DNA of 64,000 nucleotides from Paracoccus sp. MA. GTDB taxonomy: Bacteria; Pseudomonadota; Alphaproteobacteria; Rhodobacterales; Rhodobacteraceae. This document shows positions 1-64,000 of this stretch, in pieces. The notes below the pieces were generated by a model. The model did not search any database, was not told the DNA's origin, and worked only from the letters and a program-made list of their open reading frames with translations. A program made the translations under genes and the position numbers. The DNA lies in the NCBI RefSeq assembly GCF_020990385.1, contig NZ_CP087597.1, positions 271,001 through 335,000 on the forward strand, read 5' to 3'. Within the stretch, counting starts at the first letter, position 1, and the number at the start of each line of letters is the position of its first letter.

Positions 1-144
1 ACGCTGAAGGTGTTTCTGGACAACGGCTTCAGCGGCACGATGTCCTGCGAATGGGAAGGCCACATGGTCAATGACAAGGCCGCCCTGCCGCGCATCGAGG
101 CTTGGCACCGGATGTGCCGCGACATCATCGCGAAACATGCGTGA
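1..144 (+). CDS. C-terminal fragment of a xylose-isomerase-like TIM-barrel protein
   Basis: Only the last 47 codons of a rightward gene lie in the window; the reading frame is open at position 1 and ends in TGA. The tail contains GFSGTMSCEWEGH, which resembles the final barrel strand of xylose-isomerase-like sugar isomerases and epimerases, where a Glu in this E-x-E-G pattern is a metal ligand. The two complete TIM-barrel proteins at 1834 and 12665 end in the same way (LEWEC, SEYEG). Its stop lies nine bases before the next start, so it is probably in one operon with the GMC gene. The substrate cannot be read from the fragment. Confidence 0.6.
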   Translation, partial: TLKVFLDNGFSGTMSCEWEGHMVNDKAALPRIEAWHRMCRDIIAKHA

Positions 145-153
145 GGCGGCAGG

Positions 154-1782
154 ATGGCCTATGACTACATCATCGTCGGCGCCGGCTCGTCGGGCTGCGT
201 GCTGGCCAATCGCCTGTCCGAGGACCCCGGCAACCGGGTTCTGCTGATCGAGGCCGGCGGCGACAATCAGGACCGCTTCATCAAGATGCCGGGCGGTTTC
301 ATGAAGATCTTCGGCAACCCAAGGTTTTTCTGGTTCTTCCCGATCAAGCCGCAGCTGGGTCGCCCGGCCGAGACATGGACCTATGGCCGCGGCCTTGGCG
401 GCTCTTCGGCGGTGAACGGCACCTGGTATCTGCGCGGCATGGCGCGCGACTATGACAACTGGGGCCAGAGCGGCCTGCACGAATGGTCCTGGTCGCAGAT
501 GCTGCCCTGTTTCGAATGGATGGAAAACTATCGCGAAAAGGGCGCCGACAGGACGCGCGGCAGGAACGGCCCCTTGCAGATCACCATGTCCACCTATCGC
601 TCGAAGGTGATGGAGGCCATCGTCAAGGCGGGCGAGACGCTTGGTCTGAAATGGCTGGACGACATCAACGCGCCCAGGACCGACGGCATGGGCTGGTCGC
701 AGTTCACCGTGAACCGCCGGGCGGTGCGCGCCTCCTCCTACGAGGCGTTTCTGGCGCCGATCCGCAAGAGCCGGCCGAACCTGACCATCGTGACCGATAC
801 GCTGGTCGACCGCGTGCTGATCAAGGACAGCCGCGCCACCGGCGTCGAATGCCGCCAGAACGGCCGCAAGGTCACCTTCGAGGCGACCCGCGATGTCATC
901 CTCTCGGCCGGGGTCTATACCTCGCCCAAGATCCTGCAACTCTCGGGCGTGGGCGATCCCGAGCTGCTGGCGCGGCACGGCATTCCGGTCAAGGCGCCCC
1001 TGAAGGCCGTGGGGCGCAACCTGTCGGACCATGCCATGGTCACTCTGACCTATGACCTGCATGGCGATCCGGGCATGAACTGCGAGTTCAGGGGCTGGCG
1101 CCTCTACAAGAACGCGCTGCAATATTTCCTGACCCGGACCGGCAAGCTGGCGCGGGTGGGGATGCCGATCACCATGCTCTACGCCCCCGACGGCGACCGG
1201 GAATGGCCCGATTTCCAACTGGGCGCGGGGCCCTTCGCCATGCGCTCGTCGAAAGAGATGAAATCCGAACCCGGGCGCGGCCCGATCTCGGACGAGCCGG
1301 GGATCATGTTCTCGGGCTTTCACCTGCGGCCGAAGAGCCTCGGCTCGGTGGCGATCACCTCTCCCGACCCGGACGCGCCGCCCGAGGTCGAGGCCGGCTG
1401 GTGGAGCGACCCCGAGGGTTACGACCGCAAGATGGCCGTCGAACTGGTCGCGACCCTGCGCCGCATGGCGGCGAGCGAGCCGCTGAAGCCCTTTGTCGGC
1501 AAGGAGCGGGTGCCGGGCCCGGGATACCAGTCCGAGGACGCCGTCGCCGAAGAGCTGAAATGGATGCTCAGCCCCGGGCTGCACGGCACCGGCACCTGTT
1601 CCATGGGCACCGATCCCGAGACTTCGGTTCTGGACAGCCGATGCCGGGTGCATGGGGTGCGGGGGCTGCGGGTAGTCGATTGCTCGACCATGCCGACGAC
1701 GGTTTCGGGCAACACGAACGGCCCGGCCATGGCCATCGCGGTGCGTGCGGCCGAGCTGATCCTGCAGGACGCGTGTGCCTGA
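154..1782 (+). CDS. GMC family FAD-dependent oxidoreductase (choline dehydrogenase-like)
   Basis: The 542-residue protein has the full length and layout of the glucose-methanol-choline family. The N-terminal Rossmann motif VGAGSSG (about residues 8-14) binds FAD and is followed by the acidic LLIEAGG strand. The GMC signature GRGLGGSSAVNG is near residue 80. The C-terminal catalytic region has LHGTGTCSMG (active-site His) and GNTNGPAMA (second base, Asn). No signal peptide is visible, so it is probably cytoplasmic. It oxidises an alcohol, most likely a sugar hydroxyl given the neighbouring TIM-barrel and Gfo/Idh/MocA genes. The exact substrate is unknown. GGCGGCAGG lies just before the ATG. 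Confidence 0.85.
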   Translation: MAYDYIIVGAGSSGCVLANRLSEDPGNRVLLIEAGGDNQDRFIKMPGGFMKIFGNPRFFWFFPIKPQLGRPAETWTYGRGLGGSSAVNGTWYLRGMARDYDNWGQSGLHEWSWSQMLPCFEWMENYREKGADRTRGRNGPLQITMSTYRSKVMEAIVKAGETLGLKWLDDINAPRTDGMGWSQFTVNRRAVRASSYEAFLAPIRKSRPNLTIVTDTLVDRVLIKDSRATGVECRQNGRKVTFEATRDVILSAGVYTSPKILQLSGVGDPELLARHGIPVKAPLKAVGRNLSDHAMVTLTYDLHGDPGMNCEFRGWRLYKNALQYFLTRTGKLARVGMPITMLYAPDGDREWPDFQLGAGPFAMRSSKEMKSEPGRGPISDEPGIMFSGFHLRPKSLGSVAITSPDPDAPPEVEAGWWSDPEGYDRKMAVELVATLRRMAASEPLKPFVGKERVPGPGYQSEDAVAEELKWMLSPGLHGTGTCSMGTDPETSVLDSRCRVHGVRGLRVVDCSTMPTTVSGNTNGPAMAIAVRAAELILQDACA

Positions 1783-1833
1783 CCAGTCGGGCGGCCTTGC
1801 CGGGCCGCTCTTGAGCGACAATTGAGGGATGGA

Positions 1834-2907
1834 ATGTCCAAGACCATGAAGGGGCCGGGCCTGTTCCTGGCGCAATTTGCCGGCGATGCCGCGCCGTTCG
1901 ACAGCCTGCAAGGCATCACGAAATGGGCGGCGAGCCTTGGCTACAAGGGCGTGCAGCTGCCCACGACCGACGCGCGATTCTTCGACCTGAACCGTGCCCA
2001 TGACAGCGAAGCCTATTGCGACGAGATCCGCGGCATCTGCGCCGATGCGGGCGTGGCGATCACCGAGCTCTCGACCCATCTGCAAGGCCAGCTTGTCGCG
2101 GTGAACCCGGCCTATGATCTGGCCTTCGACGGCTTCGCGCCGACGGCGCTGCGCGGCAATCCGGCCGGTCGCACCGAATGGGCCATCGACCAGATGAAGA
2201 AGGCCGCCCTGGTCTCGCGCCGCCTCGGCCTCGACAACTCGGTCAGCTTCACCGGCTCGCTGGCCTTTCCCTATCTCTATCCCTGGCCGCAGCGCCCGGC
2301 CGGGTTGATCGAGGAAGCCTTTGCCGAGCTGGGCCGCCGCTGGACCCCGATCCTGGATGCCTATGAGGAGCAGGGCGTCACCATCGGCTTCGAGCTCCAC
2401 CCCGGCGAGGATGTTTTCGACGGCGCGACCTACGAGATGTTCCTGGACGCCGTCGGCGGTCACGAGCGGGCGCGGATCAACTACGACCCCTCGCATTTCC
2501 TGCTGCAACAGCTGGATTACCTGGCGTTCATCGACCGGTATCATGACCGCATCTGCGCTTTTCACGCCAAGGATGCCGAGTTCAATCCGGACGGCCGTCA
2601 GGGTGTCTATTCCGGCTATCAGCCCTGGGCGAAGCGCGCCGGACGCTTCCGCAGCCTGGGTGACGGGCAGGTGGATTTCCCCGCCATCTTCTCGAAGCTG
2701 GCGCAATACGCCTATGACGGCTGGGCGGTGCTGGAATGGGAATGCTGCCTGAAATCGCCAGAGCAGGGCGCGGCCGAGGGGGCGCCCTTCATCGCGCGGC
2801 ATATCATCGAGGTCACCGGCAAGACCTTCGACGATTTCGCCGCCAGCGGCGTCGACGGGCAGCAGATCGCCGCCATGCTGGGTCTGCTGCAGGGAGGACG
2901 CGCATGA
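1834..2907 (+). CDS. Sugar phosphate isomerase/epimerase-like TIM-barrel protein
   Basis: The 357-residue protein belongs to the xylose isomerase-like (AP endonuclease 2 fold) TIM-barrel superfamily. The expected metal ligands are visible: E187 in GFELHPGED, D218 in NYDPSHF, H244 in AFHAKD and E301/E303 in VLEWEC. ATG 1834 was chosen because GAGGGATG sits at the right distance before it; an upstream TTG at 1822 has no such site. Members isomerise or epimerise sugars, and some cleave oxidised glycosides. The stop overlaps the next ATG by four bases (ATGA), so it is translationally coupled to the Gfo/Idh/MocA dehydrogenase. Substrate unknown. Confidence 0.8.
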   Translation: MSKTMKGPGLFLAQFAGDAAPFDSLQGITKWAASLGYKGVQLPTTDARFFDLNRAHDSEAYCDEIRGICADAGVAITELSTHLQGQLVAVNPAYDLAFDGFAPTALRGNPAGRTEWAIDQMKKAALVSRRLGLDNSVSFTGSLAFPYLYPWPQRPAGLIEEAFAELGRRWTPILDAYEEQGVTIGFELHPGEDVFDGATYEMFLDAVGGHERARINYDPSHFLLQQLDYLAFIDRYHDRICAFHAKDAEFNPDGRQGVYSGYQPWAKRAGRFRSLGDGQVDFPAIFSKLAQYAYDGWAVLEWECCLKSPEQGAAEGAPFIARHIIEVTGKTFDDFAASGVDGQQIAAMLGLLQGGRA

Positions 2908-4040
2908 GCCGTAGGCTTCGCCTGGGCATGGTCGGCGGCGGGCGCGGTGCCTTCATCGGCGGCGTCCATCGCATCGCGGCGCGCATCGACGGGCAATGGG
3001 ATCTGGTTGCGGGGGCGCTGTCGTCAGACCCGCAGCGCGCGGCGCAATCGGCGGTGGATCTGGGCATCGACCCGGCCCGCAGCTATGCCGATTTCGCGGA
3101 CATGGCCCGGGCCGAGGCCGCCCGGCTGGACGGCGTCGACGCCGTGGCCATCGTCACCCCCAACCACATGCATGTCGCCCCCGCCATCGCCTTTCTGCAG
3201 GCCGGCATCCATGTCATCTGCGACAAGCCGCTCGCCGCCTCGATGGACGAGGCGCGGCAGCTCGAGACCGTGGCGGCGGGTTCGGGCAAGCTGTTCGTGC
3301 TCACCCACAATTACACCGGCTATCCGCTGGTGCGGCAGGCGCGCGAGATGGTGGCGCGGGGGGATCTGGGGACCATCCGCTCGGTCCATGTCGAATATGC
3401 GCAGGACTGGCTGGCCGAACCGGCCGGCGCGGACAACAAGCAGGCCGACTGGCGCACCGATCCGGCGCGCGCGGGCGGCGGCGCCATCGGCGATATCGGG
3501 ACCCATGCGCTGAACCTTGCCTGCTATGTCACCGGCGAGGCGCCGACGCATCTGGCGGCCGAGCTCAGCAGCTTCGTCCCCGGCCGCCGCGTCGATGACG
3601 ATGCGCAGGTGATGCTGCGCTACGCCTCGGGCGCGCGCGGCACGCTCTGGGCCAGCCAGGTCGCGGTCGGCAATGAGAACGCGCTGCGGCTGCGGGTCTA
3701 TGGCGACAAGGGCGGGCTGGAATGGGCGCAGGAAAGCCCCAACGAGATGCGCTTCAGCCGCTTTGGCGAGACCCGCCGGATCATCACCCGCGGCGGTGCC
3801 GGGGCGACGCCGGCAGGCAGCCGCAACCTGCGCGTGCCGGCCGGCCACCCCGAGGGCTATCTGGAGGCATTCGCGACCATCTATGCCGAGGCTGCCGCGT
3901 TGATCCGGGCGCATGACGCGGGCGCGCCTGCGCCCGAGGGCGTGCATGTCCCGGGCATCGCCGACGGCATGCTGGGGATGCGCTTCATCGCCGCCTGCCT
4001 GGACAGCGCGGCCCGGGATGCGGGCTGGGTCGAAATCTGA
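2904..4040 (+). CDS. Gfo/Idh/MocA family NAD(P)-dependent oxidoreductase
   Basis: The 378-residue protein starts with the dinucleotide-binding motif [11 protein letters not shown] (residues 10-20). It also has the family Lys in ICDKPLA (K108) and the D-x3-H pair in GDIGTHALN (D197, H201) used in sugar oxidation or reduction. The C-terminal half is the usual alpha/beta substrate domain. Family members oxidise ring hydroxyls of sugars, inositols or glycosides, or reduce keto-sugars. The gene is coupled to the TIM-barrel gene before it by an ATGA overlap, preceded by AGGGAGGA. With the GMC enzyme it suggests a keto-sugar pathway, but the substrate is inferred from context only. Confidence 0.85.
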
Positions 4041-4094
4041 CCCGGTCCGAGTATCCGGCTGTTCGCGCTCCTCCCGACCGGCCGGAACGGGAAC

Positions 4095-4122
4095 AGCCGC
4101 AGGGTCGGCCCCGCGGCTTTTT
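4095..4122 (+). terminator. Rho-independent terminator of the left operon
   Basis: AGCCGC pairs with GCGGCT, with an inner GGG/CCC extension and one bulged base, followed by TTTTTC. It lies about 55 bases after the Gfo/Idh/MocA stop, between convergent operons. Confidence 0.7.
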
Positions 4123-4282
4123 CTGAGGAGGGCAGGCGCGGTCGGTAGCGGCCCAGGTTCTCTGCCACCCCGACCTTTCCGTCACAGCCCCGCTTGATTT
4201 CGGCGATCGGGCCGGGCAGGTCCTTGCCCCAGCAGGGTCCGGGCCGGCCTTGGATTCGCGGATTTTCCTCTCGTTCGCGTCC

Positions 4283-5413
4283 TCAGATTGCTTCGGTGAG
4301 GGCCACGACCGAGCGGCCCATGATGGCATTGTGTTCGTTCTGGTCGCCGCCGGTGATCTCGATCTCGGACAGCCGCGCCGAGTTCTCGACCACCATGCGG
4401 CAGCGTTCCCAGCGACGTGCCTCATGCGCGGCAAAGGCCCCGGTCACGCTGGCTCGGGCCAGCAGTTCCTCGGCGATGGTGATGCCGTCCTCCATGCCGA
4501 TGCAGGCGCCGGCGCCAAGGTGCGGGGTGGTCGCATGCACCGCGTCGCCGATCAGCATGACGCGGCCGACGGACCAGGGCTGCGGCAGCAGCATCCCTTC
4601 CAGCGGGCGATAGATCAGCCGGCTGTCGGTCGAAAGCCCCGCCGACACCCCCGACAGGATGGGCGAGGGGAAGCGCGCCAGCAGCGCCTGCATCCTCGGC
4701 AGCAGCTCGGATTCGTCGATCCAGTCGTTTTCCGGCTTGTCCTCGGTCAGGAAGATATAGCTGCGGCCCTGGCCGACCGGGTTGATGCCGGCCTTGACGC
4801 CCCGGCCCAGCCACATGTTCAGCGTGTCGACGCCTTCGGGCGTCGGCAGTTCCGCGCGCCACACGGCCTGACCCATGAAGCGGGGGCTGGGCGCGTCGGG
4901 CATCAGCGCCTGGCGCGTGGCCGAATAAAGGCCGTCGGCCCCGATCACCGCATCATAGCGCGCGCTGCTTCCGTCGGCAAAGCTCACGTCCACGCCATCC
5001 GCGTCCTGCACGATGCCGGCAAAGCTGCAACCCAGCCGCACGTTCACCCCGGCCTCGCGCGTTGCCTGCGACAGGATCGCGGCCAGCGCCGGGCGCATGA
5101 TCGCGGCATTGCCCGGCAGGTCCACGCCCGGCGCAGGCGGGGTCGGGATGCGGGTGATCACCTCGTCATTATGCGGCTTGCGGATCACCAGCCCGTCGGT
5201 CACCGCGCCGGTCTCGCAGAACCTGTCGAGCACGCCCAGCGTCCGGAACGCGCGCAGCGTGGCGCCGTGCAGGCTGATGCCAGCGCCATAGCTGCGCCAG
5301 CCGGGATCGATCTCGGCCAGATCCACCGCGATGCCGCCGCGCGCCATCATGATCGCGGCGGACATGCCGGAAAAGCCGCCGCCGATCACCAGAACCTTGC
5401 TTGCTGCCGTCAT
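4283..5413 (-). CDS. FAD-dependent aromatic-ring monooxygenase (PHBH/salicylate hydroxylase type)
   Basis: The 376-residue protein has the class A flavoprotein monooxygenase motifs: GGGFSG (residues 11-16) for FAD, the DG-type motif IGADGLYS (about 158-164), and the GD motif LIGDAVHATTPHLGAG (about 288-302). Such enzymes hydroxylate phenolic rings with NAD(P)H and O2. The ATG overlaps the stop of the Rieske gene (ATGA), so VOC dioxygenase, Rieske ferredoxin and monooxygenase form one translationally coupled operon. Together they fit hydroxylation and ring cleavage of an aromatic aglycone; the aromatic substrate is inferred. Confidence 0.8.
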   Translation of the reverse strand: MTAASKVLVIGGGFSGMSAAIMMARGGIAVDLAEIDPGWRSYGAGISLHGATLRAFRTLGVLDRFCETGAVTDGLVIRKPHNDEVITRIPTPPAPGVDLPGNAAIMRPALAAILSQATREAGVNVRLGCSFAGIVQDADGVDVSFADGSSARYDAVIGADGLYSATRQALMPDAPSPRFMGQAVWRAELPTPEGVDTLNMWLGRGVKAGINPVGQGRSYIFLTEDKPENDWIDESELLPRMQALLARFPSPILSGVSAGLSTDSRLIYRPLEGMLLPQPWSVGRVMLIGDAVHATTPHLGAGACIGMEDGITIAEELLARASVTGAFAAHEARRWERCRMVVENSARLSEIEITGGDQNEHNAIMGRSVVALTEAI

Positions 5414-5796
5414 GTCTCCCTCCCTTTGCCGGCGAGATGGGCGGGGACATGGATCATGCCATCCGGGGCCATCACCAGCGGAACTCTGGTCAGTCTGCGC
5501 CCCAGGCAGGGGCCGTCGATGCAATCGCCCGTCTCGATGTCGAAGAGCGCGCCATGGGCGTGGCAGGACAGGTGCCGTCCGTCGCCGCTGAGATAGGCGT
5601 CCGCCCGCCAGGCCATCGGCGTGCCGCCGGTGTAATGCGGACAGGCGTCCCAATAGGCCAGGAACCGCCCCTCGCCCCGGTTCAGCACGATGATCTTGCG
5701 CCGTGCGCCGGGTGCGGGCAGGAAGCCCCGCGCCGCGCCGATGGCCACATCGTCGCGGTGACAGAGAGGCAGGAACTCGGCCCCGATTGTCCTCAA
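5410..5796 (-). CDS. Rieske [2Fe-2S] ferredoxin-like protein
   Basis: The protein shows the complete Rieske cluster ligands: C52-x-H54 in ACPHY and C78-x2-H81 in SCHAHG, with the typical spacing of about 23 residues. At 128 residues (TTG start) it is a single-domain electron carrier or Rieske-type accessory protein with no catalytic oxygenase domain. TTG at 5796 was chosen because it overlaps the VOC stop codon (TTGA), matching the coupling seen in this operon. An upstream ATG at 5883 would add 29 basic residues that overlap the VOC coding sequence. It may supply electrons to a partner oxygenase. Confidence 0.7.
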   Translation of the reverse strand: MRTIGAEFLPLCHRDDVAIGAARGFLPAPGARRKIIVLNRGEGRFLAYWDACPHYTGGTPMAWRADAYLSGDGRHLSCHAHGALFDIETGDCIDGPCLGRRLTRVPLVMAPDGMIHVPAHLAGKGRET

Positions 5797-6776
5797 TGGC
5801 CTGCGCCGGGCTTGGACATGCCGGCCGGCAGCGAACCGTCCTGTCCCTCGGGACCGCCGCCGGGCGCCCATTTCTCGCGCCATTGCAGCAGGAAGATCTG
5901 CGATGCCTCGGGGCCGTTCGGTGCCTGCCGCGCGACCCAGCTGTCGTCGTGCTTGTCCATGTCGGCGTCATATTCGAAATGGCAGCCGAGCGGGCTGTTG
6001 AAATACCAGAACCAGTTCGAGCCGAACCTGTGCCGGCCCGGCCCCCAGAAGGACTGGTAGCCCTTGCGGATGAAGCGGTCGCCTGCCACCATCAGCTCGG
6101 TCGGGCCTCCCATGTGGAAGGCCAGGTGCTCGCAGCCCTGCATGTAGGCGGGCGTGCGGATGAAGAAATGCGTGTGATGATCGTCATTCGAGCGCGGGCG
6201 CAGGAAGGGCCCGGCATTTTCCAGCACGTCGGTGATGACGAAGCCCAGGCGCTGGGTATAGAAGTCGACCATTTTCGGCAGGTCGGGGACGAACAGCACG
6301 ACGTGGCTGAGTGTGCGAGGCTGGGCCGGCATGTCGTCCCACACCCCAAGCTCGTTCGGGCCGCGCTGCGCCGGGGCGCCGGGAGCGTTGATCCTTTCCG
6401 CAGGCATGTTCAGCGTGCGGCGCTTGGTGACCTGGAACTTGACCTGGAAATCCAGGCAGTCCTGGAACTCGATCGAGCCATCGGCCAGCCGGGTGACGCG
6501 GCGGTCCCTGGACATTTCGGCCTCGATCTCGTCGAGCGCAGCGGCATCCTCGACGCCATAGACCTGCTGGCGCAGCATGTTGCGGGTCGGCAGCGGCGCG
6601 GGCAGGCGTGGGTCGTCGCGGTGGCGGATGATGACGCCGGTGCCGTCCAGCGCCTCGAACAGGCCGCCGGTTTCATCGAGATCGACCGGGGTCAGGCCGA
6701 AATCCTCAAGATAGCGCGCGGATCCGGCCAGATCCTCGACGCCAAAGACCAGATAGTCGGGTCCGATGATGCGCAT
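5793..6776 (-). CDS. VOC family extradiol-type ring-cleavage dioxygenase
   Basis: The 327-residue protein has two vicinal-oxygen-chelate domains, as in catechol 2,3-dioxygenases. The C-terminal domain keeps an Fe(II)-type triad: H158 in SHVVLF, H217 in CEHLAFH and E268 in CHFEYD. The N-terminal domain (residues 1-125) is the usual non-catalytic copy. ATG 6776 follows AGGAGGAGCAC, a strong ribosome site. It is the first gene of the minus-strand trio with the Rieske protein and FAD monooxygenase. The family cleaves catecholic rings next to the diol; the actual aromatic compound is not known. Confidence 0.75.
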   Translation of the reverse strand: MRIIGPDYLVFGVEDLAGSARYLEDFGLTPVDLDETGGLFEALDGTGVIIRHRDDPRLPAPLPTRNMLRQQVYGVEDAAALDEIEAEMSRDRRVTRLADGSIEFQDCLDFQVKFQVTKRRTLNMPAERINAPGAPAQRGPNELGVWDDMPAQPRTLSHVVLFVPDLPKMVDFYTQRLGFVITDVLENAGPFLRPRSNDDHHTHFFIRTPAYMQGCEHLAFHMGGPTELMVAGDRFIRKGYQSFWGPGRHRFGSNWFWYFNSPLGCHFEYDADMDKHDDSWVARQAPNGPEASQIFLLQWREKWAPGGGPEGQDGSLPAGMSKPGAGH

Positions 6777-6908
6777 GTGCTCCTCCTGATGCCTGCCCTG
6801 CGGGATGGTGCGGCGGGCACGACCCCGCCGGATGCTGTGGCTTGTAAGGGGAAAAAGGACATTCATGAAATCATCTCGATAAATCTGCAAAAGTGATTTC
6901 GTGAATGG

Positions 6909-6938
6909 GTCGGGGGCGATACCGCGACCGCCCCCGAC
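6909..6938. repeat. GC-rich hairpin after the GH3 gene
   Basis: GTCGGGGGCG and CGCCCCCGAC form a perfect 10-bp stem with a 10-base loop just beyond the stop of the minus-strand GH3 gene. There is no T-run on the minus strand, so it may end transcription weakly or protect the 3' end. Confidence 0.5.
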
Positions 6939-6941
6939 GGT

Positions 6942-9308
6942 TCAGAGGCGCAGAACCAGCGGCGGTCTGGCCATGGCTTCGCGCAGGGACAGGCCGGCAT
7001 GCAGCTGGACGCTGTCCGGCAGCAGCCAGCCGTCGCCCTGCCAGCGCCGCAGCGGACGCAGGTCGGGGGCGATCTCGATCTCGGCGCTGCCCTCGGCCGG
7101 GACGGTGGCGGTGGCATAGCCGATCAGGCTGGCGAAATCCTCGCCCGGCAGGCGGGCGTAAAGCTGTGCCACCGCCTTGCCGGCACGGCGCGCGGCATTG
7201 GTCAGCCGCAACGCCACCCGGTCGTCCCCGGTCAGCCGCGCCTCGGCCAGCGCCGGGCTGGCATAGCCCATGCCCTCGCCCAGCCCGAACCGCGGCGCCT
7301 TGCCGGCGGCCATCATGCCGCGATAGCCGATCAGCCGGCCCTCGGCATAGCCGAGCCGGCCCTGCGCATCGGGTTGCAGGGCAAAGGCCGGATAGTCACC
7401 GTCCTGCGCCGCGATGCTGAAGGCCAGCCGGCCGGCCGGTTCGCGCGCGCCCAGGATCACCTCCGCCAGGGCGGCGGCGAATTCCTGCCCGGGATACAGC
7501 GCCAGCATCAGCCCCGGCACCTGATCCGCGAAGGACAGATCAAGCGCATGGCCGACGTTGACGATGGCCACGGTCTGCGGATTGGCGGCGGTCACGCGGC
7601 GCAGCAGTTCGAGTTGCCGTGCGGGCAGGGCGGTGCTGTCGCGGTCCCTGGATTCGACGCTGGCATCCGAGGTTTCGCCCAGCATCAGCAGAACCAGATC
7701 AGAGTCGTGCGCGGCGGTCTCGGCCTCGGCCAGCATGGCCTCGGCACGTTCGGGGCCCTCGATGCCATACCACAGCCCCTGCACATAGGCCGGGGGATAG
7801 CGCAGCTCGATGGTGATGCGGCGCGGGGCGCGGTCGGGGAAGTCGATCTCGACCCGGTCGGCTTCGCCCGATTTCAGCCGGCCCATGATGTCGGCGGGGG
7901 CATAGGTGGTGTCGTTGCGATGCAGCTCGACCCCGTCGACCAGCACGCGGATGGCGCCGGTGCCGCCGGCGCAGATGACATGCGCGCCGGGGTGGTCGGG
8001 GGTAAAGATGCCCTCGGCGCGGATGCCGGCGGGTTTGTCCAGCACTGCGGCGATGCCGGTGCGGGCAAACCAGGTCAGCGAATTGGTGTCGCGGGTTTCC
8101 TGCGCCACCGGCGGGCGGTCGAAATCCTGCGTGTCGTAATAGCTGACCACCATGCCGCAGCCGCGGCTGTTGGGCAGGTCCTGGGCCGGGGTGACGCGCA
8201 TCGGCGGCAGGATCGCTTTCGGCAGGCAGCCCTGCGCGAAACTGACCGCGCAGCCGGCCAGCGCCTGCGTCACCGCCTGGCCGGGGGTAGGCAGGTCGGG
8301 GTCGATGGCGATCTTGGCGAATGTGCCGCCCTGATAGCAGGGCGCGAACCAGTTCGGCCCGACCAACGCCACCTTCGGATGCCGCGCGGGGTCCAGCGGC
8401 AGCAGCCCGCCGTCATTCTTCAACAGCACCATGCCGGCGGCGGCGGCTTCGACCAGCGTTGCACGGTCAAGGGGCGCGGTCTGGCCCTTGCCGGCAAAAC
8501 GGCGGGCGGTTCGCTCGACGCGGCTTGCGGCATCCTCCAGCCGCGCGGGCGCGACCTTGCCCCCGGCCACCATGGCGGTGACATGGCTGCCCATCTGGCG
8601 GCCGGGTCCCGGCATCTCCAGGTCCAGCCCGGCGCGGGTCGCGGCCAGACCATCCTGCACCCCGAACCAGTCCGAGACCAGAAGGCCGGCAAAACTCCAT
8701 TCCTGCTTGATGATCTGGTTCATCAGCAGGGCGTTTTCCGAGCAATAGCTGCCGTTGACCTTGTTATAGGCCATCAGGAAACCCGCCGGTTGCGCGGCCA
8801 GGGCCATCTCAAAGGGCAGCATGTAGACCTCGCGCAGCGCGGCCTCGTCCACTTGGACATCGACCTGATTGCGGTCGGTCTCGCTGTCGTTGCAGGTGAC
8901 GTGCTTGGGAATGGCGCCGACGCCCTGCGCCTGCAGGCCCTCGACCCAGGCGCGGCCAAGCGCGCCGGTCAGCCACGGATCCTCCGAGAAATATTCGAAG
9001 GCCCGCCCGCACAGCGGCGAGCGCGGCAGGTTCAGGTTCGGCGCCAGAAGCGCATCGACGCCCGAGCGCGCGGCCTCGGCCCCGACCACGGCGCCGATGC
9101 GGCGCACCAGGTCCGGGTCCCAGCTGGCGCCAAGCGCCACCGGCGCCGGGGTCAGCACCGCCACGTCGCGTTCATCGACGCGCCCCGAGGCGACGCCCAT
9201 CGGCCCGTCCGCCATGGTCAGCGCCGGCACGTCGCCGGGCGTGGCGGTGGACCACATGGCGCCGCCGGCGGTCAGCAGAGCCTTGTCATCGGTGCTCAGT
9301 CCGGACAT
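6942..9308 (-). CDS. Glycoside hydrolase family 3 beta-glucosidase
   Basis: The 788-residue protein has the three-part layout of GH3 beta-glucosidases. The N-terminal TIM-like domain carries KH at 135-136 and the nucleophile Asp (D213) in LLVSDWFG. A PA14-like insertion is likely in the middle, and a fibronectin III-like C-terminus starts near residue 680. There is no signal peptide, so it should act on imported glycosides in the cytoplasm. The ATG overlaps the FMN reductase stop (TGATG), putting a glycosidase in the same operon as a flavin monooxygenase pair. It probably removes O-linked glucose from plant phenolic glucosides (inferred). Confidence 0.85.
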   Translation of the reverse strand: MSGLSTDDKALLTAGGAMWSTATPGDVPALTMADGPMGVASGRVDERDVAVLTPAPVALGASWDPDLVRRIGAVVGAEAARSGVDALLAPNLNLPRSPLCGRAFEYFSEDPWLTGALGRAWVEGLQAQGVGAIPKHVTCNDSETDRNQVDVQVDEAALREVYMLPFEMALAAQPAGFLMAYNKVNGSYCSENALLMNQIIKQEWSFAGLLVSDWFGVQDGLAATRAGLDLEMPGPGRQMGSHVTAMVAGGKVAPARLEDAASRVERTARRFAGKGQTAPLDRATLVEAAAAGMVLLKNDGGLLPLDPARHPKVALVGPNWFAPCYQGGTFAKIAIDPDLPTPGQAVTQALAGCAVSFAQGCLPKAILPPMRVTPAQDLPNSRGCGMVVSYYDTQDFDRPPVAQETRDTNSLTWFARTGIAAVLDKPAGIRAEGIFTPDHPGAHVICAGGTGAIRVLVDGVELHRNDTTYAPADIMGRLKSGEADRVEIDFPDRAPRRITIELRYPPAYVQGLWYGIEGPERAEAMLAEAETAAHDSDLVLLMLGETSDASVESRDRDSTALPARQLELLRRVTAANPQTVAIVNVGHALDLSFADQVPGLMLALYPGQEFAAALAEVILGAREPAGRLAFSIAAQDGDYPAFALQPDAQGRLGYAEGRLIGYRGMMAAGKAPRFGLGEGMGYASPALAEARLTGDDRVALRLTNAARRAGKAVAQLYARLPGEDFASLIGYATATVPAEGSAEIEIAPDLRPLRRWQGDGWLLPDSVQLHAGLSLREAMARPPLVLRL

Positions 9309-9901
9309 CAGGCGGCCCCCTTCATATCGTGCCGCGCCTTGAAGGCGCGGGCAAAGCGCATGATCTGGTCGGCCTGCGCGGCGATGGTCGCGGTCAGCTG
9401 CGCATCCGATACGCTGCCGTTCTCGGCAAAGACCGGGCCGGCCAGCGTGTTCACCGTGACCCCGATCGGCGTGGGCCAGCCGCGCATCGCATGCACCATG
9501 TCGCGCAGCGCCGAAAGCGTGACCCCGGCGCCCTGCCAGCCCGCGGCCGAGACGATCAGCCCCACGGGGCGATCGTCGAAATAGACCCGCGCGTCGCCGT
9601 GCAGGTCTTCGAGCAGGTCGAGCGCGTTCTTGACCAGGCCCGAGATGCCGGCGTGATAGGCCGGCGTGCCGATGACGATGCCGTCGCAGTGCCGGACCGC
9701 CTCGACGAATTCGGTCTGGCGCGGGCTGCGCTCGGGCCGCTCGGGGGCGTAATGCGGCAGTTCGGCGAGGAAATCTCCGCCGAAAAGGCGGGTCTCGGCG
9801 CCCCCGGCCTCGCAGGCGGCCAAGGCCGCGCGCACCAGCCTTTCGCCCGACGAGCCGGGGCGGGTGGTGCCGCCGAAGCCGACGATCAGCGGCCGGATCA
9901 T
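9308..9901 (-). CDS. NAD(P)H-dependent FMN reductase
   Basis: The 197-residue protein is a flavodoxin-fold reductase: an N-terminal GFGGTTRPGSSGER phosphate-binding loop for FMN and the IGTPAYHAGISGLVKNALD segment typical of SsuE/azoreductase-like enzymes. It most likely supplies reduced FMN to the luciferase-like monooxygenase encoded just upstream. Both ends are translationally coupled: its ATG overlaps the monooxygenase stop (ATGA) and its stop overlaps the GH3 start (TGATG). Confidence 0.85.
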   Translation of the reverse strand: MIRPLIVGFGGTTRPGSSGERLVRAALAACEAGGAETRLFGGDFLAELPHYAPERPERSPRQTEFVEAVRHCDGIVIGTPAYHAGISGLVKNALDLLEDLHGDARVYFDDRPVGLIVSAAGWQGAGVTLSALRDMVHAMRGWPTPIGVTVNTLAGPVFAENGSVSDAQLTATIAAQADQIMRFARAFKARHDMKGAA

Positions 9902-11019
9902 GCCGGCACCGCCTGCTTGGCCGCGAAATGCGGGATGACGTGCCGGCCCATCAGGCGCACGGTCTGCTCGGCGAAGTCCAGCCGCTCTTGCGTCAGCGGG
10001 CCGGTGGTGGTGCCGCAGAGCACGTTGCCGATGCCCAGATCGGCATAGGGTTGCAGATGCTCGATCACCTGTTCCGGCGTGCCATAGAGACACCAGGTCG
10101 CGATCCATTCGTCGCTGAGCGCGTCGGAGATCTTGTCGGTCTTGGTGTTGGCCTCGTTGGATTCGGCCTTCTTGGCGAATTCGTTCTCGCGGTTCACGGC
10201 GTCCTGATAGGCGCGCAGGATTACTTCCAGTTCTTCGCGGGCCTGGTCGGCGGACTCGGCGACATGGACGCATTGATAGGTGTGGGTGGTCCAGCCAAGC
10301 GCGTGGTCGAGCGTGGCTTGGTCGTGGCCGGCGGCCAGCAACAGGTCGCGATATTTGGTGAAATGCGTGGTGACGTGCCTGAGCGGTTCCAGGTTGTTGA
10401 TCATCGGGGGCGTGAAGGCCGGGATAAAGGCGGGCCAGCCGTGTTCCGCCGCGCGCCGGGCCGAGGCATCCTTCAGCGCCACCGGCATCAGCGGAGCATG
10501 GCCTTTGCTGTAGGCGGCCGGTGCGATGCGCTGCAGCACGCGGCCCTTGTAGGGGCCGTTCTCGTATTCGACCGGCGGGTCCTCGGGCTGCTTGGCCCAG
10601 AGCCGTTCCGCGATCTCCAGGTTGCGATCCGAGATTTCCGACGCTTGCTTGTAGTTCACGCCGAAGCCGATCATCTCTTCGGGGGTGGTGCCGGAACCGA
10701 CGCCGATCAGCACGCGGCCGTCGTTGATCTGGTCCAGCAGGTTCACCCGTTCGGCAAAGCGCACCGGGCTGTGCAGCGGCACCGAGGTGACAGAAAAGCC
10801 CAGCGTGGTCTTTTTCTTGAACTGCGGCGCCAGCCAGGCCGCGAACATCATCGGGTCCGAGGCCCAGGGGGCATAGCCGGTGAAATGGTGGTCGGGGGTA
10901 AAGACGGCCTCGAATCCGGCGGCTTCGGCGGACAGGGCATGGGCGACGACCGATTGCATGACGAAGCGGTCCTGGTCCGGCGCCGTGGCGCGGGCGTTCA
11001 GGAAAAGCGAGAATTTCAT
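9898..11019 (-). CDS. Luciferase-like (LLM class) flavin-dependent monooxygenase
   Basis: The 373-residue protein is a bacterial luciferase-type TIM-barrel monooxygenase. It starts with MKFSLFLNARAT, has EAVFTPDHHF near residue 40, the VGSGTTPEEMIGFGV segment near residue 110, and the C-terminal GTPEQVIEHLQPYADLGIGN flavin/substrate region. These enzymes use reduced FMN from a separate reductase, and the next gene encodes one. It is first in the operon with FMN reductase and GH3 beta-glucosidase, behind a good sigma-70 promoter at 11078-11105. The substrate is unknown; oxidation of a glycoside or its aglycone is inferred from the neighbours. Confidence 0.85.
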   Translation of the reverse strand: MKFSLFLNARATAPDQDRFVMQSVVAHALSAEAAGFEAVFTPDHHFTGYAPWASDPMMFAAWLAPQFKKKTTLGFSVTSVPLHSPVRFAERVNLLDQINDGRVLIGVGSGTTPEEMIGFGVNYKQASEISDRNLEIAERLWAKQPEDPPVEYENGPYKGRVLQRIAPAAYSKGHAPLMPVALKDASARRAAEHGWPAFIPAFTPPMINNLEPLRHVTTHFTKYRDLLLAAGHDQATLDHALGWTTHTYQCVHVAESADQAREELEVILRAYQDAVNRENEFAKKAESNEANTKTDKISDALSDEWIATWCLYGTPEQVIEHLQPYADLGIGNVLCGTTTGPLTQERLDFAEQTVRLMGRHVIPHFAAKQAVPA

Positions 11020-11066
11020 TGGATTTTCCTCCCGAAGGACGGCCGGGAAAGGCCGTGCAGATAATT

Positions 11067-11080
11067 AGAATTGTCGTTCT
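11067..11080. promoter_or_regulatory. AGAA-N6-TTCT dyad at the -10 region
   Basis: The dyad AGAA-N6-TTCT overlaps the -10 box of the LLM operon promoter. The same dyad, also preceded by ATT, lies at 12603-12616 next to the C-glycoside gene promoter, which suggests one shared regulator. Confidence 0.45.
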
Positions 11081-11105
11081 ATATTTGAGGGCGCGATTCT
11101 GTCAA
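11078..11105 (-). promoter_or_regulatory. Sigma-70-type promoter of the LLM/FMN reductase/GH3 operon
   Basis: Read on the minus strand, a perfect TTGACA (11105-11100) is followed after 16 bases by TATAGA (11083-11078), about 60 bases before the LLM start codon. Dyads lie around it: AGAATC-N9-GATTCT at 11105-11125 and ATTCTAGAAT at 11127-11136. Confidence 0.6.
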
Positions 11106-11140
11106 GAATCAAGAATGAAGATTCTGATTCTAGAATTGGC

Positions 11141-12544
11141 TCAGGCCGTGGTGGCGGCCAGGTGCGCGCGCGCCGGGATCAGCCGGCTGAGTGCCGCAAC
11201 CGCCACCAGCAGGCCGATCTGCCACAGTGCCAGCGTGGCAAAGGCGCGGGCCGGATCGGCGCCGCCGTCCAACGCCGCCAGGAAGGCGGTGCCCAGCGTC
11301 GCCACGCCAAGCGCCATGCCCAGTTGCTGACAGGTGGTGAACAGGCCCGAGGCCGCGCCGGCCTGCGCGGGCGGCACGCGCACGAAGCAAAAGGCCGGCA
11401 ACGGGGCCGAGATCAGCCCCATGCCGCTGCCGCAGAGTGCAAAACCGACCCCAATGCGCCACAGATCCGCCGCGGCCATGCCCTCCGACAGCAAAAGCAG
11501 CCCGCAGATCTGGCTGGCGGCGCCGATCAGCATCATCCTGCGCCCCAGGATCGGCAGCAGCCTGCGCCCGAGCAGCGCGATCGAGAACGCCGCACCCGCC
11601 GCGAAGGGGATATGGATCAGCGCGGTCTGCAGCACGTCGAAGCCCAGCCCGCGCTGCAGCGCGACCGAGGCCGACAGCAGCAGCGCCCCGGTCCCGGTGG
11701 TGTACAGCATGACCATCGCCAGCCCGGTCAGCAGCAGCCCGTCCCCGAACAGCGCCGGCGGCACCAGCACCGTCCGGTTCGCGGCCGCCCTCTGCCGCAG
11801 GTGACGCCAGCACAGCACCAGCAGCAGCACCGCCAGCAGCGGCAGCAGCCGCAGAGGCGGCGGCCAGCCCAGGCGCGGCCCCTCGATCAGCGGGAACAGC
11901 AGCGCCGCCAGCCCGGGCAGGGCGAGCGCGAGCCCTTTGCCGTCCAGCCCGCGCGCCTCGGCCGAGCCGCCCTTGGGCAGCACGCGCCGGGCCAGCACCA
12001 GCGCCAGCGCGACCACCGGCACGTTGACAAGGAAGATCGGCCGCCAGCCCAGCCCGAACAGGTCGAGCCGCATCAGCAGCCCGCCGATGATCGGGCCCAG
12101 GATGCCCGCGGCGCCGCCGATCAGGCCAAAGATGCCCATGACCTTGAAACGCTCGTGCGGCGCATAAAGCACCTGGACGATGGACAGCACCTGCGGTCCC
12201 ATCATCGCTGCCGCCGCGCCTTGCAGGATGCGCATGGCAATCAGCATCTCGGCCGAGCCGGCCAGCCCGCAGCCGGCCGAGGCCAGTCCGAATCCGGTCA
12301 TTCCGGCCATGAACATGCGCCGGTATCCCAGAATGTCGCCCAGCCGCCCGCCCGCGATCAGCAGGGCGGCGAAAAAGAACGCATAACCCGAGGACACCCA
12401 GCCGATTTGCGGTCCGCTGGCGCCAAGCGATTGCTGCAACTGGGGAATGGCCACGTTGATGATGGAGCCATCCATGATCTCCAGCACCAGGGCCGCACCG
12501 ACGACGGCGACGGCCATGCTGCGCTGGCGTTCGTTCAGGATCAT
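11141..12544 (-). CDS. MFS transporter, DHA2 (EmrB/QacA-like) family
   Basis: The 467-residue integral membrane protein has about 14 hydrophobic segments. Its MFS motifs include GGRLGDILGYRR (motif A, loop 2-3) near residue 70 and the motif-C-like GGAAGILGPIIGG near residue 145. ATG 12544 (MILNERQRS) was preferred to the longer open frame starting at 12595 because the extra N-terminus is not hydrophobic and has no ribosome site. DHA2 proteins are usually proton-driven exporters of drugs or aromatic compounds. Its place between glycoside-oxidation operons suggests transport of a phenolic glycoside or aglycone (inferred). Confidence 0.85.
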   Translation of the reverse strand: MILNERQRSMAVAVVGAALVLEIMDGSIINVAIPQLQQSLGASGPQIGWVSSGYAFFFAALLIAGGRLGDILGYRRMFMAGMTGFGLASAGCGLAGSAEMLIAMRILQGAAAAMMGPQVLSIVQVLYAPHERFKVMGIFGLIGGAAGILGPIIGGLLMRLDLFGLGWRPIFLVNVPVVALALVLARRVLPKGGSAEARGLDGKGLALALPGLAALLFPLIEGPRLGWPPPLRLLPLLAVLLLVLCWRHLRQRAAANRTVLVPPALFGDGLLLTGLAMVMLYTTGTGALLLSASVALQRGLGFDVLQTALIHIPFAAGAAFSIALLGRRLLPILGRRMMLIGAASQICGLLLLSEGMAAADLWRIGVGFALCGSGMGLISAPLPAFCFVRVPPAQAGAASGLFTTCQQLGMALGVATLGTAFLAALDGGADPARAFATLALWQIGLLVAVAALSRLIPARAHLAATTA

Positions 12545-12574
12545 TTCTTTCACCGGAGGTTGTGGCGCGGATGC

Positions 12575-12616
12575 TTGACAGCCGGTCCGCCGCATTACTA
12601 TTAGAAATAGTATTCT
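12575..12616 (+). promoter_or_regulatory. Promoter and operator-like dyads before the C-glycoside genes
   Basis: TTGACA (12575-12580) is followed by TACTAT (12596-12601, 15-base spacer). The -10 region lies inside a perfect dyad, TACTAT-N5-ATAGTA (12596-12612), and overlaps AGAA-N6-TTCT (12603-12616), the dyad also found at 11067. Confidence 0.45.
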
Positions 12617-12664
12617 GATTTATATTTGTCCAGCCGTGAACGGCAGGCCCGGGGAGGGGCCGCG

Positions 12665-13663
12665 ATGGAGCACCAGATCAAGCGGGGCGTCAGCCTTTAC
12701 AGTTTTCAGAACGACACCTTCCTCGGGCGCATGAGCCTGGAGGATTGCATCCGCGAATGCGCCGCGATGGGCGCGATGGGCATCGAGGTGGTGGGCGAGC
12801 AGACCTTCGCCGGTTGGCCCGAACGCGGCATGCCCGAGGCAGGCATTGCCGAATGGCACCGGCTGATGGCGGCTTACGGCACGGTGCCGGTCTGTCACGA
12901 TTTCATGCTGGATTATAAACGTTACAAGGGCAGGATGATGCCCTTCGACGAACAGGTGGCCAGCGTCCGCAAGGATATCGAACTCGCCCGCCGGCTGGGT
13001 GCGCCCTATATCCGCTCGCTGGTCTCGGTCGAACCCGAGGTTCTGGTCGCGGCCGCACCCTATGCGGAAGAGGCGGGCGTGACGATCCTGCTGGAGGTCC
13101 ACGCGCCCCTGCATTTCGACCACCCCTGGATCATCCGCCACGCCGAGGCCTATGAAAAGTCCGGCAGCACGGCGCTTGGCTTCCTGCCCGACATGGGCAT
13201 GTTCCTGCACCGCTTCCCGCGCGTCTGGAAGGAACGCTTCATTCGCAACGGCTGCCCGCGCGATGCCGCGGATTTCATCGAAAAAGCCTATGAGGACCGG
13301 CGGCTGGCGGAATATGTCGTGCTGGACGTGATGCAGCGATGGGGCTCGGGCCCGCAGATGGCCATGGTCGAGACCCTGCGCCACAACGCCGCCTATGAAC
13401 CGCGCCGGATGCTGGAGTTCATGCCGCGCATCCACAATATCCACGCCAAGTTCTACGAGATGACCGAGGACGGCCAGGAATGGTCGATCCCCTATGACGA
13501 GGTCGTCGCGGTGCTGAAGCAGGGGGGCTATCGGGGCTATCTCTGCTCGGAATACGAGGGCAACCGCTGGATCGAGGACGTGCAGGAGGTGGACAGCCTC
13601 GGCCTGGTCCGGCGGCAGCAGCAAATGTTCGCGCGCCTGCTTGGCGAAACCGTTCCGGCCTGA
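12665..13663 (+). CDS. Probable C-glycoside deglycosidase alpha subunit (TIM barrel)
   Basis: The 332-residue protein is a xylose-isomerase-like TIM barrel with a complete metal site: E144 and H146 in LLEVHAPLHF, D176 in FLPDMGMF, H260 in IHNIHAKFY and E296/E298 in SEYEGN. The start follows GGGGAGGGG. The next gene, 11 bases away, encodes a DUF6379 protein, the known beta subunit of C-glycoside deglycosidases (CarC, DfgB, DgpC type), whose alpha partner is a metal-dependent TIM barrel of this kind. Such complexes split the C-C bond of 3-keto C-glycosides. The barrel family is seen in the sequence; the deglycosidase role is inferred from the pairing. Confidence 0.75.
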   Translation: MEHQIKRGVSLYSFQNDTFLGRMSLEDCIRECAAMGAMGIEVVGEQTFAGWPERGMPEAGIAEWHRLMAAYGTVPVCHDFMLDYKRYKGRMMPFDEQVASVRKDIELARRLGAPYIRSLVSVEPEVLVAAAPYAEEAGVTILLEVHAPLHFDHPWIIRHAEAYEKSGSTALGFLPDMGMFLHRFPRVWKERFIRNGCPRDAADFIEKAYEDRRLAEYVVLDVMQRWGSGPQMAMVETLRHNAAYEPRRMLEFMPRIHNIHAKFYEMTEDGQEWSIPYDEVVAVLKQGGYRGYLCSEYEGNRWIEDVQEVDSLGLVRRQQQMFARLLGETVPA

Positions 13664-13674
13664 GGAGAGACATC

Positions 13675-14067
13675 ATGTTCGATCAGCACATCATCTGTCC
13701 CGAGGGCTTTCGCAACGTGACCGAGAGCGGGCAGGTCGCCGGCTTCCGTTTCCTGGCGCGGCTGCCCTATTACCGCGGCCTGGGCCTGTCGATGATCGAG
13801 GACCTGGCCGTGACCGTGGACGGCGAAGCCGTGCCGCGCGAGGCCGTGCGCCTGTCCCTGCGTGGCCGCAGCTGGACGCTGGACCAGCTGGAAACCGTCC
13901 ATGACGACCGCTGGGATTTCGGCGAGAAGGCCGAGATCGTGGTGACCCGTCCGGGCGGCCTGGCGCCTGGCAAGCACAAGCTGAAGCTGGCCGAGCGGCT
14001 GCGGATTTCCTACCTGCCCTTCGTGCCCACCACCGCGCATGAGACCGAGCTGACACTGGAGGGCTGA
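13675..14067 (+). CDS. DUF6379 protein, probable C-glycoside deglycosidase beta subunit
   Basis: The 130-residue beta-rich protein matches the DUF6379 family (C-glycoside deglycosidase beta subunit domain). It opens with MFDQHIICPEGFRN and contains FRFLARLPYYRGLGLSMIED, and ends in a strand rich in P-T-T-A-H-E-T. In characterised enzymes this subunit wraps the TIM-barrel alpha subunit and helps shape the active site. It follows the alpha gene after GAGGAGAGACATC, so the two should be made together. A perfect hairpin terminator follows. Family membership is fairly secure; the natural glycoside is unknown. Confidence 0.8.
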   Translation: MFDQHIICPEGFRNVTESGQVAGFRFLARLPYYRGLGLSMIEDLAVTVDGEAVPREAVRLSLRGRSWTLDQLETVHDDRWDFGEKAEIVVTRPGGLAPGKHKLKLAERLRISYLPFVPTTAHETELTLEG

Positions 14068-14083
14068 GCCTTCCGCCAACGAG

Positions 14084-14112
14084 AAAGGCCCCGGCGATCT
14101 GCCGGGGCCTTT
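14084..14112. terminator. Bidirectional terminator between convergent genes
   Basis: AAAGGCCCCGGC and GCCGGGGCCTTT make a perfect 12-bp stem with a 5-base loop. A and T runs on either side let it serve both the DUF6379 gene and the convergent GMC gene. Confidence 0.85.
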
Positions 14113-14114
14113 GC

Positions 14115-15615
14115 TTACAGGTGCCGCTCGATGACCCGATCCGCCGCCAGGAGCGCCAAGGCCACGGCGGTCAACGTCGGGTTGCAGGCGGTGGCGGTCG
14201 GGATGGCGCCGTTTCCGCCCAGATAGAGGTTGTCATAGCCCCAGACCCGCCCCTCGGCATCGCAGACCGAGCTGCCGTCATCCGCCGGGCCAATGCGATG
14301 CGTGCCCTGATAATGCAGCGAGCTGCCGGCGGGCAGCAGCATCGGCGCGCCACCCGGCACGAGGCGGCCCAATGCGGCGCCGATGCGCTCTGCCCAGTCC
14401 ATCGCCAGTTCGACCCGCGCCCGGTCCCGCTCGGTCAGGCGATAGTCCAGCCGGAAGCGCGGCATTCCCAAGGCGTCTGTCGCCTCGTCAAAGACGATGC
14501 GGTCGTCCTCCTGCACGTCCTTGGCCAGGAACAATCCCAACCCGACCACAGGCCGCGTCGTGCCATCGGGCAGGGGCGGCAGCGCGATGGGTGAGGTGTC
14601 CATCTGCATCAGTTGCGCGTGGAACGGGAACTCGGGGTCGTGGAACGGCAGCCAGCTGACGCCGGAAACCCCGTCGCGGCCGTCCATCAGGGCCCTCTCC
14701 TCGGCGCGGGTTCCGGTTTCCAGGTCCAGCTCGATCAGGGCGATGACCTGCGGCTGGTCGTTCAGCCAGCGCCCCAGCGCGGCGGGCCGGATGCCCGAGG
14801 CATGCAGCAATTGCGGCGTGCGCAGCGCGTCGCCCGCGACCATCACCGCGCCGGCGCTGATCCTCTCGATCCGGCCGCTGGCCAGATCCACCAGCTCGGC
14901 GCCGGTGACACGGTTGCCCTCGGTGAGAAGGCGGCGGCAGAGCGTGCCGCTGCGCAGCCCGACCCCGGCGCTGGCGCGGCCCTCGGGCGTGGCGAGGGGA
15001 CCAAGCACCATGTCCACACCGGCCCATTTCGGCCGGTCGCCGTCGGGACGACAGGCCAGCGGCATCGGCTGCGGCTGGCGCTCGGGGCTGCGGCCGGCGC
15101 CGAAGGCTTCGCGCAACCGGCTGACGACGTGGCGGGTGGCGCGGGTCTCGGGGAAACCCTTTTGCGTTACCGAAAGGTATTCCTCGGCCCGCGTCAGTGC
15201 CGCGTCCATCCGCTCCGGGTCGAGGAAGCCGATGCATTCGCTGTCGCCGGGGCGCGGGCAGGCGCAGGTCCAATGCGCCCCCATGCCGCCGAGGTTCGAC
15301 GACATCGCGGCGGCAGGCATGCCCGGGTCGCCGGGCAGGGGCGTCCGGCCGAGCCAGGAAAGTGCCCGGCCGGGCCTTCAACGCGCCCTCGGGCATGTCG
15401 CCCACACGGGCGAGGGGAAAGGCCCGGGCTTGGGCATAGGCGGCCTCGCGTTCCTCGGGCGGCAGGTTGCGCATGTTGGCGCCGCCCGAGAGCTGCAGAT
15501 CGGCGCCGGCCTCGACCATCAGCATGTTCCGGCCGGCGCCCCGGGCGGCGAGATGGCGGGCAAACGCCGATCCTACCGGCCCGCTGCCCACGATCAGCAC
15601 TTCGAAATGTGACAC
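14115..15615 (-). pseudogene. Frameshifted GMC oxidoreductase, pyranose oxidase/C-glycoside 3-oxidase-like
   Basis: Two reading frames together make one GMC protein of about 499 residues. The first (GTG at 15615 after GGGAGG) encodes the FAD motif VLIVGSGPVGSAFA and runs to RPGTFLAR. The rest continues in another frame from LGRTPLPGDPGMPAAAMS. Removing one G near 15354 would join them as GTFLLGRTPLPGD. The second part has GGMGAHW (the family His that can bind FAD covalently), SSLHYQGTHRIG (catalytic His) and ACNPTLTAVALA (Asn), like pyranose oxidase and C-glycoside 3-oxidases such as CarA. It faces the C-glycoside deglycosidase genes. It is either a true pseudogene or a sequencing error. Confidence 0.75.
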
Positions 15616-15966
15616 TTGACCTCCCTTTCGATTCGTGACGGCCGCACCCTAGAAGCGGGTCGCAGCCAAGGAAAATTGATCCGGTGCAACAATGTATTCA
15701 TGAGCTTGCCAGCTCAACCAAAATTAGTATTCATATTCTGAATACACTCATGTGCCGTTATGATTTCCGATTCGGTTCCGCGCGTTGTAATTCCGCCGGA
15801 AGGGAGGAGGAGCGACCGATTGACGCAGCCGCGCGCGGCCATGCCGAGCATCGGGGCCGATCCTCAGACAGATTCAAGCGGGCGCCTGCTATGCCGGCAC
15901 GCGCCGCCTGCAGAGACCCGGCCGGCGGCGGTAAGCCGCCCCGCGCTTTTCGAGGAGGAACACGTT
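15616..15966. other. Divergent intergenic region between GMC and MFS genes
   Basis: No gene is visible in these 351 bases. They contain GTATTCAT twice (15694, 15727), 33 bases apart, a TGAGCT-N4-AGCTCA hairpin (15701-15716) and the dyad at 15727-15745, so the stretch is probably regulatory. Confidence 0.5.
15727..15745. promoter_or_regulatory. GTATTC-N7-GAATAC operator-like dyad
   Basis: A perfect 6-bp inverted repeat lies in the AT-rich part of the divergent region between the oxidase gene and the MFS transporter. It is a plausible site for the TetR regulator at 17275, but no direct evidence links them. Confidence 0.45.
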
Positions 15967-17211
15967 TTGTCAACCGAACACCCGTCGACCGGGGTTAAAC
16001 GCAAGGCCGGCATCCCGCAGGGGCTGGTCATGGCGCTGACCTCGTTTCTGCCGATCCTGGCGATCATCTCGTTGGTGCCGGCGGTGCCGAGCCTGATCCA
16101 GCATTTCGACAATGTGCCCCATGCGCGGACATTGATCCCGCTGATGATCACCGCGCCGGGCCTTATGATCGCGCTGACCGCGTCCTTTGCCGGCTGGTTC
16201 GCCGACCGGCTGGGCCGCCGGCCGCTGCTCTTGGGCGCGACGCTGCTTTACGGCATCTGCGGCACGGTGCCGCTTTACGTGGACAGCCTGCTGCCGATCT
16301 TCATCAGCCGGCTGGGTGTCGGCCTGTCCGAGGCGGTGGTGCTGACCATGGCCAACACCATGCTGCTGGATTATTTCGACATGCGCGGTCGCCGCATCTG
16401 GCTGACCGTTCAGGGCGTGATTGGCCCGGCACTTGGCACCATGGTCTATGCATTGTCAGGCTATCTGACCGGCATCGTCTGGAACGGCGCGTTCTGGATC
16501 TATGCCTCGGCCTTCGTGCTGTTCATCGCCATGTATATCTGGATGTATGAACCGACCGGGCAGGAGCGCCATGCCGACGAGCCAGAGATCGATGACACCG
16601 TCTTCCCCTGGGGCCGGATGATCGGTGTCATGGTCCTGACCTTTGTCATCGCCGCGCTGTATTACATCTACACGATCAACGGCGGCTCGGCCTTCCATTC
16701 GCTGGACGGCGCATCGCCCGAGCGCATCGGCGTGATGATGTCGCTCGCCAGCCTTGCGGTGCCTGTCGGTGCGCTGGTCTTCGGCTATATCTCGCGGCTG
16801 ATTTCTTCCGAGCAGGTTCTGGGCATCGTGCTGCTGCTGGTCGGCCTGGGCATGATCGGCGTCGGCCTCTCGACCAACGTGGTGCAGATGGGCGTCTCGG
16901 CCTTCGTGCAGCAGATCGGCGCCGGCATGGCGATCAGCGCGATGATCTTCTGGGTCTCGACGCTGTTCGGGCCGCAGCATCGCGGCCGGGTCATGGGCTG
17001 CTGGTGCAGCGCCTTCTTTGCCGGCATGTTCGTCAGCCCGCTGTTCTTCAGCGCCGTGCGCGAAATAGGTGGCGGGGACGTGCTGCTGCCCTTCCGCACC
17101 TTCGGCCCGGTGTCGCTGGCGATCGCAGTGGCGCTGATCCTGGCCGGCATCGGCAAGACCCGCCGCATGAAGGCCGCGCGTCAGGCCGCCGCCCCGGCTG
17201 CAGCGCACTGA
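15967..17211 (+). CDS. MFS transporter
   Basis: The 414-residue protein has 12 predicted membrane segments. Motif A, FAGWFADRLGRRPLLLG, lies between segments 2 and 3 near residue 78. A second, weaker copy (FGPQHRGRVMGCW) is in the C-terminal half. TTG 15967 was chosen because GAGGAGGAA precedes it at a normal distance and it places a short hydrophilic N-terminus before the first membrane helix. The longer open frame to 15760 covers the regulatory region. It probably imports the sugar or glycoside used by the neighbouring oxidase and deglycosidase genes (inferred from position). Confidence 0.8.
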   Translation: MSTEHPSTGVKRKAGIPQGLVMALTSFLPILAIISLVPAVPSLIQHFDNVPHARTLIPLMITAPGLMIALTASFAGWFADRLGRRPLLLGATLLYGICGTVPLYVDSLLPIFISRLGVGLSEAVVLTMANTMLLDYFDMRGRRIWLTVQGVIGPALGTMVYALSGYLTGIVWNGAFWIYASAFVLFIAMYIWMYEPTGQERHADEPEIDDTVFPWGRMIGVMVLTFVIAALYYIYTINGGSAFHSLDGASPERIGVMMSLASLAVPVGALVFGYISRLISSEQVLGIVLLLVGLGMIGVGLSTNVVQMGVSAFVQQIGAGMAISAMIFWVSTLFGPQHRGRVMGCWCSAFFAGMFVSPLFFSAVREIGGGDVLLPFRTFGPVSLAIAVALILAGIGKTRRMKAARQAAAPAAAH

Positions 17212-17231
17212 GCGTGATGCCTTCCCTGCCG

Positions 17232-17258
17232 CGCCGCCGGTTCGTTCCGGCGGCGTTT
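17232..17258 (+). terminator. Terminator after the MFS gene
   Basis: CGCCGCCGG and CCGGCGGCG form a 9-bp stem with a 6-base loop, followed by TTT, between the convergent MFS and TetR genes. Confidence 0.7.
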
Positions 17259-17274
17259 GCATGCCGGCCGTTTG

Positions 17275-17949
17275 TCAGCCCAGAAGATAGCTGATGACCA
17301 TGTCGTTGGTCTGGCGTTTCAGCGCCGCCCATTCGATATCCGGCATCTCGCCCTTGTCCGATCCGAAGCCGAGGTGGTTGCGATAGATCGAGAAGGCGGC
17401 GAACAGGGCAAAGCGAAGCGCCTCGTCGCGGGGCTCGCGCCGCACTTCGCCTTCGCATTGCATCAGCACCGCCATCGCCTGGGTGATGAACGACTGATAG
17501 GCTTCGGTGCCGACACGGCTGATTTCCGCGTCCTGCGTGGCGCGCAGCATCATCTGGCGCAGGATCGGTGCAAATTGCCGCAACAGATCGGCGAAGCCAT
17601 CGAAAAGCTGGGGCACCAGCTGGCGCAGCGGTACGCCGGTCCAGCGCGAGGGGTCCAGCAGCGAACGATGCGCCAGCCCCAACTCCTCCATTACCACCGC
17701 CTGCACGGCGTGCATCAGCTCGTCCTTGCCGGTGAACCGGCCATAGATCGAACCGATAGAGACCCCCGACTGGCGTGAGACCTTTTGCAGCGTCAGCCCT
17801 TCATAGCCCTCTTCCTCCAGCAAACGCCGGGCGGCGGCCAGCACCTTGGCCTGCGAGCGCCGGCTGCGGGCCTGTTGCGGCGGGCGCCTGGTCACGGCAT
17901 CGCTGACTGCTTGCGATATGGCTGCGATGTCGGAGGGAGTTGTTGGCAT
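17275..17949 (-). CDS. TetR/AcrR family transcriptional regulator
   Basis: The 224-residue protein has the TetR helix-turn-helix near residues 28-75: a QAKVLAAARRLLEEEGYEGLTLQKV helix pair, here cited by position, then the recognition segment SGVSIGSIYGRFTGKDEL. The rest is an all-helical ligand-binding domain of normal length. About 25 basic residues precede the domain. It is convergent with the MFS gene and probably controls part of the glycoside cluster, releasing DNA when an aromatic or glycoside ligand binds (inferred). Confidence 0.85.
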   Translation of the reverse strand: MPTTPSDIAAISQAVSDAVTRRPPQQARSRRSQAKVLAAARRLLEEEGYEGLTLQKVSRQSGVSIGSIYGRFTGKDELMHAVQAVVMEELGLAHRSLLDPSRWTGVPLRQLVPQLFDGFADLLRQFAPILRQMMLRATQDAEISRVGTEAYQSFITQAMAVLMQCEGEVRREPRDEALRFALFAAFSIYRNHLGFGSDKGEMPDIEWAALKRQTNDMVISYLLG

Positions 17950-18363
17950 GGCTATCCGAGAAAAATGAGATGCTCTGGAATCTTCGCTCCAATTTCAAGC
18001 ACGATCACGGCGATGGGGTCAATTGACCGGCAACAACTAACGGTGCGGGTCGGGGACGGTCCGGGTCCCTTTGCCCGAAGACAGGGGACTCGCGTTGCGA
18101 ATTGGCTGTCGGGGGCATGAGCAAACCGACACCCTGGGGCCATAACTGGTTGTCCAGCAACGCGGCGGCAAAGTAGCGCGGCTCGCTGGCGATCTGATCG
18201 GATCCTCGGGCGATCTGCGCTGCCCCCCTTCCGGTAACCGGGATAACGGAAGGAGCGCGCAACTGGACTGGCGCGATGCCGGGCAGCAGGCGCGGGACCA
18301 TCCCTCCAGCAGGTCGCGGCTGGTCGCCCGGGAGTCCAGATTGAAGCAAAGTTATAATACAAC
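17950..18363. other. Gene-free stretch before the enolase-superfamily operon
   Basis: Short open frames occur on the minus strand (about 18005-18349) but have no ribosome sites, recognisable domains or natural codon pattern. No gene or RNA is assigned. The AT content rises sharply after 18345, where the promoter region begins. Confidence 0.5.
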
Positions 18364-18394
18364 TATTGACAATATAGCATATAGAAAACTAGAA
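18364..18394 (+). promoter_or_regulatory. Promoter-like region with TATTGACAATA palindrome
   Basis: TATTGACAATA (18364-18374) is a perfect dyad containing a TTGACA -35 box (18366-18371); CTAGAA follows after 17 bases as a weak -10. A second TTGACA lies at 18400. The dyad could be an operator for one of the GntR regulators. Confidence 0.4.
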
Positions 18395-18442
18395 GATGTT
18401 TGACATAACGGAATCAAGCAACATGCAGAACGGGGGCGGACC

Positions 18443-19591
18443 ATGATCATATCCGATGTTGAGGTTCGGGTGTTCCTGACCACCACGCGCCGCCATTCCG
18501 ATAGCGCGGGTCACGCTCATCCTGGCCCGGCTCATCAGATCGAGCAGGCGATGCTGACCATCCGCACTGAAGACGGCCACGAAGGCCATTCCTTTACCGC
18601 GCCGGAAATCGTTCGCCCGCATGTGATCGAGAAGTTCGTCCGAAAGGTTCTTGTCGGACAGGATGCCCGCGACCGGGAGCGGTTGTGGCAGGATCTGGCG
18701 CACTGGCAGCGCGGCTCGGCGGCGCAGCTGACCGACCGGACGCTGGCCGTAGTCGATTGCGCGCTGTGGGATCTGGCGGGGCGGGCCCTGAACCAGCCGG
18801 TCTACAAGCTGATCGGCGGGTATCGCGACAAGGTGCTGGCCTATGGCAGCATCATGTGCGGCGACGAGATGGAGGGGGGGCTTGCCACACCCGAGGATTA
18901 CGGCCGTTTCGCCGAAACCCTGGTCAAGCGCGGTTACAAGGGCATCAAGCTGCACACCTGGATGCCCCCGGTCAGCTGGGCACCCGACGTGAAGATGGAC
19001 CTCAAGGCCTGCGCCGCGGTGCGCGAGGCGGTCGGGCCGGACATCCGCCTGATGATCGACGCCTTCCATTGGTATCCGCGCAGCGACGCGCTGGCGCTGG
19101 GCCGCGGTTTGGAAAAGCTGGGCTTCGACTGGATCGAGGAACCTATGGACGAGCAGTCCATGTCGTCATACAAGTGGCTGGCCGACAATCTGGACATTCC
19201 GGTGATCGGCCCGGAAAGCGCAGCGGGCAAGCATTGGCACCGCGCGGAATGGATCAAGGCCGGTGCCTGCGACATCCTGCGCACCGGCGTGAACGACGTG
19301 GGCGGCATCACCCCGGCGCTCAAGACCATGCACCTGGCCGAGGCCTTTGGCATGGAATGCGAGGTGCACGGCAATACCGCGATGAACCTGCATGTCGTCG
19401 CCGCCACCAAGAACTGCCGCTGGTACGAGCGCGGGCTGCTGCATCCCTTCCTGGAATATGACGACGGTTTCGATTATCTCCGGCAGCTCTCGGACCCGAT
19501 GGACGGCGAGGGCTATGTGCATGTCCCCGACCGCCCCGGCTTGGGCGAGGACATCGACTTCGACTTCATCGAAAACAATCGCGTGCGCTAG
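18443..19591 (+). CDS. Mandelate racemase/muconate lactonizing enzyme family (acid-sugar dehydratase-like)
   Basis: The 382-residue protein belongs to the enolase superfamily. The Mg2+ ligands are D206 (MIDAFHW), E232 (WIEEPM) and E258 (GPESAAG). The catalytic groups are K169-x-H171 (GIKLHTW) on one face and H309 (CEVHGN) with D285 (GVNDVGG) on the other, the pattern of the mandelate racemase subgroup. Many members dehydrate acid sugars such as galactarate, gluconate or fuconate. It starts an operon with an SGNH esterase and an oligopeptide-type binding protein, beside uronate genes. It is not the galactarolactone cycloisomerase, which is at 34679. Confidence 0.8.
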   Translation: MIISDVEVRVFLTTTRRHSDSAGHAHPGPAHQIEQAMLTIRTEDGHEGHSFTAPEIVRPHVIEKFVRKVLVGQDARDRERLWQDLAHWQRGSAAQLTDRTLAVVDCALWDLAGRALNQPVYKLIGGYRDKVLAYGSIMCGDEMEGGLATPEDYGRFAETLVKRGYKGIKLHTWMPPVSWAPDVKMDLKACAAVREAVGPDIRLMIDAFHWYPRSDALALGRGLEKLGFDWIEEPMDEQSMSSYKWLADNLDIPVIGPESAAGKHWHRAEWIKAGACDILRTGVNDVGGITPALKTMHLAEAFGMECEVHGNTAMNLHVVAATKNCRWYERGLLHPFLEYDDGFDYLRQLSDPMDGEGYVHVPDRPGLGEDIDFDFIENNRVR

Positions 19592-19606
19592 GCGAGAGGG
19601 CTGAAG

Positions 19607-20236
19607 ATGAAGGAGATCCTGGCCTTCGGTGACAGCCTGACATGGGGCGCGGACCCGGCGACGGGGCTGCGCCACCCGGCGGAGGCCCAATGGCCGCGCG
19701 TGCTGGAGGCAGGGCTGGGCGGCCGGGCCCGCGTCATCGGCGACGGCATCGGCGGGCGCACCACCTGCCGGGAGGATCATGGCGGGCCGGCCTGTCGCAA
19801 CGGCGCCAGATCGCTGCCGCAGGCGCTGGCGGCTGCCATGCCGCTGGACCTGGTTATCCTGATGCTGGGCACCAACGACCTGAAGGCGGTGCATGGCGGC
19901 CGGGCGGTCGGTGCCCAGGCCGGCATGCGACGCCTGGTCGAAATCATCGAGACTTTCCCCTACAAGCCCCGCAACGCGTGCCCGAAGGTGCTGATCGTCG
20001 CGCCACCGCATTGCGGCATGGCGGGCGAGCTGCCGCCGGCCGGCGGGCGCGAGATCGCGGAATCGCGGCGCCTGGGCCCGCTTTATGCCGCGCTGGCGCA
20101 GCAGCTCGATTGTGGCTTCTTCGATGCGGCGCAGGTTGTCGGACCGTCCCCGGTCGATGGCGTTCACCTGGAGGCGGATCAGTCGGCGGCGCTGGGCCGG
20201 GCGCTGGTCGCCCCGGTGCGGGCGCTGATCGAATAG
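19607..20236 (+). CDS. SGNH/GDSL family esterase
   Basis: The 209-residue protein has all four SGNH blocks: GDSLTWG (Ser nucleophile, residue 9), GDGIGGRTT (Gly), LGTNDLK (Asn) and SPVDGVHLE near the C-terminus (Asp/His). No signal peptide is seen, so it is likely cytoplasmic. It resembles small arylesterase or carbohydrate acetylesterase-type enzymes. In this context it could remove acetyl or other acyl groups from imported pectic oligosaccharides or plant glycosides (inferred). It lies 15 bases after the enolase-superfamily gene and before a solute-binding protein. Confidence 0.85.
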   Translation: MKEILAFGDSLTWGADPATGLRHPAEAQWPRVLEAGLGGRARVIGDGIGGRTTCREDHGGPACRNGARSLPQALAAAMPLDLVILMLGTNDLKAVHGGRAVGAQAGMRRLVEIIETFPYKPRNACPKVLIVAPPHCGMAGELPPAGGREIAESRRLGPLYAALAQQLDCGFFDAAQVVGPSPVDGVHLEADQSAALGRALVAPVRALIE

Positions 20237-20309
20237 CGAATGGAAGGAATTGCGGAGATTTCCGCAGTCGGCACGCCGCGAGCCTGGATCGCGGTCCATG
20301 GGAGGAAGC

Positions 20310-21908
20310 ATGAGACATCTTTTCGCATCGGTGGCGCTGGCCGCCCTGTTCTGCGGTGCCACGCCCGTGGCGACCCTGGCCGAGACGCCCGACGACCAGC
20401 TGATCGTCGCCACCGTCATGAGCAATATCCTGACGCTCGACCCCGCCGCCATCACCGGACGCGAGACGGTGCAGGTGCTCAACAACATCTATGACACGCT
20501 GGTCGTGCTGTCGCCCGATGGCAGGGACCTGCATCCGCGCCTGGCCGAAAGCTGGGAGGTCTCGCCCGACCGGATGAAGATCACCTTCAGGCTGCGGCCG
20601 GACGCGGTCTTCGCCTCGGGCAACCCGGTCACGGCGCAGGACGTGGTCTTCAGTCTGAAGCGCCTGCTGACGTTGAATCTGGCGCAATCGTCCTTCCTGA
20701 AATCGCGCGGCTATACGGCCGAGGCCGCAGACAGGCTGTTCGTGGCCCAGGACGACCATACCTTCGTTCTGAACCTGCCCGAGCCGGACGATCCGAAGCT
20801 GATCCTGATGGTCCTGGCGCAGAACGGGCCCGGCTCGATCCTGGACAGCAAGACGGTGCTGGAGAACGAGCAGGGCGGCGATCTGGGCGCGAAATGGCTG
20901 ACGCTGAACTCGGCCGGCTCCGGGCCGTTCACGCTGACCAGATGGGCCTCGAACGAATATATCATCCTGTCGCGCAACGATGACTACTGGGGCGAGGTGC
21001 CGGCGATGAAGCGCGTGCTGATGCGCCACCTGCCGGAATCGCAATCCCAGCGCCTGATGCTGGAACAGGGCGATATCGACGTCGGCTATTCGCTGCTGGC
21101 CCCCGACCTGAAGGCGCTGGAGAGCAACGACAGGATCAAGATCGAATCCACACCCGGCGCCGGGTTCTACTATCTGGCGGTCTCGATGAAGGATCCGCGT
21201 TTCGCCGACCGCAAGGTGCGTGAGGCGCTGCGCCTGCTGATCGACTATGACGGGTTGGACAAGGCGGTGATGCCCTATTATGGCAAGCTGCACCAGCGGC
21301 CGATCACCACCGGTGCGTTGGGCCAATTGCCGGATCCCGGCTACAAGCTGGACGTGGAAAAGGCCAAGGCCCTGCTGGCCGAGGCAGGTTATCCCGACGG
21401 TTTCAAGACCACATTGCGGGTGCTGTCCGAGGAACCGTTCCTGAAGGCGGGCACCGCGATTCAGAACACCCTGGCGCAGGCCGGCATCCAGGCCGAGCTG
21501 ATCACCGGTTCCGGCGACCAGATCTATGGCGCCATGCGCGACCGCAACTTCGAACTGCTGGTTGGTCGGGGCGGCGGCGGCCAGCAGCCGCATCCCGATA
21601 GCAACCTGCGGGCGCTCGCCTTCAATCCCGACAATTCCGATGAGGCCAAGCTGACCAATTACCAGGGCTGGCGCACCAGCTTCTTTGACGAAAAGCTCAA
21701 CGGCATGATCGAGGATGCGCTTCTGGAGCGCGACCTGGAGACGCAGAAGAAGAAATACGAGGATATCCAAGCCTATATGGATCAGACTGTCATGTCGATC
21801 CTGCCCTTCTCGGAGACGGTGGATACGGCGGCTTTTCAGGCGGATGTGCATGGGCTGATCGTCAATCCCTGGCTGACCCGCTTCGAGGTGGTGACCAAGG
21901 AGCGCTGA
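20310..21908 (+). CDS. ABC transporter substrate-binding protein, family 5 (peptide/nickel/oligosaccharide type)
   Basis: The 532-residue protein begins with a signal peptide (MRHLFASVALAALFCG, cut after about TLA-E) and GGAGG lies before this ATG. Family 5 features include the LDPAAITGRETVQVLNNIYDTL start and the SWEVSPDRMKITFRLRPD segment. It also has PVTAQDVVFSLKRLL and, later, RKVREALRLLIDYD. It should bind ligand in the periplasm and feed the Opp-type permease encoded convergently at 22056-25543, which has no binding protein of its own. Opp-type systems in such islands can carry oligosaccharides, so a uronide ligand is likely but inferred. Confidence 0.85.
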   Translation: MRHLFASVALAALFCGATPVATLAETPDDQLIVATVMSNILTLDPAAITGRETVQVLNNIYDTLVVLSPDGRDLHPRLAESWEVSPDRMKITFRLRPDAVFASGNPVTAQDVVFSLKRLLTLNLAQSSFLKSRGYTAEAADRLFVAQDDHTFVLNLPEPDDPKLILMVLAQNGPGSILDSKTVLENEQGGDLGAKWLTLNSAGSGPFTLTRWASNEYIILSRNDDYWGEVPAMKRVLMRHLPESQSQRLMLEQGDIDVGYSLLAPDLKALESNDRIKIESTPGAGFYYLAVSMKDPRFADRKVREALRLLIDYDGLDKAVMPYYGKLHQRPITTGALGQLPDPGYKLDVEKAKALLAEAGYPDGFKTTLRVLSEEPFLKAGTAIQNTLAQAGIQAELITGSGDQIYGAMRDRNFELLVGRGGGGQQPHPDSNLRALAFNPDNSDEAKLTNYQGWRTSFFDEKLNGMIEDALLERDLETQKKKYEDIQAYMDQTVMSILPFSETVDTAAFQADVHGLIVNPWLTRFEVVTKER

Positions 21909-21934
21909 TCTCTCGATCCTCCTGGCCGGATCGC

Positions 21935-21966
21935 GGGCGCAACCCTTTCGACGGTTGCGCCCTTTT
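21935..21966 (+). terminator. Terminator after the solute-binding protein gene
   Basis: GGGCGCAACC and GGTTGCGCCC form a perfect 10-bp stem with an 8-base loop, followed by TTTTCC. Confidence 0.85.
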
Positions 21967-22003
21967 CCGTTTGCCCGGCCTGCCGCGGGGCGCCCCGCAA
22001 AGC

Positions 22004-22038
22004 AAAAGGACCGCACCACGATGTGCGGCCCCTTTTTC
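22004..22038 (-). terminator. Terminator of the minus-strand uronate/Opp run
   Basis: CCGCAC and GTGCGG form a stem around CACGAT, with runs of A on the left and T on the right, so it can work in both directions. It lies just after the last ATPase stop at 22056. Confidence 0.7.
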
Positions 22039-22055
22039 CATGGCGGCGAGGGGGG

Positions 22056-22801
<746 letters not shown>

Positions 22802-22805
<4 letters not shown>

Positions 22806-23641
22806 GCCAGCGGCTCCTCTTTCCATTCCGGCCGCCGGTCCAGAACCGCCAGCGGCGCCCGGCCGCCGCCGATGCGCGGCTGTGCGGCCAAAAGCCCGCG
22901 GGTATAGGGGTGGCGGGCGCGGTCGAAGGCGCCGGCCTGCAAGACCTCGACCACGCGGCCGGCATACATGATCAGCACCCGATCGCAGAAATTGCGCACC
23001 AGATTCAGGTCGTGGCTGATCATGATCAGCCCGATGCCCCGGTCGCGCACCAGACCGTCCAGGATGTTCAGGACCTGCAGCCGCACGGTCACGTCCAGCG
23101 CGCTGGTCGGTTCGTCGGCGATGACCAGGTCTGGATCGGCCAGCAGCATCATGGCGATCATCACGCGCTGTCCCATGCCGCCGGAAATCTCGTGCGGGTA
23201 GAGATCATGCACCCGCTCGGGGTCGCGGATCTTCACGGCGGCCAGCATCTCCAGCACCTTGGCCCTGGCCTCGGCCTTGGAACATTTGAAATGCCGCAGA
23301 TAGGTTTCCGCGACCTGGTGCCCGACACGCTGGATCGGGTTCAGGCTGAACTTGGGATCCTGCAGGATCATCGACATGCGCCGGCCGCGCACTTTCAGCA
23401 TCTCGGTCTCGGTCAGGGTCAGCAGGTCCATGTCCTGAAAGCGCAACGCGTCGGCGCGGATCTCGGCCCCCGGCAGCAGGCGCAGGATCGCCCGGCCTAC
23501 AGTGGACTTGCCCGAGCCGCTTTCGCCGACGATGCCCAGCCGCTCGCATCCCAGCGAGAAGCTGACGCCGCGCACGGCGTCCGAAGGCGCGCCGGGATAG
23601 CGGATCGAGAGGTTCTTCACGTCAAGGATCGGCTTTTCCAT
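22802..23641 (-). CDS. ABC transporter ATP-binding protein (OppD/DppD type)
   Basis: The 279-residue ATPase contains Walker A GESGSGKST near residue 38, the signature ISGGMGQR, Walker B LVIADEPTSALD and switch His ISHDLN. The C-terminal HPYTRGLLAAQPR segment is typical of OppD/DppD peptide-family ATPases. It pairs with the ATPase downstream to drive the two permeases upstream. It starts four bases after the stop of the OppC-type gene, in one operon. Confidence 0.9.
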
Positions 23642-23645
23642 CGGC

Positions 23646-24524
23646 TTACCTCCGGTTGACCTGTTTGGGATCCAGCGCGTCGCGCAGCCCGTCGCCCAGC
23701 AGGTTGAAGGCCAGGCTGACGCACAGGATGGCGAGGCCGGGGAAGGTGACCAGCCACCAGCTGTCGATCATGTAGCGCCGGCCGGTGGCGATCATCGCGC
23801 CCCATTCCGGCAGTGGCGGCTGCGCCCCGAGGCCCAGGAAGCCCAGACCGGCGGCGGTCAGGATCACCGTCGCCATGTTCAGCGTCAGCCGGATCAACAC
23901 CGAAGGCAGGCACATCGGCATGATCGATTTCACGATGATGCGCATGGCCGAGGCGCCCTGCAGCCGCGCGGCCGAGATATAGTCGGCCTTGCGAAAGGTC
24001 AGCGTCTCGGCCCGGGCGAGCCGGGCGATGGGCGGCCAGGCGGTCAGGCCGATGGCAATGATGGCGTTGTTCAGGCTGGGCCCCAGCGCGGCGACGAAGG
24101 CCAGCGACAGGATCAGGCTGGGGAAGGAAAGGAAGATGTCGGTGATCCGCATCAGGATCGTGTCGAAGCGGCCGCCGATATAGCCGGCGGTGGTGCCCAC
24201 CAGCAGGCCCAGCGGACCGACCACGATCGAGACCAGGAAGATGATCCGCAGCGTGATGCGCGACCCCCAGACCAGCCGGCTGAAGATGTCGCGGCCCAGC
24301 TCGTCCGTGCCGAACAGGTGGCCGTTGCCGGGCGGCTGCAGCACGTTGTTCAGGTCCTGCACATAGGGGTCGTGCGTCGCGATCAGCGGCGCAAACAGCG
24401 CCGTCAGGATCAGCGTCCCCAGCACCAGCAGCCCGAAGGCCGAGGTCGGCGTCCGCCACAGGAAGGCAACGATATTCTTCAGCGCCAGCACCGGCGCCGG
24501 CAAGCGTTGGGTGATGGTCGTCAT
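23646..24524 (-). CDS. ABC transporter permease (OppC/DppC type)
   Basis: The 292-residue membrane protein has a cytoplasmic N-terminus, a first membrane helix (FGLLVLGTLILTALFAPLIA) and the periplasmic GTDELGRDIFSRL motif typical of OppC/DppC. The inner-membrane binding-protein-dependent transport domain has five further helices. The EAA loop that docks to the ATPase is around AETLTFRKADYISAARLQGA. Its start overlaps the stop of the OppB-type gene (ATGA). Confidence 0.9.
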   Translation of the reverse strand: MTTITQRLPAPVLALKNIVAFLWRTPTSAFGLLVLGTLILTALFAPLIATHDPYVQDLNNVLQPPGNGHLFGTDELGRDIFSRLVWGSRITLRIIFLVSIVVGPLGLLVGTTAGYIGGRFDTILMRITDIFLSFPSLILSLAFVAALGPSLNNAIIAIGLTAWPPIARLARAETLTFRKADYISAARLQGASAMRIIVKSIMPMCLPSVLIRLTLNMATVILTAAGLGFLGLGAQPPLPEWGAMIATGRRYMIDSWWLVTFPGLAILCVSLAFNLLGDGLRDALDPKQVNRR

Positions 24525-25543
24525 TTCGTCCTCGGATCGAACAGCCGATACAGGATGTCGGAAAGCAGGTTCAGCACGATGAAGATCACGCCGACGATCA
24601 GCACGCAGGTCATCACCGCGTTCATGTCGCCGATGATCAGGTTGCTGGTCAGATACTGGCCGAAGCCGGGCCAGGCGAAGACCGTCTCGATCAGCACCGC
24701 GCCCTCCAGCAGGCTGCCATAGGCCAGGGCGATGATCGTCACCAGCTGCACCTTGATGTTGCCGAAGGCGTGGCGCCAGATGGTCTGCCCGCGCGACAGG
24801 CCCTTGACCCTTGCGGTGGTCATGTATTCCTGTCCGAGTTGGTCAAGCATGAAGCTGCGCGTCATCCGGGTGATATAGGCCGACGAGGAATAGCCCAGCA
24901 GTGCTGCTGGCAGGATCAGGTGGTTGACCGCCGACCAGAATACGTCCCATTCGCCGGCCAGCGCGCTGTCGATCAGCAGGAAGCCGGTGTGCTCGTCCAC
25001 CAGGCCGATGTAGAACTGCTCCATCCGGCCCGAGCCGCCGACCCAGCCCAGCCCGGCATAGAAGATCAGCAGCGCGATCATCCCGGTCCAGAAGATCGGC
25101 ATGGAATGGCCGAACAAGCTGAACACCCGCACGAGGTGATCGGGCCATTTGTCCTTGTTCACCGCCGCGACCACGCCCAGCGGGATCCCGAGGCCGGCGC
25201 CGATCAGGATGGCGAGCGTCGCCAGTTCGATGGTAGCGGGCATGACATGCAGGATGTCCTGGATTACCGGCTGGCCGGTACGGATCGAGGTGCCGAAATT
25301 TCCGGTGAAGACATCGCCCAGATAGCGCAGGAACTGCATCCAGACCGGCTGGTCCAGGCCCAGTTGCCGATAGACCATCTCATAGGTCTCGCGCGAGGCG
25401 TCCTCGCCCACGATGGCCCTGACAGGGTCGGCGGGCATCATGCGCCCGATGACGAAGGTCAGAAGCAACAGGCCGAACAGCGTGATCGCAATGGTCGCGA
25501 CCTGCTCGGTCACCTGTTTCAGGCGAAGACGAGATGCGGTCAT
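24521..25543 (-). CDS. ABC transporter permease (OppB/DppB type)
   Basis: The 340-residue protein has the OppB/DppB layout: an N-terminal membrane helix (ITLFGLLLLTFVIGRMMP), a periplasmic region with YRQLGLDQPVWMQFLRYLG and GNFGTSIRTGQPV, and five more helices. The EAA-like loop (EYMTTARVKGLSRGQTIWRH) contacts the ATPase. ATG 25543 was chosen because GGGGGGAACC precedes it; the frame opens at 25561. It begins the four-gene oppBCDF-like set that follows the kdgF-like gene. Confidence 0.9.
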   Translation of the reverse strand: MTASRLRLKQVTEQVATIAITLFGLLLLTFVIGRMMPADPVRAIVGEDASRETYEMVYRQLGLDQPVWMQFLRYLGDVFTGNFGTSIRTGQPVIQDILHVMPATIELATLAILIGAGLGIPLGVVAAVNKDKWPDHLVRVFSLFGHSMPIFWTGMIALLIFYAGLGWVGGSGRMEQFYIGLVDEHTGFLLIDSALAGEWDVFWSAVNHLILPAALLGYSSSAYITRMTRSFMLDQLGQEYMTTARVKGLSRGQTIWRHAFGNIKVQLVTIIALAYGSLLEGAVLIETVFAWPGFGQYLTSNLIIGDMNAVMTCVLIVGVIFIVLNLLSDILYRLFDPRTK

Positions 25544-25594
25544 GGTTCCCCCCGGCGTCATGGCGCCCGCGCGGACGATTCTGACAGAAACGAC

Positions 25595-25611
25595 AACTTA
25601 TCCTACAAGTT
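25595..25611. promoter_or_regulatory. AACTT-N7-AAGTT dyad before the permease genes
   Basis: A 5-bp inverted repeat with a second overlapping one (ACTTA/TAAGT) sits about 50 bases before the OppB-type start. It may be an operator for the transporter genes. Confidence 0.4.
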
Positions 25612-25652
25612 AAGTATACCTGTCATTCAGGATGCGGGGAGTCAAGCAGAAG

Positions 25653-25967
25653 TCACAGAAAATCGTCCCGGCGCGGCGAGAAACAGTCGATCAATTCACC
25701 CTGTTCCAGGCAGATGCAGCCATGTTCGATGCCCGAGGGGATCACCAGGCTGTCGCCGGCCGACAGCTGGTAGCTCTGGCCGTCGCGGTAGAATTCGAAG
25801 CGTCCCTTCGCGACATAGGTCGATTGCACATGCGGATGGCTGTGCAGCTTTCCCTTGGCGCCGGTCTCGAATCGAAAAGAAACCACCATCTGCGCCGCCG
25901 ATTCGGCCAGCACCTGGCGGCGGACACCGGGATCGGGTTCACGGACGGGATAAGTGGGCAGGGTCAT
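25653..25967 (-). CDS. kdgF: KdgF-like cupin (unsaturated uronate linearisation)
   Basis: The 104-residue single-domain cupin has the KdgF metal motif in KLHSHPHVQSTYVAKGRFEF (two or three His) and a second cupin motif with PSGIEHG. The KdgF-like C-terminus LIDCFSPRRDDFL makes the match specific. KdgF opens 4,5-unsaturated uronates from pectin or alginate into the linear keto form used by KduI. ATG 25967 has AAAGG eight bases before it. It lies between a GntR regulator and the Opp transporter genes; the substrate fits the kduI/kduD genes at 32114-33675. Confidence 0.75.
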   Translation of the reverse strand: MTLPTYPVREPDPGVRRQVLAESAAQMVVSFRFETGAKGKLHSHPHVQSTYVAKGRFEFYRDGQSYQLSAGDSLVIPSGIEHGCICLEQGELIDCFSPRRDDFL

Positions 25968-25997
25968 AGGGCATGCCTTTCTTGGATGATAATTGAA

Positions 25998-26026
25998 CCT
26001 ATAACCTATCAAAATATATCATACAA
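25998..26026 (-). promoter_or_regulatory. Possible promoter of kdgF and the transporter genes
   Basis: On the minus strand TTGTAT (26026-26021) and TATAGG (26003-25998) are 17 bases apart in an AT-rich patch. The TTGTATGATA core is a plausible GntR binding half-site and resembles part of the 33672 dyad. Confidence 0.4.
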
Positions 26027-26032
26027 GATTGG

Positions 26033-26773
26033 TCAGGGCTGGCGGCGCCCGGCCCGCAGCAATTCCTGATAGCGTTCCAGGCTGCCGCGCAGATGTTCGC
26101 GCATGCGGTCGCGCGCCGCGTCGGCGTCGCCGCTGGCGATGGCATCGACGATGCGCTGATGCTCTTCCAGCAGATGCTTGTTGTAATCCTTGGGCCGCGC
26201 GCCCGGTGCGCCGCCCTGCAACTCTCCGCGCGGAATGATGCCCGAGCGGATCAGTTGCAGGAACTCGGAAAAGCGCCGGTTCTGGGTTGCGTCGGCGATG
26301 GCCAGGTGGAAGGCGAAATCGGCATCGCGGGTCGGCTGCCCGGCGCGAAGGCAGGACTCGACCGTGGCATGGGCGTCATAGATTTCCTCGAGCTGCACGG
26401 CCGAGCGGCGCGTGGCGGCAAAGGCCGCCGCCTCGATCTCGCAGGCGGTGCGCAGTTCCAGCAATTCGATGACCGAGGAGATCCGCTGCGTCGTCAGGTC
26501 GTCGAACGCCCGGCCCGGCCGGGTCGAGGGGTCCAACACGAAGACGCCGGCACCCCGGCGCGCCTCGACCAGCCCGTCAGATCGCAGGGCGGCGATGGCC
26601 TCGCGCACAACGGTGCGGCTGACGGAATAGATCCGGGTCAGCTCAGCCTCGCTGGGCAGCTTGTCGCCCGGCCGATACTGCCCCGTCCCCAGCGCATGGC
26701 GCAGCTTGACGCCCAGCCGCGCCGAAAGCGAACCCGTGCCGTCCTGCATCGACACCTTGGCCATGTCTGTCAT
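26033..26773 (-). CDS. GntR family regulator with FCD domain (first of two paralogues)
   Basis: The 246-residue protein has the GntR winged helix (GQYRPGDKLPSEAELTR then VSRTVVREAIAALRSDGLVE, residues about 35-75). A FadR-type C-terminal FCD domain follows, with the D-A-D-F-A-F-H-L-A-I metal/ligand pattern and EHQRIVDAI. ATG 26773 was chosen because AGGAAG lies before it. FCD regulators usually respond to sugar acids, so uronate sensing is likely. A close paralogue is at 27942. Confidence 0.85.
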   Translation of the reverse strand: MTDMAKVSMQDGTGSLSARLGVKLRHALGTGQYRPGDKLPSEAELTRIYSVSRTVVREAIAALRSDGLVEARRGAGVFVLDPSTRPGRAFDDLTTQRISSVIELLELRTACEIEAAAFAATRRSAVQLEEIYDAHATVESCLRAGQPTRDADFAFHLAIADATQNRRFSEFLQLIRSGIIPRGELQGGAPGARPKDYNKHLLEEHQRIVDAIASGDADAARDRMREHLRGSLERYQELLRAGRRQP

Positions 26774-26813
26774 CTGGCTTCCTGCTGGTTGTCTGACATC
26801 TTTCACGCCATAG

Positions 26814-27932
26814 CTAGCCCGAACCGGACCGGGCAGGCAAGCCCAGGGACAGGGTTTTCTGCAGCCAGCCGAAGGCAGTTTCTTGCCGGTCGGGCCGGAA
26901 GTGATGCCCGCCCGCGAAGCGTCGGGCCTGCAACCGATGCCCGGCGCCATGTGCGGCCCAGACCTGCGCCAGCCGATCGAAGGCAGGGTCCACGGCTGCG
27001 GCGGGAAACAGCGTATCCTCGGTCCCGGTCTGGAAGCAGGCGGGTTTCGGCGCCGCCAGTGCCGCCAGGTCGGGAATGTCCAGATCGCGGAACAGCAGTG
27101 GATGCGTCATCCACCAGGCGGATTGACCGCGGATATGGTTGTTGCCTTCGACCAACAGGCCGGGCAGGCTGGCCATCCAGCACGCGGCGACCATGGCGCC
27201 GACATGCGGCGACAGCGCGGCCACCTGCCAGGCCCGGAACGCCCCCATGGAAAAGCCGACCGCTGCAATGCGCGCCGGGTCGACTTGCGGGATCGAGGCC
27301 AGATATTCCGCCGCACGCATGTCCTCCCAAGCCATCAGCCCGGCGGGAGTCAGGCCGATGTTCATCAGATTGGCCGCCAGCGCCTGCTGCGCTTGGTAGC
27401 CCTGGCCTTGCCGCCCGCCCCAACTCAGCGCGTCGACGGAGAGAACCGCGAAGCCGCGCCGCAGCAGTGCGGTGCCAAAGGGGGCGCCGCCGAAGAAACG
27501 GTCCCACCACGCTTGTGCCACCGGCGGCACCGGGCCGGGCGGGGCCAGACATTTCTCCTTGCCGATGCGGAATTCCGAGCCGTGGTCGTGCAGCGCCAGC
27601 ACCGCCGGAAAGGGACCCTCCCCCTTGGGCAAGGCCAGCAGCGCAGGGGCGGTCAGGCCTTCGGCCAGAGTCAGCCGCAACAGCCGCACGACATGGTCGC
27701 CGCGATCCGCCTCGGTCAGCACGACGGGCGCGGCATCGACGGACGGCAGGTCCGGCAGGATCAATTCGCGGACATGGGGCAGGGTGCGGTCCCGCCATGC
27801 CGCTGCATCCTCCTCCGCGGCCAGGGCGCGTCGAAAACCGCGCCGCGCCGCATGGGCCAGCAGCGCGGGGACCAGATTGCCGGGGGAGATTGGCATTGCG
27901 TCCTGGTGGGCGCCGCTTTCCCCGGTTGCCAT
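26814..27932 (-). CDS. Alpha/beta hydrolase of the dienelactone hydrolase/acetylxylan esterase type
   Basis: The 372-residue protein has an alpha/beta hydrolase fold with the nucleophile elbow GFSMGAFRAW (Ser near residue 230), an early LALHDHGSEF oxyanion segment and the late FAGGHHFRPDR that should supply the catalytic His. There is no signal peptide. Proteins of this type deacetylate xylan or pectin fragments or cleave lactones and esters. It lies nine bases after one GntR gene and 40 bases before the other. The substrate is unknown; an acylated pectic sugar is inferred. Confidence 0.75.
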   Translation of the reverse strand: MATGESGAHQDAMPISPGNLVPALLAHAARRGFRRALAAEEDAAAWRDRTLPHVRELILPDLPSVDAAPVVLTEADRGDHVVRLLRLTLAEGLTAPALLALPKGEGPFPAVLALHDHGSEFRIGKEKCLAPPGPVPPVAQAWWDRFFGGAPFGTALLRRGFAVLSVDALSWGGRQGQGYQAQQALAANLMNIGLTPAGLMAWEDMRAAEYLASIPQVDPARIAAVGFSMGAFRAWQVAALSPHVGAMVAACWMASLPGLLVEGNNHIRGQSAWWMTHPLLFRDLDIPDLAALAAPKPACFQTGTEDTLFPAAAVDPAFDRLAQVWAAHGAGHRLQARRFAGGHHFRPDRQETAFGWLQKTLSLGLPARSGSG

Positions 27933-27941
27933 TATCCGGCC

Positions 27942-28691
27942 TCAGCGGCGCAGGGCGCGCAGGTATTGCCGATAACGCTGCTGGCCGTTGCGCAGGTGCA
28001 GCCGCATCGCGGCGCGGGCCGCCTCCTCGTCATTGGCCTGGATCGCAGAGAGGATCTCTTCATGCTCGCGGTCCAGGACAGCCAGGTAATCGGGCGGCGT
28101 CAGCATCTCGCCTTCGCTGCTGATGGCGCGGCGTGGAATGACCGCGGTGCCAATCAGCTGCAGGAATTCGGGGAAGCGCGGGTTGTTGGCCGCCTCGGCG
28201 ATGGCCAGGTGAAAGCGGAAATCGGCCTCTGCCGTGGGTTGGCCGGCGCGGCCGCGGGTGCGCAGCTCGTCAAAGGCTTCGATGATCTTTTCCTCCTGCG
28301 CGGGCGAGCGGCGCAAGGCCGCAAAGCCGGCGGCGTCGCCTTCGACGGCGGTGCGCAGTTCCAGCATTTCGATCAGCGACGAGACCCGCGCCAGATCGAG
28401 GTTGCGAAAGGCCAGCCCCTCGGGCGCGGGCGGTTCCAGCACGAAGACTCCGGCGCCCTGGCGGGGCTCCAGCAGCCGTTCGGATTGCAGCGCCGCCACT
28501 GCTTCGCGGATCACCGTCCGGCTGACCCCGAATTCCTGGGTCAGCCGCGCCTCCGAAGGCAGCCGGTCGCCGGGCTTGTAGCTGCCCTTGGCGATCTGTG
28601 CCCGGATCGCCTCGCGTACCTGGGTAACCAGCGTCTGGCCCGGCGGCGCTGGTGCCGGGGTCGGTGCAGGGGAGGACGGGGGCTGGGTCAT
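27942..28691 (-). CDS. GntR family regulator with FCD domain (second paralogue)
   Basis: The 249-residue protein has a Pro-rich start (residues 3-18), then a winged helix (GSYKPGDRLPSEARLTQ, VSRTVIREAVAAL) and an FCD domain with ADFRFHLAIAEA and DREHEEILSAI. It is clearly related to the regulator at 26033, including the QGAGVFVLEP linker (RGAGVFVLDP there). Two regulators in one operon may bind different acids or act as partners. It starts 65 bases after the aldehyde dehydrogenase. Confidence 0.85.
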   Translation of the reverse strand: MTQPPSSPAPTPAPAPPGQTLVTQVREAIRAQIAKGSYKPGDRLPSEARLTQEFGVSRTVIREAVAALQSERLLEPRQGAGVFVLEPPAPEGLAFRNLDLARVSSLIEMLELRTAVEGDAAGFAALRRSPAQEEKIIEAFDELRTRGRAGQPTAEADFRFHLAIAEAANNPRFPEFLQLIGTAVIPRRAISSEGEMLTPPDYLAVLDREHEEILSAIQANDEEAARAAMRLHLRNGQQRYRQYLRALRR

Positions 28692-28756
28692 GCGCGGGTC
28701 CGGTGCGGTTGCGGGCTAGGAATGGCGCGCCCCGGTCCGGGCGCGGCACGATGTTG

Positions 28757-30271
28757 TCACGCTTCGACTTCGGGCACCAGCGCCACCGGGAAGTTCTGGT
28801 AGCTGACGGGGCGCAGGAAACGGCGGATCGACAGGGTGCCGACCGAGGTGGCGCCGAAATTGGTGCTGGCGGGGTAGGGGCCGCCATGGACCATGGCGTC
28901 GCACACCTCGACCCCGGTCGGAAAGCCGTTGACCAGCACGCGGCCGGCCTTGCGCTCCAGCACGGGCAGCAGGGATTGCGCTTCGGCCAGGTCGGCATCG
29001 TCCATGTGGAGGGTCGCGGTCAACTGGCCGTTGAGGCCACGGGCGAGCCGCGCCATTTCGTCCGCGCCGGAAACCCGGATCACCAGACCCAGCGGGCCGA
29101 AGACCTCCTCGCCCAATGCGTGGTCCTGCAGATAGCTGGCGGCGTCGGTCTCATAAAGGTTCGGGCGTGCCTCGCGGCCTTCGCTTTGCGTCGAAACAAG
29201 CGGTTTCACGGCATTGCGAGTCTCGAACCGCTGCTTGCCGTCGCGATAGGCGCGCGCGATGCCGTCGGTCAGCATGAGTTGCGGGCCGACCTGTGCCAGC
29301 GCGTCGGCTGCCGCCTTGACGAAGGCGTCGCCGGCCTCGCCGGTGCCGATCACCGCGATGCCGGGATTGGTGCAGAACTGGCCGGCGCCCATGGTCAGCG
29401 ATGCGGCCCAGCCCTTGCCGATTTCCGCGCCGCGAGTGCGGGCGGCCTCGGGCAGGATGAACATCGGATTGACCGAGCCCAACTCGCCGAAGAACGGGAT
29501 CGGCTCGGGCCGCGCGGCGCAGAGGTCGAAGAGCGCCCGGCCCCCGGCAAGGCTGCCGGTGAAGCCCACGGCCTTGATCAGCGGATGGGTGACCAGCGCC
29601 GCGCCCACCTGGCGGTCGCCGCTCTGGATCAGGCTGAAGGTACCGGGATGGATGCCGCAGGCGGCGATGGCGGCATGGATCGCCTCGGCGACGATCTCGC
29701 CGGTGCCGGGATGGGCGGAATGGCCCTTGACGACGACCGGGCAGCCGGCGGCCAGCGCGGCGGCGGTGTCGCCGCCGGCGGTCGAGAAGGCCAGCGGGAA
29801 ATTCGAGGCGCCGAAGACGGCGACCGGGCCGATGGGGCGCTGCACCATGCGGATGTCGGGACGCGGTGCGGGCTGGCGGTCGGGCTGGGCGGGATCGTGG
29901 CGGCGGTCGAGGTAGTCGCCCTTGCGGATATGGTCGGCGAACAGCCGCAGCTGGCCGGTGGTGCGGCCGCGCTCGCCCTGCAACCGTGCCTCGGGCAGGC
30001 CGGTTTCCTGGCTGCCGATCTGGGTGATGGCTTCGGCGCGGGCCTCGATCTCGTCGGCGATGGCGTCGAGGAAGGCGGCGCGGGTTTCGCGCGACGTATA
30101 GCCGTAGGTCCAGAAGGCGTCCTCGGCTGCCTCGCAGGCGCGGGCGACCAGAGCGGGGGTGCCGATGCCGAATTCATGCGCCGGACCGTGGGCGGGCTCG
30201 CTGGTGAAACGCCGCTCGCTGGCGATCCATTCGCCGGCGAGCAGATGCTTGCCGTGGGGGGTGAAGGTCAT
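28757..30271 (-). CDS. Alpha-ketoglutaric semialdehyde dehydrogenase (NADP-type aldehyde dehydrogenase)
   Basis: The 504-residue aldehyde dehydrogenase has N157 in FGASNFPLAF, the general base E263 in FFGELGSVNP and the nucleophile C300 in GAGQFCTNPG. The FGASNFPLAFS and GELGSVNP sequences are typical of the NADP+ group that includes ketoglutaric semialdehyde dehydrogenase. That enzyme is the last step of the oxidative galacturonate pathway and forms 2-oxoglutarate from the product of KdgD (33766). The ATG overlaps the udh stop (ATGA), so it is translated with uronate dehydrogenase. Confidence 0.85.
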   Translation of the reverse strand: MTFTPHGKHLLAGEWIASERRFTSEPAHGPAHEFGIGTPALVARACEAAEDAFWTYGYTSRETRAAFLDAIADEIEARAEAITQIGSQETGLPEARLQGERGRTTGQLRLFADHIRKGDYLDRRHDPAQPDRQPAPRPDIRMVQRPIGPVAVFGASNFPLAFSTAGGDTAAALAAGCPVVVKGHSAHPGTGEIVAEAIHAAIAACGIHPGTFSLIQSGDRQVGAALVTHPLIKAVGFTGSLAGGRALFDLCAARPEPIPFFGELGSVNPMFILPEAARTRGAEIGKGWAASLTMGAGQFCTNPGIAVIGTGEAGDAFVKAAADALAQVGPQLMLTDGIARAYRDGKQRFETRNAVKPLVSTQSEGREARPNLYETDAASYLQDHALGEEVFGPLGLVIRVSGADEMARLARGLNGQLTATLHMDDADLAEAQSLLPVLERKAGRVLVNGFPTGVEVCDAMVHGGPYPASTNFGATSVGTLSIRRFLRPVSYQNFPVALVPEVEA

Positions 30272-31086
30272 GCGTCTTTTTCCTGATAAATGGGATATTC
30301 TGTGAATATGCCGCCCTGGTACAGTGCCACCGCCTCGTCGGGCGCGGGACGGGGCACGGTCGCCTCGATCTTCGCGCGGAAGGTTTCGGCATTGTCGCGC
30401 GGTGTCCAGCCCAGCCAATCCAGATGACTGTTGTCCCACCAGCCCTGCGTATTGGCCGAGGCGCCCCAGATGACCGGGCAACCCAGCCGCTCGACGCGGA
30501 ACACCGCCTCGATCAGGGACAGCAGATCGTCATGCGACAGCCAGCTGGCCAGCATGCGATGATCCTCGGGCGCGGGCGTGGCCGAGCCGACGCGGACCAG
30601 CGCGGTCTCCTGGCCGAATTTCTCGAAATACATTCGGGCCAGCGCCTCGCCGAAAACCTTGGAGACGCCATAGAGGCTGTCCGGGCGCAGCGTGGTGTCG
30701 GGGCCCAGCCGGTCGGTCTGTTTCCAGAAACCGACGGTGTGGTTCGAGCTGGCGAACAGGATGCGCGGCTGTCCGTGCCGGCGGGCGGCTTCATAGAGGT
30801 TATAGAGTCCCAGGATATTGGCCTGCAGGATCGGGGGGAACGGCATTTCGACCGAGACGCCGCCGAAATGCACGATGCCGTCGCAGCCCTGGACCATGCG
30901 GTCCACCGCCCCGGCATCGGCCAGGTCGCAGGTCACGATCTCTTCATGCGGGGCCGGGTCGGCGATGGGCGCGATATCGGCCAGCCGGATCGTCCGCGCC
31001 AGCGGTGCCAGCCGGGCGCGCAGCGCGCGACCCAAACCGCCCGCGGCGCCGGTGAGCAGAAGTCGGTTCATCAGCGGCTGGTTCAT
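30268..31086 (-). CDS. udh: Uronate dehydrogenase
   Basis: The 272-residue protein is an extended-type SDR/epimerase fold with GAAGGLG (residues 13-19) for NAD+ and the catalytic Y139-x3-K143 in LYGVSK. The segment FASSNHTVGFW near residue 112 is characteristic of bacterial uronate dehydrogenases, as are the ending sequences around EYPIY. It oxidises D-galacturonate or D-glucuronate to the aldarolactone. The gene overlaps kdgK before it and the semialdehyde dehydrogenase after it by four bases each. It is the entry step for Gli, Gci and KdgD on the opposite strand. Confidence 0.9.
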   Translation of the reverse strand: MNQPLMNRLLLTGAAGGLGRALRARLAPLARTIRLADIAPIADPAPHEEIVTCDLADAGAVDRMVQGCDGIVHFGGVSVEMPFPPILQANILGLYNLYEAARRHGQPRILFASSNHTVGFWKQTDRLGPDTTLRPDSLYGVSKVFGEALARMYFEKFGQETALVRVGSATPAPEDHRMLASWLSHDDLLSLIEAVFRVERLGCPVIWGASANTQGWWDNSHLDWLGWTPRDNAETFRAKIEATVPRPAPDEAVALYQGGIFTEYPIYQEKDA

Positions 31087-31994
31087 GCGGCGTTCTCCAG
31101 CAGGAAAGCGTCAAGGACGGGGCGCGGCAGCAAAGCGCCGGGATGCTGGACCACCAATGCGGCCAGGCGCTGGCCGGCGGCGACCGCGCGTATCGGGTCG
31201 GCGCCATCCAGACGCGCGGCCAGATAGCCCGCGTTGAAACTGTCGCCGGCGCCGGTCGTGTCCACCGGCCGCACCGGCACCGGCGCGGGCAGTTCCAGGC
31301 TTTGGCCGTTCGACCGCAGCGCCAGAGGGCCGTTGCCGTTCTTGACCACGATCTCGGCCGCGCCGGCGGCGGCATAGCGCGCCGCGGTGGCCTGCGGGTC
31401 CGCGTCGCCGAAAGCCGCAGCCTCGTCGTCAAAGCTGGGCAGAACGATACGCGACAGCCCGGCGGCGGCGGTGATCGCCTGGCGCGCGGCCTCGGCAGAT
31501 TCCCACAGCTGCGGGCGGATGTTCGGATCGAAGATCACGTGGCGGCCACGCAGGGCCGACAAGAGCCGTGCACGGGCATCGGGCGCGAGAATCGCCAGGG
31601 TGATGCCCGAGAGATAGAGCGTGTCGGCACCGCCGCAGGTGTCGCGCAGCCAGTCCGGGTCGTCGGCCATCAGCCGCGCCGCCGACTGGCCGCGCCAATA
31701 GGCGAAGCTGCGCTCGCCGTCCTTCTGCAGCGCGATCATGTAGAGGCCGATCCCGCGCTCCGGGTCGCGGGTGATGCGATCGGTCCGCAGGCCGGCCGCC
31801 GCGATTTCCGCCAGCGCCTGATCCGACATCGCATCCTGTCCCAGCCGCGTGGCATAGCCCACGCGCCAGTCCGGTCGCAGCGCCGCCAGGTAGAAAGCGG
31901 TGTTGAACGTGTCGCCGGCCAACCTCTGCCGCCACAGGTCCTCGCCCGCGTTCGAAAGCTCGATCATCACCTCGCCCAGAGCAAGGAAACGCAT
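31083..31994 (-). CDS. kdgK: 2-Keto-3-deoxygluconate kinase (PfkB family)
   Basis: The 303-residue PfkB kinase has the N-terminal GDTFNTAFYLA (28-38) and the C-terminal DTTGAGDSFNAGYLA (245-259), where D251 is the catalytic base. AGGAGGGGTC precedes ATG 31994. It should phosphorylate 2-keto-3-deoxygluconate, the product of KduD/KduI, for cleavage by KDPG aldolase, which is not in this window. The annotation as KDG kinase rests on family resemblance and on kduI, kduD and udh nearby; other sugar kinases are possible. Confidence 0.8.
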   Translation of the reverse strand: MRFLALGEVMIELSNAGEDLWRQRLAGDTFNTAFYLAALRPDWRVGYATRLGQDAMSDQALAEIAAAGLRTDRITRDPERGIGLYMIALQKDGERSFAYWRGQSAARLMADDPDWLRDTCGGADTLYLSGITLAILAPDARARLLSALRGRHVIFDPNIRPQLWESAEAARQAITAAAGLSRIVLPSFDDEAAAFGDADPQATAARYAAAGAAEIVVKNGNGPLALRSNGQSLELPAPVPVRPVDTTGAGDSFNAGYLAARLDGADPIRAVAAGQRLAALVVQHPGALLPRPVLDAFLLENAA

Positions 31995-32059
31995 GACCCC
32001 TCCTTTTGGCCTGCGAAAGCGCCTTGGCGCCCGGCCGTCATCCCGCTTGACTTGGAAAA

Positions 32060-32089
32060 CATATCGTATGACAAGTGTCAATAGATATG
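32060..32089. promoter_or_regulatory. 30-bp operator dyad between kdgK and kduI
   Basis: CATATC-N3-TGACA-AG-TGTCA-N3-GATATG is symmetrical about one centre (32074.5), with eleven paired positions on each side. It lies in the divergent promoter region, between the kdgK start (31994) and the kduI start (32114). It is a strong candidate site for one of the GntR regulators. Confidence 0.65.
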
Positions 32090-32113
32090 ATATTTGTCTT
32101 TCCGGAGGAACCC

Positions 32114-32938
32114 ATGCTGACCGTCGAAACCCGTCAGGCTGTCCACCCCGACCTTGCCAAGACCATGGATACCCCCACCCTGCGCCGGCATTTCCTGGCC
32201 GATGGCATGTTTGTCGAAGGCCAGATTCGCCTGATCTATACCCATTACGACCGCTTCGTGATGGGCGGCGCCGTGCCGGCGGGCGGCAGTCTGGTGCTGG
32301 ATGAGGTGGCCGAGACCCGCACGCCCTCTTTCCTGGACCGGCGCGAGATGGGCATCGTGAACATCGGCGCCACCGGCACCGTCTCGGCCTCAGGCCAGAC
32401 CTGGACCCTGCAGCGCGGCGACGTGCTCTACCTGGGCATGGGTGCCGGCGCGGTCACTTTCGCGGGCGAGGGGCGCTTCTACATCACCTCCTGCCCCGCG
32501 CATCATGCTTATCCGCATCGGCTGGTGACGCTGGCCGACAGCAAGGAGGTCAAGCTGGGCGCGGCCGAAACCTCGAACAAGCGCACGATCAACCAGTTCA
32601 TTCACCCGCTGGTGATGGAAAGCTGCCAGCTGATCCTGGGCTATACCTCACTCGAGGACGGTTCGGTCTGGAACACGATCCCGAGCCATATCCACGACCG
32701 CCGCATGGAGGCCTATCTGTATTTCGGCATGGACGAGAAATCCCGCGTCCTGCACCTGATGGGAGAGCCGCAAGAGACCCGGCACCTGTTCATCGGCAAT
32801 GAGGAGGGCGCGATTTCGCCGCCCTGGTCGATCCATTCCGGGGCCGGGATCGGCTCCTATACCTTCATCTGGGCGATGGCCGGCGACAATGTCGACTATA
32901 CCGACATGGACTTCATCCAGCCGGAGGATCTGCGGTGA
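32114..32938 (+). CDS. kduI: 5-Keto-4-deoxyuronate isomerase
   Basis: The 274-residue protein matches KduI. The Zn site is in TIPSHIHDRRMEAYLYF (two His and Glu), with the final His in the SPPWSIHSGAG segment. GGAGGAACCC precedes the ATG at 32114. It converts 5-keto-4-deoxyuronate, formed from unsaturated galacturonate after GH105 or lyase action, to 2,5-diketo-3-deoxygluconate for KduD. It starts the plus-strand kduI-kduD operon, divergent from kdgK over the 30-bp dyad. Confidence 0.93.
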   Translation: MLTVETRQAVHPDLAKTMDTPTLRRHFLADGMFVEGQIRLIYTHYDRFVMGGAVPAGGSLVLDEVAETRTPSFLDRREMGIVNIGATGTVSASGQTWTLQRGDVLYLGMGAGAVTFAGEGRFYITSCPAHHAYPHRLVTLADSKEVKLGAAETSNKRTINQFIHPLVMESCQLILGYTSLEDGSVWNTIPSHIHDRRMEAYLYFGMDEKSRVLHLMGEPQETRHLFIGNEEGAISPPWSIHSGAGIGSYTFIWAMAGDNVDYTDMDFIQPEDLR

Positions 32939-33671
32939 ATCCCTTTTCCTTGCAAGGACATAAGGCGCTGGTGACTGGCGCCAACACCGGGCTTGGCCAA
33001 GCGATCGCACTCGGGCTGGCGCGGGCCGGGGCCGAGGTGGTCTGCGCCGCCCGCCGCGACTGCGCCCAGACCCTGGCCCTGATTGCCGAGGGGGGCGGCA
33101 CCGGATCCGAGCTGCGCATCGATTTTGCCGATCCGATGGCGGCGCGGGACCTGTTCGCGGGTGCGGACTACAGCATCCTGGTCAACAACGCCGGCATCAT
33201 TCGCCGCGCCGATTCGCTCGATTTCACCGAGGCCGATTGGGACGACGTGATCGATGTGAACCTCAAGGCGTTGTTCTTCACCTGTCAGGCCTTCGCGCGT
33301 GAGGCGATGGCGCAGGGACGGGCGGGCAAGATCGTCAACATCGCCTCGCTGCTGTCCTTCCAGGGCGGGATCCGGGTGCCGAGCTATACCGCCTCGAAAC
33401 ATGGCGTTGCCGGGTTGACCAAGCTGATGGCGAATGAATGGGCGGCCCGGGGCATCAACGTGAACGCCATCGCCCCGGGCTATATCGAGACCAGCAACAC
33501 CGAGGCGCTGCGGAACGACCCCGACCGCTCGCGCGCGATTCTCGAGCGCATTCCGGCCGGGCGCTGGGGCCGGCCCGAGGATATCGCCGGCACGGCGGTC
33601 TATTTGTGTTCGGAGGCGGCTGCTTATGTGCACGGTGCCGTGCTGAACGTCGATGGCGGCTGGCTGGCGCG

Positions 33672-33675
<4 letters not shown>
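32935..33675 (+). CDS. kduD: 2-Keto-3-deoxy-D-gluconate 5-dehydrogenase (SDR)
   Basis: The 246-residue classical SDR has TGANTGLGQA (14-23), NNAGI (84-88), an active S and Y151-x3-K155 in SYTASK, and the family C-terminus. It starts with GTG overlapping the kduI stop (GTGA), so the two are coupled. KduD reduces 2,5-diketo-3-deoxygluconate to 2-keto-3-deoxygluconate, which the kinase at 31083 can use. The stop codon lies inside the large 33672 dyad. Confidence 0.9.
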
Positions 33676-34671
<996 letters not shown>

Positions 34672-34678
34672 GGCCGCC

Positions 34679-35815
34679 ATGAGGATTGCCGCCGTCCGCA
34701 CCCATCTGCTGGAACATCGGCTGGAGGTGCCGTTCGAAAGTGCCTCGATGCGCTTTGACCGCCGGGCGCATGTTCTGGTCGAGGTGGAATGCGACGACGG
34801 CACGGTGGGCTGGGGCGAATGCCTTGGCCCGGCGCGCCCGAACGCGGCAGTGGTCCAAGCCTATGCGGGCTGGCTGGTCGGACAGAATCCGCTGGAAACC
34901 GAAAGGCTTTGGGCGGTGCTTTACAATGCGTTGCGCGACCAGGGCCAGCGCGGGCTGGCGGTGACGGCGCTGTCAGGCATCGACATTGCGCTGTGGGACG
35001 TCAAGGGCAAGGTCCTGGGCCAGCCGGTCGCGGTCCTGCTGGGCGGGCGCTGGCGCGACCGCGTGCGCGCTTATGCCACCGGCAGTTTCAAGCGCGACGG
35101 CGTGGATCGGGTCGAGGACAATGCCGGCGAGATGGCCGAGCGTCGGGCGCAGGGTTTTCACGCCTGCAAGATCAAGATCGGCTTCGATGTGGCCGAGGAT
35201 CTGCGCGTGATTCGCGCCGTGCGCGAGGCCATCGGCCCCGGGATGCGGCTGATGATCGACGCCAATCACGGCTATAGCGTCACCGAGGCGATCCGGCTGG
35301 GCCAGGCCGCCGCCGAATGCGGCATCGACTGGTTTGAAGAGCCGGTCGTGCCCGAACAGTTGTCGGCCTATCGCGCCGTGCGGGCAGGCCAGCCGATTCC
35401 GGTCGCCGGAGGCGAGACATGGCATTCCCGCTGGGGTATGTGGCCGGCCATCGAACAGCGGGCAGTGGACATCCTGCAGCCTGACCTCTGCGGCGCGGGC
35501 GGTTTCTCCGAGGTGCAGAAGATCGCCACCCTGGCCAGCCTGCATGGCGTGCGGGTGGTGCCGCATGTCTGGGGCACCGGCGTCCAGATCGCGGCGGCGC
35601 TGCAATTCATGGCGGCGATGGTGCCGGACCCGGTGCGCATGAATCCGGTCGAGCCGATCTTGGAATTCGACCGCACCCACAACCCCTTCCGCCAGGCCGT
35701 GCTGACTACGCCGATCGAGGCCCAGCAGGGTGTGGTGGCGATCCCCGACGGCCCCGGCCTCGGCATCGAGGTGAACCGCGACGCGCTCACCGAATTCCGC
35801 ATGAGGGACGCATGA
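34679..35815 (+). CDS. gci: D-galactarolactone cycloisomerase
   Basis: The 378-residue enolase-superfamily protein starts MRIAAVRTHLLEHRLEVPFE and has K164-x-K166 (ACKIKIG), D194 (LMIDANHGY), E220 (WFEEPV) and E246 (GGETWH) with a late PHVWGTG His. It is very like the Agrobacterium galactarolactone cycloisomerase, which converts galactarolactone to 3-deoxy-2-keto-hexarate for KdgD. It lies seven bases after kdgD and its stop overlaps the gli start (ATGA). Confidence 0.9.
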   Translation: MRIAAVRTHLLEHRLEVPFESASMRFDRRAHVLVEVECDDGTVGWGECLGPARPNAAVVQAYAGWLVGQNPLETERLWAVLYNALRDQGQRGLAVTALSGIDIALWDVKGKVLGQPVAVLLGGRWRDRVRAYATGSFKRDGVDRVEDNAGEMAERRAQGFHACKIKIGFDVAEDLRVIRAVREAIGPGMRLMIDANHGYSVTEAIRLGQAAAECGIDWFEEPVVPEQLSAYRAVRAGQPIPVAGGETWHSRWGMWPAIEQRAVDILQPDLCGAGGFSEVQKIATLASLHGVRVVPHVWGTGVQIAAALQFMAAMVPDPVRMNPVEPILEFDRTHNPFRQAVLTTPIEAQQGVVAIPDGPGLGIEVNRDALTEFRMRDA

Positions 35816-36672
35816 TCACCCGCAAGCTGACCGGCGCCCCGCCTGCGCCGCCCTTTCCGCGTGGCGCGACGGATACGCAGATGCATATGTATCTGCCGGG
35901 CTTTCCCGCGCAGCCGGGCGGGCCCGGCCTGCCGCAGGATCCCTTGCCCGGCCCCGCGGCCTATCGCAGCGTCATGCGCTGGATGGGGCTGGACCGGGTC
36001 ATCGTCACCCAGGGCAATGCGCATCAGCGCGACAACGCAAACCTTCTGGCCTGCCTGGAGGCGATGGGCGAATGTGCCTGGGGCGTGGCAGTCGTCACGC
36101 CCGAGATCACTCCGGCGCAGATCGCGGATCTCGCCGCGCGGCGCATCGTCGGCGCGCGCATCATGGATCTGCCCGGCGGGGCCGCGGGACTGGACCAGCT
36201 TGAGGCGGTCGATGCCATTGCCCATGACGCGGGATGGATGATTGCGGTGCAGTTCGACGGTTCGGACCTGCTGGATCACTTGCCGCGATTGCAGGCGCTG
36301 CGCTCGCGCTGGGTCTTCGACCACCACGGCAAGTTCTTTCGCGGCGTCACCCCGGACAGCGCCGAGATCGAGGCGGTGCTGCGGCTGATCGACCGCGGCA
36401 ATTGCTGGTTCAAATTCGCCGGCGTCTATGAAAGCAGCCGCGAGAGCTGGCCCTATGCCGATGTGGCCGCATCCTCGCGCCGCATCGCGGCCCATGCGCC
36501 CGAGCGCATCGTCTGGGGGACCAACTGGCCGCATAACGGCGTCCGGAACAGCGCGGACTATCCCGACGAGGTGGCGCTGGCCGAACTGGTGTTGGGCTGG
36601 CTGCCCGAGGGGTGCCGCGACCGGGTCCTGGTGCGCAATCCCATCGACCTATATCGCCTGCCGCCCGTCTGA
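35812..36672 (+). CDS. gli: D-galactarolactone isomerase (amidohydrolase family)
   Basis: The 286-residue protein is a COG3618-type amidohydrolase-fold enzyme: ATDTQMHMYLPG near residue 20 (the H-x-H strand, here M-H-M), WVFDHHGKF near 165 and VWGTNWPHN near 235. It resembles the galactarolactone isomerase that works with Gci in Agrobacterium, shifting the 1,5-lactone to the 1,4-lactone. It overlaps gci and ends next to the convergent AraC gene, with one base between the stop codons. A true lactonase role is also possible. Confidence 0.8.
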   Translation: MITRKLTGAPPAPPFPRGATDTQMHMYLPGFPAQPGGPGLPQDPLPGPAAYRSVMRWMGLDRVIVTQGNAHQRDNANLLACLEAMGECAWGVAVVTPEITPAQIADLAARRIVGARIMDLPGGAAGLDQLEAVDAIAHDAGWMIAVQFDGSDLLDHLPRLQALRSRWVFDHHGKFFRGVTPDSAEIEAVLRLIDRGNCWFKFAGVYESSRESWPYADVAASSRRIAAHAPERIVWGTNWPHNGVRNSADYPDEVALAELVLGWLPEGCRDRVLVRNPIDLYRLPPV

Positions 36673-37602
36673 TCACCCGGCCGGCCCGGCCTTGGCCATG
36701 GCGGCCAGCCGGGCAGCTTGGTCGGGCTCGTCCAGCGCGAGAAGCCGGCCGTGCCGGCTGCGCTCGACCCGACGCATGTGGTCGCGCGGCGACAGCCCCG
36801 TCATCCGCTTGAACATGCGCGAGAAATAATAGGGATCGGCATAGCCCAGTTCGGCCGCGGTGGCGCCGACTGACATCCCGGCCTCCAGGTGGTGCATCGC
36901 GCGCTCCATCCGCTGCTGTTCCTGATATTTGCGCGGCGTCAGGCCGATGCGCTTCTGGAATTCGCGCAGGAAATAATCGGCATTGTAGGGCGCGGCCTCG
37001 ACCGCCTGGGCGGCGATGCCCTCGGCCACCGGATTGGCGGCGATCATGGTCGCGGCCTTCATCACCGCGAGATCCATCGCATCGGTGCCCGCCATCGGAT
37101 AGGCGGCATCGCGGCGCCAGCGGATGAAGGCATCCTCGATGAAGGCGATCAGCAGCACCATGAACAGATGATGCTGCCCCAGCGTGACCGAGGCGGGCGG
37201 CGCGCTTTGCCGGTAGTGCCGCACCATCGGCTCCAGCAGCGACCAGCGCGACAGCCGCACCTGCGGGCGCAGTTCCATCTGCGTCAGCAGGTCGTGCCGG
37301 CCGTGCAGGCTCAGCGTGAAATGCTGCGCCACGCCGCGATAGATCTCGGGGCCTTCGTTCCAGCCCTGGAACCTTTGCCCGCGCGCGATCAGCATCGCAT
37401 CGCCCGGCTGCATCAGCCGCGGCGCCCCGTCGATCAGGTAGCGGCCGCTGCCGGAAAGACAGATCACCAGATCGTCGACCGGGTTTTCCTTGTCGATGGA
37501 CCAGGTGCTGGAATGCTCCATCTTGATGGCCGAGCGGGTCAGCGACAGCACCAGCGCCGAGGCCGGAATCGCCGCCAGGATACCACCTTCGATTTCGTCC
37601 AT
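36673..37602 (-). CDS. AraC family transcriptional regulator
   Basis: The 309-residue protein has an N-terminal cupin-like sensor domain (LSGSGRYLIDGAPRLMQPGD near residue 55, numbering approximate) and a C-terminal double helix-turn-helix. The HTH has QKRIGLTPRKYQEQQRMERA and the AraC signature VGATAAELGYADPYYFSRMF. ATG 37602 has GGAGAAAAAG upstream; the frame extends to a TTG at 37623. It is divergent from the CUT1 transporter operon and probably activates it in response to an imported pectic sugar. Confidence 0.85.
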   Translation of the reverse strand: MDEIEGGILAAIPASALVLSLTRSAIKMEHSSTWSIDKENPVDDLVICLSGSGRYLIDGAPRLMQPGDAMLIARGQRFQGWNEGPEIYRGVAQHFTLSLHGRHDLLTQMELRPQVRLSRWSLLEPMVRHYRQSAPPASVTLGQHHLFMVLLIAFIEDAFIRWRRDAAYPMAGTDAMDLAVMKAATMIAANPVAEGIAAQAVEAAPYNADYFLREFQKRIGLTPRKYQEQQRMERAMHHLEAGMSVGATAAELGYADPYYFSRMFKRMTGLSPRDHMRRVERSRHGRLLALDEPDQAARLAAMAKAGPAG

Positions 37603-37819
37603 CTTTTTCTCCGGATCCGTCAATTCAATGTCGCAGGAAAATGCCGTCTAGTCACCCCTGACGCGAAAGCGTGCCGCATGCCGGGTTGGGAAGCCGCAGT
37701 CCGGGACGGGGCTTCCGGTCTTTGCCGCGGCTGGGACTAGGGGAGAAGAAATTGCCAGATACTTCCAGCATTTGCCGAGAGTGGTCGCAGGCGGGCGGCC
37801 GGACGGCAGGGCGGGCGTC

Positions 37820-38701
37820 ATGAAGGGCCAGCGCGTTTTTGGTCTGGCCTATATGATGCCCTATATCATCGGCCTGCTGATCTTTACCGCGATTCCCTTC
37901 GTTGCGTCGTTGTATCTGGCCTTCACGAAATACGACCTGATGTCCGCGCCGCGATGGGTCGGCTTCGACAATTTCGAAAGGTTGTTCAGCCGCGACCGCA
38001 CGTTCTGGAAGTCGCTGAATGTCACGTTGATCTATGTGTTCGCCACGGTGCCGCTGAAGCTGGCCTTCGCGCTGTTCATCGCGGCGATCCTGAACTACAA
38101 GCTGCGCTTCATCGGTTTTTTCCGCACCGCCTTCTACGTGCCCTCGATCCTGGGCGGCTCGATCGCCATCGCGGTGCTCTGGCGCTATATCTTCGCGACC
38201 GAGGGGCTGGCGAACATGGCGCTCGGGCTGATCGGCCTTGGCCCGGTGGACTGGTTCGGCGACCCCGGGAATGCGCTCTTCACCATCACGCTGCTGCGTT
38301 GCTGGCAATTCGGCTCGGCCATGGTGATCTTCCTGGCTGCCCTGCAAAGCATCGACCGCTCGCTTTACGAGGCCGCGGCCATCGACGGCGCCTCGAAGAC
38401 CCGGGTCTTCTTCTCGATCACGCTGCCCCTGCTGACGCCGGTCATTTTCTTCAACCTCATCATGCAGATGGTCCAGGCGTTCCAGGAGTTCAACGGCCCC
38501 TATATCATCACCCAGGGCGGCCCGCTGAAATCGACCTATTTCCTGCCGCTCTACATCTATGACGAGGCTTTCAAGAAATTCAACATGGGCTACGCCTCGG
38601 CCATCGCCTGGGTGCTGTTCGCCATCATCATGGTGCTGACCCTGCTGGCGTTCTGGTCCTCGAAGAAGTGGGTCTATTACGCCGGCGACAAGCGGAGCTG
38701 A
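37820..38701 (+). CDS. ABC sugar transporter permease, CUT1 family (MalF/TogM-like)
   Basis: The 293-residue protein has six membrane helices, beginning with LAYMMPYIIGLLIFTAIPFV. The EAA loop that contacts the ATPase is SLYEAAAIDGASKTRVFFSI near residue 190. It starts an operon of permease, permease, ATPase, binding protein, GH28 and GH105. ATG 37820 was preferred to a longer frame from 37772 because the extra sequence is not hydrophobic. The gene order resembles the TogMNAB oligogalacturonide importer; ligand inferred. Confidence 0.9.
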   Translation: MKGQRVFGLAYMMPYIIGLLIFTAIPFVASLYLAFTKYDLMSAPRWVGFDNFERLFSRDRTFWKSLNVTLIYVFATVPLKLAFALFIAAILNYKLRFIGFFRTAFYVPSILGGSIAIAVLWRYIFATEGLANMALGLIGLGPVDWFGDPGNALFTITLLRCWQFGSAMVIFLAALQSIDRSLYEAAAIDGASKTRVFFSITLPLLTPVIFFNLIMQMVQAFQEFNGPYIITQGGPLKSTYFLPLYIYDEAFKKFNMGYASAIAWVLFAIIMVLTLLAFWSSKKWVYYAGDKRS

Positions 38702-38710
38702 GGGGCGGTC

Positions 38711-39591
38711 ATGGATATTGTTGCATTCAACGAATACCAGGCCGCGCGCCGCGCCCGGCTGCGCCTGATCTCGACCGCGCTGCGTTATGTGCTGCTGTTC
38801 GCAGTGGGGCTGGTGATGCTCTACCCGCTGATCTGGCTGGTCGGTGCCTCGTTCAAGACCAATTCCGAGATCTTCTCGGGCGCGGGTTTCGTTCCCCAGG
38901 ACCCGACGCTGGACGGCTATGCGAAGGGCTGGCAGACCTCGACCCCCCACACTTTCGGGCGGTTCTTCTGGAACTCGTTTCTGATCATCCTGCCCAAGGT
39001 CATCGGCACGGCGATCAGCTGCACGATGGCGGCCTATGCCTTTGCGCGCTTCGATTTTCCGTTCAAGAAGCTGCTGTTTACCAGCGTCATCGCCATCCTG
39101 CTGCTGCCGAACGTGGTGACGCGCATCCCCCAATACATGCTGTTCCGCGACCTGGGCTGGCTCGACAGTTTCCTGCCGCTCTGGGTGCCCTCGGCAATGG
39201 CAGGCGATGCCTTCTTCGTCTTCATGCTGGTGCAGTTCCTGCGCTCGCTACCCGGCGACATGGAGGAAGCGGCGCGCGTGGACGGGGCGAATTCCTTGCA
39301 GACGCTGGTCTATATCGTGGTGCCGATGCTGGCGCCGGCGCTGATCTCGGTCTGCCTGTTTCAGTTCATGTGGACCATGAACGACTTCCTGGGCCCGCTG
39401 ATCTATATCAGCTCGGTCGACAAATATCCGGTCAGCCTCGCGCTGAAACTTTCCATCGACACAACCGAAGCCTTCGAATGGAACCGCATCCTGGCGATGT
39501 CGGTCCTGACCATCGCGCCGGCGCTGATCATCTTCTTCGCCGCGCAGCGCTATTTCATCGAGGGCATCTCTTCCGGCGGGGTGAAGGGCTA

Positions 39592-39592
<1 letters not shown>
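38711..39592 (+). CDS. ABC sugar transporter permease, CUT1 family (MalG/TogN-like)
   Basis: The 293-residue protein has six membrane helices and a hydrophilic start (MDIVAFNEYQAARRARLRL). The MalG-type EAA loop is DMEEAARVDGANSLQTLVYI near residue 190, and the SFKTNSEIFSGAGFVPQDP periplasmic segment is typical. It follows the first permease after nine bases and its TAA shares one base with the ATPase start (TAATG). Confidence 0.9.
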
Positions 39593-40701
<1,109 letters not shown>

Positions 40702-40722
40702 CCCCGATCCGAGGAGGACCAC

Positions 40723-41979
40723 ATGAGATTGAACCGATTTGCTGCCGCGCTGACCTGCACCGCACTGGTCTCGGGCCAAGCCGTGATGGCGGATGAGCTG
40801 CGCATGTCCTGGTGGGGCGGTGACAGCCGACATGTCGCGACCCAGGCCGCGCTGCAGGCCTGCGGCGCCAAGCACGGCCACAGGATCAAGGGGGAATTCA
40901 CCGGCTTCGACGGTTACCTGGAAAAGCTGACCACACAGATGGCCGGCGGGACCGAGGCCGACATCCTGCAGGTCAACTGGCCCTGGCTGCCGCTGTTTTC
41001 CCGCAACGGCACCGGCTTCGCCGACCTGCGCCAGTTTCCGGCCCTGGACCTGAGCCAGTACACCGAGGATGAACTCGCCTCGGCCTCGATGAACGGCGTG
41101 GTGCAGGGCATCCCGGTTTCGACCACCGGGCGGGTGTTCCTGTTCAACACCACCACCTTCGAAAAGGCCGGCGTGCCGCTGCCGAAGACCTGGGGCGAGT
41201 TGATGGCCGCGACGCCGGTCATCAAGGAAAAGCTGGGGCAGGACACCTTCACCTTCAACGCGGTCAAGGAAACCGCGCAGCTTCTGGTCACGCTGGTCGT
41301 GGTGCAGAAGACCGGCAAGGACCTGGTCGATCCCGCGACCAACCGCGTCGCCTGGACCTCCGAGGAACTGGCCGACGGCATCGGCTTCCTGGGCCGTCTG
41401 GTCGAGATCGGCGCGATCAAGTCGCAAAAGGAAGAGGCCTCCGAGGGCAATGTCAACCTGTTCGAGAAACCGCAATGGGCGGCGGGCAAGATTGCCGGCT
41501 CCTATGAATGGGACAGCACCTGGTCGAAATACGCCGACCCGCTGCAGGACGGGCAGGTGCTGAAATCGGTGCCGATGCTGCGCATCGACGGGGCGGTGAC
41601 CGACGGCGTCTATCGCAAGCCGTCGATGCTGCTGGCGATCTCGAAGAACTCCAAGCATCCCGAGGCGGCGGCGCAGATCCTGAACTGCCTGGTCAACGAG
41701 CCCGAAGGCGTCCTGGCGCTGGACGACAGCCGCGGCCTGCCGGCCTCGAAGGCGGCGCAGGCGCTGCTGCAAGGCAAGGGCGATCCGAATGTCGCCGCGG
41801 CCAATGCGATCGCCATGGCGGCGAGCGGCCCGACCATCTCGCCCTTCAACGAGCATCCCGAGGTGCGGGGCAATTTCATTGATACCCTGGAAGAATATGC
41901 CTATGGCCAGATCGACGCGCTGGATGCCGCGCAGCAGATCATCGACGGCACCAACGACGTCCTGGTTGAATACGACTGA
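40723..41979 (+). CDS. ABC sugar transporter extracellular binding protein, family 1
   Basis: The 418-residue protein starts with a Sec signal peptide (MRLNRFAAALTCTALVSGQ, cut after VMA-DEL) and has the family 1 sugar-binding fold: RMSWWGGDSRH, ADILQVNWPWLPLFS, then VYRKPSMLLAISKNSKHPEA in the hinge region. GAGGAGGACCAC precedes ATG 40723. It is the periplasmic receptor of the CUT1 importer. Many aromatic residues fit sugar stacking; oligogalacturonide or unsaturated rhamnogalacturonide is the likely ligand given GH28 and GH105 downstream. Confidence 0.9.
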   Translation: MRLNRFAAALTCTALVSGQAVMADELRMSWWGGDSRHVATQAALQACGAKHGHRIKGEFTGFDGYLEKLTTQMAGGTEADILQVNWPWLPLFSRNGTGFADLRQFPALDLSQYTEDELASASMNGVVQGIPVSTTGRVFLFNTTTFEKAGVPLPKTWGELMAATPVIKEKLGQDTFTFNAVKETAQLLVTLVVVQKTGKDLVDPATNRVAWTSEELADGIGFLGRLVEIGAIKSQKEEASEGNVNLFEKPQWAAGKIAGSYEWDSTWSKYADPLQDGQVLKSVPMLRIDGAVTDGVYRKPSMLLAISKNSKHPEAAAQILNCLVNEPEGVLALDDSRGLPASKAAQALLQGKGDPNVAAANAIAMAASGPTISPFNEHPEVRGNFIDTLEEYAYGQIDALDAAQQIIDGTNDVLVEYD

Positions 41980-42049
41980 CGCCTGATAACTGACGCTGCG
42001 CTTGCCCGCCGCAAGCGTTCCCGCTTCAGCGGCCATCCACAGGAAGACC

Positions 42050-43594
42050 ATGATACCCGTTGTTCTGACCGTCACGCCGCGCTGCGCGGCGCTGCGGCTG
42101 GCTGTTGCCGGCGCGCTTTACAATCTGCCCGAACCGCGCGGCTGGCGGCTGTCGGGCGGTGATGTCCCGCGGGTCGGGCGCACCGACCGGGCGGTGCTGG
42201 TGTTGGACGCGCTGACCCCCGGCCGCGACTGGCGGCTGGAGGTCGAGGGTTTCGCGCCGGTCGCTTTCGCAACCCCGCCCTGTGCCGGGACGGTGGCGCC
42301 GGATCTTTTGCCGGCGTCGGGCCTTGCGGACCTGGGCGCGGCGCGGGCCAATGCCCGGGCTCTGCAATCCGCCATCGCGGCGCTGCCGCCGGGCGGCACG
42401 GTGGTCCTGCCGCCCGGCGATTGGCTCGCCACGCCGGTGGCGCTGCGGTCGGATATGATCCTGCATCTCTCGGCCGGGGCGGTGCTGCGTGCGCCCTCGG
42501 ATCGCACGGACTGGCCGGTCCTGCCCGCGCGGGCGCCGGACGGCCGCATGCTCGGCAGTTGGGAGGGTTTGCCCGCCGCCTGTTTCAAGGCGCCGCTGCA
42601 CGCCGTCGCAGCCGAGCGGCTGGTGATCGAGGGGCCCGGCACGCTGGACGGCTCGGGCGGGCAGGGCGATTGGTGGTCCTGGCCCAAGGACACCCGCGGC
42701 GGAGCCCGCCGTCCGCGCGGGCTGCATCTGGTCGATTGCCGGGACGTCACGCTGCTGGGCTTCACCCTGCGCAATGCACCCAGCTGGAGCCTGCATCCGC
42801 AAGGCTGCCAGAGGCTGTCCGCCTTTGGCCTGGCGATCGAGGCGCCGGCCGACAGTCCCAATACCGACGGGTTCAACCCCGAAATGTGCCGCGACGTGCG
42901 GATCGAGGGCGTCCGCTTTTCCGTCGGCGACGATTGCATCGCGGTCAAGGCCGGCAAGCGCGGCGATGCGGGCGAGGCCGACCACCTCTCCGAGACGCGC
43001 GGCGTCACCATCCGCCATTGCCTGATGGAGCGCGGCCATGGCGGGCTGGTCATCGGCTCGGAAATGTCGGGCGGCGTGCATGAGGTGCTGGTCGAGGATT
43101 GCGCCATGATCGGCACCGACCGCGGCCTGCGGCTGAAGACCCGGCGCGGGCGCGGGGGGGCGGTCACCGACATCACCTTCCGCCGGGTGCGGATGCAAGG
43201 GGTCGAGACCGCGCTGGCCGCGAATGCGCATTATTTCTGCGACCACGACGGCCATGCCGACTGGGTGCAAAGCCGCGCACCCGCCCCGGTCACCGAACGG
43301 ACGCCGCTGATCGACGGCATCACCATTGAGGATGTCGAGGTCCAGGGCCTGGCCCATGCCGCCGGCTGCTTTCTGGGCCTGCCCGAAGCGCCGATCCGCA
43401 ATATCCGAATCCGCAACCTGCGCATCCTGTCGCTTGACCCCGAGGCGTGCGCGACCTCTCCGATCATGGCCGACCGGGTTCGCGCCATGCGCCATGCCGG
43501 GATCAGCGCCGAGGCGGCGCAGATCGATTGCGACGATCCCGCCCTGATCGATCCCACCCCCATCACCCTTTCCCCAGATGAGCCAGAACGATGA
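42050..43594 (+). CDS. Glycoside hydrolase family 28 (cytoplasmic exo-polygalacturonase-like)
   Basis: The 514-residue right-handed beta-helix protein has all GH28 motifs: NTDGFNP (271-277), GDDCIAVK with the DD pair (294-295), [11 protein letters not shown] (GHG 329-331) and RLKTRRG near residue 358. An N-terminal fibronectin-like region of about 80 residues comes first. There is no signal peptide, so it should work on imported oligogalacturonides and release galacturonate. ATG 42050 has AGGAAG upstream. The stop overlaps the GH105 start (ATGA). Confidence 0.9.
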
Positions 43595-44718
43595 GCCTTT
43601 CCGCCTATTTCGACCGTTTCGCCACGGCTTACCAGCCCTACAAGGGTGGGCCCTGGTGCTATGAGGACGGCTGCATCTATCGCGGCTTGCAGCTTCTGGC
43701 CGAGGCAACCGGCGAGGAGCGCTGGACCGCGCATCTGCACCGTTTGATCGATGCCCAGATCGCGCCGGACGGCGCGCTGCAGGGCTTCGCGGCCGAGGAT
43801 TTCAACATAGACAACATCCTTGCCGGCCGGGTGCTGTTTCCGTTGGCCCGCCAGACCGGCGATGCACGCTACATGGCGGCGGCGCGACATCTGATCGGAC
43901 AGCTGGATCGGCAACCGCGCATCCCGGCCGGCAATTACTGGCACAAGCAGCGCTATCCGCATCAGCTCTGGCTGGACGGGCTTTATATGGGCCTGCCGTT
44001 CCAGATCGAATATGCGCAGGCCACCGGGGAAAGCCCCCGGATCACCGATGCGCTGCTGCAATTCGCCACCGCGCTGGTGCTGACGGCGGTGCCGGGCGGG
44101 CTTTACGCGCATGGCTATGACGACAGCCGGACCCAGGCCTGGGCCGATCCGGTCACCGGCCGGTCTTCGGCGGTCTGGGCGCGGGCAATGGGCTGGCTGG
44201 CCATGGCGCTGGTCGACGTGCTGGCGATTCTGCCGCACGACGCGGCCACTGCCAGCCTGCATGGGCGCTGCGTGGCGATGCTGCGGGCGCTGGCGAACCG
44301 GCAGGCCGGGTCGGGTCTTTGGCCGCAGGTGCTGGACCAGCCCGAGTTGGGCGGGAATTACGAGGAGAGCTCGGCCTCGGCCATGTTCGCCTATGCCTTC
44401 CTGCGCGCCGCGCGGCTCGGGCTGGTCGCGGGTGCCGAGTCCGAGTGTCTGCGCCAGGCGGGGCTGCGCGCGCTGGCCGCGCTCGAACTGCGGGTTGCAC
44501 CCGTGGACGGCCGCCCGCAGCTGACCGGCATCTGCCATGTCGCAGGGCTCGGCGGCTTTTCGGGCCGTTATCGCGACGGCTCGCCCGGCTATTACCTCAC
44601 CGAAGCGGTGGTGGCCGATGATGCCAAGGGCGTCGGGCCGCTGATGATGGCTGCGGCCGAGGCAGCGCGGCTTATTCGCAAGGGTCAAGCCCCATTGATC
44701 CTCAAAGCCGGAACATGA
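43591..44718 (+). CDS. GH105 unsaturated rhamnogalacturonyl/glucuronyl hydrolase
   Basis: The 375-residue (alpha/alpha)6-barrel protein is like YteR/RhiN. It has [12 protein letters not shown] near residue 72 and the catalytic Asp D129 in [12 protein letters not shown], with [13 protein letters not shown] near 165 and [15 protein letters not shown] after that. It hydrates and cleaves the unsaturated uronate at the end of pectic disaccharides, giving 5-keto-4-deoxyuronate for KduI. It has no signal peptide and is coupled to GH28 by an ATGA overlap, so both act in the cytoplasm after CUT1 import. Confidence 0.92.
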
Positions 44719-45502
44719 CGGCCGCGGCGGGAGCGAGGGCCGAAAGAAAGGCTCTGGCGCATCTGTCCTAGCGGGTTGCGATCCGGCGCCACTCCCCCGA
44801 TCTGTTGAACTTGATCTGGATCCGGTTTCGGCGTCTGGGCCCGCGTCTGTCGTATCGGATAGCCTTGCCGCCCGGTCTGCCAGAAGTCATGTCGCGGCAG
44901 GCCGGGCCGTTCGGCATGGCCGCGGCTCCGTTGTCGTTGCTGGCATGTTCTGCCGCCATGTTGGCCCCAAAAATCCCAGCCCGAGGCAACCCGCCCTGTC
45001 GCCTGTGGTCCGCGGAAGGGAGCGCCCTGCCGCTGCAAGTCCGAGCCGGGCAAGCGGCGCTGCAAGCTTCACGGCGGCAGAAACGCCAGGCAGATCGCCG
45101 GCGAAACGGACCAGCGGCAGGAGCCAGGTGCATGACATGCTGGAGCGGCGTTGCTGCATTCCGCCTCGCTCCTGATTTCCCGTCTTGTCCCGGAAGGGCG
45201 GTGAACAAGCCCATAGGGGGCGATGCAAGCGCAGCAGCACGCGGTGAGCCTGTGCGTGAGCAGGTGACGCGCGAAGCCCTATGCTGCCATTCTCCCAGCT
45301 TGGGCGCGAAATTGCAGACATACTAGGATTCGCGGCGTAGCAGTTCCCGACCTCGGCGGGCATGGACTTGGCTTCGAAGCGTATCGAGGGTTGCGGCATG
45401 TGCAATGCGCGCGACAAACATCCTCTTTGCCGCGGGTGTCCCGGCATCCAAACCCCGTTCCATGACGTTCCTCTCTGGCAGGAGCAATCGGAGCGAACAA
45501 CC
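44719..45502. other. Gene-poor stretch between GH105 and DUF983
   Basis: These 784 bases hold no intact gene with a start and ribosome site. The only recognisable coding trace is the HGG-motif remnant at 44989-45135. No terminator with a T-run was found after GH105. Confidence 0.5.
44989..45135 (+). pseudogene. Remnant of an HGG-motif (HGGxSTG-type) protein
   Basis: In one frame the sequence reads CGPRKGAPCRCKSEPGKRRC then KLHGG. This is the four-Cys plus HGG motif of small alphaproteobacterial and phage-associated HGGxSTG proteins. The frame goes back only to a TAG before 44870 and has no ATG, GTG or TTG between. After HGG the usual STGPRT part is missing and a TGA follows 17 codons later. 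It looks like a decayed gene whose start and C-terminus are lost. Function of the family is unknown. Confidence 0.55.
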
Positions 45503-45868
45503 ATGACAGAGGAACGGGACGAGCGGGCCGCGGCGGCAAGAGGGCTGATGGGCAGGTGCCCGCATTGCGGCAAGGGCCGGCTGTTCAAGGGATATCTGAC
45601 CATCGTGCAAGAGTGCGACTTATGCGGCGAACCGTTGGGGCTCTATCGGGCCGCAGATGGTCCGGCTTTCTTCACCATGACCATCATGCTCCTGCTGCTG
45701 ATCCCGATGATCGGCTTCACCTGGGCGATCTATCGGCCAGACCCGGTGACGCTGCTGATCGTGGTGGGGGTGGCGATGACCCTGCTGACCTTGATCATTC
45801 TGCGCCTCGTGAAGGGGGCGTTCGTCGGCTATTTGTGGGCCAAGCATGAGCAGGACAGAGGCGCTTGA
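45503..45868 (+). CDS. DUF983 family membrane protein
   Basis: The 121-residue protein has the DUF983 layout: an N-terminal zinc-ribbon-like region with CPHCGKGRLF and CDLCGEPLG (two C-x2-C pairs) followed by two membrane helices (MTIMLLLLIPMIGFTWAIY and VTLLIVVGVAMTLLTLIIL). ATG 45503 follows GGAG. The family is common in alphaproteobacteria and has no agreed function. It lies outside the sugar operon and is convergent with a small membrane protein. Confidence 0.85.
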   Translation: MTEERDERAAAARGLMGRCPHCGKGRLFKGYLTIVQECDLCGEPLGLYRAADGPAFFTMTIMLLLLIPMIGFTWAIYRPDPVTLLIVVGVAMTLLTLIILRLVKGAFVGYLWAKHEQDRGA

Positions 45869-45887
45869 CCCTGCGCTGGCCCGGGAC

Positions 45888-45917
45888 CGCCCCTGCGGAC
45901 CGATGTCCGCAGGGGCG
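45888..45917. terminator. 13-bp perfect hairpin between convergent genes
   Basis: CGCCCCTGCGGAC and GTCCGCAGGGGCG form a perfect 13-bp stem with a CGAT loop. There is no T-run on either side, but the place between the convergent stops at 45868 and 45923 fits transcription termination. Confidence 0.55.
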
Positions 45918-45922
45918 TCGCC

Positions 45923-46123
45923 TCACCCGAGCAGCCAATAGGCGGCAGCGGCAATGGCGCCAAAGCCGGCGAGCATGATGCACCAGTTCAGCAGCACAGC
46001 CTTGCCGGACTGGACCTGTCCGGTTGCGGGCGGCTCTGCGGGCTCAGGCGGTGCAACGCCGGTCTTTGGATTTTCGGCAAACGGCGTCCGGCGTGCCGCC
46101 GGTTCGTCTTCATGGGAATTCAT
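45923..46123 (-). CDS. Small C-terminal membrane-anchored protein
   Basis: The 66-residue protein has a charged, Pro-rich N-terminal half (MNSHEDEPAARRTPFAENPK) and one hydrophobic helix at the end (AVLLNWCIMLAGFGAIAAAA, residues about 43-62). ATG 46123 is preceded by GAGGACGACAG. It is not recognised as a named family. It looks like a tail-anchored inner-membrane protein. A slightly longer frame to 46144 is less likely since it lacks a ribosome site. Confidence 0.6.
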   Translation of the reverse strand: MNSHEDEPAARRTPFAENPKTGVAPPEPAEPPATGQVQSGKAVLLNWCIMLAGFGAIAAAAYWLLG

Positions 46124-46185
46124 CTGTCGTCCTCGTGAACGCAAGGGTCATGATCTGCCAGCCCGGAATCGGTGGCAGAGCGATG

Positions 46186-46557
46186 TCAGGCGGTCATGCG
46201 AAAGGACGGCGGCGCGCGGGCCCAGGGAACCAGCGCGCCGGCGCACAGACCGATTTGCGGGTGATCGGCGAAGGCGAGCGCCGCCGCTATGCGCGGCAGT
46301 GGCGGTGGGGGCTCCGACGGCGGCAGCGCAGCTGCGGCCAGCGGGCGGATCTGCACCGCATCCTTGCGGGCGATCAGGTCGCGTCCATGGATCGCCGTCA
46401 GGGCCAGGGTCGGTTTGCTCAGTTGCTGGGACTGGCTGGCCGCCGCGGTGACTTGTGGTCCGGGCAACATGACGACCAGCAGAACCAGCAGCAGGGCCAG
46501 CCATAGCCTCGCCGCATGCGATGGGATCGCCGTCTGAGGAGCCTGTGCGTCCGTCAT
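46186..46557 (-). CDS. Small hypothetical protein with signal peptide
   Basis: The 123-residue frame starts MTDAQAPQTAIPSHAARLW and has a hydrophobic segment (LALLLVLLVVMLPGP, residues about 20-34) that looks like a signal peptide or membrane anchor, then a Pro/Ala-rich region. ATG 46557 is poorly supported by a ribosome site. The frame stays open up to 46776. No family is recognised. It may be a small exported protein, but this is one of the weaker gene calls here. Confidence 0.4.
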   Translation of the reverse strand: MTDAQAPQTAIPSHAARLWLALLLVLLVVMLPGPQVTAAASQSQQLSKPTLALTAIHGRDLIARKDAVQIRPLAAAALPPSEPPPPLPRIAAALAFADHPQIGLCAGALVPWARAPPSFRMTA

Positions 46558-46996
46558 GCTTCGACTGATCCACATACCCGGCCGGGACACAAGGCTTCGG
46601 CTCGCCTCTCGCGACGAAATCGCAGCGGGTTGCGATGCACCGCTGCCGCAAGAAGCCGGGCTGCCCTTCTGTCGATCCGACGGCCGAGATTCGCGGAATC
46701 GCAGGATGATTGCTGCCAAAAGCAGGCAATCCCGGGCTTGCTGACTGGGCTTTTGTGGCCTTTGCAAAAGCTCCATGGAGCGGTCTGCGCGCCGCGGTCG
46801 GCAGGGGAAGGGAGCTCAAAGACGGCAAAGCAGCTACCCGTGCGCATCTCGATCAATGTCCGCGAGGCGGAGGGGATGGGGAAGCTCAGGGCGTAGTCGG
46901 CTCCATCTGGTCACCCGCGACCGCGGTTCACAATGGCGGGGCTTGTGATGGGATTTGCCTGAGCCTTAGATTTTCTGAAATGAAATCAATGTAGTG
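46558..46996. other. Gene-free stretch left of the attachment site
   Basis: Short open frames occur on both strands but none has a ribosome site, domain or natural composition. This is chromosomal DNA that borders the prophage left end. Confidence 0.5.
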
Positions 46997-47015
46997 TGGC
47001 GGAGAGGGTGGGATT
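46997..47015 (-). other. Prophage left attachment site (3' end of a tRNA-Ser gene)
   Basis: TGGCGGAGAGGGTGGGATT, read on the minus strand, is AATCCCACCCTCTCCGCCA: the 3' half of a T-arm, an acceptor strand and CCA, as in tRNA-Ser (whose 5' end is typically GGAGAGG). The rest of the tRNA (the GGTTCG side) is absent; other sequence begins at 47016. This is the pattern left when a phage integrates in the 3' end of a tRNA gene. The complete tRNA should be at the right end of the prophage, outside the window. Confidence 0.75.
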
Positions 47016-47103
47016 GCAACTTTTCAACATGACGCCTTCCTAGCGACTTGAATTTGCTTTAAATATTTCCGAGCCCCGATTGGGACGCCCGAGAAATCGG
47101 TTG

Positions 47104-47139
47104 TATTGGGTCACATATTGGGTCACAAATTGGCGCACG
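47104..47139 (+). repeat. Tandem 12-bp repeats next to the attachment site
   Basis: TATTGGGTCACA occurs twice in a row (47104-47127), followed by a degenerate third copy (AATTGGCGCACG). Direct repeats of this size close to attL and the integrase gene fit arm-type integrase binding sites. Confidence 0.55.
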
Positions 47140-47180
47140 TCAACTATTGAACTTTGCATGACGGCAGGCATGATCCAGGC

Positions 47181-48470
47181 ATGAAAAAGCTGACCCCCAT
47201 CCTTCGCGGCGATACCTACTATATCCGAATGAGGGTGCCGAAGCGCTACGCTTCGATTGATTCCAGAACATTCGTCAAGCTGTCGCTCGCGACCGACAGC
47301 ATGGAGGTTGCGCGCCGCAAGGCACCCGAGGTCTGGGCTCAGATGATCGAGGCGTGGGAAGCAAAGCTGGACGGCCAAGTAGAGGATGGCGACGCGAGGA
47401 TGAGGGCGGCGCGCAACCTCGCAAAGAGGCGCGGCTATCGCTACCTCGATGCGGCTGACGTTGCCCGACTCCCTGTCGCGGAAATCGTGGCTCGCGCCAA
47501 ATCCGTGGTGGACAAGCGCGGCCGGCTGGACATGAAGGAAGCCGACGCAGCGCTGGGGCTCGTCCCCGTCCCGACTGTAACAGTGTCCGAGGCCGTCGAT
47601 GAATTTTACAATGTCGCCGGTGATCGCGTTCTCGGGAAGAGCCCGGATCAACTGCGGCGACACCGGGCGCCACGGCTGAAGGCGACGAAGAACTGGATCG
47701 CCGCAGTTGGCGACAAGAACCTGGCGGACGTGACCACCGACGATTGGTTCCGTTTTCGCGCCGCCCTGCTGGCTGATGTGGCGGCCGGGAAATACCTCTC
47801 GGCCAGCGCTAACAAGGACATTACCTATCTGAACGCGATGTGGACGGCTATCGCGCAGGTCAAGCAGATTCCGTTAACCTATTCCGTGAAGGGCGTTCCG
47901 CTTAAGGACTCGAAGGCCAAGAAGCGCACCAGGCTTCCCTTTGCCGATGACTGGATCAGGGAAAAGATCCTGGCGCCGGGGGCATTGGACGGGCTGAACG
48001 CCGACGCGCGCTATATTCTGCTCGGCATGGTGAACACCGGCTATCGCCCGAGCGAAGGGGCCGGCCTGCTCCCCGAAGAAATCAAGCTGGAAGGGAAGGT
48101 TCCGCATATCCTGATCCAGCCGAACAGGAACCGGGCGCTGAAGAACGAGCATTCGGAGCGTTATATCCCGCTGACCGGCATCAGCCTGGATGCGTTCAAG
48201 GCAATGAAGAACGGATTTCCGCGCTATGCCGCAAACAGTGCGGGCCTGAGCGCTGTGGTCAATAAGTTCCTGACCGAGAACAAGCTGCTCGAAACGCCAG
48301 CGCATTCACTCTACGGCCTGCGGCATTCGTTCGAGGATCGGATGCTGATGGGCGGCGTGGACGAGCGCATCCGGCGCGATCTGATGGGCCACGGGCTGAA
48401 GCGCGAGAAATACGGCAAAGGCGGCGATATGGAGTTCGTTCACGGCCTGATGCTGCCTCTGGCGCTTTAG
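47181..48470 (+). CDS. int: Tyrosine-type phage integrase
   Basis: The 429-residue protein has a SAM-like core-binding domain (about residues 130-240) and a catalytic domain with all key residues: R289 in NTGYRPSEG, H375 and R381 in AHSLYGLRHSF, H404 in LMGHGLKR and the nucleophile Y411 in REKYGKGG. The N-terminal GDTYYIRMRVPKRYA is typical of the phage group with an arm-binding domain. ATG 47181 was taken rather than the TTG at 47154. It lies 165 bases from the tRNA-Ser attachment site. Confidence 0.9.
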   Translation: MKKLTPILRGDTYYIRMRVPKRYASIDSRTFVKLSLATDSMEVARRKAPEVWAQMIEAWEAKLDGQVEDGDARMRAARNLAKRRGYRYLDAADVARLPVAEIVARAKSVVDKRGRLDMKEADAALGLVPVPTVTVSEAVDEFYNVAGDRVLGKSPDQLRRHRAPRLKATKNWIAAVGDKNLADVTTDDWFRFRAALLADVAAGKYLSASANKDITYLNAMWTAIAQVKQIPLTYSVKGVPLKDSKAKKRTRLPFADDWIREKILAPGALDGLNADARYILLGMVNTGYRPSEGAGLLPEEIKLEGKVPHILIQPNRNRALKNEHSERYIPLTGISLDAFKAMKNGFPRYAANSAGLSAVVNKFLTENKLLETPAHSLYGLRHSFEDRMLMGGVDERIRRDLMGHGLKREKYGKGGDMEFVHGLMLPLAL

Positions 48471-48733
48471 CCCCCGCGCCGGGCGCGTAACGTCTCTTGC
48501 AGGTTGATGAGGCCGGCGACGCCGGCCGCTTCGGCCGCGATGTGCTGTTCGCAGCCCATCAGGATTTTCTCGATCTCACGGGCATCGCCGCCGGCGGCGC
48601 GGGCGATGGTGCGACCCAGCATGGTTGCCAGGCCCTCGATCATGGCGGCCGCGCGATCCGCATCGTTGGTTTTCACCGCTGCAGCGATCTCTGGCGCGCA
48701 GACCGCCACCAGACGGTCAAAGAAATCAGCCAT
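48467..48733 (-). CDS. Small phage protein, last gene of the leftward operon
   Basis: The 88-residue protein is largely helical (MADFFDRLVAVCAPEIAAAV then EIEKILMGCEQHIAAEAAGV). No family is recognised. Its stop overlaps the integrase stop region by three bases on the other strand, so the leftward operon runs right up to the integrase. Its ATG overlaps the stop of the gene before it (TGATG). Confidence 0.65.
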   Translation of the reverse strand: MADFFDRLVAVCAPEIAAAVKTNDADRAAAMIEGLATMLGRTIARAAGGDAREIEKILMGCEQHIAAEAAGVAGLINLQETLRARRGG

Positions 48734-48960
48734 CAGTTCGCCTTCCTGGCCTGTGCCAGCGCACGGGCGCGGGCGATAGGATCATCCATGCGCCGGGCCG
48801 CCAGATCGGCACGAGCCGCCAGCAATTCGGCGTCCAGCCGCTCGAAGATAGGCAGAGCGGCAATGTCCTGCTCCACCACGCGAGCCAGGATCAGATGCGC
48901 CCGTTCCAGATCGGCGATGAAGGCCGGGCTGATCCGCTGGCTGGTTCCGTCAAGGGGCAT
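48733..48960 (-). CDS. Small helical phage protein
   Basis: The 75-residue protein starts MPLDGTSQRISPAFIADLER and is helical, with many Ala, Glu and Arg. GGAGGCGAATA before ATG 48960 is a strong ribosome site. No known family is recognised. It shares one base with the gene upstream (TAATG) and one with the gene downstream (TGATG), a packing seen throughout this operon. Confidence 0.65.
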   Translation of the reverse strand: MPLDGTSQRISPAFIADLERAHLILARVVEQDIAALPIFERLDAELLAARADLAARRMDDPIARARALAQARKAN

Positions 48961-49133
48961 TATTCGCCTCCATGTCCGGTGCGGCGGGCGGCGGCTTTGG
49001 CGAGATAGTAGGGCCACCACAGCGCCCGCACCTGCTGGCCCGAGGCGCAGAGGTCGGCGCGCCGCGGCGCTTCCTCGGCCGGGCCCTGCCAGGTGCTGCG
49101 GCCGATCTCGACGGTGGTGAACTTTTCCTCCAT
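48960..49133 (-). CDS. Small phage protein
   Basis: The 57-residue protein (MEEKFTTVEIGRSTWQGPAE start) has an Arg/Trp-rich middle (VRALWWPYYLAKAAARR). It may bind nucleic acid or a membrane surface, but nothing firm can be said. Its ATG overlaps the stop of the next gene upstream (TGATG). Confidence 0.55.
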   Translation of the reverse strand: MEEKFTTVEIGRSTWQGPAEEAPRRADLCASGQQVRALWWPYYLAKAAARRTGHGGE

Positions 49134-49372
49134 CAGAACGCCTCCATCTTCACGACTTCGGCCGTGGCGACCGCATCGCAATCGCGAATGGCCTGTTCGG
49201 CCGTCATCGCCCGGGGCAGGGCGATGATGGTGGACCGATCCATCCCGGTCACGATCAGCGCGTCACCGGCGCTGGTGCTGCGGACGCTCTGCGCCATGGA
49301 GATGTTCGCCGCGCGCTCGCCATCAGGCGAGACGATGAACAGGTTGCCGGCGATGAAGATGCATTTCAGCAT
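49133..49372 (-). CDS. Small phage protein
   Basis: The 79-residue protein (MLKCIFIAGNLFIVSPDGER start) is mostly beta and Ala-rich later on. AGGATACCGAC precedes the ATG at 49372. No family is recognised. A frame open to 49486 would add residues without a ribosome site. A 58-base gap containing a CCGGCCC-N4-GGGCCGG hairpin (49402-49419) separates it from the gene upstream. Confidence 0.5.
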   Translation of the reverse strand: MLKCIFIAGNLFIVSPDGERAANISMAQSVRSTSAGDALIVTGMDRSTIIALPRAMTAEQAIRDCDAVATAEVVKMEAF

Positions 49373-49430
49373 GTCGGTATCCTTGCTTGTCGCTCTGGAT
49401 GCCGGCCCCGCAGGGCCGGTGACCGGAACG

Positions 49431-49652
49431 TCAAAAGGGGAGTTCGTCTCGGGGATCGGGCTTGCCATCGAGGGCGATGCGCTCAACCTCGACGCGGCGG
49501 TGGCAAGCGACGGCCTCCATCACGAAGAACAGCGTGCCGGGATTCATCCGGGCAAGCCTTGCAGCTTCGCCCTCGGCGGCCTCCCGCGTGCCGTGCATCG
49601 CGCTCGCCGGGCCATCGCCTTTGACCATCCAGAACTTGGCGGGGTGGCTCAT
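49431..49652 (-). CDS. Small phage protein
   Basis: The 73-residue protein (MSHPAKFWMVKGDGPASAMH start) is hydrophilic. The FWMVKGDGPASAMHGTREAAE pattern is found in small phage proteins that accompany DUF2303 genes, but its function is unknown. The ATG overlaps the stop of the DUF2303 gene (ATGA). Confidence 0.6.
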   Translation of the reverse strand: MSHPAKFWMVKGDGPASAMHGTREAAEGEAARLARMNPGTLFFVMEAVACHRRVEVERIALDGKPDPRDELPF

Positions 49653-50626
49653 GCTTCCGGCGCACCCATCAGGACCGGCAGGTTGGTCGCGGCCCGGGCG
49701 GTCTCGATCGCTTCCCGCGCCGCGTCGCGCAGCGCGACATCGGCGTTGTAGAGCGAGACGATGAACTTCACGCTGTCGCCCGACTTGCGGTAGCGGAAGC
49801 GCACCGGGAGCCGGTAGAGTGCGCCTTCCTCGAACACCGGGATCGCGATCATAAACAGGTTCGGGATGCGCAGCGGGGCGCCGTCCATTTCGCGGTGTTC
49901 GTTCAGGAACTGGACCTGGGATTCGCCTGTGTCGCGGTTCGTCGTCACCTGCAGGTGACCGGTTTCGTAGACTTGGAAGCTGCGCGACAGCTGCACCAGC
50001 GCGGCATACTGGCCGAACCGGCCCTGCACCTTCGCGGCAATGTCGGCCATGCGGGCTTCCCAGGTCTCGGGCTCGCCTTTGCCTTGACCAAGCAGATAGG
50101 GCGTCGGGTCCAGCAGGTCTTTCGCGTTGGCCTCGATGAACTCGCCGAACTCGTCTTTGCCCAGCGGCTTGTCGTGGATCGCGTTCCACAGCTTCCATTC
50201 CTGCGACAGGGGGAAGTCATAGGTGGCGCGGTGCTTGCAGGCGTTGGCCAGCGGGTCGCGGGTGGCGTGATCCACGACCGGGGCGCCCTCGCCGTGATAG
50301 TCGATCACCGCCGTCAGCTTCGGCGCGGGGTGGACCTGGGCGAAGATTGTGGATTCCTCTCCCGAAAAGCGGTTCACCCATGCAATGAAGCTGTCCAGAT
50401 CGGCCAGCCGCGCCGTGCCGGTGCGGCGCAGCGGCTTCAGCCGTTCCAGAGTCTGGACATGATGCGCGGTCAGGTCTTTGACCTCCAGCCCCGCGGGCAC
50501 AGCCACGATGGTCGGGGCGGTCAGTTCCTGGCCCTCATAGGGCTCCGAAATGGTCTGCACATGCCCCAGCTCCTTCATCGTCTCGATGATCGACTCGGCG
50601 ATGTTCTTCTGTTCCGTGACTTCCAT
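49649..50626 (-). CDS. DUF2303 family phage protein (YfdQ-like)
   Basis: The 325-residue protein matches DUF2303, known from the YfdQ protein of the E. coli CPS-53 prophage. Features are FIAWVNRFSGEESTIFAQV, TAVIDYHGEGAPVVDHATRD and a C-terminal beta-rich IPNLFMIAIPVFEEGALYRL region. Function is not known; it commonly sits in early phage operons near recombination genes, as here. GGGATCACAGC precedes the ATG at 50626. Confidence 0.8.
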   Translation of the reverse strand: MEVTEQKNIAESIIETMKELGHVQTISEPYEGQELTAPTIVAVPAGLEVKDLTAHHVQTLERLKPLRRTGTARLADLDSFIAWVNRFSGEESTIFAQVHPAPKLTAVIDYHGEGAPVVDHATRDPLANACKHRATYDFPLSQEWKLWNAIHDKPLGKDEFGEFIEANAKDLLDPTPYLLGQGKGEPETWEARMADIAAKVQGRFGQYAALVQLSRSFQVYETGHLQVTTNRDTGESQVQFLNEHREMDGAPLRIPNLFMIAIPVFEEGALYRLPVRFRYRKSGDSVKFIVSLYNADVALRDAAREAIETARAATNLPVLMGAPEA

Positions 50627-50637
50627 GCTGTGATCCC

Positions 50638-51009
50638 TTATTCAGCGTTGCGGATTTGGAGTTCGCGCCGACCTTCACCGGCGTCGCGGATTTCCATGCG
50701 GCTTTGAGCCGGGTTGTGGGTGGTGACGCCGCCGGTGCCGGTCATCCAGCCGACAGCCTTGTGCTTCGGCGGCTTGGGCCCGACGATCTTGTCTTCGATC
50801 ACCAGTTCGATCTGTCCGAAGCGGTCGCATTTCTGGGTGATCTTGACCGTGATCGAGGACGTGGCGGCGGTGGCATAGTCCTGCGCATGCTGCCGCATCT
50901 CGATATTGTTCGCTTCGATCCGGTCGAGCAGATCGGGCAGGTAGTCGCCGCCATCGGCCAGCCCAAGAAGCTGGTCTATGGAGCGCAGGACAGGGGAAGT
51001 GCTGGACAC
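50638..51009 (-). CDS. Hypothetical phage protein
   Basis: The 123-residue protein starts with GTG at 51009 behind AGGAGAACCTT, within a frame that stays open further up. It reads VSSTSPVLRSIDQLLGLADG at the start and has DRFGQIELVIEDKIVGPKPP in the C-terminal half. It is a helical, then beta-rich small protein. It has no recognised family, though similar proteins accompany DUF2303 genes. Confidence 0.6.
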   Translation of the reverse strand: MSSTSPVLRSIDQLLGLADGGDYLPDLLDRIEANNIEMRQHAQDYATAATSSITVKITQKCDRFGQIELVIEDKIVGPKPPKHKAVGWMTGTGGVTTHNPAQSRMEIRDAGEGRRELQIRNAE

Positions 51010-51031
51010 AAGGTTCTCCTTTCGGGATGGA

Positions 51032-51050
51032 GCCCGGCCGAGGGCCGGGC
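51032..51050. repeat. Intergenic hairpin in the leftward operon
   Basis: GCCCGGCC and GGCCGGGC form a perfect 8-bp stem with a 3-base loop in one of the few gaps of this operon. No T-run follows, so it may be an mRNA processing or pausing site. Confidence 0.4.
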
Positions 51051-51056
51051 AAGGGG

Positions 51057-51296
51057 TTATTCCGGCAGGGCGCCAGAGGCGCGCAGTTGGTCGGCCAGCG
51101 CCCTGTCCCCGTCGCGCTCGGCCTTCTTGATCGCGGCGGCGCGGTGATACGGGTTCATGTCGGCCATCTGGACCTTGGTGCCGTCGCTGCGGGTCCAGAC
51201 CCCGGAACCGGCCGCCACCGGCGCCTCCGCAGGCTTCTGCTGCGAATAGGGCCAGGTCAGGGCGGGGCCGGCCGGCTTGTCGCCGCGACCGCTCAT
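51057..51296 (-). CDS. Small phage protein
   Basis: The 79-residue protein (MSGRGDKPAGPALTWPYSQQ start) has a disordered Pro/Ala-rich first half and a charged helical end (YHRAAAIKKAERDGDRALAD). Its ATG overlaps the recT stop by four bases. No family is recognised. Confidence 0.6.
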   Translation of the reverse strand: MSGRGDKPAGPALTWPYSQQKPAEAPVAAGSGVWTRSDGTKVQMADMNPYHRAAAIKKAERDGDRALADQLRASGALPE

Positions 51297-52576
51297 TGCG
51301 CGCCCCTTGCAAAGTCCTGGTAGGATTTCAGCATCTGGGCGTGCCGGTCGGGCGCGTGCTTCTTGATCTGGGCGAGCTGACCATCGTGCAGGTCCAGAAC
51401 CTCCTGCAGCGACATGCCATCGTTCATCTCGTCCGAGATCAGGGCATCGACATGCTCGATGAACTGATCAAACCCCTCGGGCGCCGGCTCGGCCTTGCTG
51501 TCGGTCTCGGCGCTCATGTCCAGCGCGCCCTGCGAGGCGTCTTGCTGCCCGCCCCGTGGCCCCCCTTCGGAGTAGGGGGTGCTGTCGGTGCGGGCCGCCT
51601 GCTTGCGGCGCGTCGCCGGCGCCGAGGCCTTCTCACGGTCCTGCGGCATGGTTTGCTGCCCGGCGCGCTGATCCTCGACCTGCTGGACCTCGCCCGTCTC
51701 CGGGTCGTGGTCGATCATCTGCCCCGAAAGATCGCTGTCGTATTCCGGTTGGGCATCGAGGCCGGCGGTCGGGTTCATGGCAAAGCCCATGTAATCCGCG
51801 CGGGCGCCATCGGCTTCCAGACCGTCACGGAACTCGGTGGACAGGGGCAGGAACTTCGCCAGGGCGCGGATGGCGGTCTTCTGCGCCATCTCGTCCTCAT
51901 GCGTCGCCCAGGGGCTGTTGATCGGCTTGTTGTATTGCTCGGCGGTGCGAACCGCGGCCTGCCAGCCTTGCGATCCGTCCCGTATCTTCATCACCTTCGC
52001 CCAGGGCAAGACGACATAGGCGTGGCCACCGTCGCGGAACTTGGCGATGGCATAGGCATGTAGCTTCTGGCCTTCTTGCGCGCCGGCGCGGTGGCGCAGC
52101 CGGGATTCCGTGCCTTCCTCGTATTCCCAGAGGCCGCCGGTGGCTTCGTCGTCGCTGTAGTGAATGCCGGCGGCAATCGACGTGATGTGGCCCGACCTGC
52201 GCGCCAAGTCGATATAGCCCTTGTATCCGATGATCAGCTGGACATTGGTTTCCACCACCTCCCAGCGTCCGGTTTTCTTGTTCTTCTCCTTGCGATCGAA
52301 CGGGATCAGGTAGGCGTGGCCGAGAACAGTATTAGGCTCCAACCCCAGGCTGGCGCACTGCATCATAGCGCCTAGCAGCGAGAGCGGGTTGCACTCGCCC
52401 AGCTTCGGGGTGACGCGCAACGCGTTCGCCATGAGGCGCATCATCCGCTCGGGTTTCATGTGGGCCGCGGCGACGGCGGCCAGCTGGCCCTTGGCCTGGT
52501 CGTTGACCAGCATTTCGCGGACGTTGGTAACTTGCCGCAGGGGCCGCTTGGCGGCCGGAAGGGTAGGCGCGTTCAT
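51293..52576 (-). CDS. recT: RecT family single-strand annealing recombinase
   Basis: The 427-residue protein has the RecT core in residues 1-260: VNDQAKGQLAAVAAAHMKPER, the NPLSLLGAMMQCASLGLEPN helix pair, YLIPFDR, VQLIIGYKGYIDLARRSG and TAIRALAKFLPLS. RecT binds single-stranded DNA and anneals complementary strands in phage recombination. The C-terminal tail after about residue 265 is long, acidic and Gln-rich, which is longer than usual RecT. No exonuclease (YqaJ/RecE) gene is visible nearby. It is coupled to the coiled-coil gene before it (TGATG). Confidence 0.9.
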   Translation of the reverse strand: MNAPTLPAAKRPLRQVTNVREMLVNDQAKGQLAAVAAAHMKPERMMRLMANALRVTPKLGECNPLSLLGAMMQCASLGLEPNTVLGHAYLIPFDRKEKNKKTGRWEVVETNVQLIIGYKGYIDLARRSGHITSIAAGIHYSDDEATGGLWEYEEGTESRLRHRAGAQEGQKLHAYAIAKFRDGGHAYVVLPWAKVMKIRDGSQGWQAAVRTAEQYNKPINSPWATHEDEMAQKTAIRALAKFLPLSTEFRDGLEADGARADYMGFAMNPTAGLDAQPEYDSDLSGQMIDHDPETGEVQQVEDQRAGQQTMPQDREKASAPATRRKQAARTDSTPYSEGGPRGGQQDASQGALDMSAETDSKAEPAPEGFDQFIEHVDALISDEMNDGMSLQEVLDLHDGQLAQIKKHAPDRHAQMLKSYQDFARGAQ

Positions 52577-53343
52577 CAGGCGATGCTCCTTTCCTCGGTG
52601 AAGATGACGCCGGGGATCTCGTTCACCCCTTCGGCGCTGCGGCGCTCGGCCTCGGCCATGCGAACCATCAGCTCGCGCATGGCCTGGCCGTAGCGCTCAT
52701 GGTCGCGGAACCAGCCGAACGCCTTGTTCATGTTTTCGATGGTAGCGACGTAGCTGGTGCGGACCGCCATCGTCCGCCCCCCGCCGGTGGCCGATTTCAC
52801 CTGTGTCTTGGTTTCCTTGGCCGCGGACCTCGCCATCTTCTCGGCATCCTTCGCCGCAGCCTCGGCCTCGGCCTGGCCGAACACGTCACCGCGTTCCTCG
52901 GCCTGAGCTTTCAGGCGCTCGGCTTCCTCTGCCGCCTTCCGAGCTTCCTCAGCCCGTCTGGCTTTCTCCAGCCGCTCGGCCTCGGCCTTGGCTTCGGCGA
53001 AGGCCAGCAGCTTCGCTTTGACCGGCCCGACGATCTTCGAGAGCGGATCGGTCAGCCGCTTAAAGGCCACGTCCACGGCTTTGGCCCGCGCGTCGTGAGG
53101 TGCCTTCTGCACCTTGCGCTCGGCCTCGGCTTCCTTCTCGACCTTGCGGACCTGCGCCAGGAAGTCGTTCGCCTTCTGGGCCTGTTCCTCGTTCTCGATC
53201 TTGGGCAGCTTGATCCAGTCGGCGCCGGCATCGGCGATCTCGCGGGCGCGCTGCTCGAGCGGCTGATACGCCGCCAGGTCGAAGGGCAGATCGGGCGGCG
53301 GGTTGTTGTGACCGGGGCCGGCCTGTGGGCTATCGTCCAGCAT
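52576..53343 (-). CDS. Coiled-coil phage protein upstream of recT
   Basis: The 255-residue protein has a disordered start (MLDDSPQAGPGHNNPPPDLP) and a very long charged coiled coil between about residues 65 and 170, rich in Ala, Glu, Lys and Arg (EKARRAEEARKAAEEAERLK). A globular end has the AVRTSYVATIENMNKAFGWF strand. Such proteins are often found just before RecT in alphaproteobacterial phages, in the place where an exonuclease would be expected. A recombination-partner role is inferred only from this position. Confidence 0.65.
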   Translation of the reverse strand: MLDDSPQAGPGHNNPPPDLPFDLAAYQPLEQRAREIADAGADWIKLPKIENEEQAQKANDFLAQVRKVEKEAEAERKVQKAPHDARAKAVDVAFKRLTDPLSKIVGPVKAKLLAFAEAKAEAERLEKARRAEEARKAAEEAERLKAQAEERGDVFGQAEAEAAAKDAEKMARSAAKETKTQVKSATGGGRTMAVRTSYVATIENMNKAFGWFRDHERYGQAMRELMVRMAEAERRSAEGVNEIPGVIFTEERSIA

Positions 53344-53621
53344 CAGGCCCGATCCCCCAGCAGCGCGTTGATCTGCTTGATGTGCAGCTCGATCAAGTCG
53401 CCGGGACAGATATCGCGCTGATTACTGTCGTTGCGGCGCATGCTGTAGGGCAGATCCATCCTGATCTTCGGGTGCTGGTATTCGCGCAGCGCCTCGAGGA
53501 TCGACCGCGTCTGCTGAAGCATGTTCGACAAGCGGTTCAACAGCGCGTTGCTGTCGGTGATGAGACTTTCCATCTTGGCGCAGGCTTGAAGGTGCTGCTG
53601 AACCGTGCGGTTGTCGTCCAA
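53343..53621 (-). CDS. Small helical phage protein
   Basis: The 92-residue protein (MDDNRTVQQHLQACAKMESL start) is helical and has the LLNRLSNMLQQTRSILEALR coiled-coil-like stretch. Its stop overlaps the next gene start (TGATG). No family is recognised. Confidence 0.6.
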   Translation of the reverse strand: MDDNRTVQQHLQACAKMESLITDSNALLNRLSNMLQQTRSILEALREYQHPKIRMDLPYSMRRNDSNQRDICPGDLIELHIKQINALLGDRA

Positions 53622-53633
53622 TGTGACCTCCTG

Positions 53634-54014
53634 TCAGGGACGGATTGGGGCCATGGCCCCCAGATCGACGGCGACATGTGTGGCCGCCATCTCGGAGAAG
53701 CGTTCACGGACTCCCGTGAGCGCGTCGTATTCGGATTCGGAAATCGGCCGGGCGTAGGCCCAGACGTGCATCGGATCGACCGGGCGGCCGTTCGCGATGG
53801 CCCGCAGTTCCTCGGGCGCGGTCAGCTCGCCGGTTTCGGGGTCGATGGGCTGCTCCAGCCAGATCGCCACGGGCACGAACGGGCCGCCCCGGACCATGCG
53901 GCGCTTGTAGTAGCCGGGCATCGGTTCGTCCTCGAACCGGGGCACCCGCTCGCCGGCGACGCTGCGACGCCACCAGGAGTAGGCGGCATCCAGGTCGGAG
54001 GGCTGACGGATCAT
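53634..54014 (-). CDS. Hypothetical phage protein
   Basis: The 126-residue protein (MIRQPSDLDAAYSWWRRSVA start) has a Trp/Arg-rich N-terminus and the YYKRRMVRGGPFVPVAIWLE segment. Similar small proteins occur in alphaproteobacterial phage early operons, but the function is not known. Its ATG overlaps the stop of the gene before it (ATGA). Confidence 0.65.
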   Translation of the reverse strand: MIRQPSDLDAAYSWWRRSVAGERVPRFEDEPMPGYYKRRMVRGGPFVPVAIWLEQPIDPETGELTAPEELRAIANGRPVDPMHVWAYARPISESEYDALTGVRERFSEMAATHVAVDLGAMAPIRP

Positions 54015-54211
54015 GCCGCCTCCCAGCCGCGGCAGAAGGCCGGCACATCGCGCATGGAATAGTCGGCACCCTCGGTAGGGTCCGATCCCTCGCAGAAGAT
54101 GTAGAAGCCGTGCCGCTCGGCGCGCACCGGCTCGCGGTGCAGGAAATTCGCCTCGCTGGGATGCAGGATCACGGCCCGCCCCTCGGGCAGGTTCTCGAAA
54201 TCGGTCCTCAT
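54011..54211 (-). CDS. Small phage protein
   Basis: The 66-residue protein (MRTDFENLPEGRAVILHPSE start) has AAAGGAGGCCCGC before ATG 54211, a very good ribosome site. It is rich in aromatic and charged residues (HGFYIFCEGSDPTEG). No family is recognised. Both ends overlap neighbouring genes by four bases. Confidence 0.65.
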   Translation of the reverse strand: MRTDFENLPEGRAVILHPSEANFLHREPVRAERHGFYIFCEGSDPTEGADYSMRDVPAFCRGWEAA

Positions 54212-54576
54212 GCGGGCCTCCTTTCGATCACGGGGCTTCCCACCAGGCGCCGCGCCTCTCGGATGCCGCGCAGCTTTTCGCGTGCCGTCGAGATCTGCGC
54301 CGGGGTCCACACCCGGCCGGCGTCATGATCCTGGCGCATCTGAACGAACAGCGGGTCGTTGCACTCGCGGTTCATCACGCCGAGATAGATCGACTGGTTC
54401 CGGTTTTCCTGCTGCGCACCGGCGCGGCGGCTGGTCAGCCGCATGCGCTGCGCCTTGGCGCGCTGTTCCGGGCTTGAGGCAAAGCTGCCCCGGCCCTTGC
54501 ATTCGTAGCAGCGACCCCAGGTCACGCTGCCGGTGCCCCCGCATTTTTCGCAAACGAACCGCTTCTTGGTGGCCAT
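54208..54576 (-). CDS. Zinc-ribbon phage protein
   Basis: The 122-residue protein has a DnaJ-like zinc ribbon at the start: FVCEKCGGTGSVTWGRCYEC, with two C-x2-C pairs (residues 9-12 and about 23-26). A basic linker and a helical C-terminus follow. It probably binds nucleic acid or acts as a scaffold. Its ATG overlaps the stop of the first gene of the operon (TGATG). Confidence 0.65.
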   Translation of the reverse strand: MATKKRFVCEKCGGTGSVTWGRCYECKGRGSFASSPEQRAKAQRMRLTSRRAGAQQENRNQSIYLGVMNRECNDPLFVQMRQDHDAGRVWTPAQISTAREKLRGIREARRLVGSPVIERRPA

Positions 54577-54917
54577 CACTGCCCCCAGACCATGCCGGCC
54601 GCGCCGCGGATCAGCATTGCAACGAGGGTCGGGCCCATGATCACGGTGCCGAAGATGACCACGCACCAGATGGCGCCGCCGCCGATCTTGATCCACAGAT
54701 CGCGGGCCCGCTCTTCCTCTGCGTCGAGGGCTTGTTCCAGCCACTCGGCCTGGCGGTGGTCGATCCAGTCGCCGGACCGCTTCAGGTAGGCGCAGGCCTC
54801 GCGAAGCCGCGCCCGGCTACGCGCCGAGCGCGACCGCAGCAGAGCGGGATAGCGAACCGTTTCACGGGCCGCGTGCAGCTCAGGGTGAAGGAAATCGGAT
54901 GTTGTGCTGGTGTGCAT
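54576..54917 (-). CDS. First gene of the leftward operon; small membrane protein
   Basis: The 113-residue protein has a basic N-terminal helix region (YPALLRSRSARSRARLREAC) and a C-terminal membrane helix (GAIWCVVIFGTVIMGPTLVA, about residues 80-100). GGGAGCGCAACG precedes ATG 54917. The operator pair at 54953-55007 and the promoter PL lie just upstream, so this is the first product under repressor control on the left side. Function is unknown. Confidence 0.6.
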   Translation of the reverse strand: MHTSTTSDFLHPELHAARETVRYPALLRSRSARSRARLREACAYLKRSGDWIDHRQAEWLEQALDAEEERARDLWIKIGGGAIWCVVIFGTVIMGPTLVAMLIRGAAGMVWGQ

Positions 54918-54951
54918 CGTTGCGCTCCCAAGGCATGTGCCGTTAGGAATC

Positions 54952-54980
54952 GTTGTAGCTGCAATCGCTACAATGCGCAA
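54952..54980 (-). promoter_or_regulatory. Leftward early promoter (PL)
   Basis: On the minus strand TTGCGC (54980-54975) and TACAAC (54957-54952) are 17 bases apart, with the operator 54953-54973 covering the -10 box. The same geometry (TTGCCC, 17, TACAAT) is used at the rightward promoter. Confidence 0.6.
54953..54973. promoter_or_regulatory. Repressor operator OL1 (TTGTAGC-N7-GCTACAA)
   Basis: This is a perfect 7-bp inverted repeat with a 7-base spacer, overlapping the -10 box of PL. Three more perfect copies lie at 54987, 55808 and 55867. Confidence 0.8.
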
Positions 54981-54986
54981 CGCCTA

Positions 54987-55007
54987 TTGTAGCTATGATA
55001 GCTACAA
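54987..55007. promoter_or_regulatory. Repressor operator OL2 (TTGTAGC-N7-GCTACAA)
   Basis: This perfect copy of the operator lies 34 bases (about three helical turns) from the first, centre to centre, on the upstream side of PL. It would allow cooperative binding. Confidence 0.75.
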
Positions 55008-55084
55008 CTGAGGTGATAATATGCGCGCGACGGACTGTCGCGTGGCAGGAGGCGCAACAATTGCGGAGAGAATCAGGGGTGCGG

Positions 55085-55282
55085 CTAGAGTTTCGTGAAT
55101 CGGTGAGCTGCTGCGCCGACTGCGCCGACGCATGCCGGCCAATCCAGCCACCTGAGCGGCTGATCGAGAATCGCAACGAGGAATTGCCGGTCGCCGCCGA
55201 TGGCCACGGCCAGCACCACAGTCAGGGCGGCGAGGCAGCCACCGAACAAGGCGGCTGCGACAACCTTCTCGATGCCGCTCAT
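55085..55282 (-). CDS. Small membrane protein in rex-like position
   Basis: The 65-residue protein has two hydrophobic segments (VVAAALFGGCLAALTVVLAV, and WPACVGAVGAAAH near the end). AAAGGAGTAACCCA before ATG 55282 is nearly consensus. It lies downstream of the repressor on the same strand and before the left operators, where lambda carries rexAB. It would be made in the lysogen. A superinfection-exclusion role is only inferred. Confidence 0.6.
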   Translation of the reverse strand: MSGIEKVVAAALFGGCLAALTVVLAVAIGGDRQFLVAILDQPLRWLDWPACVGAVGAAAHRFTKL

Positions 55283-55449
55283 TGGGTTACTCCTTTATCT
55301 TTCCTCGGCGGATTATCGCTCAAAACGCCTAGACCGGCGTAATCTGTTCACCTATTGTTCCCTCAGGGAAGGACTGCTGCATATGACGGACGACATGGCT
55401 ACCGAAGGCTTCAAACTGCTGCCGACAACACAGAAGCAAGCGCTGCTTG

Positions 55450-55800
55450 TCATTGTCCGCGGTCTTTTTGACCGCCAAGAAGATTCCGAACAATCGTCCG
55501 AATCACGGTCCGATTCTCTTGTGAAAGCTTCCGATACATCTGCTCGAATTCCAGATCGTCCTCGCTCTCGGGCAAGGGATGTCCCGTGATCTGGGATATC
55601 GCTACGGCTTCCTCGCCGCGAACCCGCCGACTGCCGGTCATCTTGTGGACCATGGAGCGGTCATAGGTTCCCAGCCCTTCCACGCGGCTTAGCGCATCCG
55701 CAAGGGCTTGTTGGGTCATATTTGCCGCTTCCAATGCATCGCGCACCCATTGGTTCATGGGCGATGCCGGTCGGCTCTTGTATTTTGCTATTCCAGCCAT
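55450..55800 (-). CDS. CI-like prophage repressor (HTH domain, no peptidase domain)
   Basis: The 116-residue protein has an XRE-type helix-turn-helix (residues about 15-65: MNQWVRDALEAANMTQQALA, then DRSMVHKMTGSRRVRGEEAV) and a helical tail (FEQMYRKLSQENRTVIRTIV). It lacks the LexA/CI peptidase domain, so induction is not by the usual RecA-assisted cleavage. ATG 55800 was chosen because promoter PRM places the mRNA start at this codon, making a leaderless message. An internal Met at 55758 is the alternative. Confidence 0.75.
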   Translation of the reverse strand: MAGIAKYKSRPASPMNQWVRDALEAANMTQQALADALSRVEGLGTYDRSMVHKMTGSRRVRGEEAVAISQITGHPLPESEDDLEFEQMYRKLSQENRTVIRTIVRNLLGGQKDRGQ

Positions 55801-55806
55801 GGCCGA

Positions 55807-55835
55807 TTTGTAGCGCATGCGGCTACAAGTGTCAG
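55807..55835 (-). promoter_or_regulatory. Repressor promoter (PRM), leaderless
   Basis: On the minus strand CTGACA (55835-55830) and TACAAA (55812-55807) are 17 bases apart; six bases later comes the ATG at 55800. Operator 55808-55828 overlaps this promoter. Confidence 0.6.
55808..55828. promoter_or_regulatory. Repressor operator in the right region (TTGTAGC-N7-GCTACAA)
   Basis: A perfect copy overlaps PRM. A lone half-site (GCTACAA at 55847-55853) lies between it and the next perfect copy at 55867. Confidence 0.8.
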
Positions 55836-55859
55836 TTGCCAAAATAGCTACAATGCCCG

Positions 55860-55888
55860 TTGCCCATTGTAGCCGTCATCGCTACAAT
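55860..55888 (+). promoter_or_regulatory. Rightward promoter (PR), leaderless
   Basis: TTGCCC (55860-55865) and TACAAT (55883-55888) are 17 bases apart; six bases later is the ATG at 55895. The spacing to the start codon equals that at PRM, so both messages seem to begin at their AUG. Confidence 0.65.
55867..55887. promoter_or_regulatory. Repressor operator overlapping PR (TTGTAGC-N7-GCTACAA)
   Basis: A perfect copy of the operator covers the spacer and -10 of PR. Bound repressor would block the rightward operon. Confidence 0.8.
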
Positions 55889-55894
55889 GGCGAC

Positions 55895-56128
55895 ATGGAA
55901 CCTGCTCAATCTATCATCAGAACATTCGGCGGTTGTGCTGCCGTGGCGCGAATCTGCGGGGTTCACCGCACTCGCCCGTGGAAATGGACGCAGCCGAAAG
56001 ACAAGGGCGGCACGGACGGAGTCATCCCCCGTGAGCATGCCGAGAAACTGATCAAAGCCGGTCATGCCATCGGCTTTGACGTTCCGCCTTCGGCCTTCGT
56101 CCCGGCCTTTGCGGGGGAAGAGCGATGA
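55895..56128 (+). CDS. Cro/YdaS-like DNA-binding protein
   Basis: The 77-residue protein has a short helix-turn-helix (AQSIIRTFGGCAAVARICGV, residues 4-23, then HRTRPWKW) and the GVIPREHAEKLIKAG tail that is common in YdaS/Cro-type phage proteins. It is divergent from the CI-like repressor and the first gene of the rightward operon. It should bind the same operators and act as Cro. The start follows promoter PR by six bases, so the mRNA is probably leaderless. Confidence 0.75.
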   Translation: MEPAQSIIRTFGGCAAVARICGVHRTRPWKWTQPKDKGGTDGVIPREHAEKLIKAGHAIGFDVPPSAFVPAFAGEER

Positions 56129-56316
56129 CCGAGGCACCGCAAGACAAGCGCATGTTGGTGGCCGGGGCGCTGATGGCAGGCCTGGGCTATGAGGACGCCG
56201 CGGTCCAGCATGATTTTCCCGTGGCTGAGGCTCGGGCGATCTTCGCTGACCTGCATCAGAAGCGGCTGCTCGGCCTGATCGTCGCCGAATCACGCCGGCG
56301 GGCGGCCAGGCCATGA
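56125..56316 (+). CDS. Small phage protein
   Basis: The 63-residue protein (MTEAPQDKRMLVAGALMAGL start) is helical. Its ATG overlaps the Cro-like stop (ATGA) and its stop overlaps the methyltransferase start. The LGYEDAAVQHDFPVAEAR segment resembles a small helix-turn-helix, but no family is recognised. Confidence 0.6.
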   Translation: MTEAPQDKRMLVAGALMAGLGYEDAAVQHDFPVAEARAIFADLHQKRLLGLIVAESRRRAARP

Positions 56317-56873
56317 CGGCGCTGCCGCAAGTTGAGGGCGGCTGGCAGATCGTCTATGCCGACCCGGCGTGGAAGTTCGCCAGCAATAGCGCCGCGAAGC
56401 CGGGCCGGAACTGCCGCCGGCACTATCCCACCATGACGGTCGAGGACGTCGCCGCCATGCCGGTGCGGGAGATCGTCGCGGATCAGGCGCTGCTGTTGCT
56501 CTGGATCACGGTGCCGCATGAGCATCGGGCCAATGAGGTGATCTCGGCCTGGGGCTTCAAACCGATCTCTCGCTTGGTCTGGGACAAGGGCAGGATCGGC
56601 ACGGGTTATTGGGCTCGGAACCGGCACGAGCCCTGCATCATCGCCAAGCGCGGCCGCTTTCCGTGCCCCATGCCGGCGCTCTTCCCGACCAGCATCATCC
56701 CCGGCACGCGGCGCGAGCATAGCCGCAAGCCGGAATGGATTCCCGAAATCATCGACGCACGACTGCCCGACCTGCGGAAGATCGAGCTTTTCGCGCGCCG
56801 CGAACGCCCCGGCTGGACCGTCTGGGGCAATGAAACCAGCCGGTTCGAGCCGGCGCACATCACCATGCCATAG
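56313..56873 (+). CDS. MT-A70 family adenine methyltransferase
   Basis: The 186-residue protein has the MT-A70 catalytic motif DPAW in QIVYADPAWKF (usual D-P-P-W), LLLLWITVPHEHRANEVISA near residue 60, and RIGTGYWARNRHEPCIIAKR near residue 95. These enzymes methylate adenine N6 in DNA or RNA. It opens the DNA-modification block of the rightward operon. Phage copies usually modify phage DNA against restriction. Confidence 0.85.
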   Translation: MTALPQVEGGWQIVYADPAWKFASNSAAKPGRNCRRHYPTMTVEDVAAMPVREIVADQALLLLWITVPHEHRANEVISAWGFKPISRLVWDKGRIGTGYWARNRHEPCIIAKRGRFPCPMPALFPTSIIPGTRREHSRKPEWIPEIIDARLPDLRKIELFARRERPGWTVWGNETSRFEPAHITMP

Positions 56874-56884
56874 GGGACAGTCAC

Positions 56885-57199
56885 ATGAACATGCAGACCA
56901 CGACCGTCGCGCCGGCCCGGCACCAGCTTTTCAATCCCAAGACCCGCACGCTCCAGTTCCGCGCCTGGCAGATCGCGCAGCGCGAGGGCGGGAACGTCAC
57001 CCGCGAACAGATCGCGGCAGAGTTGGGGATCGAGATGTCCCGCATGATCCGACTGCTGCGCGACGAGAAATGGGCGTCGGCCCTGCGGACGAGCCGGCTC
57101 GACCTTAACGACCGGCCCAGGCACGAGGTCGGATTCGTTCGCGAGGCCGAGGACTTTGCCCGCCAGCTCGGCGCCGTTCTCGCTGGTCAATACGAATAA
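56885..57199 (+). CDS. Hypothetical phage protein with HTH-like region
   Basis: The 104-residue protein (MNMQTTTVAPARHQLFNPKT start) has a central NVTREQIAAELGIEMSRMIR stretch that resembles a helix-turn-helix. It may be a regulator of the rightward operon. No specific family is recognised. The start follows AGGGGACAGTCAC. Confidence 0.55.
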   Translation: MNMQTTTVAPARHQLFNPKTRTLQFRAWQIAQREGGNVTREQIAAELGIEMSRMIRLLRDEKWASALRTSRLDLNDRPRHEVGFVREAEDFARQLGAVLAGQYE

Positions 57200-57209
57200 G
57201 GGCCAGCCG

Positions 57210-57419
57210 GTGACCGTCAGCTATGAGCAGGCGCGCCGCTTCTACGCCGCGATCCGGGCCGAGCGCCTGGACCTGGGCGACGCGGCCCGCCGGGCCCGGC
57301 TGAAATTCCATGAAGCCGCGGAGATATGGGCGAAGGGCGTGGCCGCGAAGCGCCTGCGCATCGCCGAAGATCATCCCGGCTTCCGCTACATCGAGGAACT
57401 GAAGGACGATGGCTCCTAG
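57210..57419 (+). CDS. Small helical phage protein
   Basis: The 69-residue protein starts with GTG at 57210, with AAGGGCC in ribosome-site position. It reads VTVSYEQARRFYAAIRAERL at the start and has the ARLKFHEAAEIWAKGVAAKR stretch. No family is recognised. Its stop overlaps the next start by 11 bases. Confidence 0.5.
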   Translation: MTVSYEQARRFYAAIRAERLDLGDAARRARLKFHEAAEIWAKGVAAKRLRIAEDHPGFRYIEELKDDGS

Positions 57420-57933
57420 AACGAAGCCGATCAAGCACGGCACCAGCACCGCCTATATCCGGCACAAATGTCGATGCGATGCATGCCGATCCGCGGAAAC
57501 GGAACGGCAGCGGCGCTGGCGTGCGCGATGGATCGCCGGTGTGGCTGGCTCGCGTAGCCAGAATAGCACCGTGGTCGTGCCAGTCTCCGTTCGGGGGACC
57601 GTTTACCCGTCCATCACCGCCGCCGCTCGCGCGCTTGGCGTGATGCCCAGCACGATCAGCGGACACCTGTCGAAGCACGGGCACTGCGATCTTGTCGGCG
57701 TGGGATACAAGGGCCCGAACCGCAACAAGGGCGGCCACCATTCCACTCCTTGTCTGATCCATGGGCGCAAGTTCCGCAGCATCAAGGCGGCGGCCGACTA
57801 TCTCGGCGTGGGCTATCCAGGCCTCTACAAGGCGATGACCCGCGGCATGTCGCCAGCCGTGTCGGACAAGCTTCTGGTCGCCCTGATGCGCGCCGACGCA
57901 GCGGCCGCGGCAGCGAGGATGGCCGCAGAATGA
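57409..57933 (+). CDS. Phage protein with two NUMOD-like DNA-binding repeats
   Basis: The 174-residue protein has an N-terminal Cys/His cluster (IRHKCRCDACRSAE) with basic residues, then two similar helical units: YPSITAAARALGVMPSTISG and FRSIKAAADYLGVGYPGLYK. These are like the NUMOD1 helix-turn-helix repeats that accompany homing endonucleases. No nuclease catalytic domain is seen, so it is a DNA-binding protein of unknown role. Confidence 0.6.
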   Translation: MAPRTKPIKHGTSTAYIRHKCRCDACRSAETERQRRWRARWIAGVAGSRSQNSTVVVPVSVRGTVYPSITAAARALGVMPSTISGHLSKHGHCDLVGVGYKGPNRNKGGHHSTPCLIHGRKFRSIKAAADYLGVGYPGLYKAMTRGMSPAVSDKLLVALMRADAAAAAARMAAE

Positions 57934-58640
57934 CCGCGCTCCGTGTGTTGATCGCCTGCGAATGCAGCGGCATCGTGCGTCGCGCCTTTGCCGATCTCGG
58001 CCACGACGCATGGTCCTGTGATCTGATGCCGGCCGAGGACCGCAGCAACCGTCACATCGTCGGGGATGTGCGCGACCTGCTGCATGATGGCTGGGATCTG
58101 CTGGCGGTGATGCATCCGCCCTGCACCCGGCTTGCGAATAGCGGGGTTCGCTGGCTGTCCGAGCCGCCGAAGAACCCGCCCGACGAGGCGACGGATTTCG
58201 AGAAGGCGCGTTGGTCGAGCATGACGCGCGAGATGAAGCTGGCCGTCATGTGGCGGCTGCTGGACGAAGGCGCCGAGTTATTCAGCGTCTGCTGGAACGC
58301 CCCAATCCCGCGCGTCGCGGTCGAGAACCCTGTGATGCACAAGCACGCCAAGGTCCGCATCCGCGGCTATCAGCCGTTCGCGCAGAGCGTCCAGCCGTGG
58401 CAGTTCGGGTGCGACGAAGCCGGCCCGGACAACGTGAAAAAGCGCACCTGCCTGTGGCTTCGCGGCCTGCCCAAGCTCAAGCCGACCGGCACACTGGATG
58501 GCAGCACGGCACGCGACGAGATCCACCGCGCGGCGCCGGGGCCGAACCGCAAGGCGGATCGGTCGCGATTTTTTCCCGGCCTTGCGGCGGCGATGGCCGC
58601 GCAGTGGGGCGGATATGCAGCCGAGAGGATGGCGGCATGA
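57930..58640 (+). CDS. Diverged DNA cytosine-5 methyltransferase-like protein
   Basis: The 236-residue protein has degenerate C5-methyltransferase motifs: LIACECSGIVRRAF (motif I), MHPPCTRLANSG (motif IV with the catalytic Cys), RVAVENPVMHKH (motif VI, ENP rather than the usual ENV) and KKRTCLWLRGLPKL (motif VIII-like). The C-terminal FFPGLAAAMAAQW resembles motif X. The target recognition part is short. It may methylate or otherwise alter pyrimidines in phage DNA. ATGA overlaps link it to both neighbours. Confidence 0.7.
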   Translation: MTALRVLIACECSGIVRRAFADLGHDAWSCDLMPAEDRSNRHIVGDVRDLLHDGWDLLAVMHPPCTRLANSGVRWLSEPPKNPPDEATDFEKARWSSMTREMKLAVMWRLLDEGAELFSVCWNAPIPRVAVENPVMHKHAKVRIRGYQPFAQSVQPWQFGCDEAGPDNVKKRTCLWLRGLPKLKPTGTLDGSTARDEIHRAAPGPNRKADRSRFFPGLAAAMAAQWGGYAAERMAA

Positions 58641-59638
58641 TCCAGCACATCGTCAACATCAGCGGCGGCAAGGACTCGACGGCCTGCTACCTGCTGGCGC
58701 TCCAGCGCGGGGTGCCGTTCCGGGCGGTCATGGCCGATACGGGCAACGAGCATCCCGTCACAATCGAATATGCCGAGCGGCTGGCCGAACGCACCGGGGG
58801 CCCCCAGGTTGAGATCTACCGGGCCGATTTCAGCGAACGGATGGCCAAGAAGCGCGCCTACATCGCCGCGCACTGGCCGGCCAAGGGTGTGCCGCAGGCG
58901 GTGGTGGATCGTGCCATCGCCGTGCTCCAGCCAACCGGCATTCCGTTCCTCGACCTGTGCCTGTGGAAAGGCCGGTTCCCGTCGCGTCGGGCGCAGTTCT
59001 GCACCGAATTTCTGAAATCAGAGCCCATCGGCAAGCAGGTTATCGACCCCGCGCGCCGGGCCGGCCCCGTGGTGCAATGGCTGGGCGTCCGCCGCGCCGA
59101 GAGCCTGGCGCGGCGCAATGCGCCCATGTGGCAGACCGTGAGGACGCCCGGGCTGCATGCCATGCGGTTCTATCGGCCGCTGATCAACTGGTCGGCCGAG
59201 AACGTGTTCGGCTATGCCGCCGCGCACGGGCTAGATCCGAACCCGCTCTACCTGCAGGGCATGGGTCGCGTCGGCTGCTTCCCCTGCATCAACGCCAGCA
59301 AGGGCGAGATCCGCGCCATCGCGCTCCGCTTCCCCGAGGCCATCGACCGGATCGCTGAATGGGAAGCGATCTGCGCCGAGTCGAGCAAGCGCGGCTGCGG
59401 GACGTTCTTCGCCGCCGATGTGACCCCGGAAGGGGCTGCGCTCGCCAAGCAAATCAGCCGCATCGAAGATCGCGAGGCCCGCAACGCGGCCAGCGCCACC
59501 ACGCAATGGCCCACCGCCCGCCAGGTCGCGGATTGGGCGCGCACGGATCGCGGCGGCCGCCAGTTCAACCTGCTCGATGCCGCGTTCGCCGAGGACGAGG
59601 CGCTTTCCTGCTCCTCTCAATATGGGCTGTGCGAATGA
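58637..59638 (+). CDS. PAPS reductase/adenine nucleotide alpha-hydrolase-like phage protein
   Basis: The 333-residue protein has the PP-loop SGGKDSTACYL (9-19) and a later Cys pair in GRVGCFPCINASKGEI, which may hold an iron-sulfur cluster. It resembles phage members of the PAPS reductase family; DndC, used in DNA phosphorothioation, has the same fold. The full phosphorothioation set (dndA, B, D, E) is absent. Its role may be in nucleotide or DNA modification beside the three methyltransferases. Confidence 0.8.
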   Translation: MIQHIVNISGGKDSTACYLLALQRGVPFRAVMADTGNEHPVTIEYAERLAERTGGPQVEIYRADFSERMAKKRAYIAAHWPAKGVPQAVVDRAIAVLQPTGIPFLDLCLWKGRFPSRRAQFCTEFLKSEPIGKQVIDPARRAGPVVQWLGVRRAESLARRNAPMWQTVRTPGLHAMRFYRPLINWSAENVFGYAAAHGLDPNPLYLQGMGRVGCFPCINASKGEIRAIALRFPEAIDRIAEWEAICAESSKRGCGTFFAADVTPEGAALAKQISRIEDREARNAASATTQWPTARQVADWARTDRGGRQFNLLDAAFAEDEALSCSSQYGLCE

Positions 59639-60126
59639 GTTCTTGGGAACCCTGCCTCGGCGCGTCGGACGAATGGTATACGCCTGCCTATATCTTCGAC
59701 GCTCTGGGCGAAACCTTCGATCTGGATGTGGCAGCACCATTTAATGGGCCAAGTCACGTCCCGACAGACTCGTGGATTTATGATCGCAGCTTGGAGCGGG
59801 CGTGGGCAGGCTTCATCTGGATGAACCCGCCATTTGGCGGTCGTAATGGGCTGGTGCCATGGCTGGACAGGTTCTTCCAGCACGGCAACGGCATCGCCCT
59901 GACGCCGGATCGCACTTCCGCGCCTTGGTGGCAGGACGCAAACCGCCGCGCCGATGCCACACTGTTCATCGCCGGCAAGGTGAAATTCGAGCGACCAGAC
60001 GGGTCGGTCGGCAAATCGCCCGGCACCGGGACGACGCTTTTCGCCGCTGGTGATCGCGCTGTCTGCGCTTTGGTGCGGGCCGAAGGCAGCGGCCTTGGCG
60101 CTGTCATGCGGAGGATTGCAGCATGA
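59635..60126 (+). CDS. Phage DNA N6-adenine methyltransferase (Dam-like)
   Basis: The 163-residue protein starts MSSWEPCLGASDEWYTPAYI and has FDLDVAAPFNGPSHVPTDSW and the catalytic motif WMNPPFGGRNG (NPPF). It matches the compact phage N-6-adenine methyltransferase family, which has a single small domain. It is the third methyltransferase-like gene in about 4 kb. The start overlaps the stop before it by four bases. Confidence 0.85.
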   Translation: MSSWEPCLGASDEWYTPAYIFDALGETFDLDVAAPFNGPSHVPTDSWIYDRSLERAWAGFIWMNPPFGGRNGLVPWLDRFFQHGNGIALTPDRTSAPWWQDANRRADATLFIAGKVKFERPDGSVGKSPGTGTTLFAAGDRAVCALVRAEGSGLGAVMRRIAA

Positions 60127-60629
60127 AACCCGTCACCCGCATCATGCGCCCCTACGATGGGAGCGCCCCGGGCATCCCGAAGGCGAAGCGGCCCGCGCGT
60201 CAGCGCAAGCCCGACGCGCTGGACCAGATGCTCGCCGTCACGCGCCGCCGGCCAGCGCCGGCGTCCCAGCTGCCCCAGATCATCTTGCCTTGGCCGCCGA
60301 CCGAGTTGTGGCCGAACCGCCAGAAGGGGCGGCACTGGACGCACAGCTATCGCGCGAAGCGCGCCATGGTCAAAGCGGCGGCCAACGCCTGCATTGTGGT
60401 TGGATACCACCACATCACCGTCGCGCCCGGGACGATCCGGGTCCGCTGGATTGCCTGCCCGCCCGCGCGGCACCGCTGGGACGATGACGGTCTGACCGGT
60501 GCCCTGAAAGCGGCCCGCGACACAATCGCCCGCGCCTTGGGCGTCGATGACAGCCGGTTCGATGCCAGCGTCGAGCGCGGCGACCCGTGCCGCGACGGCG
60601 CGGTGATCGTCCGGATGGAGGTGATCTGA
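60123..60629 (+). CDS. RusA-like Holliday junction resolvase
   Basis: The 168-residue protein has a basic, Pro-rich N-terminus and a RusA-like domain from about residue 52: LPWPPTELWPNRQKGRHWTH, then a charged helix and RWDDDGLTGALKAARDTIAR with the acidic residues that bind metal, ending GVDDSRFDASVERGD. RusA cuts Holliday junctions. It sits just before the phage replication gene. Confidence 0.75.
   Translation: MKPVTRIMRPYDGSAPGIPKAKRPARQRKPDALDQMLAVTRRRPAPASQLPQIILPWPPTELWPNRQKGRHWTHSYRAKRAMVKAAANACIVVGYHHITVAPGTIRVRWIACPPARHRWDDDGLTGALKAARDTIARALGVDDSRFDASVERGDPCRDGAVIVRMEVI
60617..60626 (+). promoter_or_regulatory. Near-perfect ribosome binding site for the replication gene
   Basis: GGAGGTGATC is fully complementary to the 3' end of 16S rRNA (GATCACCTCC) and ends two bases before ATG 60629. 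It lies inside the end of the RusA-like gene. Confidence 0.7.
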
Positions 60630-61519
60630 TGGCGCGCATCCGAACCATAAAACCCGAATTCTTCAAGCACGAGGATCTGTTCGATGCCGAACAGGAAACG
60701 GGCTTGCCCCTTCGGCTCGCCTTTGCTGGCATCTGGACTGTCTGTGACAGGGAAGGCCGCTTCGAATGGCGTCCTCGAGCCATCAAGACCGATGTTCTGC
60801 CGTATGATGATGTCGATTTTTCACGCGTGCTTGACGCGTTGGCCACGCGTGGATTTGTCGTCAGGTATCGCGTCGCCGGTAAGGATTACGGCTATGTCCC
60901 GGGCTTCAGCCGCCACCAGGTGATCAATAACCGCGAATCCGACAGCAAACTGCCGGAGCCACCGCAAGCGCCTGATATTCCTGATTATTCGACGCCTGCG
61001 CCACGCGTGAATGACGCGTCACCCACGCGTCACGATCTTGCACAAGCGGAAGGGGAAGGGGAAGGGGAAAGGGAAGGGAATATAGATGGTGGTGGTTACG
61101 CGCAGGCGCGCGAGCCGATGCCCGACGCCCCGACCTTCCGCGAGCAAATGCTCGACGCCTTGGGCGTCAGCCCGTCTGGCCTGACAGGACCGGGCGGCAA
61201 ACAGATCTGCAGCAGGGTGGACATGGAGCTTGCCGAGCGATGGCAACGCGACCTCGGGCTGACACGCGACGCCATCCTGATCGTGATCCGCGAGACCATG
61301 GCCGCCAAACGCGACGGCCCGCCAAGCACCCTTCGATATTTCGACAAGGCCATGCGGCGCGAAGCTGCGCGCCAGGCCGAACCTCCCCTCCAACCCGCAC
61401 CGTCAGACGAGGTGAACCATGACCGCCAACCTGCCCGTGACCGGCGCGAAGCTACCGCCGCTGACCGCCATCAACGCATCATCCTTGCCGCCGCAACAGC
61501 TCGCGCGCCATCGCGCTGA
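60629..61519 (+). CDS. Phage replication protein (DnaD/O-like, putative initiator)
   Basis: The 296-residue protein begins MARIRTIKPEFFKHEDLFDA, the usual start of phage replisome organiser proteins. A winged-helix region runs to about residue 110 (GIWTVCDREGRFEWRPRAIK, FVVRYRVAGKDYGYVPGFSR). A Gly/Glu linker (about 142-154) follows, then a helical C-terminal part. The gene contains six ACGCGT boxes in two clusters and a purine tract, so it may hold the origin. Its last 33 codons overlap the next gene in another frame, which is unusual. Confidence 0.75.
   Translation: MARIRTIKPEFFKHEDLFDAEQETGLPLRLAFAGIWTVCDREGRFEWRPRAIKTDVLPYDDVDFSRVLDALATRGFVVRYRVAGKDYGYVPGFSRHQVINNRESDSKLPEPPQAPDIPDYSTPAPRVNDASPTRHDLAQAEGEGEGEREGNIDGGGYAQAREPMPDAPTFREQMLDALGVSPSGLTGPGGKQICSRVDMELAERWQRDLGLTRDAILIVIRETMAAKRDGPPSTLRYFDKAMRREAARQAEPPLQPAPSDEVNHDRQPARDRREATAADRHQRIILAAATARAPSR
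60823..61030. repeat. Two clusters of ACGCGT iterons in the replication gene
   Basis: ACGCGT occurs at 60823, 60834 and 60845, and again at 61003, 61014 and 61025. Each box is exactly 11 bases from the next and the clusters are 180 bases apart. AT-rich sequence (60972-60990) lies just before the second cluster, and a G-rich purine tract (61052-61078) after it. Confidence 0.7.
61052..61078 (+). other. G-rich purine tract, potential G-quadruplex
   Basis: Five G runs (GGGG at 61052, 61058 and 61064; GGG at 61071 and 61076) are separated by two or three A residues. It encodes the Gly/Glu linker of the replication protein. Confidence 0.6.
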
Positions 61520-61895
61520 GATTGCGGAGGTCGTGGAAACCATCCTCAGCGGCTACTGGCGCGACGACATGCCAGATCGCCAAAGGGCGATGATCCTCGC
61601 GGACTGGTGCGACGAACTGGAAAACTGGAAGGTCGACCAAATCCGCTGGGCGATGCGGAAATGGCGCGAAACGAACCCGAACAAGAAGCCTAACCCTGGG
61701 CATATACTGGGAATTCTCAAGGATGGCTGGGGCAAAGCTATGGTCGACCAAACCCGCGCCGCGCTCGCCCCGCCGGTCGAGTCCCCGAAAGAGCGCATCA
61801 GCGACGAACGCCGGCGCGCCATCCTGGCCGAAGCCGGTCTTCGCGATCCACTCGCCGCCAAGACCATCAACGGCATCACGCCCAGCGATTCCTGA
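61419..61895 (+). CDS. Hypothetical phage protein after the replication gene
   Basis: The 158-residue protein (MTANLPVTGAKLPPLTAINA start) is helical, with VVETILSGYWRDDMPDRQRA and ENWKVDQIRWAMRKWRETNP; the latter part is like proteins found next to phage replication genes (helicase-loader position), but no ATPase motif is present. It starts 100 bases inside the replication gene in another frame. Confidence 0.65.
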   Translation: MTANLPVTGAKLPPLTAINASSLPPQQLARHRAEIAEVVETILSGYWRDDMPDRQRAMILADWCDELENWKVDQIRWAMRKWRETNPNKKPNPGHILGILKDGWGKAMVDQTRAALAPPVESPKERISDERRRAILAEAGLRDPLAAKTINGITPSDS

Positions 61896-61921
61896 AAAAT
61901 CCTGTAAGGAGATAACATAAC

Positions 61922-62641
61922 ATGCGCAACCTCATGCCCATCACGCGCCCCATGGGCGCCGCAGACCTCACGCAAGCCGCCGAGGAAGCCGGGAAGATGG
62001 CCCTGGCACTCTCGGACCTCGCCCGCGGCGTCGCCGCCTATGAGGCCGCCACGGGCGTCGCTATCGCCGTGGTCGATGCCGACAAGGCCGTCACGGCGGG
62101 GGCCGATATGGCGTCCGGTCCAGATGAAACGGTCATCTCCAAGCTGTTCAGAGATGCCGTTACGACCGGCACCGGCTTCATGCTGGGTGGCAAGCGGATC
62201 GACCCGGCCGAGGTGGCCTGTCGCAACGACGAGGACAAAGACCACGTGCCGCTGTCGCCCGCGCTGAAACCGCTGTCCGAGGATGCGCTTTCCGCTGCCA
62301 TGGACGTGGGGCGCCGGGCAGTGCGTTCCGATACCGCACCGTTCTGGCAGGGAAGGGAGATCCCGGCCGATCTGCTGAGCGTGGTGCAGCACATCACCAA
62401 GATCGGCCCCTGCGGCTCGAAATGGGGCTTCGAGCAGGACCTCGAGATGATCGAGCGCGCCATTGACGGTCAGACCGAAAAGCTGATCGCAGACGTGATG
62501 GAGTTCAGCGCGAGCCACATCCGGCAGCGGTTCAACAAGCTCGTGGACCGCACCAACGCCAACGGAAATCGCTTCACCCGTGAGCAGGTCCGGGACGCGC
62601 TGCGCTGGATGCTGGAGCGCGACCAGGCACCGGCGTTCTGA
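61922..62641 (+). CDS. Hypothetical phage protein
   Basis: The 239-residue protein starts MRNLMPITRPMGAADLTQAA. It is mostly helical and ends with SHIRQRFNKLVDRTNANGNR and EQVRDALRWMLERD. TAAGGAGATAAC precedes the ATG. No family is recognised; it lies between replication and packaging genes and might be a late-gene regulator or part of DNA metabolism. Confidence 0.65.
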   Translation: MRNLMPITRPMGAADLTQAAEEAGKMALALSDLARGVAAYEAATGVAIAVVDADKAVTAGADMASGPDETVISKLFRDAVTTGTGFMLGGKRIDPAEVACRNDEDKDHVPLSPALKPLSEDALSAAMDVGRRAVRSDTAPFWQGREIPADLLSVVQHITKIGPCGSKWGFEQDLEMIERAIDGQTEKLIADVMEFSASHIRQRFNKLVDRTNANGNRFTREQVRDALRWMLERDQAPAF

Positions 62642-62678
62642 ACTCGCCCATTGCGCGAGGATAGGTTTGGCGGATAAT

Positions 62679-62698
62679 GTGACCCAAAACGTGACCCA
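62679..62698 (-). repeat. Second pair of TGGGTCAC repeats before the terminase genes
   Basis: GTGACCCA occurs at 62679 and 62691 on the plus strand, a 12-base period, which is the reverse complement of the TGGGTCAC core in the tandem repeats at 47104-47127. It sits 25 bases before the terminase small-subunit gene. Confidence 0.5.
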
Positions 62699-62721
62699 GA
62701 ATCCGCCAAGCCTGAGACGAC

Positions 62722-63342
62722 ATGCCGGCACCGAAGGACAGCCTGAACGCACGCCAACTGGCATTCTGCCGGGAATTTTGCATTGATCTGAACGCGTCGG
62801 CTGCCGCGCGCCGGGCCGGCTATGCCGAGCGCACCGCGGGGCGACACGCCGCCGACATGATGCAGGATCCGAGGATTCAGGCTGAGATCGCCCGCTTGAC
62901 CGCCGCCAAGGTCGCCCGCGCCAGCATCGAGGCCGACGAGATCGTTGAGCAGCTGGCCAACATCGTCCGCGCAGATATCAGCGACGTGCTGACCTGGGGC
63001 ATGGCCGAGGTCGAGGACAGCGAAGGGCTGCCGATGACCCTGCCGAACGGCGAGGCCATCCTGCGCCCGACGATCTCGGTCATCGACAGCAGCCGCCTGC
63101 CGCGCTCGATCACCGGCGCCATCGCCGAGGTCAGCATGACCGACAAGGGCACCTTCAAGATCAAGATGCATGACAAGGGCGCCGCCATCGAAAAGCTGAT
63201 GCGGCACCTCGGCATGTTCGAGAAGGACAACAAGCAGGTCGCGGATGGGCTGGCGCAGCTGATCGAAGCCGCCCAGGGCACCACCCTACCGCTCGCGCCG
63301 CGCTCCATGGCCACCACAGCGCTCGAGGGCGCCGATGAATGA
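62722..63342 (+). CDS. terS: Phage terminase small subunit
   Basis: The 206-residue protein has the small terminase helix-turn-helix at the N-terminus: LNARQLAFCREFCIDLNASA and the AARRAGYAERTAGRHAADMM helix pair, then a helical oligomerisation part. It recognises packaging sites on phage DNA. Its stop overlaps the large-subunit start (ATGA). Confidence 0.88.
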   Translation: MPAPKDSLNARQLAFCREFCIDLNASAAARRAGYAERTAGRHAADMMQDPRIQAEIARLTAAKVARASIEADEIVEQLANIVRADISDVLTWGMAEVEDSEGLPMTLPNGEAILRPTISVIDSSRLPRSITGAIAEVSMTDKGTFKIKMHDKGAAIEKLMRHLGMFEKDNKQVADGLAQLIEAAQGTTLPLAPRSMATTALEGADE

Positions 63343-64000
63343 GCCGATGGGACTGGACCAAGCCCAGATCGGAGCCGCTTCCCGCGCCCAAGACGCCACA
63401 GGAATGGGCGCGCTGCCTGGCCGATCCGTGGTGGCGGATCTGCTCCGGCGTCCTCTACAAGATCATGATCAAGGGCGAGGCCACGGACGGTGGCGAGCCG
63501 CCGGTGACCATCTCGCCCTTCCTGCCGAACATCAACCAGATCCGGTTCCTGCACTCGCTGCACAACCTGAACGTCATCCTGAAGGCGCGGCAGCTCGGGT
63601 TCACGACGCAGGCCAGCATCCTGGCGCTCGACCGGGCGCTGTGGGTGCCGAACCAGCGGTGCGGCATCATCGCGCAAGATCTGGACGTGGCTGCGGAGAT
63701 CCTGCGGGACAAGGTGAAATTCGCCTATGCGCACCTGCCGGAGCCCTTGCGGCTGCGCATGCCTCTGGCGCGGGAGTCGGCCAAGGAACTGCTGTTCGGT
63801 CACAACAACAGCGCCCTGCGCGTCGCAACGACGATGCGAGGCTCGACCATCCATTTCCTGCACATCAGCGAGATGGGGAAGATCGCGAAAAAGACGCCAG
63901 AGAAGGCGCGCGAGATCGTCACCGGCGCGCTGCCGGCCGTGCCCGCCTCGGGGATCGCCACAATCGAGTCCACGGCCGAGGGACAGGAAGGCGAGTTCTT
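63339..64000 (+). CDS. terL: Phage terminase large subunit, N-terminal part (open at window end)
   Basis: The frame starts at ATG 63339 (MSRWDWTKPRSEPLPAPKTP) and is still open at 64000 after 220 codons. It contains LKARQLGFTTQASILAL, the adapted Walker A region of terminase ATPases (usual R-Q-x-G-K-S/T), and FLHISEMGKIAKKTPEKA near residue 175, the Walker B-like strand with acidic residues. The ending STAEGQEGEF fits motif III. It packages DNA with the small subunit before it; the nuclease domain lies outside the window. Confidence 0.88.
   Translation, partial: MSRWDWTKPRSEPLPAPKTPQEWARCLADPWWRICSGVLYKIMIKGEATDGGEPPVTISPFLPNINQIRFLHSLHNLNVILKARQLGFTTQASILALDRALWVPNQRCGIIAQDLDVAAEILRDKVKFAYAHLPEPLRLRMPLARESAKELLFGHNNSALRVATTMRGSTIHFLHISEMGKIAKKTPEKAREIVTGALPAVPASGIATIESTAEGQEGEF

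Follow-up and report, generated by a model that had tools for sequence, protein, structure and literature searches.

The window, which is the whole 64,000-nucleotide stretch of DNA analysed, contains most of a putative catabolic gene island that extends from about 5 kb before its first position to about 18 kb inside it. The interval 12665-15615 carries a putative α-β C-glycoside deglycosidase (CGD1) and a convergent GMC oxidoreductase gene with a broken reading frame. A second putative CGD (CGD2) overlaps the start of the window. The island genes within the window are as follows.

1..144, + strand, CGD α subunit 2, 3' end (7dnm, AgCGD2 α, 184 bits; gene start 857 bases upstream of position 1)
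154..1782, + strand, second GMC oxidoreductase, choline-dehydrogenase-like (PF00732, 146 bits; PF05199, 114 bits)
1822..2907, + strand, 2-hydroxy-3-keto-glucal hydratase-like TIM barrel (8ro4, 535 bits)
2904..4040, + strand, Gfo/Idh/MocA oxidoreductase (PF22725, 128 bits; PF02894, 77 bits; PF01408, 71 bits)
4283..5413, - strand, FAD aromatic monooxygenase (PF01494, 88 bits)
5410..5883, - strand, Rieske [2Fe-2S] protein (PF00355, 37.7 bits, cut-off 20.3)
5793..6776, - strand, VOC ring-cleaving dioxygenase, FdeC-like (PF00903, 47 bits)
6942..9308, - strand, GH3 glycosidase (PF00933, 122 bits; PF01915, 130 bits)
9329..9904, - strand, NADPH-dependent FMN reductase (PF03358, 88 bits)
9898..11019, - strand, LLM-class flavin monooxygenase (PF00296, 135 bits)
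11141..12595, - strand, putative MFS transporter, read from sequence, divergent from CGD1
12665..13663, + strand, CGD α subunit 1, metal-site TIM barrel, 332 aa (8qvc_A, seven residues, fold)
13675..14067, + strand, CGD β subunit 1, DUF6379, 130 aa (PF19906 profile match)
14115..15615, - strand, C-glycoside-oxidase-like GMC gene, frame-broken near 15340-15377 (structure matches of the C-terminal part, two frames)
15760..17211, + strand, MFS transporter, start uncertain (PF07690, 110 bits)
17275..17949, - strand, TetR-family regulator (PF00440, 53 bits)

The CGD1 α gene starts with an ATG at 12665, its stop codon ends at 13663, and a gap of 11 bases separates it from the β gene. The preliminary description had taken these genes as a tight pair of a metal-site TIM barrel and a DUF6379 protein of the CGD type, and profile, structure and synteny comparisons bear this out. 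A profile search matches the β protein to Pfam PF19906 with 141.7 bits (cut-off 27.6); this is the entry for DUF6379, currently named 'CGDB, C-glycoside deglycosidase beta subunit'. The β protein also matches the solved structures 8umc_B/8qvc_B (81.8 bits). The best solved relative of the α protein is 8qvc_A at 368 bits, and the runner-up scores 136 bits. The predicted α model (pLDDT 92.2) aligns in Foldseek with the Deinococcus aerius CGD (8umc/8qvc) at a TM-score of 0.94, an rmsd of 1.4 and 52-53% identity, with ranks 1-16 taken entirely by chains of CGDs or their named complexes. Among the 50 fold matches listed, TM-scores by query are 0.72-0.94 for CGDs and at most 0.64 for epimerases and isomerases, all of which rank below the CGDs; the TIM barrel does not group with unrelated sugar isomerases.

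The metal ligands of AgCGD2 (E147, D179, H269, K271, and E305) correspond to E144, D176, H260, K262, and E296 of CGD1 α, and the catalytic H149 and E307 correspond to H146 and E298. These seven residues are conserved in both α subunits of the island and in 80/80 relatives, and the same seven are probed by mutagenesis in the available part of PMC8563793. Pocket residues of AgCGD2 were also compared with a view to C6 or C8 preference. At the AgCGD2 M249 position, C6-type enzymes are reported to have Ala or Gly. This position aligns with L238 in CGD1 α and I247 in CGD2 α, and AgCGD2 N248 aligns with T237 and G246, respectively, in a region where the alignment is uncertain.

A single scan returned 117 related places, from which 80 proteobacterial loci were kept as the basis of all counts out of 80. 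In 79 of them, the β gene is found downstream of α, no more than 250 bp away and in the same orientation, and in the lone exception the contig ends about 110 bp past the α match. The family profile, the conserved residues, the fold, and the order of the genes support the assignment of the 12665/13675 pair as a predicted CGD, and the scores together with the α-β synteny exclude a chance origin of the pair. A GC-rich hairpin (14084..14112) separates the convergent β and GMC genes and is possibly a terminator shared by both. The segment 14079-14120 folds with -27.7 kcal/mol, a value for the single native sequence, and the hairpin is absent from the output of the consensus terminator scan. Terminator scanning found 2 against 2.1 in shuffles, and the promoter scan found none.

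The convergent GMC gene is split between two frames, one for the N-terminal part (15615 downward) and another for the C-terminal part, which runs down to 14115; aligned with an intact homologue, the two frames give matches that overlap at about 15340-15377. The C-terminal piece matches 8qve (414 bits), 7dve (323 bits), and PsG3Ox 7qf8 (322 bits) and, more distantly, the 'pyranose oxidase' 9fl2 (164 bits) and the fungal pyranose 2-oxidases (≤107 bits). By sequence, this piece is closest to characterised bacterial POx/CGOx-type GMC proteins. It has a His and an Asn aligned with H440 and N484 of PsG3Ox, named as the catalytic His-Asn pair of that enzyme in the portion of PMC10646112 available.

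The gene has no single complete reading frame. The frame change means that no intact oxidase is readable at 14115-15615, and because of the two frames the gene of the present assembly is not classed as a working CGOx. Intact homologues of the oxidase exist elsewhere, and one of them matches the two pieces at 99 and 96% identity, so the break is either recent or an assembly error. CGD1 α or the oxidase is found in 2 of the 101 genomes searched, counting this one. The facing pyranose-oxidase-like gene of the preliminary description therefore stands as to its convergent orientation and the kind of its C-terminal part and falls as to being one open frame. The claim of a full set went with it: the CarA-like oxidase is frame-broken, and an intact complete set within 12665-15615 is rejected on the frame change. 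The interval does hold the CGD1 pair, but most of the system (the second CGD, hydratase, Gfo/Idh/MocA, and aglycone genes) lies outside it.

The CGD2 α gene is preceded by its β gene (PF19906, 56.6 bits, cut-off 27.6). Among solved structures, CGD2 is closest to the C8-selective AgCGD2 and CGD1 to the Deinococcus enzyme. GMC 154-1782 scores 426 bits with the choline dehydrogenase model, under its cut-off of 605, and is a possible oxidant for CGD2. The match of the 1822-2907 protein to AtHYD (8ro4), whose structure is titled '2-hydroxy-3-keto-glucal hydratase', covers residues 7-355 of 361. The Gfo/Idh/MocA protein scores 133 bits with the levoglucosan dehydrogenase model, under its cut-off of 650, and is a candidate 3-keto-glucose reductase. 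The VOC protein is 74% identical to a protein (P0179) with the source name 'naringenin degradation protein FdeC', and its likeness to FdeC rests on that label. Genes for an α/β hydrolase, an FAH protein, and a cyclase lie just upstream of the window, and another GMC protein is encoded on contig 3 of the same genome. GH28, GH88, and KduI-family genes within the window agree with the earlier view of a pectin-using host.

Homologues of the island genes occur near CGDs in the 80 loci with widely different frequencies: TetR (52), MFS 15760-17211 (44), GH3 (41), LLM (37), MFS 11141-12595 (22), FAD monooxygenase (19), GMC 154-1782 (11), cyclase (8), α/β hydrolase (7), FAH (7), and VOC (5). A pyranose-oxidase-like partner is the exception among these proteobacterial relatives (1/80). 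A different GMC dehydrogenase is near the CGD in 45/80, and a GMC dehydrogenase and a gluconate-2-dehydrogenase-subunit-3-like protein occur together in 41/80. No description of a gluconate-2-dehydrogenase-type partner for CGDs was found among the papers listed, as judged by titles and the beginnings of abstracts. Hydratase homologues (E ≤ 1e-60) are present in 51/101 genomes and CGD1 α (E ≤ 1e-10) in 2/101; the hydratase is rejected as a CGD marker. A DNA-level search for plasmids with the module returned five Novosphingobium records with the α gene only. A gammaproteobacterial MAG (L063) has a CGD with α/β hydrolase, VOC, Rieske, and FAD monooxygenase genes. No published account of the Paracoccus island was found among the papers that the literature searches listed.

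The island is best read as a system for the catabolism of a C-glucosylated flavonoid-like compound in which both sugar and aglycone would be used, and 12665-14067 probably encodes the α-β CGD of an oxidise-eliminate-hydrate-reduce route joined to aglycone opening. The gene identities, residues, fold, synteny, and frame break described above are the basis from which we infer the reactions, substrate class, and order of steps. The route would start with a flavin GMC enzyme that oxidises an aryl C-glucoside at C3 of its glucosyl group. The GMC gene next to CGD1 fits this step by type, but with its frame broken in the assembly, either the step would fall to another enzyme (GMC 154-1782, a Gfo/Idh/MocA enzyme, or some GMC protein encoded elsewhere in this genome) or the break would be a sequencing error. 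In the second step, the CGD would eliminate the aglycone from the 3-keto sugar to form 2-hydroxy-3-keto-glucal, with the metal held by E144, D176, H260, K262, and E296, His146 as the base, and Glu298 assisting. The hydratase (1822-2907) would then convert 2-hydroxy-3-keto-glucal to 3-keto-glucose, which the Gfo/Idh/MocA enzyme would reduce to glucose in the fourth step. In the fifth, the freed flavonoid-like ring would be hydroxylated by the FAD monooxygenase and opened by the FdeC-like dioxygenase, and the α/β hydrolase, FAH, and cyclase may process it further.

Several observations were counted against this route. The adjacent oxidase is broken, hydratase homologues are not CGD-specific, and the hydratase and Gfo/Idh/MocA genes adjoin CGD2 rather than CGD1. 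Few of the 80 loci have VOC, α/β hydrolase, FAH, or cyclase homologues near a CGD, the VOC match to the Deinococcus protein is 25% over partial length, and an Alloyangia plasmid has the aglycone genes without an annotated CGD. A wider reading is more tentative. Two CGDs of different kinds, each paired with a GMC oxidant of its own, would between them handle C6- and C8-glucosyl flavonoids. Their products would enter glucose salvage (hydratase, reductase) and A-ring opening of the FdeC type. This would be a complete C-glucosyl flavonoid catabolon with much of its gene set common to Deinococcota, and in many proteobacterial relatives a third kind of partner, the GMC dehydrogenase with the gluconate-2-dehydrogenase-subunit-3-like protein, would perform the first step.

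A true CGD-type eliminase could instead have a natural substrate other than a flavonoid C-glucoside, such as a xanthone or anthraquinone C-glucoside or a 3-keto O-glycoside. CGDs accept varied aglycones in the available text of PMC8563793, GH3 is a family acting on O-glycosides and has homologues near the CGD in 41/80 loci, hydratase homologues are common without a CGD, and aglycone-gene homologues near the CGD are rare (VOC 5/80, FAD monooxygenase 19/80). Against this stand the neighbouring genes for an FdeC-labelled dioxygenase, an FAD monooxygenase, and an α/β hydrolase, as well as the name 'C-glucosyl deglycosidase' given to the nearest solved structure; another substrate class is unlikely. 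The frame change inside the GMC gene and the presence of CGD1 α or the oxidase in only the 2/101 genomes would also fit a decaying CGD1 module, in which the pair is left without a substrate and is heading for loss. This is quite unlikely given that α and β are intact and α has all key residues, that the near-identical intact oxidase makes the break recent or an assembly error, and that GMC 154-1782 and the contig 3 GMC are further candidate oxidants.

A reading of the TIM barrel as a common sugar isomerase or epimerase, with DUF6379 an incidental neighbour, is hardly credible. Pfam gives only the general AP_endonuc_2 family for CGD1 α and NCBIfam assigns it no family, but every CGD residue is present, β follows α in 79/80 loci, and epimerases and isomerases fall below all CGDs among the 50 fold matches listed. 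An ordinary sugar isomerase at 12665-13663 is rejected by residues, synteny, and fold ranking.

C-C glycosidic bonds withstand ordinary glycosidases. In the literature and PDB titles surveyed, CGD-type enzymes are described so far from gut bacteria, Actinobacteria, and Deinococcus, and the enzymes of the island belong to this already known kind. The earlier argument from rarity is weak in view of the 117 related places in one scan and the PurABC homologues in Pseudomonadota already published, according to the available part of PMC12724307. The island is a clear alphaproteobacterial case with sugar and aglycone genes alongside, which makes a whole pathway testable and not a single step. The data suggest that what varies among CGD systems is the oxidising partner, a point relevant to genome screens that rely on CarA- or PurA-like genes.

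DgpBC/DfgAB of gut bacteria (7bvr, 7bvs) share the α fold and β family with the Paracoccus CGD, and their α subunits are 25-26% identical to it; DgpA, which serves DgpBC as oxidising partner, is described in the available text of PMC12724307 as NAD-dependent and not related to the soil FAD oxidases. The actinobacterial CarA/CarBC (Microbacterium) and PurA/PurBC (Paenarthrobacter) systems resemble the island in plan, as judged from descriptions in parts of PMC12724307 and PMC8563793: a GMC-type flavin oxidase followed by an α-β CGD. The Agrobacterium tumefaciens glycoside operon (GlycDH, AtOGE, AtHYD, Gfo) has the AtHYD likeness and Gfo partner in common with the island and follows the same oxidise-eliminate-hydrate-reduce logic, but its AtOGE is an O-glycoside-cleaving enzyme with no sequence relationship to CGD (PMC10628242, available part). 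The fde (Herbaspirillum, naringenin) and ifc (Variovorax, isoflavone) clusters have an FAD monooxygenase, FdeC-type VOC, and α/β hydrolase as found here, a likeness by gene type and label; the part of PMC11069340 available mentions no CGD in them.

The closest solved relatives of the α, β, and oxidase proteins are the D. aerius CGD (8qvc, 8umc) and 8qve, which is probably the oxidase of the D. aerius CGD cluster; identities to the printed sequence stretches of 8qvc chains A and B and of 8qve are 53, 42, and 53%. Proteins of Deinococcus aetherius are 98, 93, and 89% identical to the same stretches, and one 18 kb stretch of a D. aetherius plasmid encodes counterparts of much of the island. Their identities to the Paracoccus proteins are 61% for LLM, 63% for FMN reductase, 45% for GH3, 53% for CGD α, 39% for CGD β, 53% for GMC (C-terminal piece), 25% for VOC (partial), 43% for cyclase, 34% for FAH (partial), 57% for α/β hydrolase, and 35% for FAD oxidoreductases. 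Compared with the Deinococcus cluster, the Paracoccus gene order is rearranged, the oxidase is convergent and broken, and the island adds a second CGD, the hydratase, and the Gfo gene.

Two adjoining genes encode the alpha and beta subunits of a C-glycoside deglycosidase (CGD1) and are followed on the opposite strand by a pyranose-oxidase-like GMC gene whose frame is broken in the assembly.

12665-13663, plus strand: TIM-barrel gene, CGD alpha 1 (reading frame from an ATG at 12665 to a stop ending at 13663)
13675-14067, plus strand: DUF6379 gene, CGD beta 1, 11 bases downstream of the TIM-barrel gene
14118-15320, minus strand: C-terminal part of the oxidase, 401 residues

DUF6379 is Pfam PF19906, whose present name is CGDB, 'C-glycoside deglycosidase beta subunit'. 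The preliminary description had assigned the gene at 13675 to this family, and beta 1 matches the profile at 141.7 bits with a cut-off of 27.6. Its top solved relatives are the B chains of 8umc and 8qvc (81.8 bits), followed in descending order by 8qrz, 9m3b, DfgB, 9m3a, DgpB and AgCarC2 (45.5 bits). No NCBIfam model matches CGD alpha 1 or beta 1. The best solved sequence for CGD alpha 1 is 8qvc_A (368 bits). The next seven, at 103-136 bits, are alpha chains of CGDs or a fused CGD, and ordinary TIM barrels come after them with at most 20 bits. An AlphaFold2 model of CGD alpha 1 built from 20 aligned sequences (mean pLDDT 92.2) superimposes with a TM of 0.94 on 8umc and 8qvc, whose titles name the C-glucosyl deglycosidase of Deinococcus aerius TR0125, and ranks 1-16 among the best 50 of 1811 fold matches are all CGD chains or named CGD complexes.

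The active site is conserved. The mutant work described in PMC8563793 assigns E147, D179, H269, K271 and E305 of AgCGD2 alpha as metal ligands and H149 and E307 as the catalytic pair. These correspond in CGD alpha 1 to E144, D176, H260, K262 and E296 (metal) and H146 and E298 (catalytic). Scanning genome contigs turned up 117 related places, of which 80 were kept, all Proteobacteria by title. Alignment of these relatives and both alpha subunits of the source strain to one stretch of AgCGD2 shows the same seven residues in alpha 2 and in 80/80 relatives.

The C-terminal part of the oxidase is related to 8qve (414 bits), 7dve (323 bits) and PsG3Ox (7qf8, 322 bits); 9fl2 ('pyranose oxidase') scores 164 bits and pyranose 2-oxidases at most 107. 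Alanine replacement of H440 or N484 inactivates PsG3Ox, as described in PMC10646112, and both align with a His and an Asn in this part. A different frame holds the N-terminal part with its FAD-binding start: the Paracoccus aestuariivivens homologue matches 15615-15200 in two frames, and these two matches overlap at about 15340-15377. The break is either a recent event in the strain or an assembly error, because intact homologues exist: P0001 (499 residues) shares 99% identity with the C-terminal piece and 96% with the N-terminal one, and that of P. aestuariivivens is 64% identical. The oxidase was analyzed as assembled, with no base put back.

Neighbors were counted as homologues of at least 80 bits in the fetched DNA of the 80 loci, 68 of which had about 8 kb on both sides; alpha 2 was left out because its query also recognizes alpha 1 and matches all 80. 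A beta gene lies near CGD alpha in 79 loci. A GMC of the gluconate-2-dehydrogenase type occurs in 45 (41 of these with 50% or more identity to the reference, 4 with less than 40%), its small subunit, a Gluconate_2-dh3 protein (PF13618), in 43, and both in 41. GMC2-like genes are found in 11 loci and a pyranose-oxidase-like GMC in one (P. aestuariivivens); 28 lack all three types under a 50% identity minimum for GMC2, which leaves 10 GMC2 loci. Based on these counts, the pyranose-oxidase-like gene beside CGD is an exception among the 80 relatives. Their commonest candidate partner is a GMC dehydrogenase together with a Gluconate_2-dh3 protein, with a putative role in C-glycoside oxidation. Other homologues near CGD are TetR (52/80), MFS (44/80), Gfo (42/80), GH3 (41/80), hydratase (40/80), LLM (37/80) and FMN reductase (22/80).

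The source genome carries a second CGD pair within an island of putative sugar-side and aglycone-side genes.

Ending at 144: CGD2 pair (beta 2, alpha 2)
154-1782, plus strand: GMC oxidoreductase (GMC2), downstream of CGD2
Downstream of CGD2, after a hydratase-like TIM barrel: Gfo/Idh/MocA protein
Strand opposite to the CGD2, hydratase and Gfo genes: FAD monooxygenase, Rieske protein, VOC dioxygenase, GH3, FMN reductase, LLM monooxygenase
Directly before the window: alpha/beta hydrolase, FAH-family protein, cyclase

Beta 2 matches PF19906 at 56.6 bits, and the best solved relative of alpha 2 is AgCGD2 (184 bits). The TIM barrel downstream matches 8ro4 (AtHYD, 2-hydroxy-3-keto-glucal hydratase) at 535 bits. 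Contig 3 of the same genome has another pair of hydratase (66%) and Gfo (59%) genes (locus L100, 3149-5289), adjoining genes that read as sugar ABC transporter-like and LacI-like. About 9 kb beyond it (13920-16052), a GMC oxidoreductase follows a small protein that begins with a twin-arginine-like stretch and matches no Pfam family; this GMC is a possible alternative C3 oxidant.

At 74% identity, the VOC protein resembles one that its source labels 'naringenin degradation protein FdeC', the one such name among the 120 listed of 2760 proteins. The best solved relatives of the alpha/beta hydrolase are 8qd7, 'Yellowish-green 1-like protein' (76 bits), and 2,6-dihydroxy-pseudo-oxynicotine hydrolase (71 bits). 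We know of no role for the LLM monooxygenase or FMN reductase in C-glycoside use. These two (9329-11019) are the island proteins closest to their Deinococcus counterparts, at 61 and 63% identity.

CGD1 is followed at 18443-25561 by an MR_MLE sugar-acid-dehydratase-like gene, a GDSL esterase, a family-5 solute-binding protein and then ABC transporter genes, the last named from sequence alone. The first three probably lie outside the CGD1 module because the 80 CGD loci contain no homologues at E 1e-8. PfkB kinase, KduI-family isomerase, SDR, DHDPS-family, MR_MLE and amidohydrolase genes (31086-36669) and GH28 and GH88 (42002-44715) form a pectin or uronate utilization cluster; GH28, GH88 and the KduI-family isomerase support the pectin use proposed earlier. 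A prophage-like stretch (about 47154-63995) encodes a DUF6538 protein with a weak phage integrase match, DUF2303, RecT, MT-A70 and a small terminase subunit.

A search of 101 genomes, covering the source strain, its genus and further members of the class, found CGD alpha 1 or the oxidase in just two, the source and one same-genus genome. The CGD1 trait is therefore patchy in distribution. The hydratase alone occurs in 51 of the 101, and 23 of 72,556 plasmid records carry a relative of the CGD alpha gene.

The gene content of the island suggests a single pathway for sugar and aglycone. The Agrobacterium glycoside route described in PMC10628242 consists of oxidation, elimination, hydration and reduction, with hydration of 2-hydroxy-3-keto-glucal as the preliminary assignment of AtHYD. 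Isoflavone degradation, as described in PMC11069340, uses an FdeE-like monooxygenase, an FdeC-like glyoxalase and an alpha/beta hydrolase. The substrate and reactions of the island enzymes are putative. Within a single 18 kb stretch, a Deinococcus aetherius plasmid holds genes for both CGD subunits and a GMC, for LLM, FMN reductase and GH3, and for VOC, cyclase, FAH, alpha/beta hydrolase and two FAD oxidoreductases. Identities to the Paracoccus proteins run from 63% (FMN reductase) down to 25% (part of VOC), which makes the relationship weak for the VOC and FAH pairs. In a gammaproteobacterial MAG (L063), CGD is accompanied by genes for a VOC protein, a Rieske protein, an FAD monooxygenase and an alpha/beta hydrolase. 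An Alloyangia pacifica plasmid (L101) groups VOC, Rieske, MFS, alpha/beta hydrolase and cyclase in a stretch without an annotated CGD, which suggests that the aglycone genes can move apart from CGD. This plasmid and the low neighbor counts in the 80 loci (VOC 5, alpha/beta hydrolase 7, FAH 7, cyclase 8, FAD monooxygenase 19) argue against the island as a single unit. The CGD of the window is a further member of an already known enzyme kind, since PMC12724307 already describes PurABC homologues from Pseudomonadota and Deinococcota. Less expected are two CGD kinds in one island with hydratase and Gfo genes adjoining, an FdeC-like ring-opening gene in the same island, and the other oxidizing partner in the relatives.
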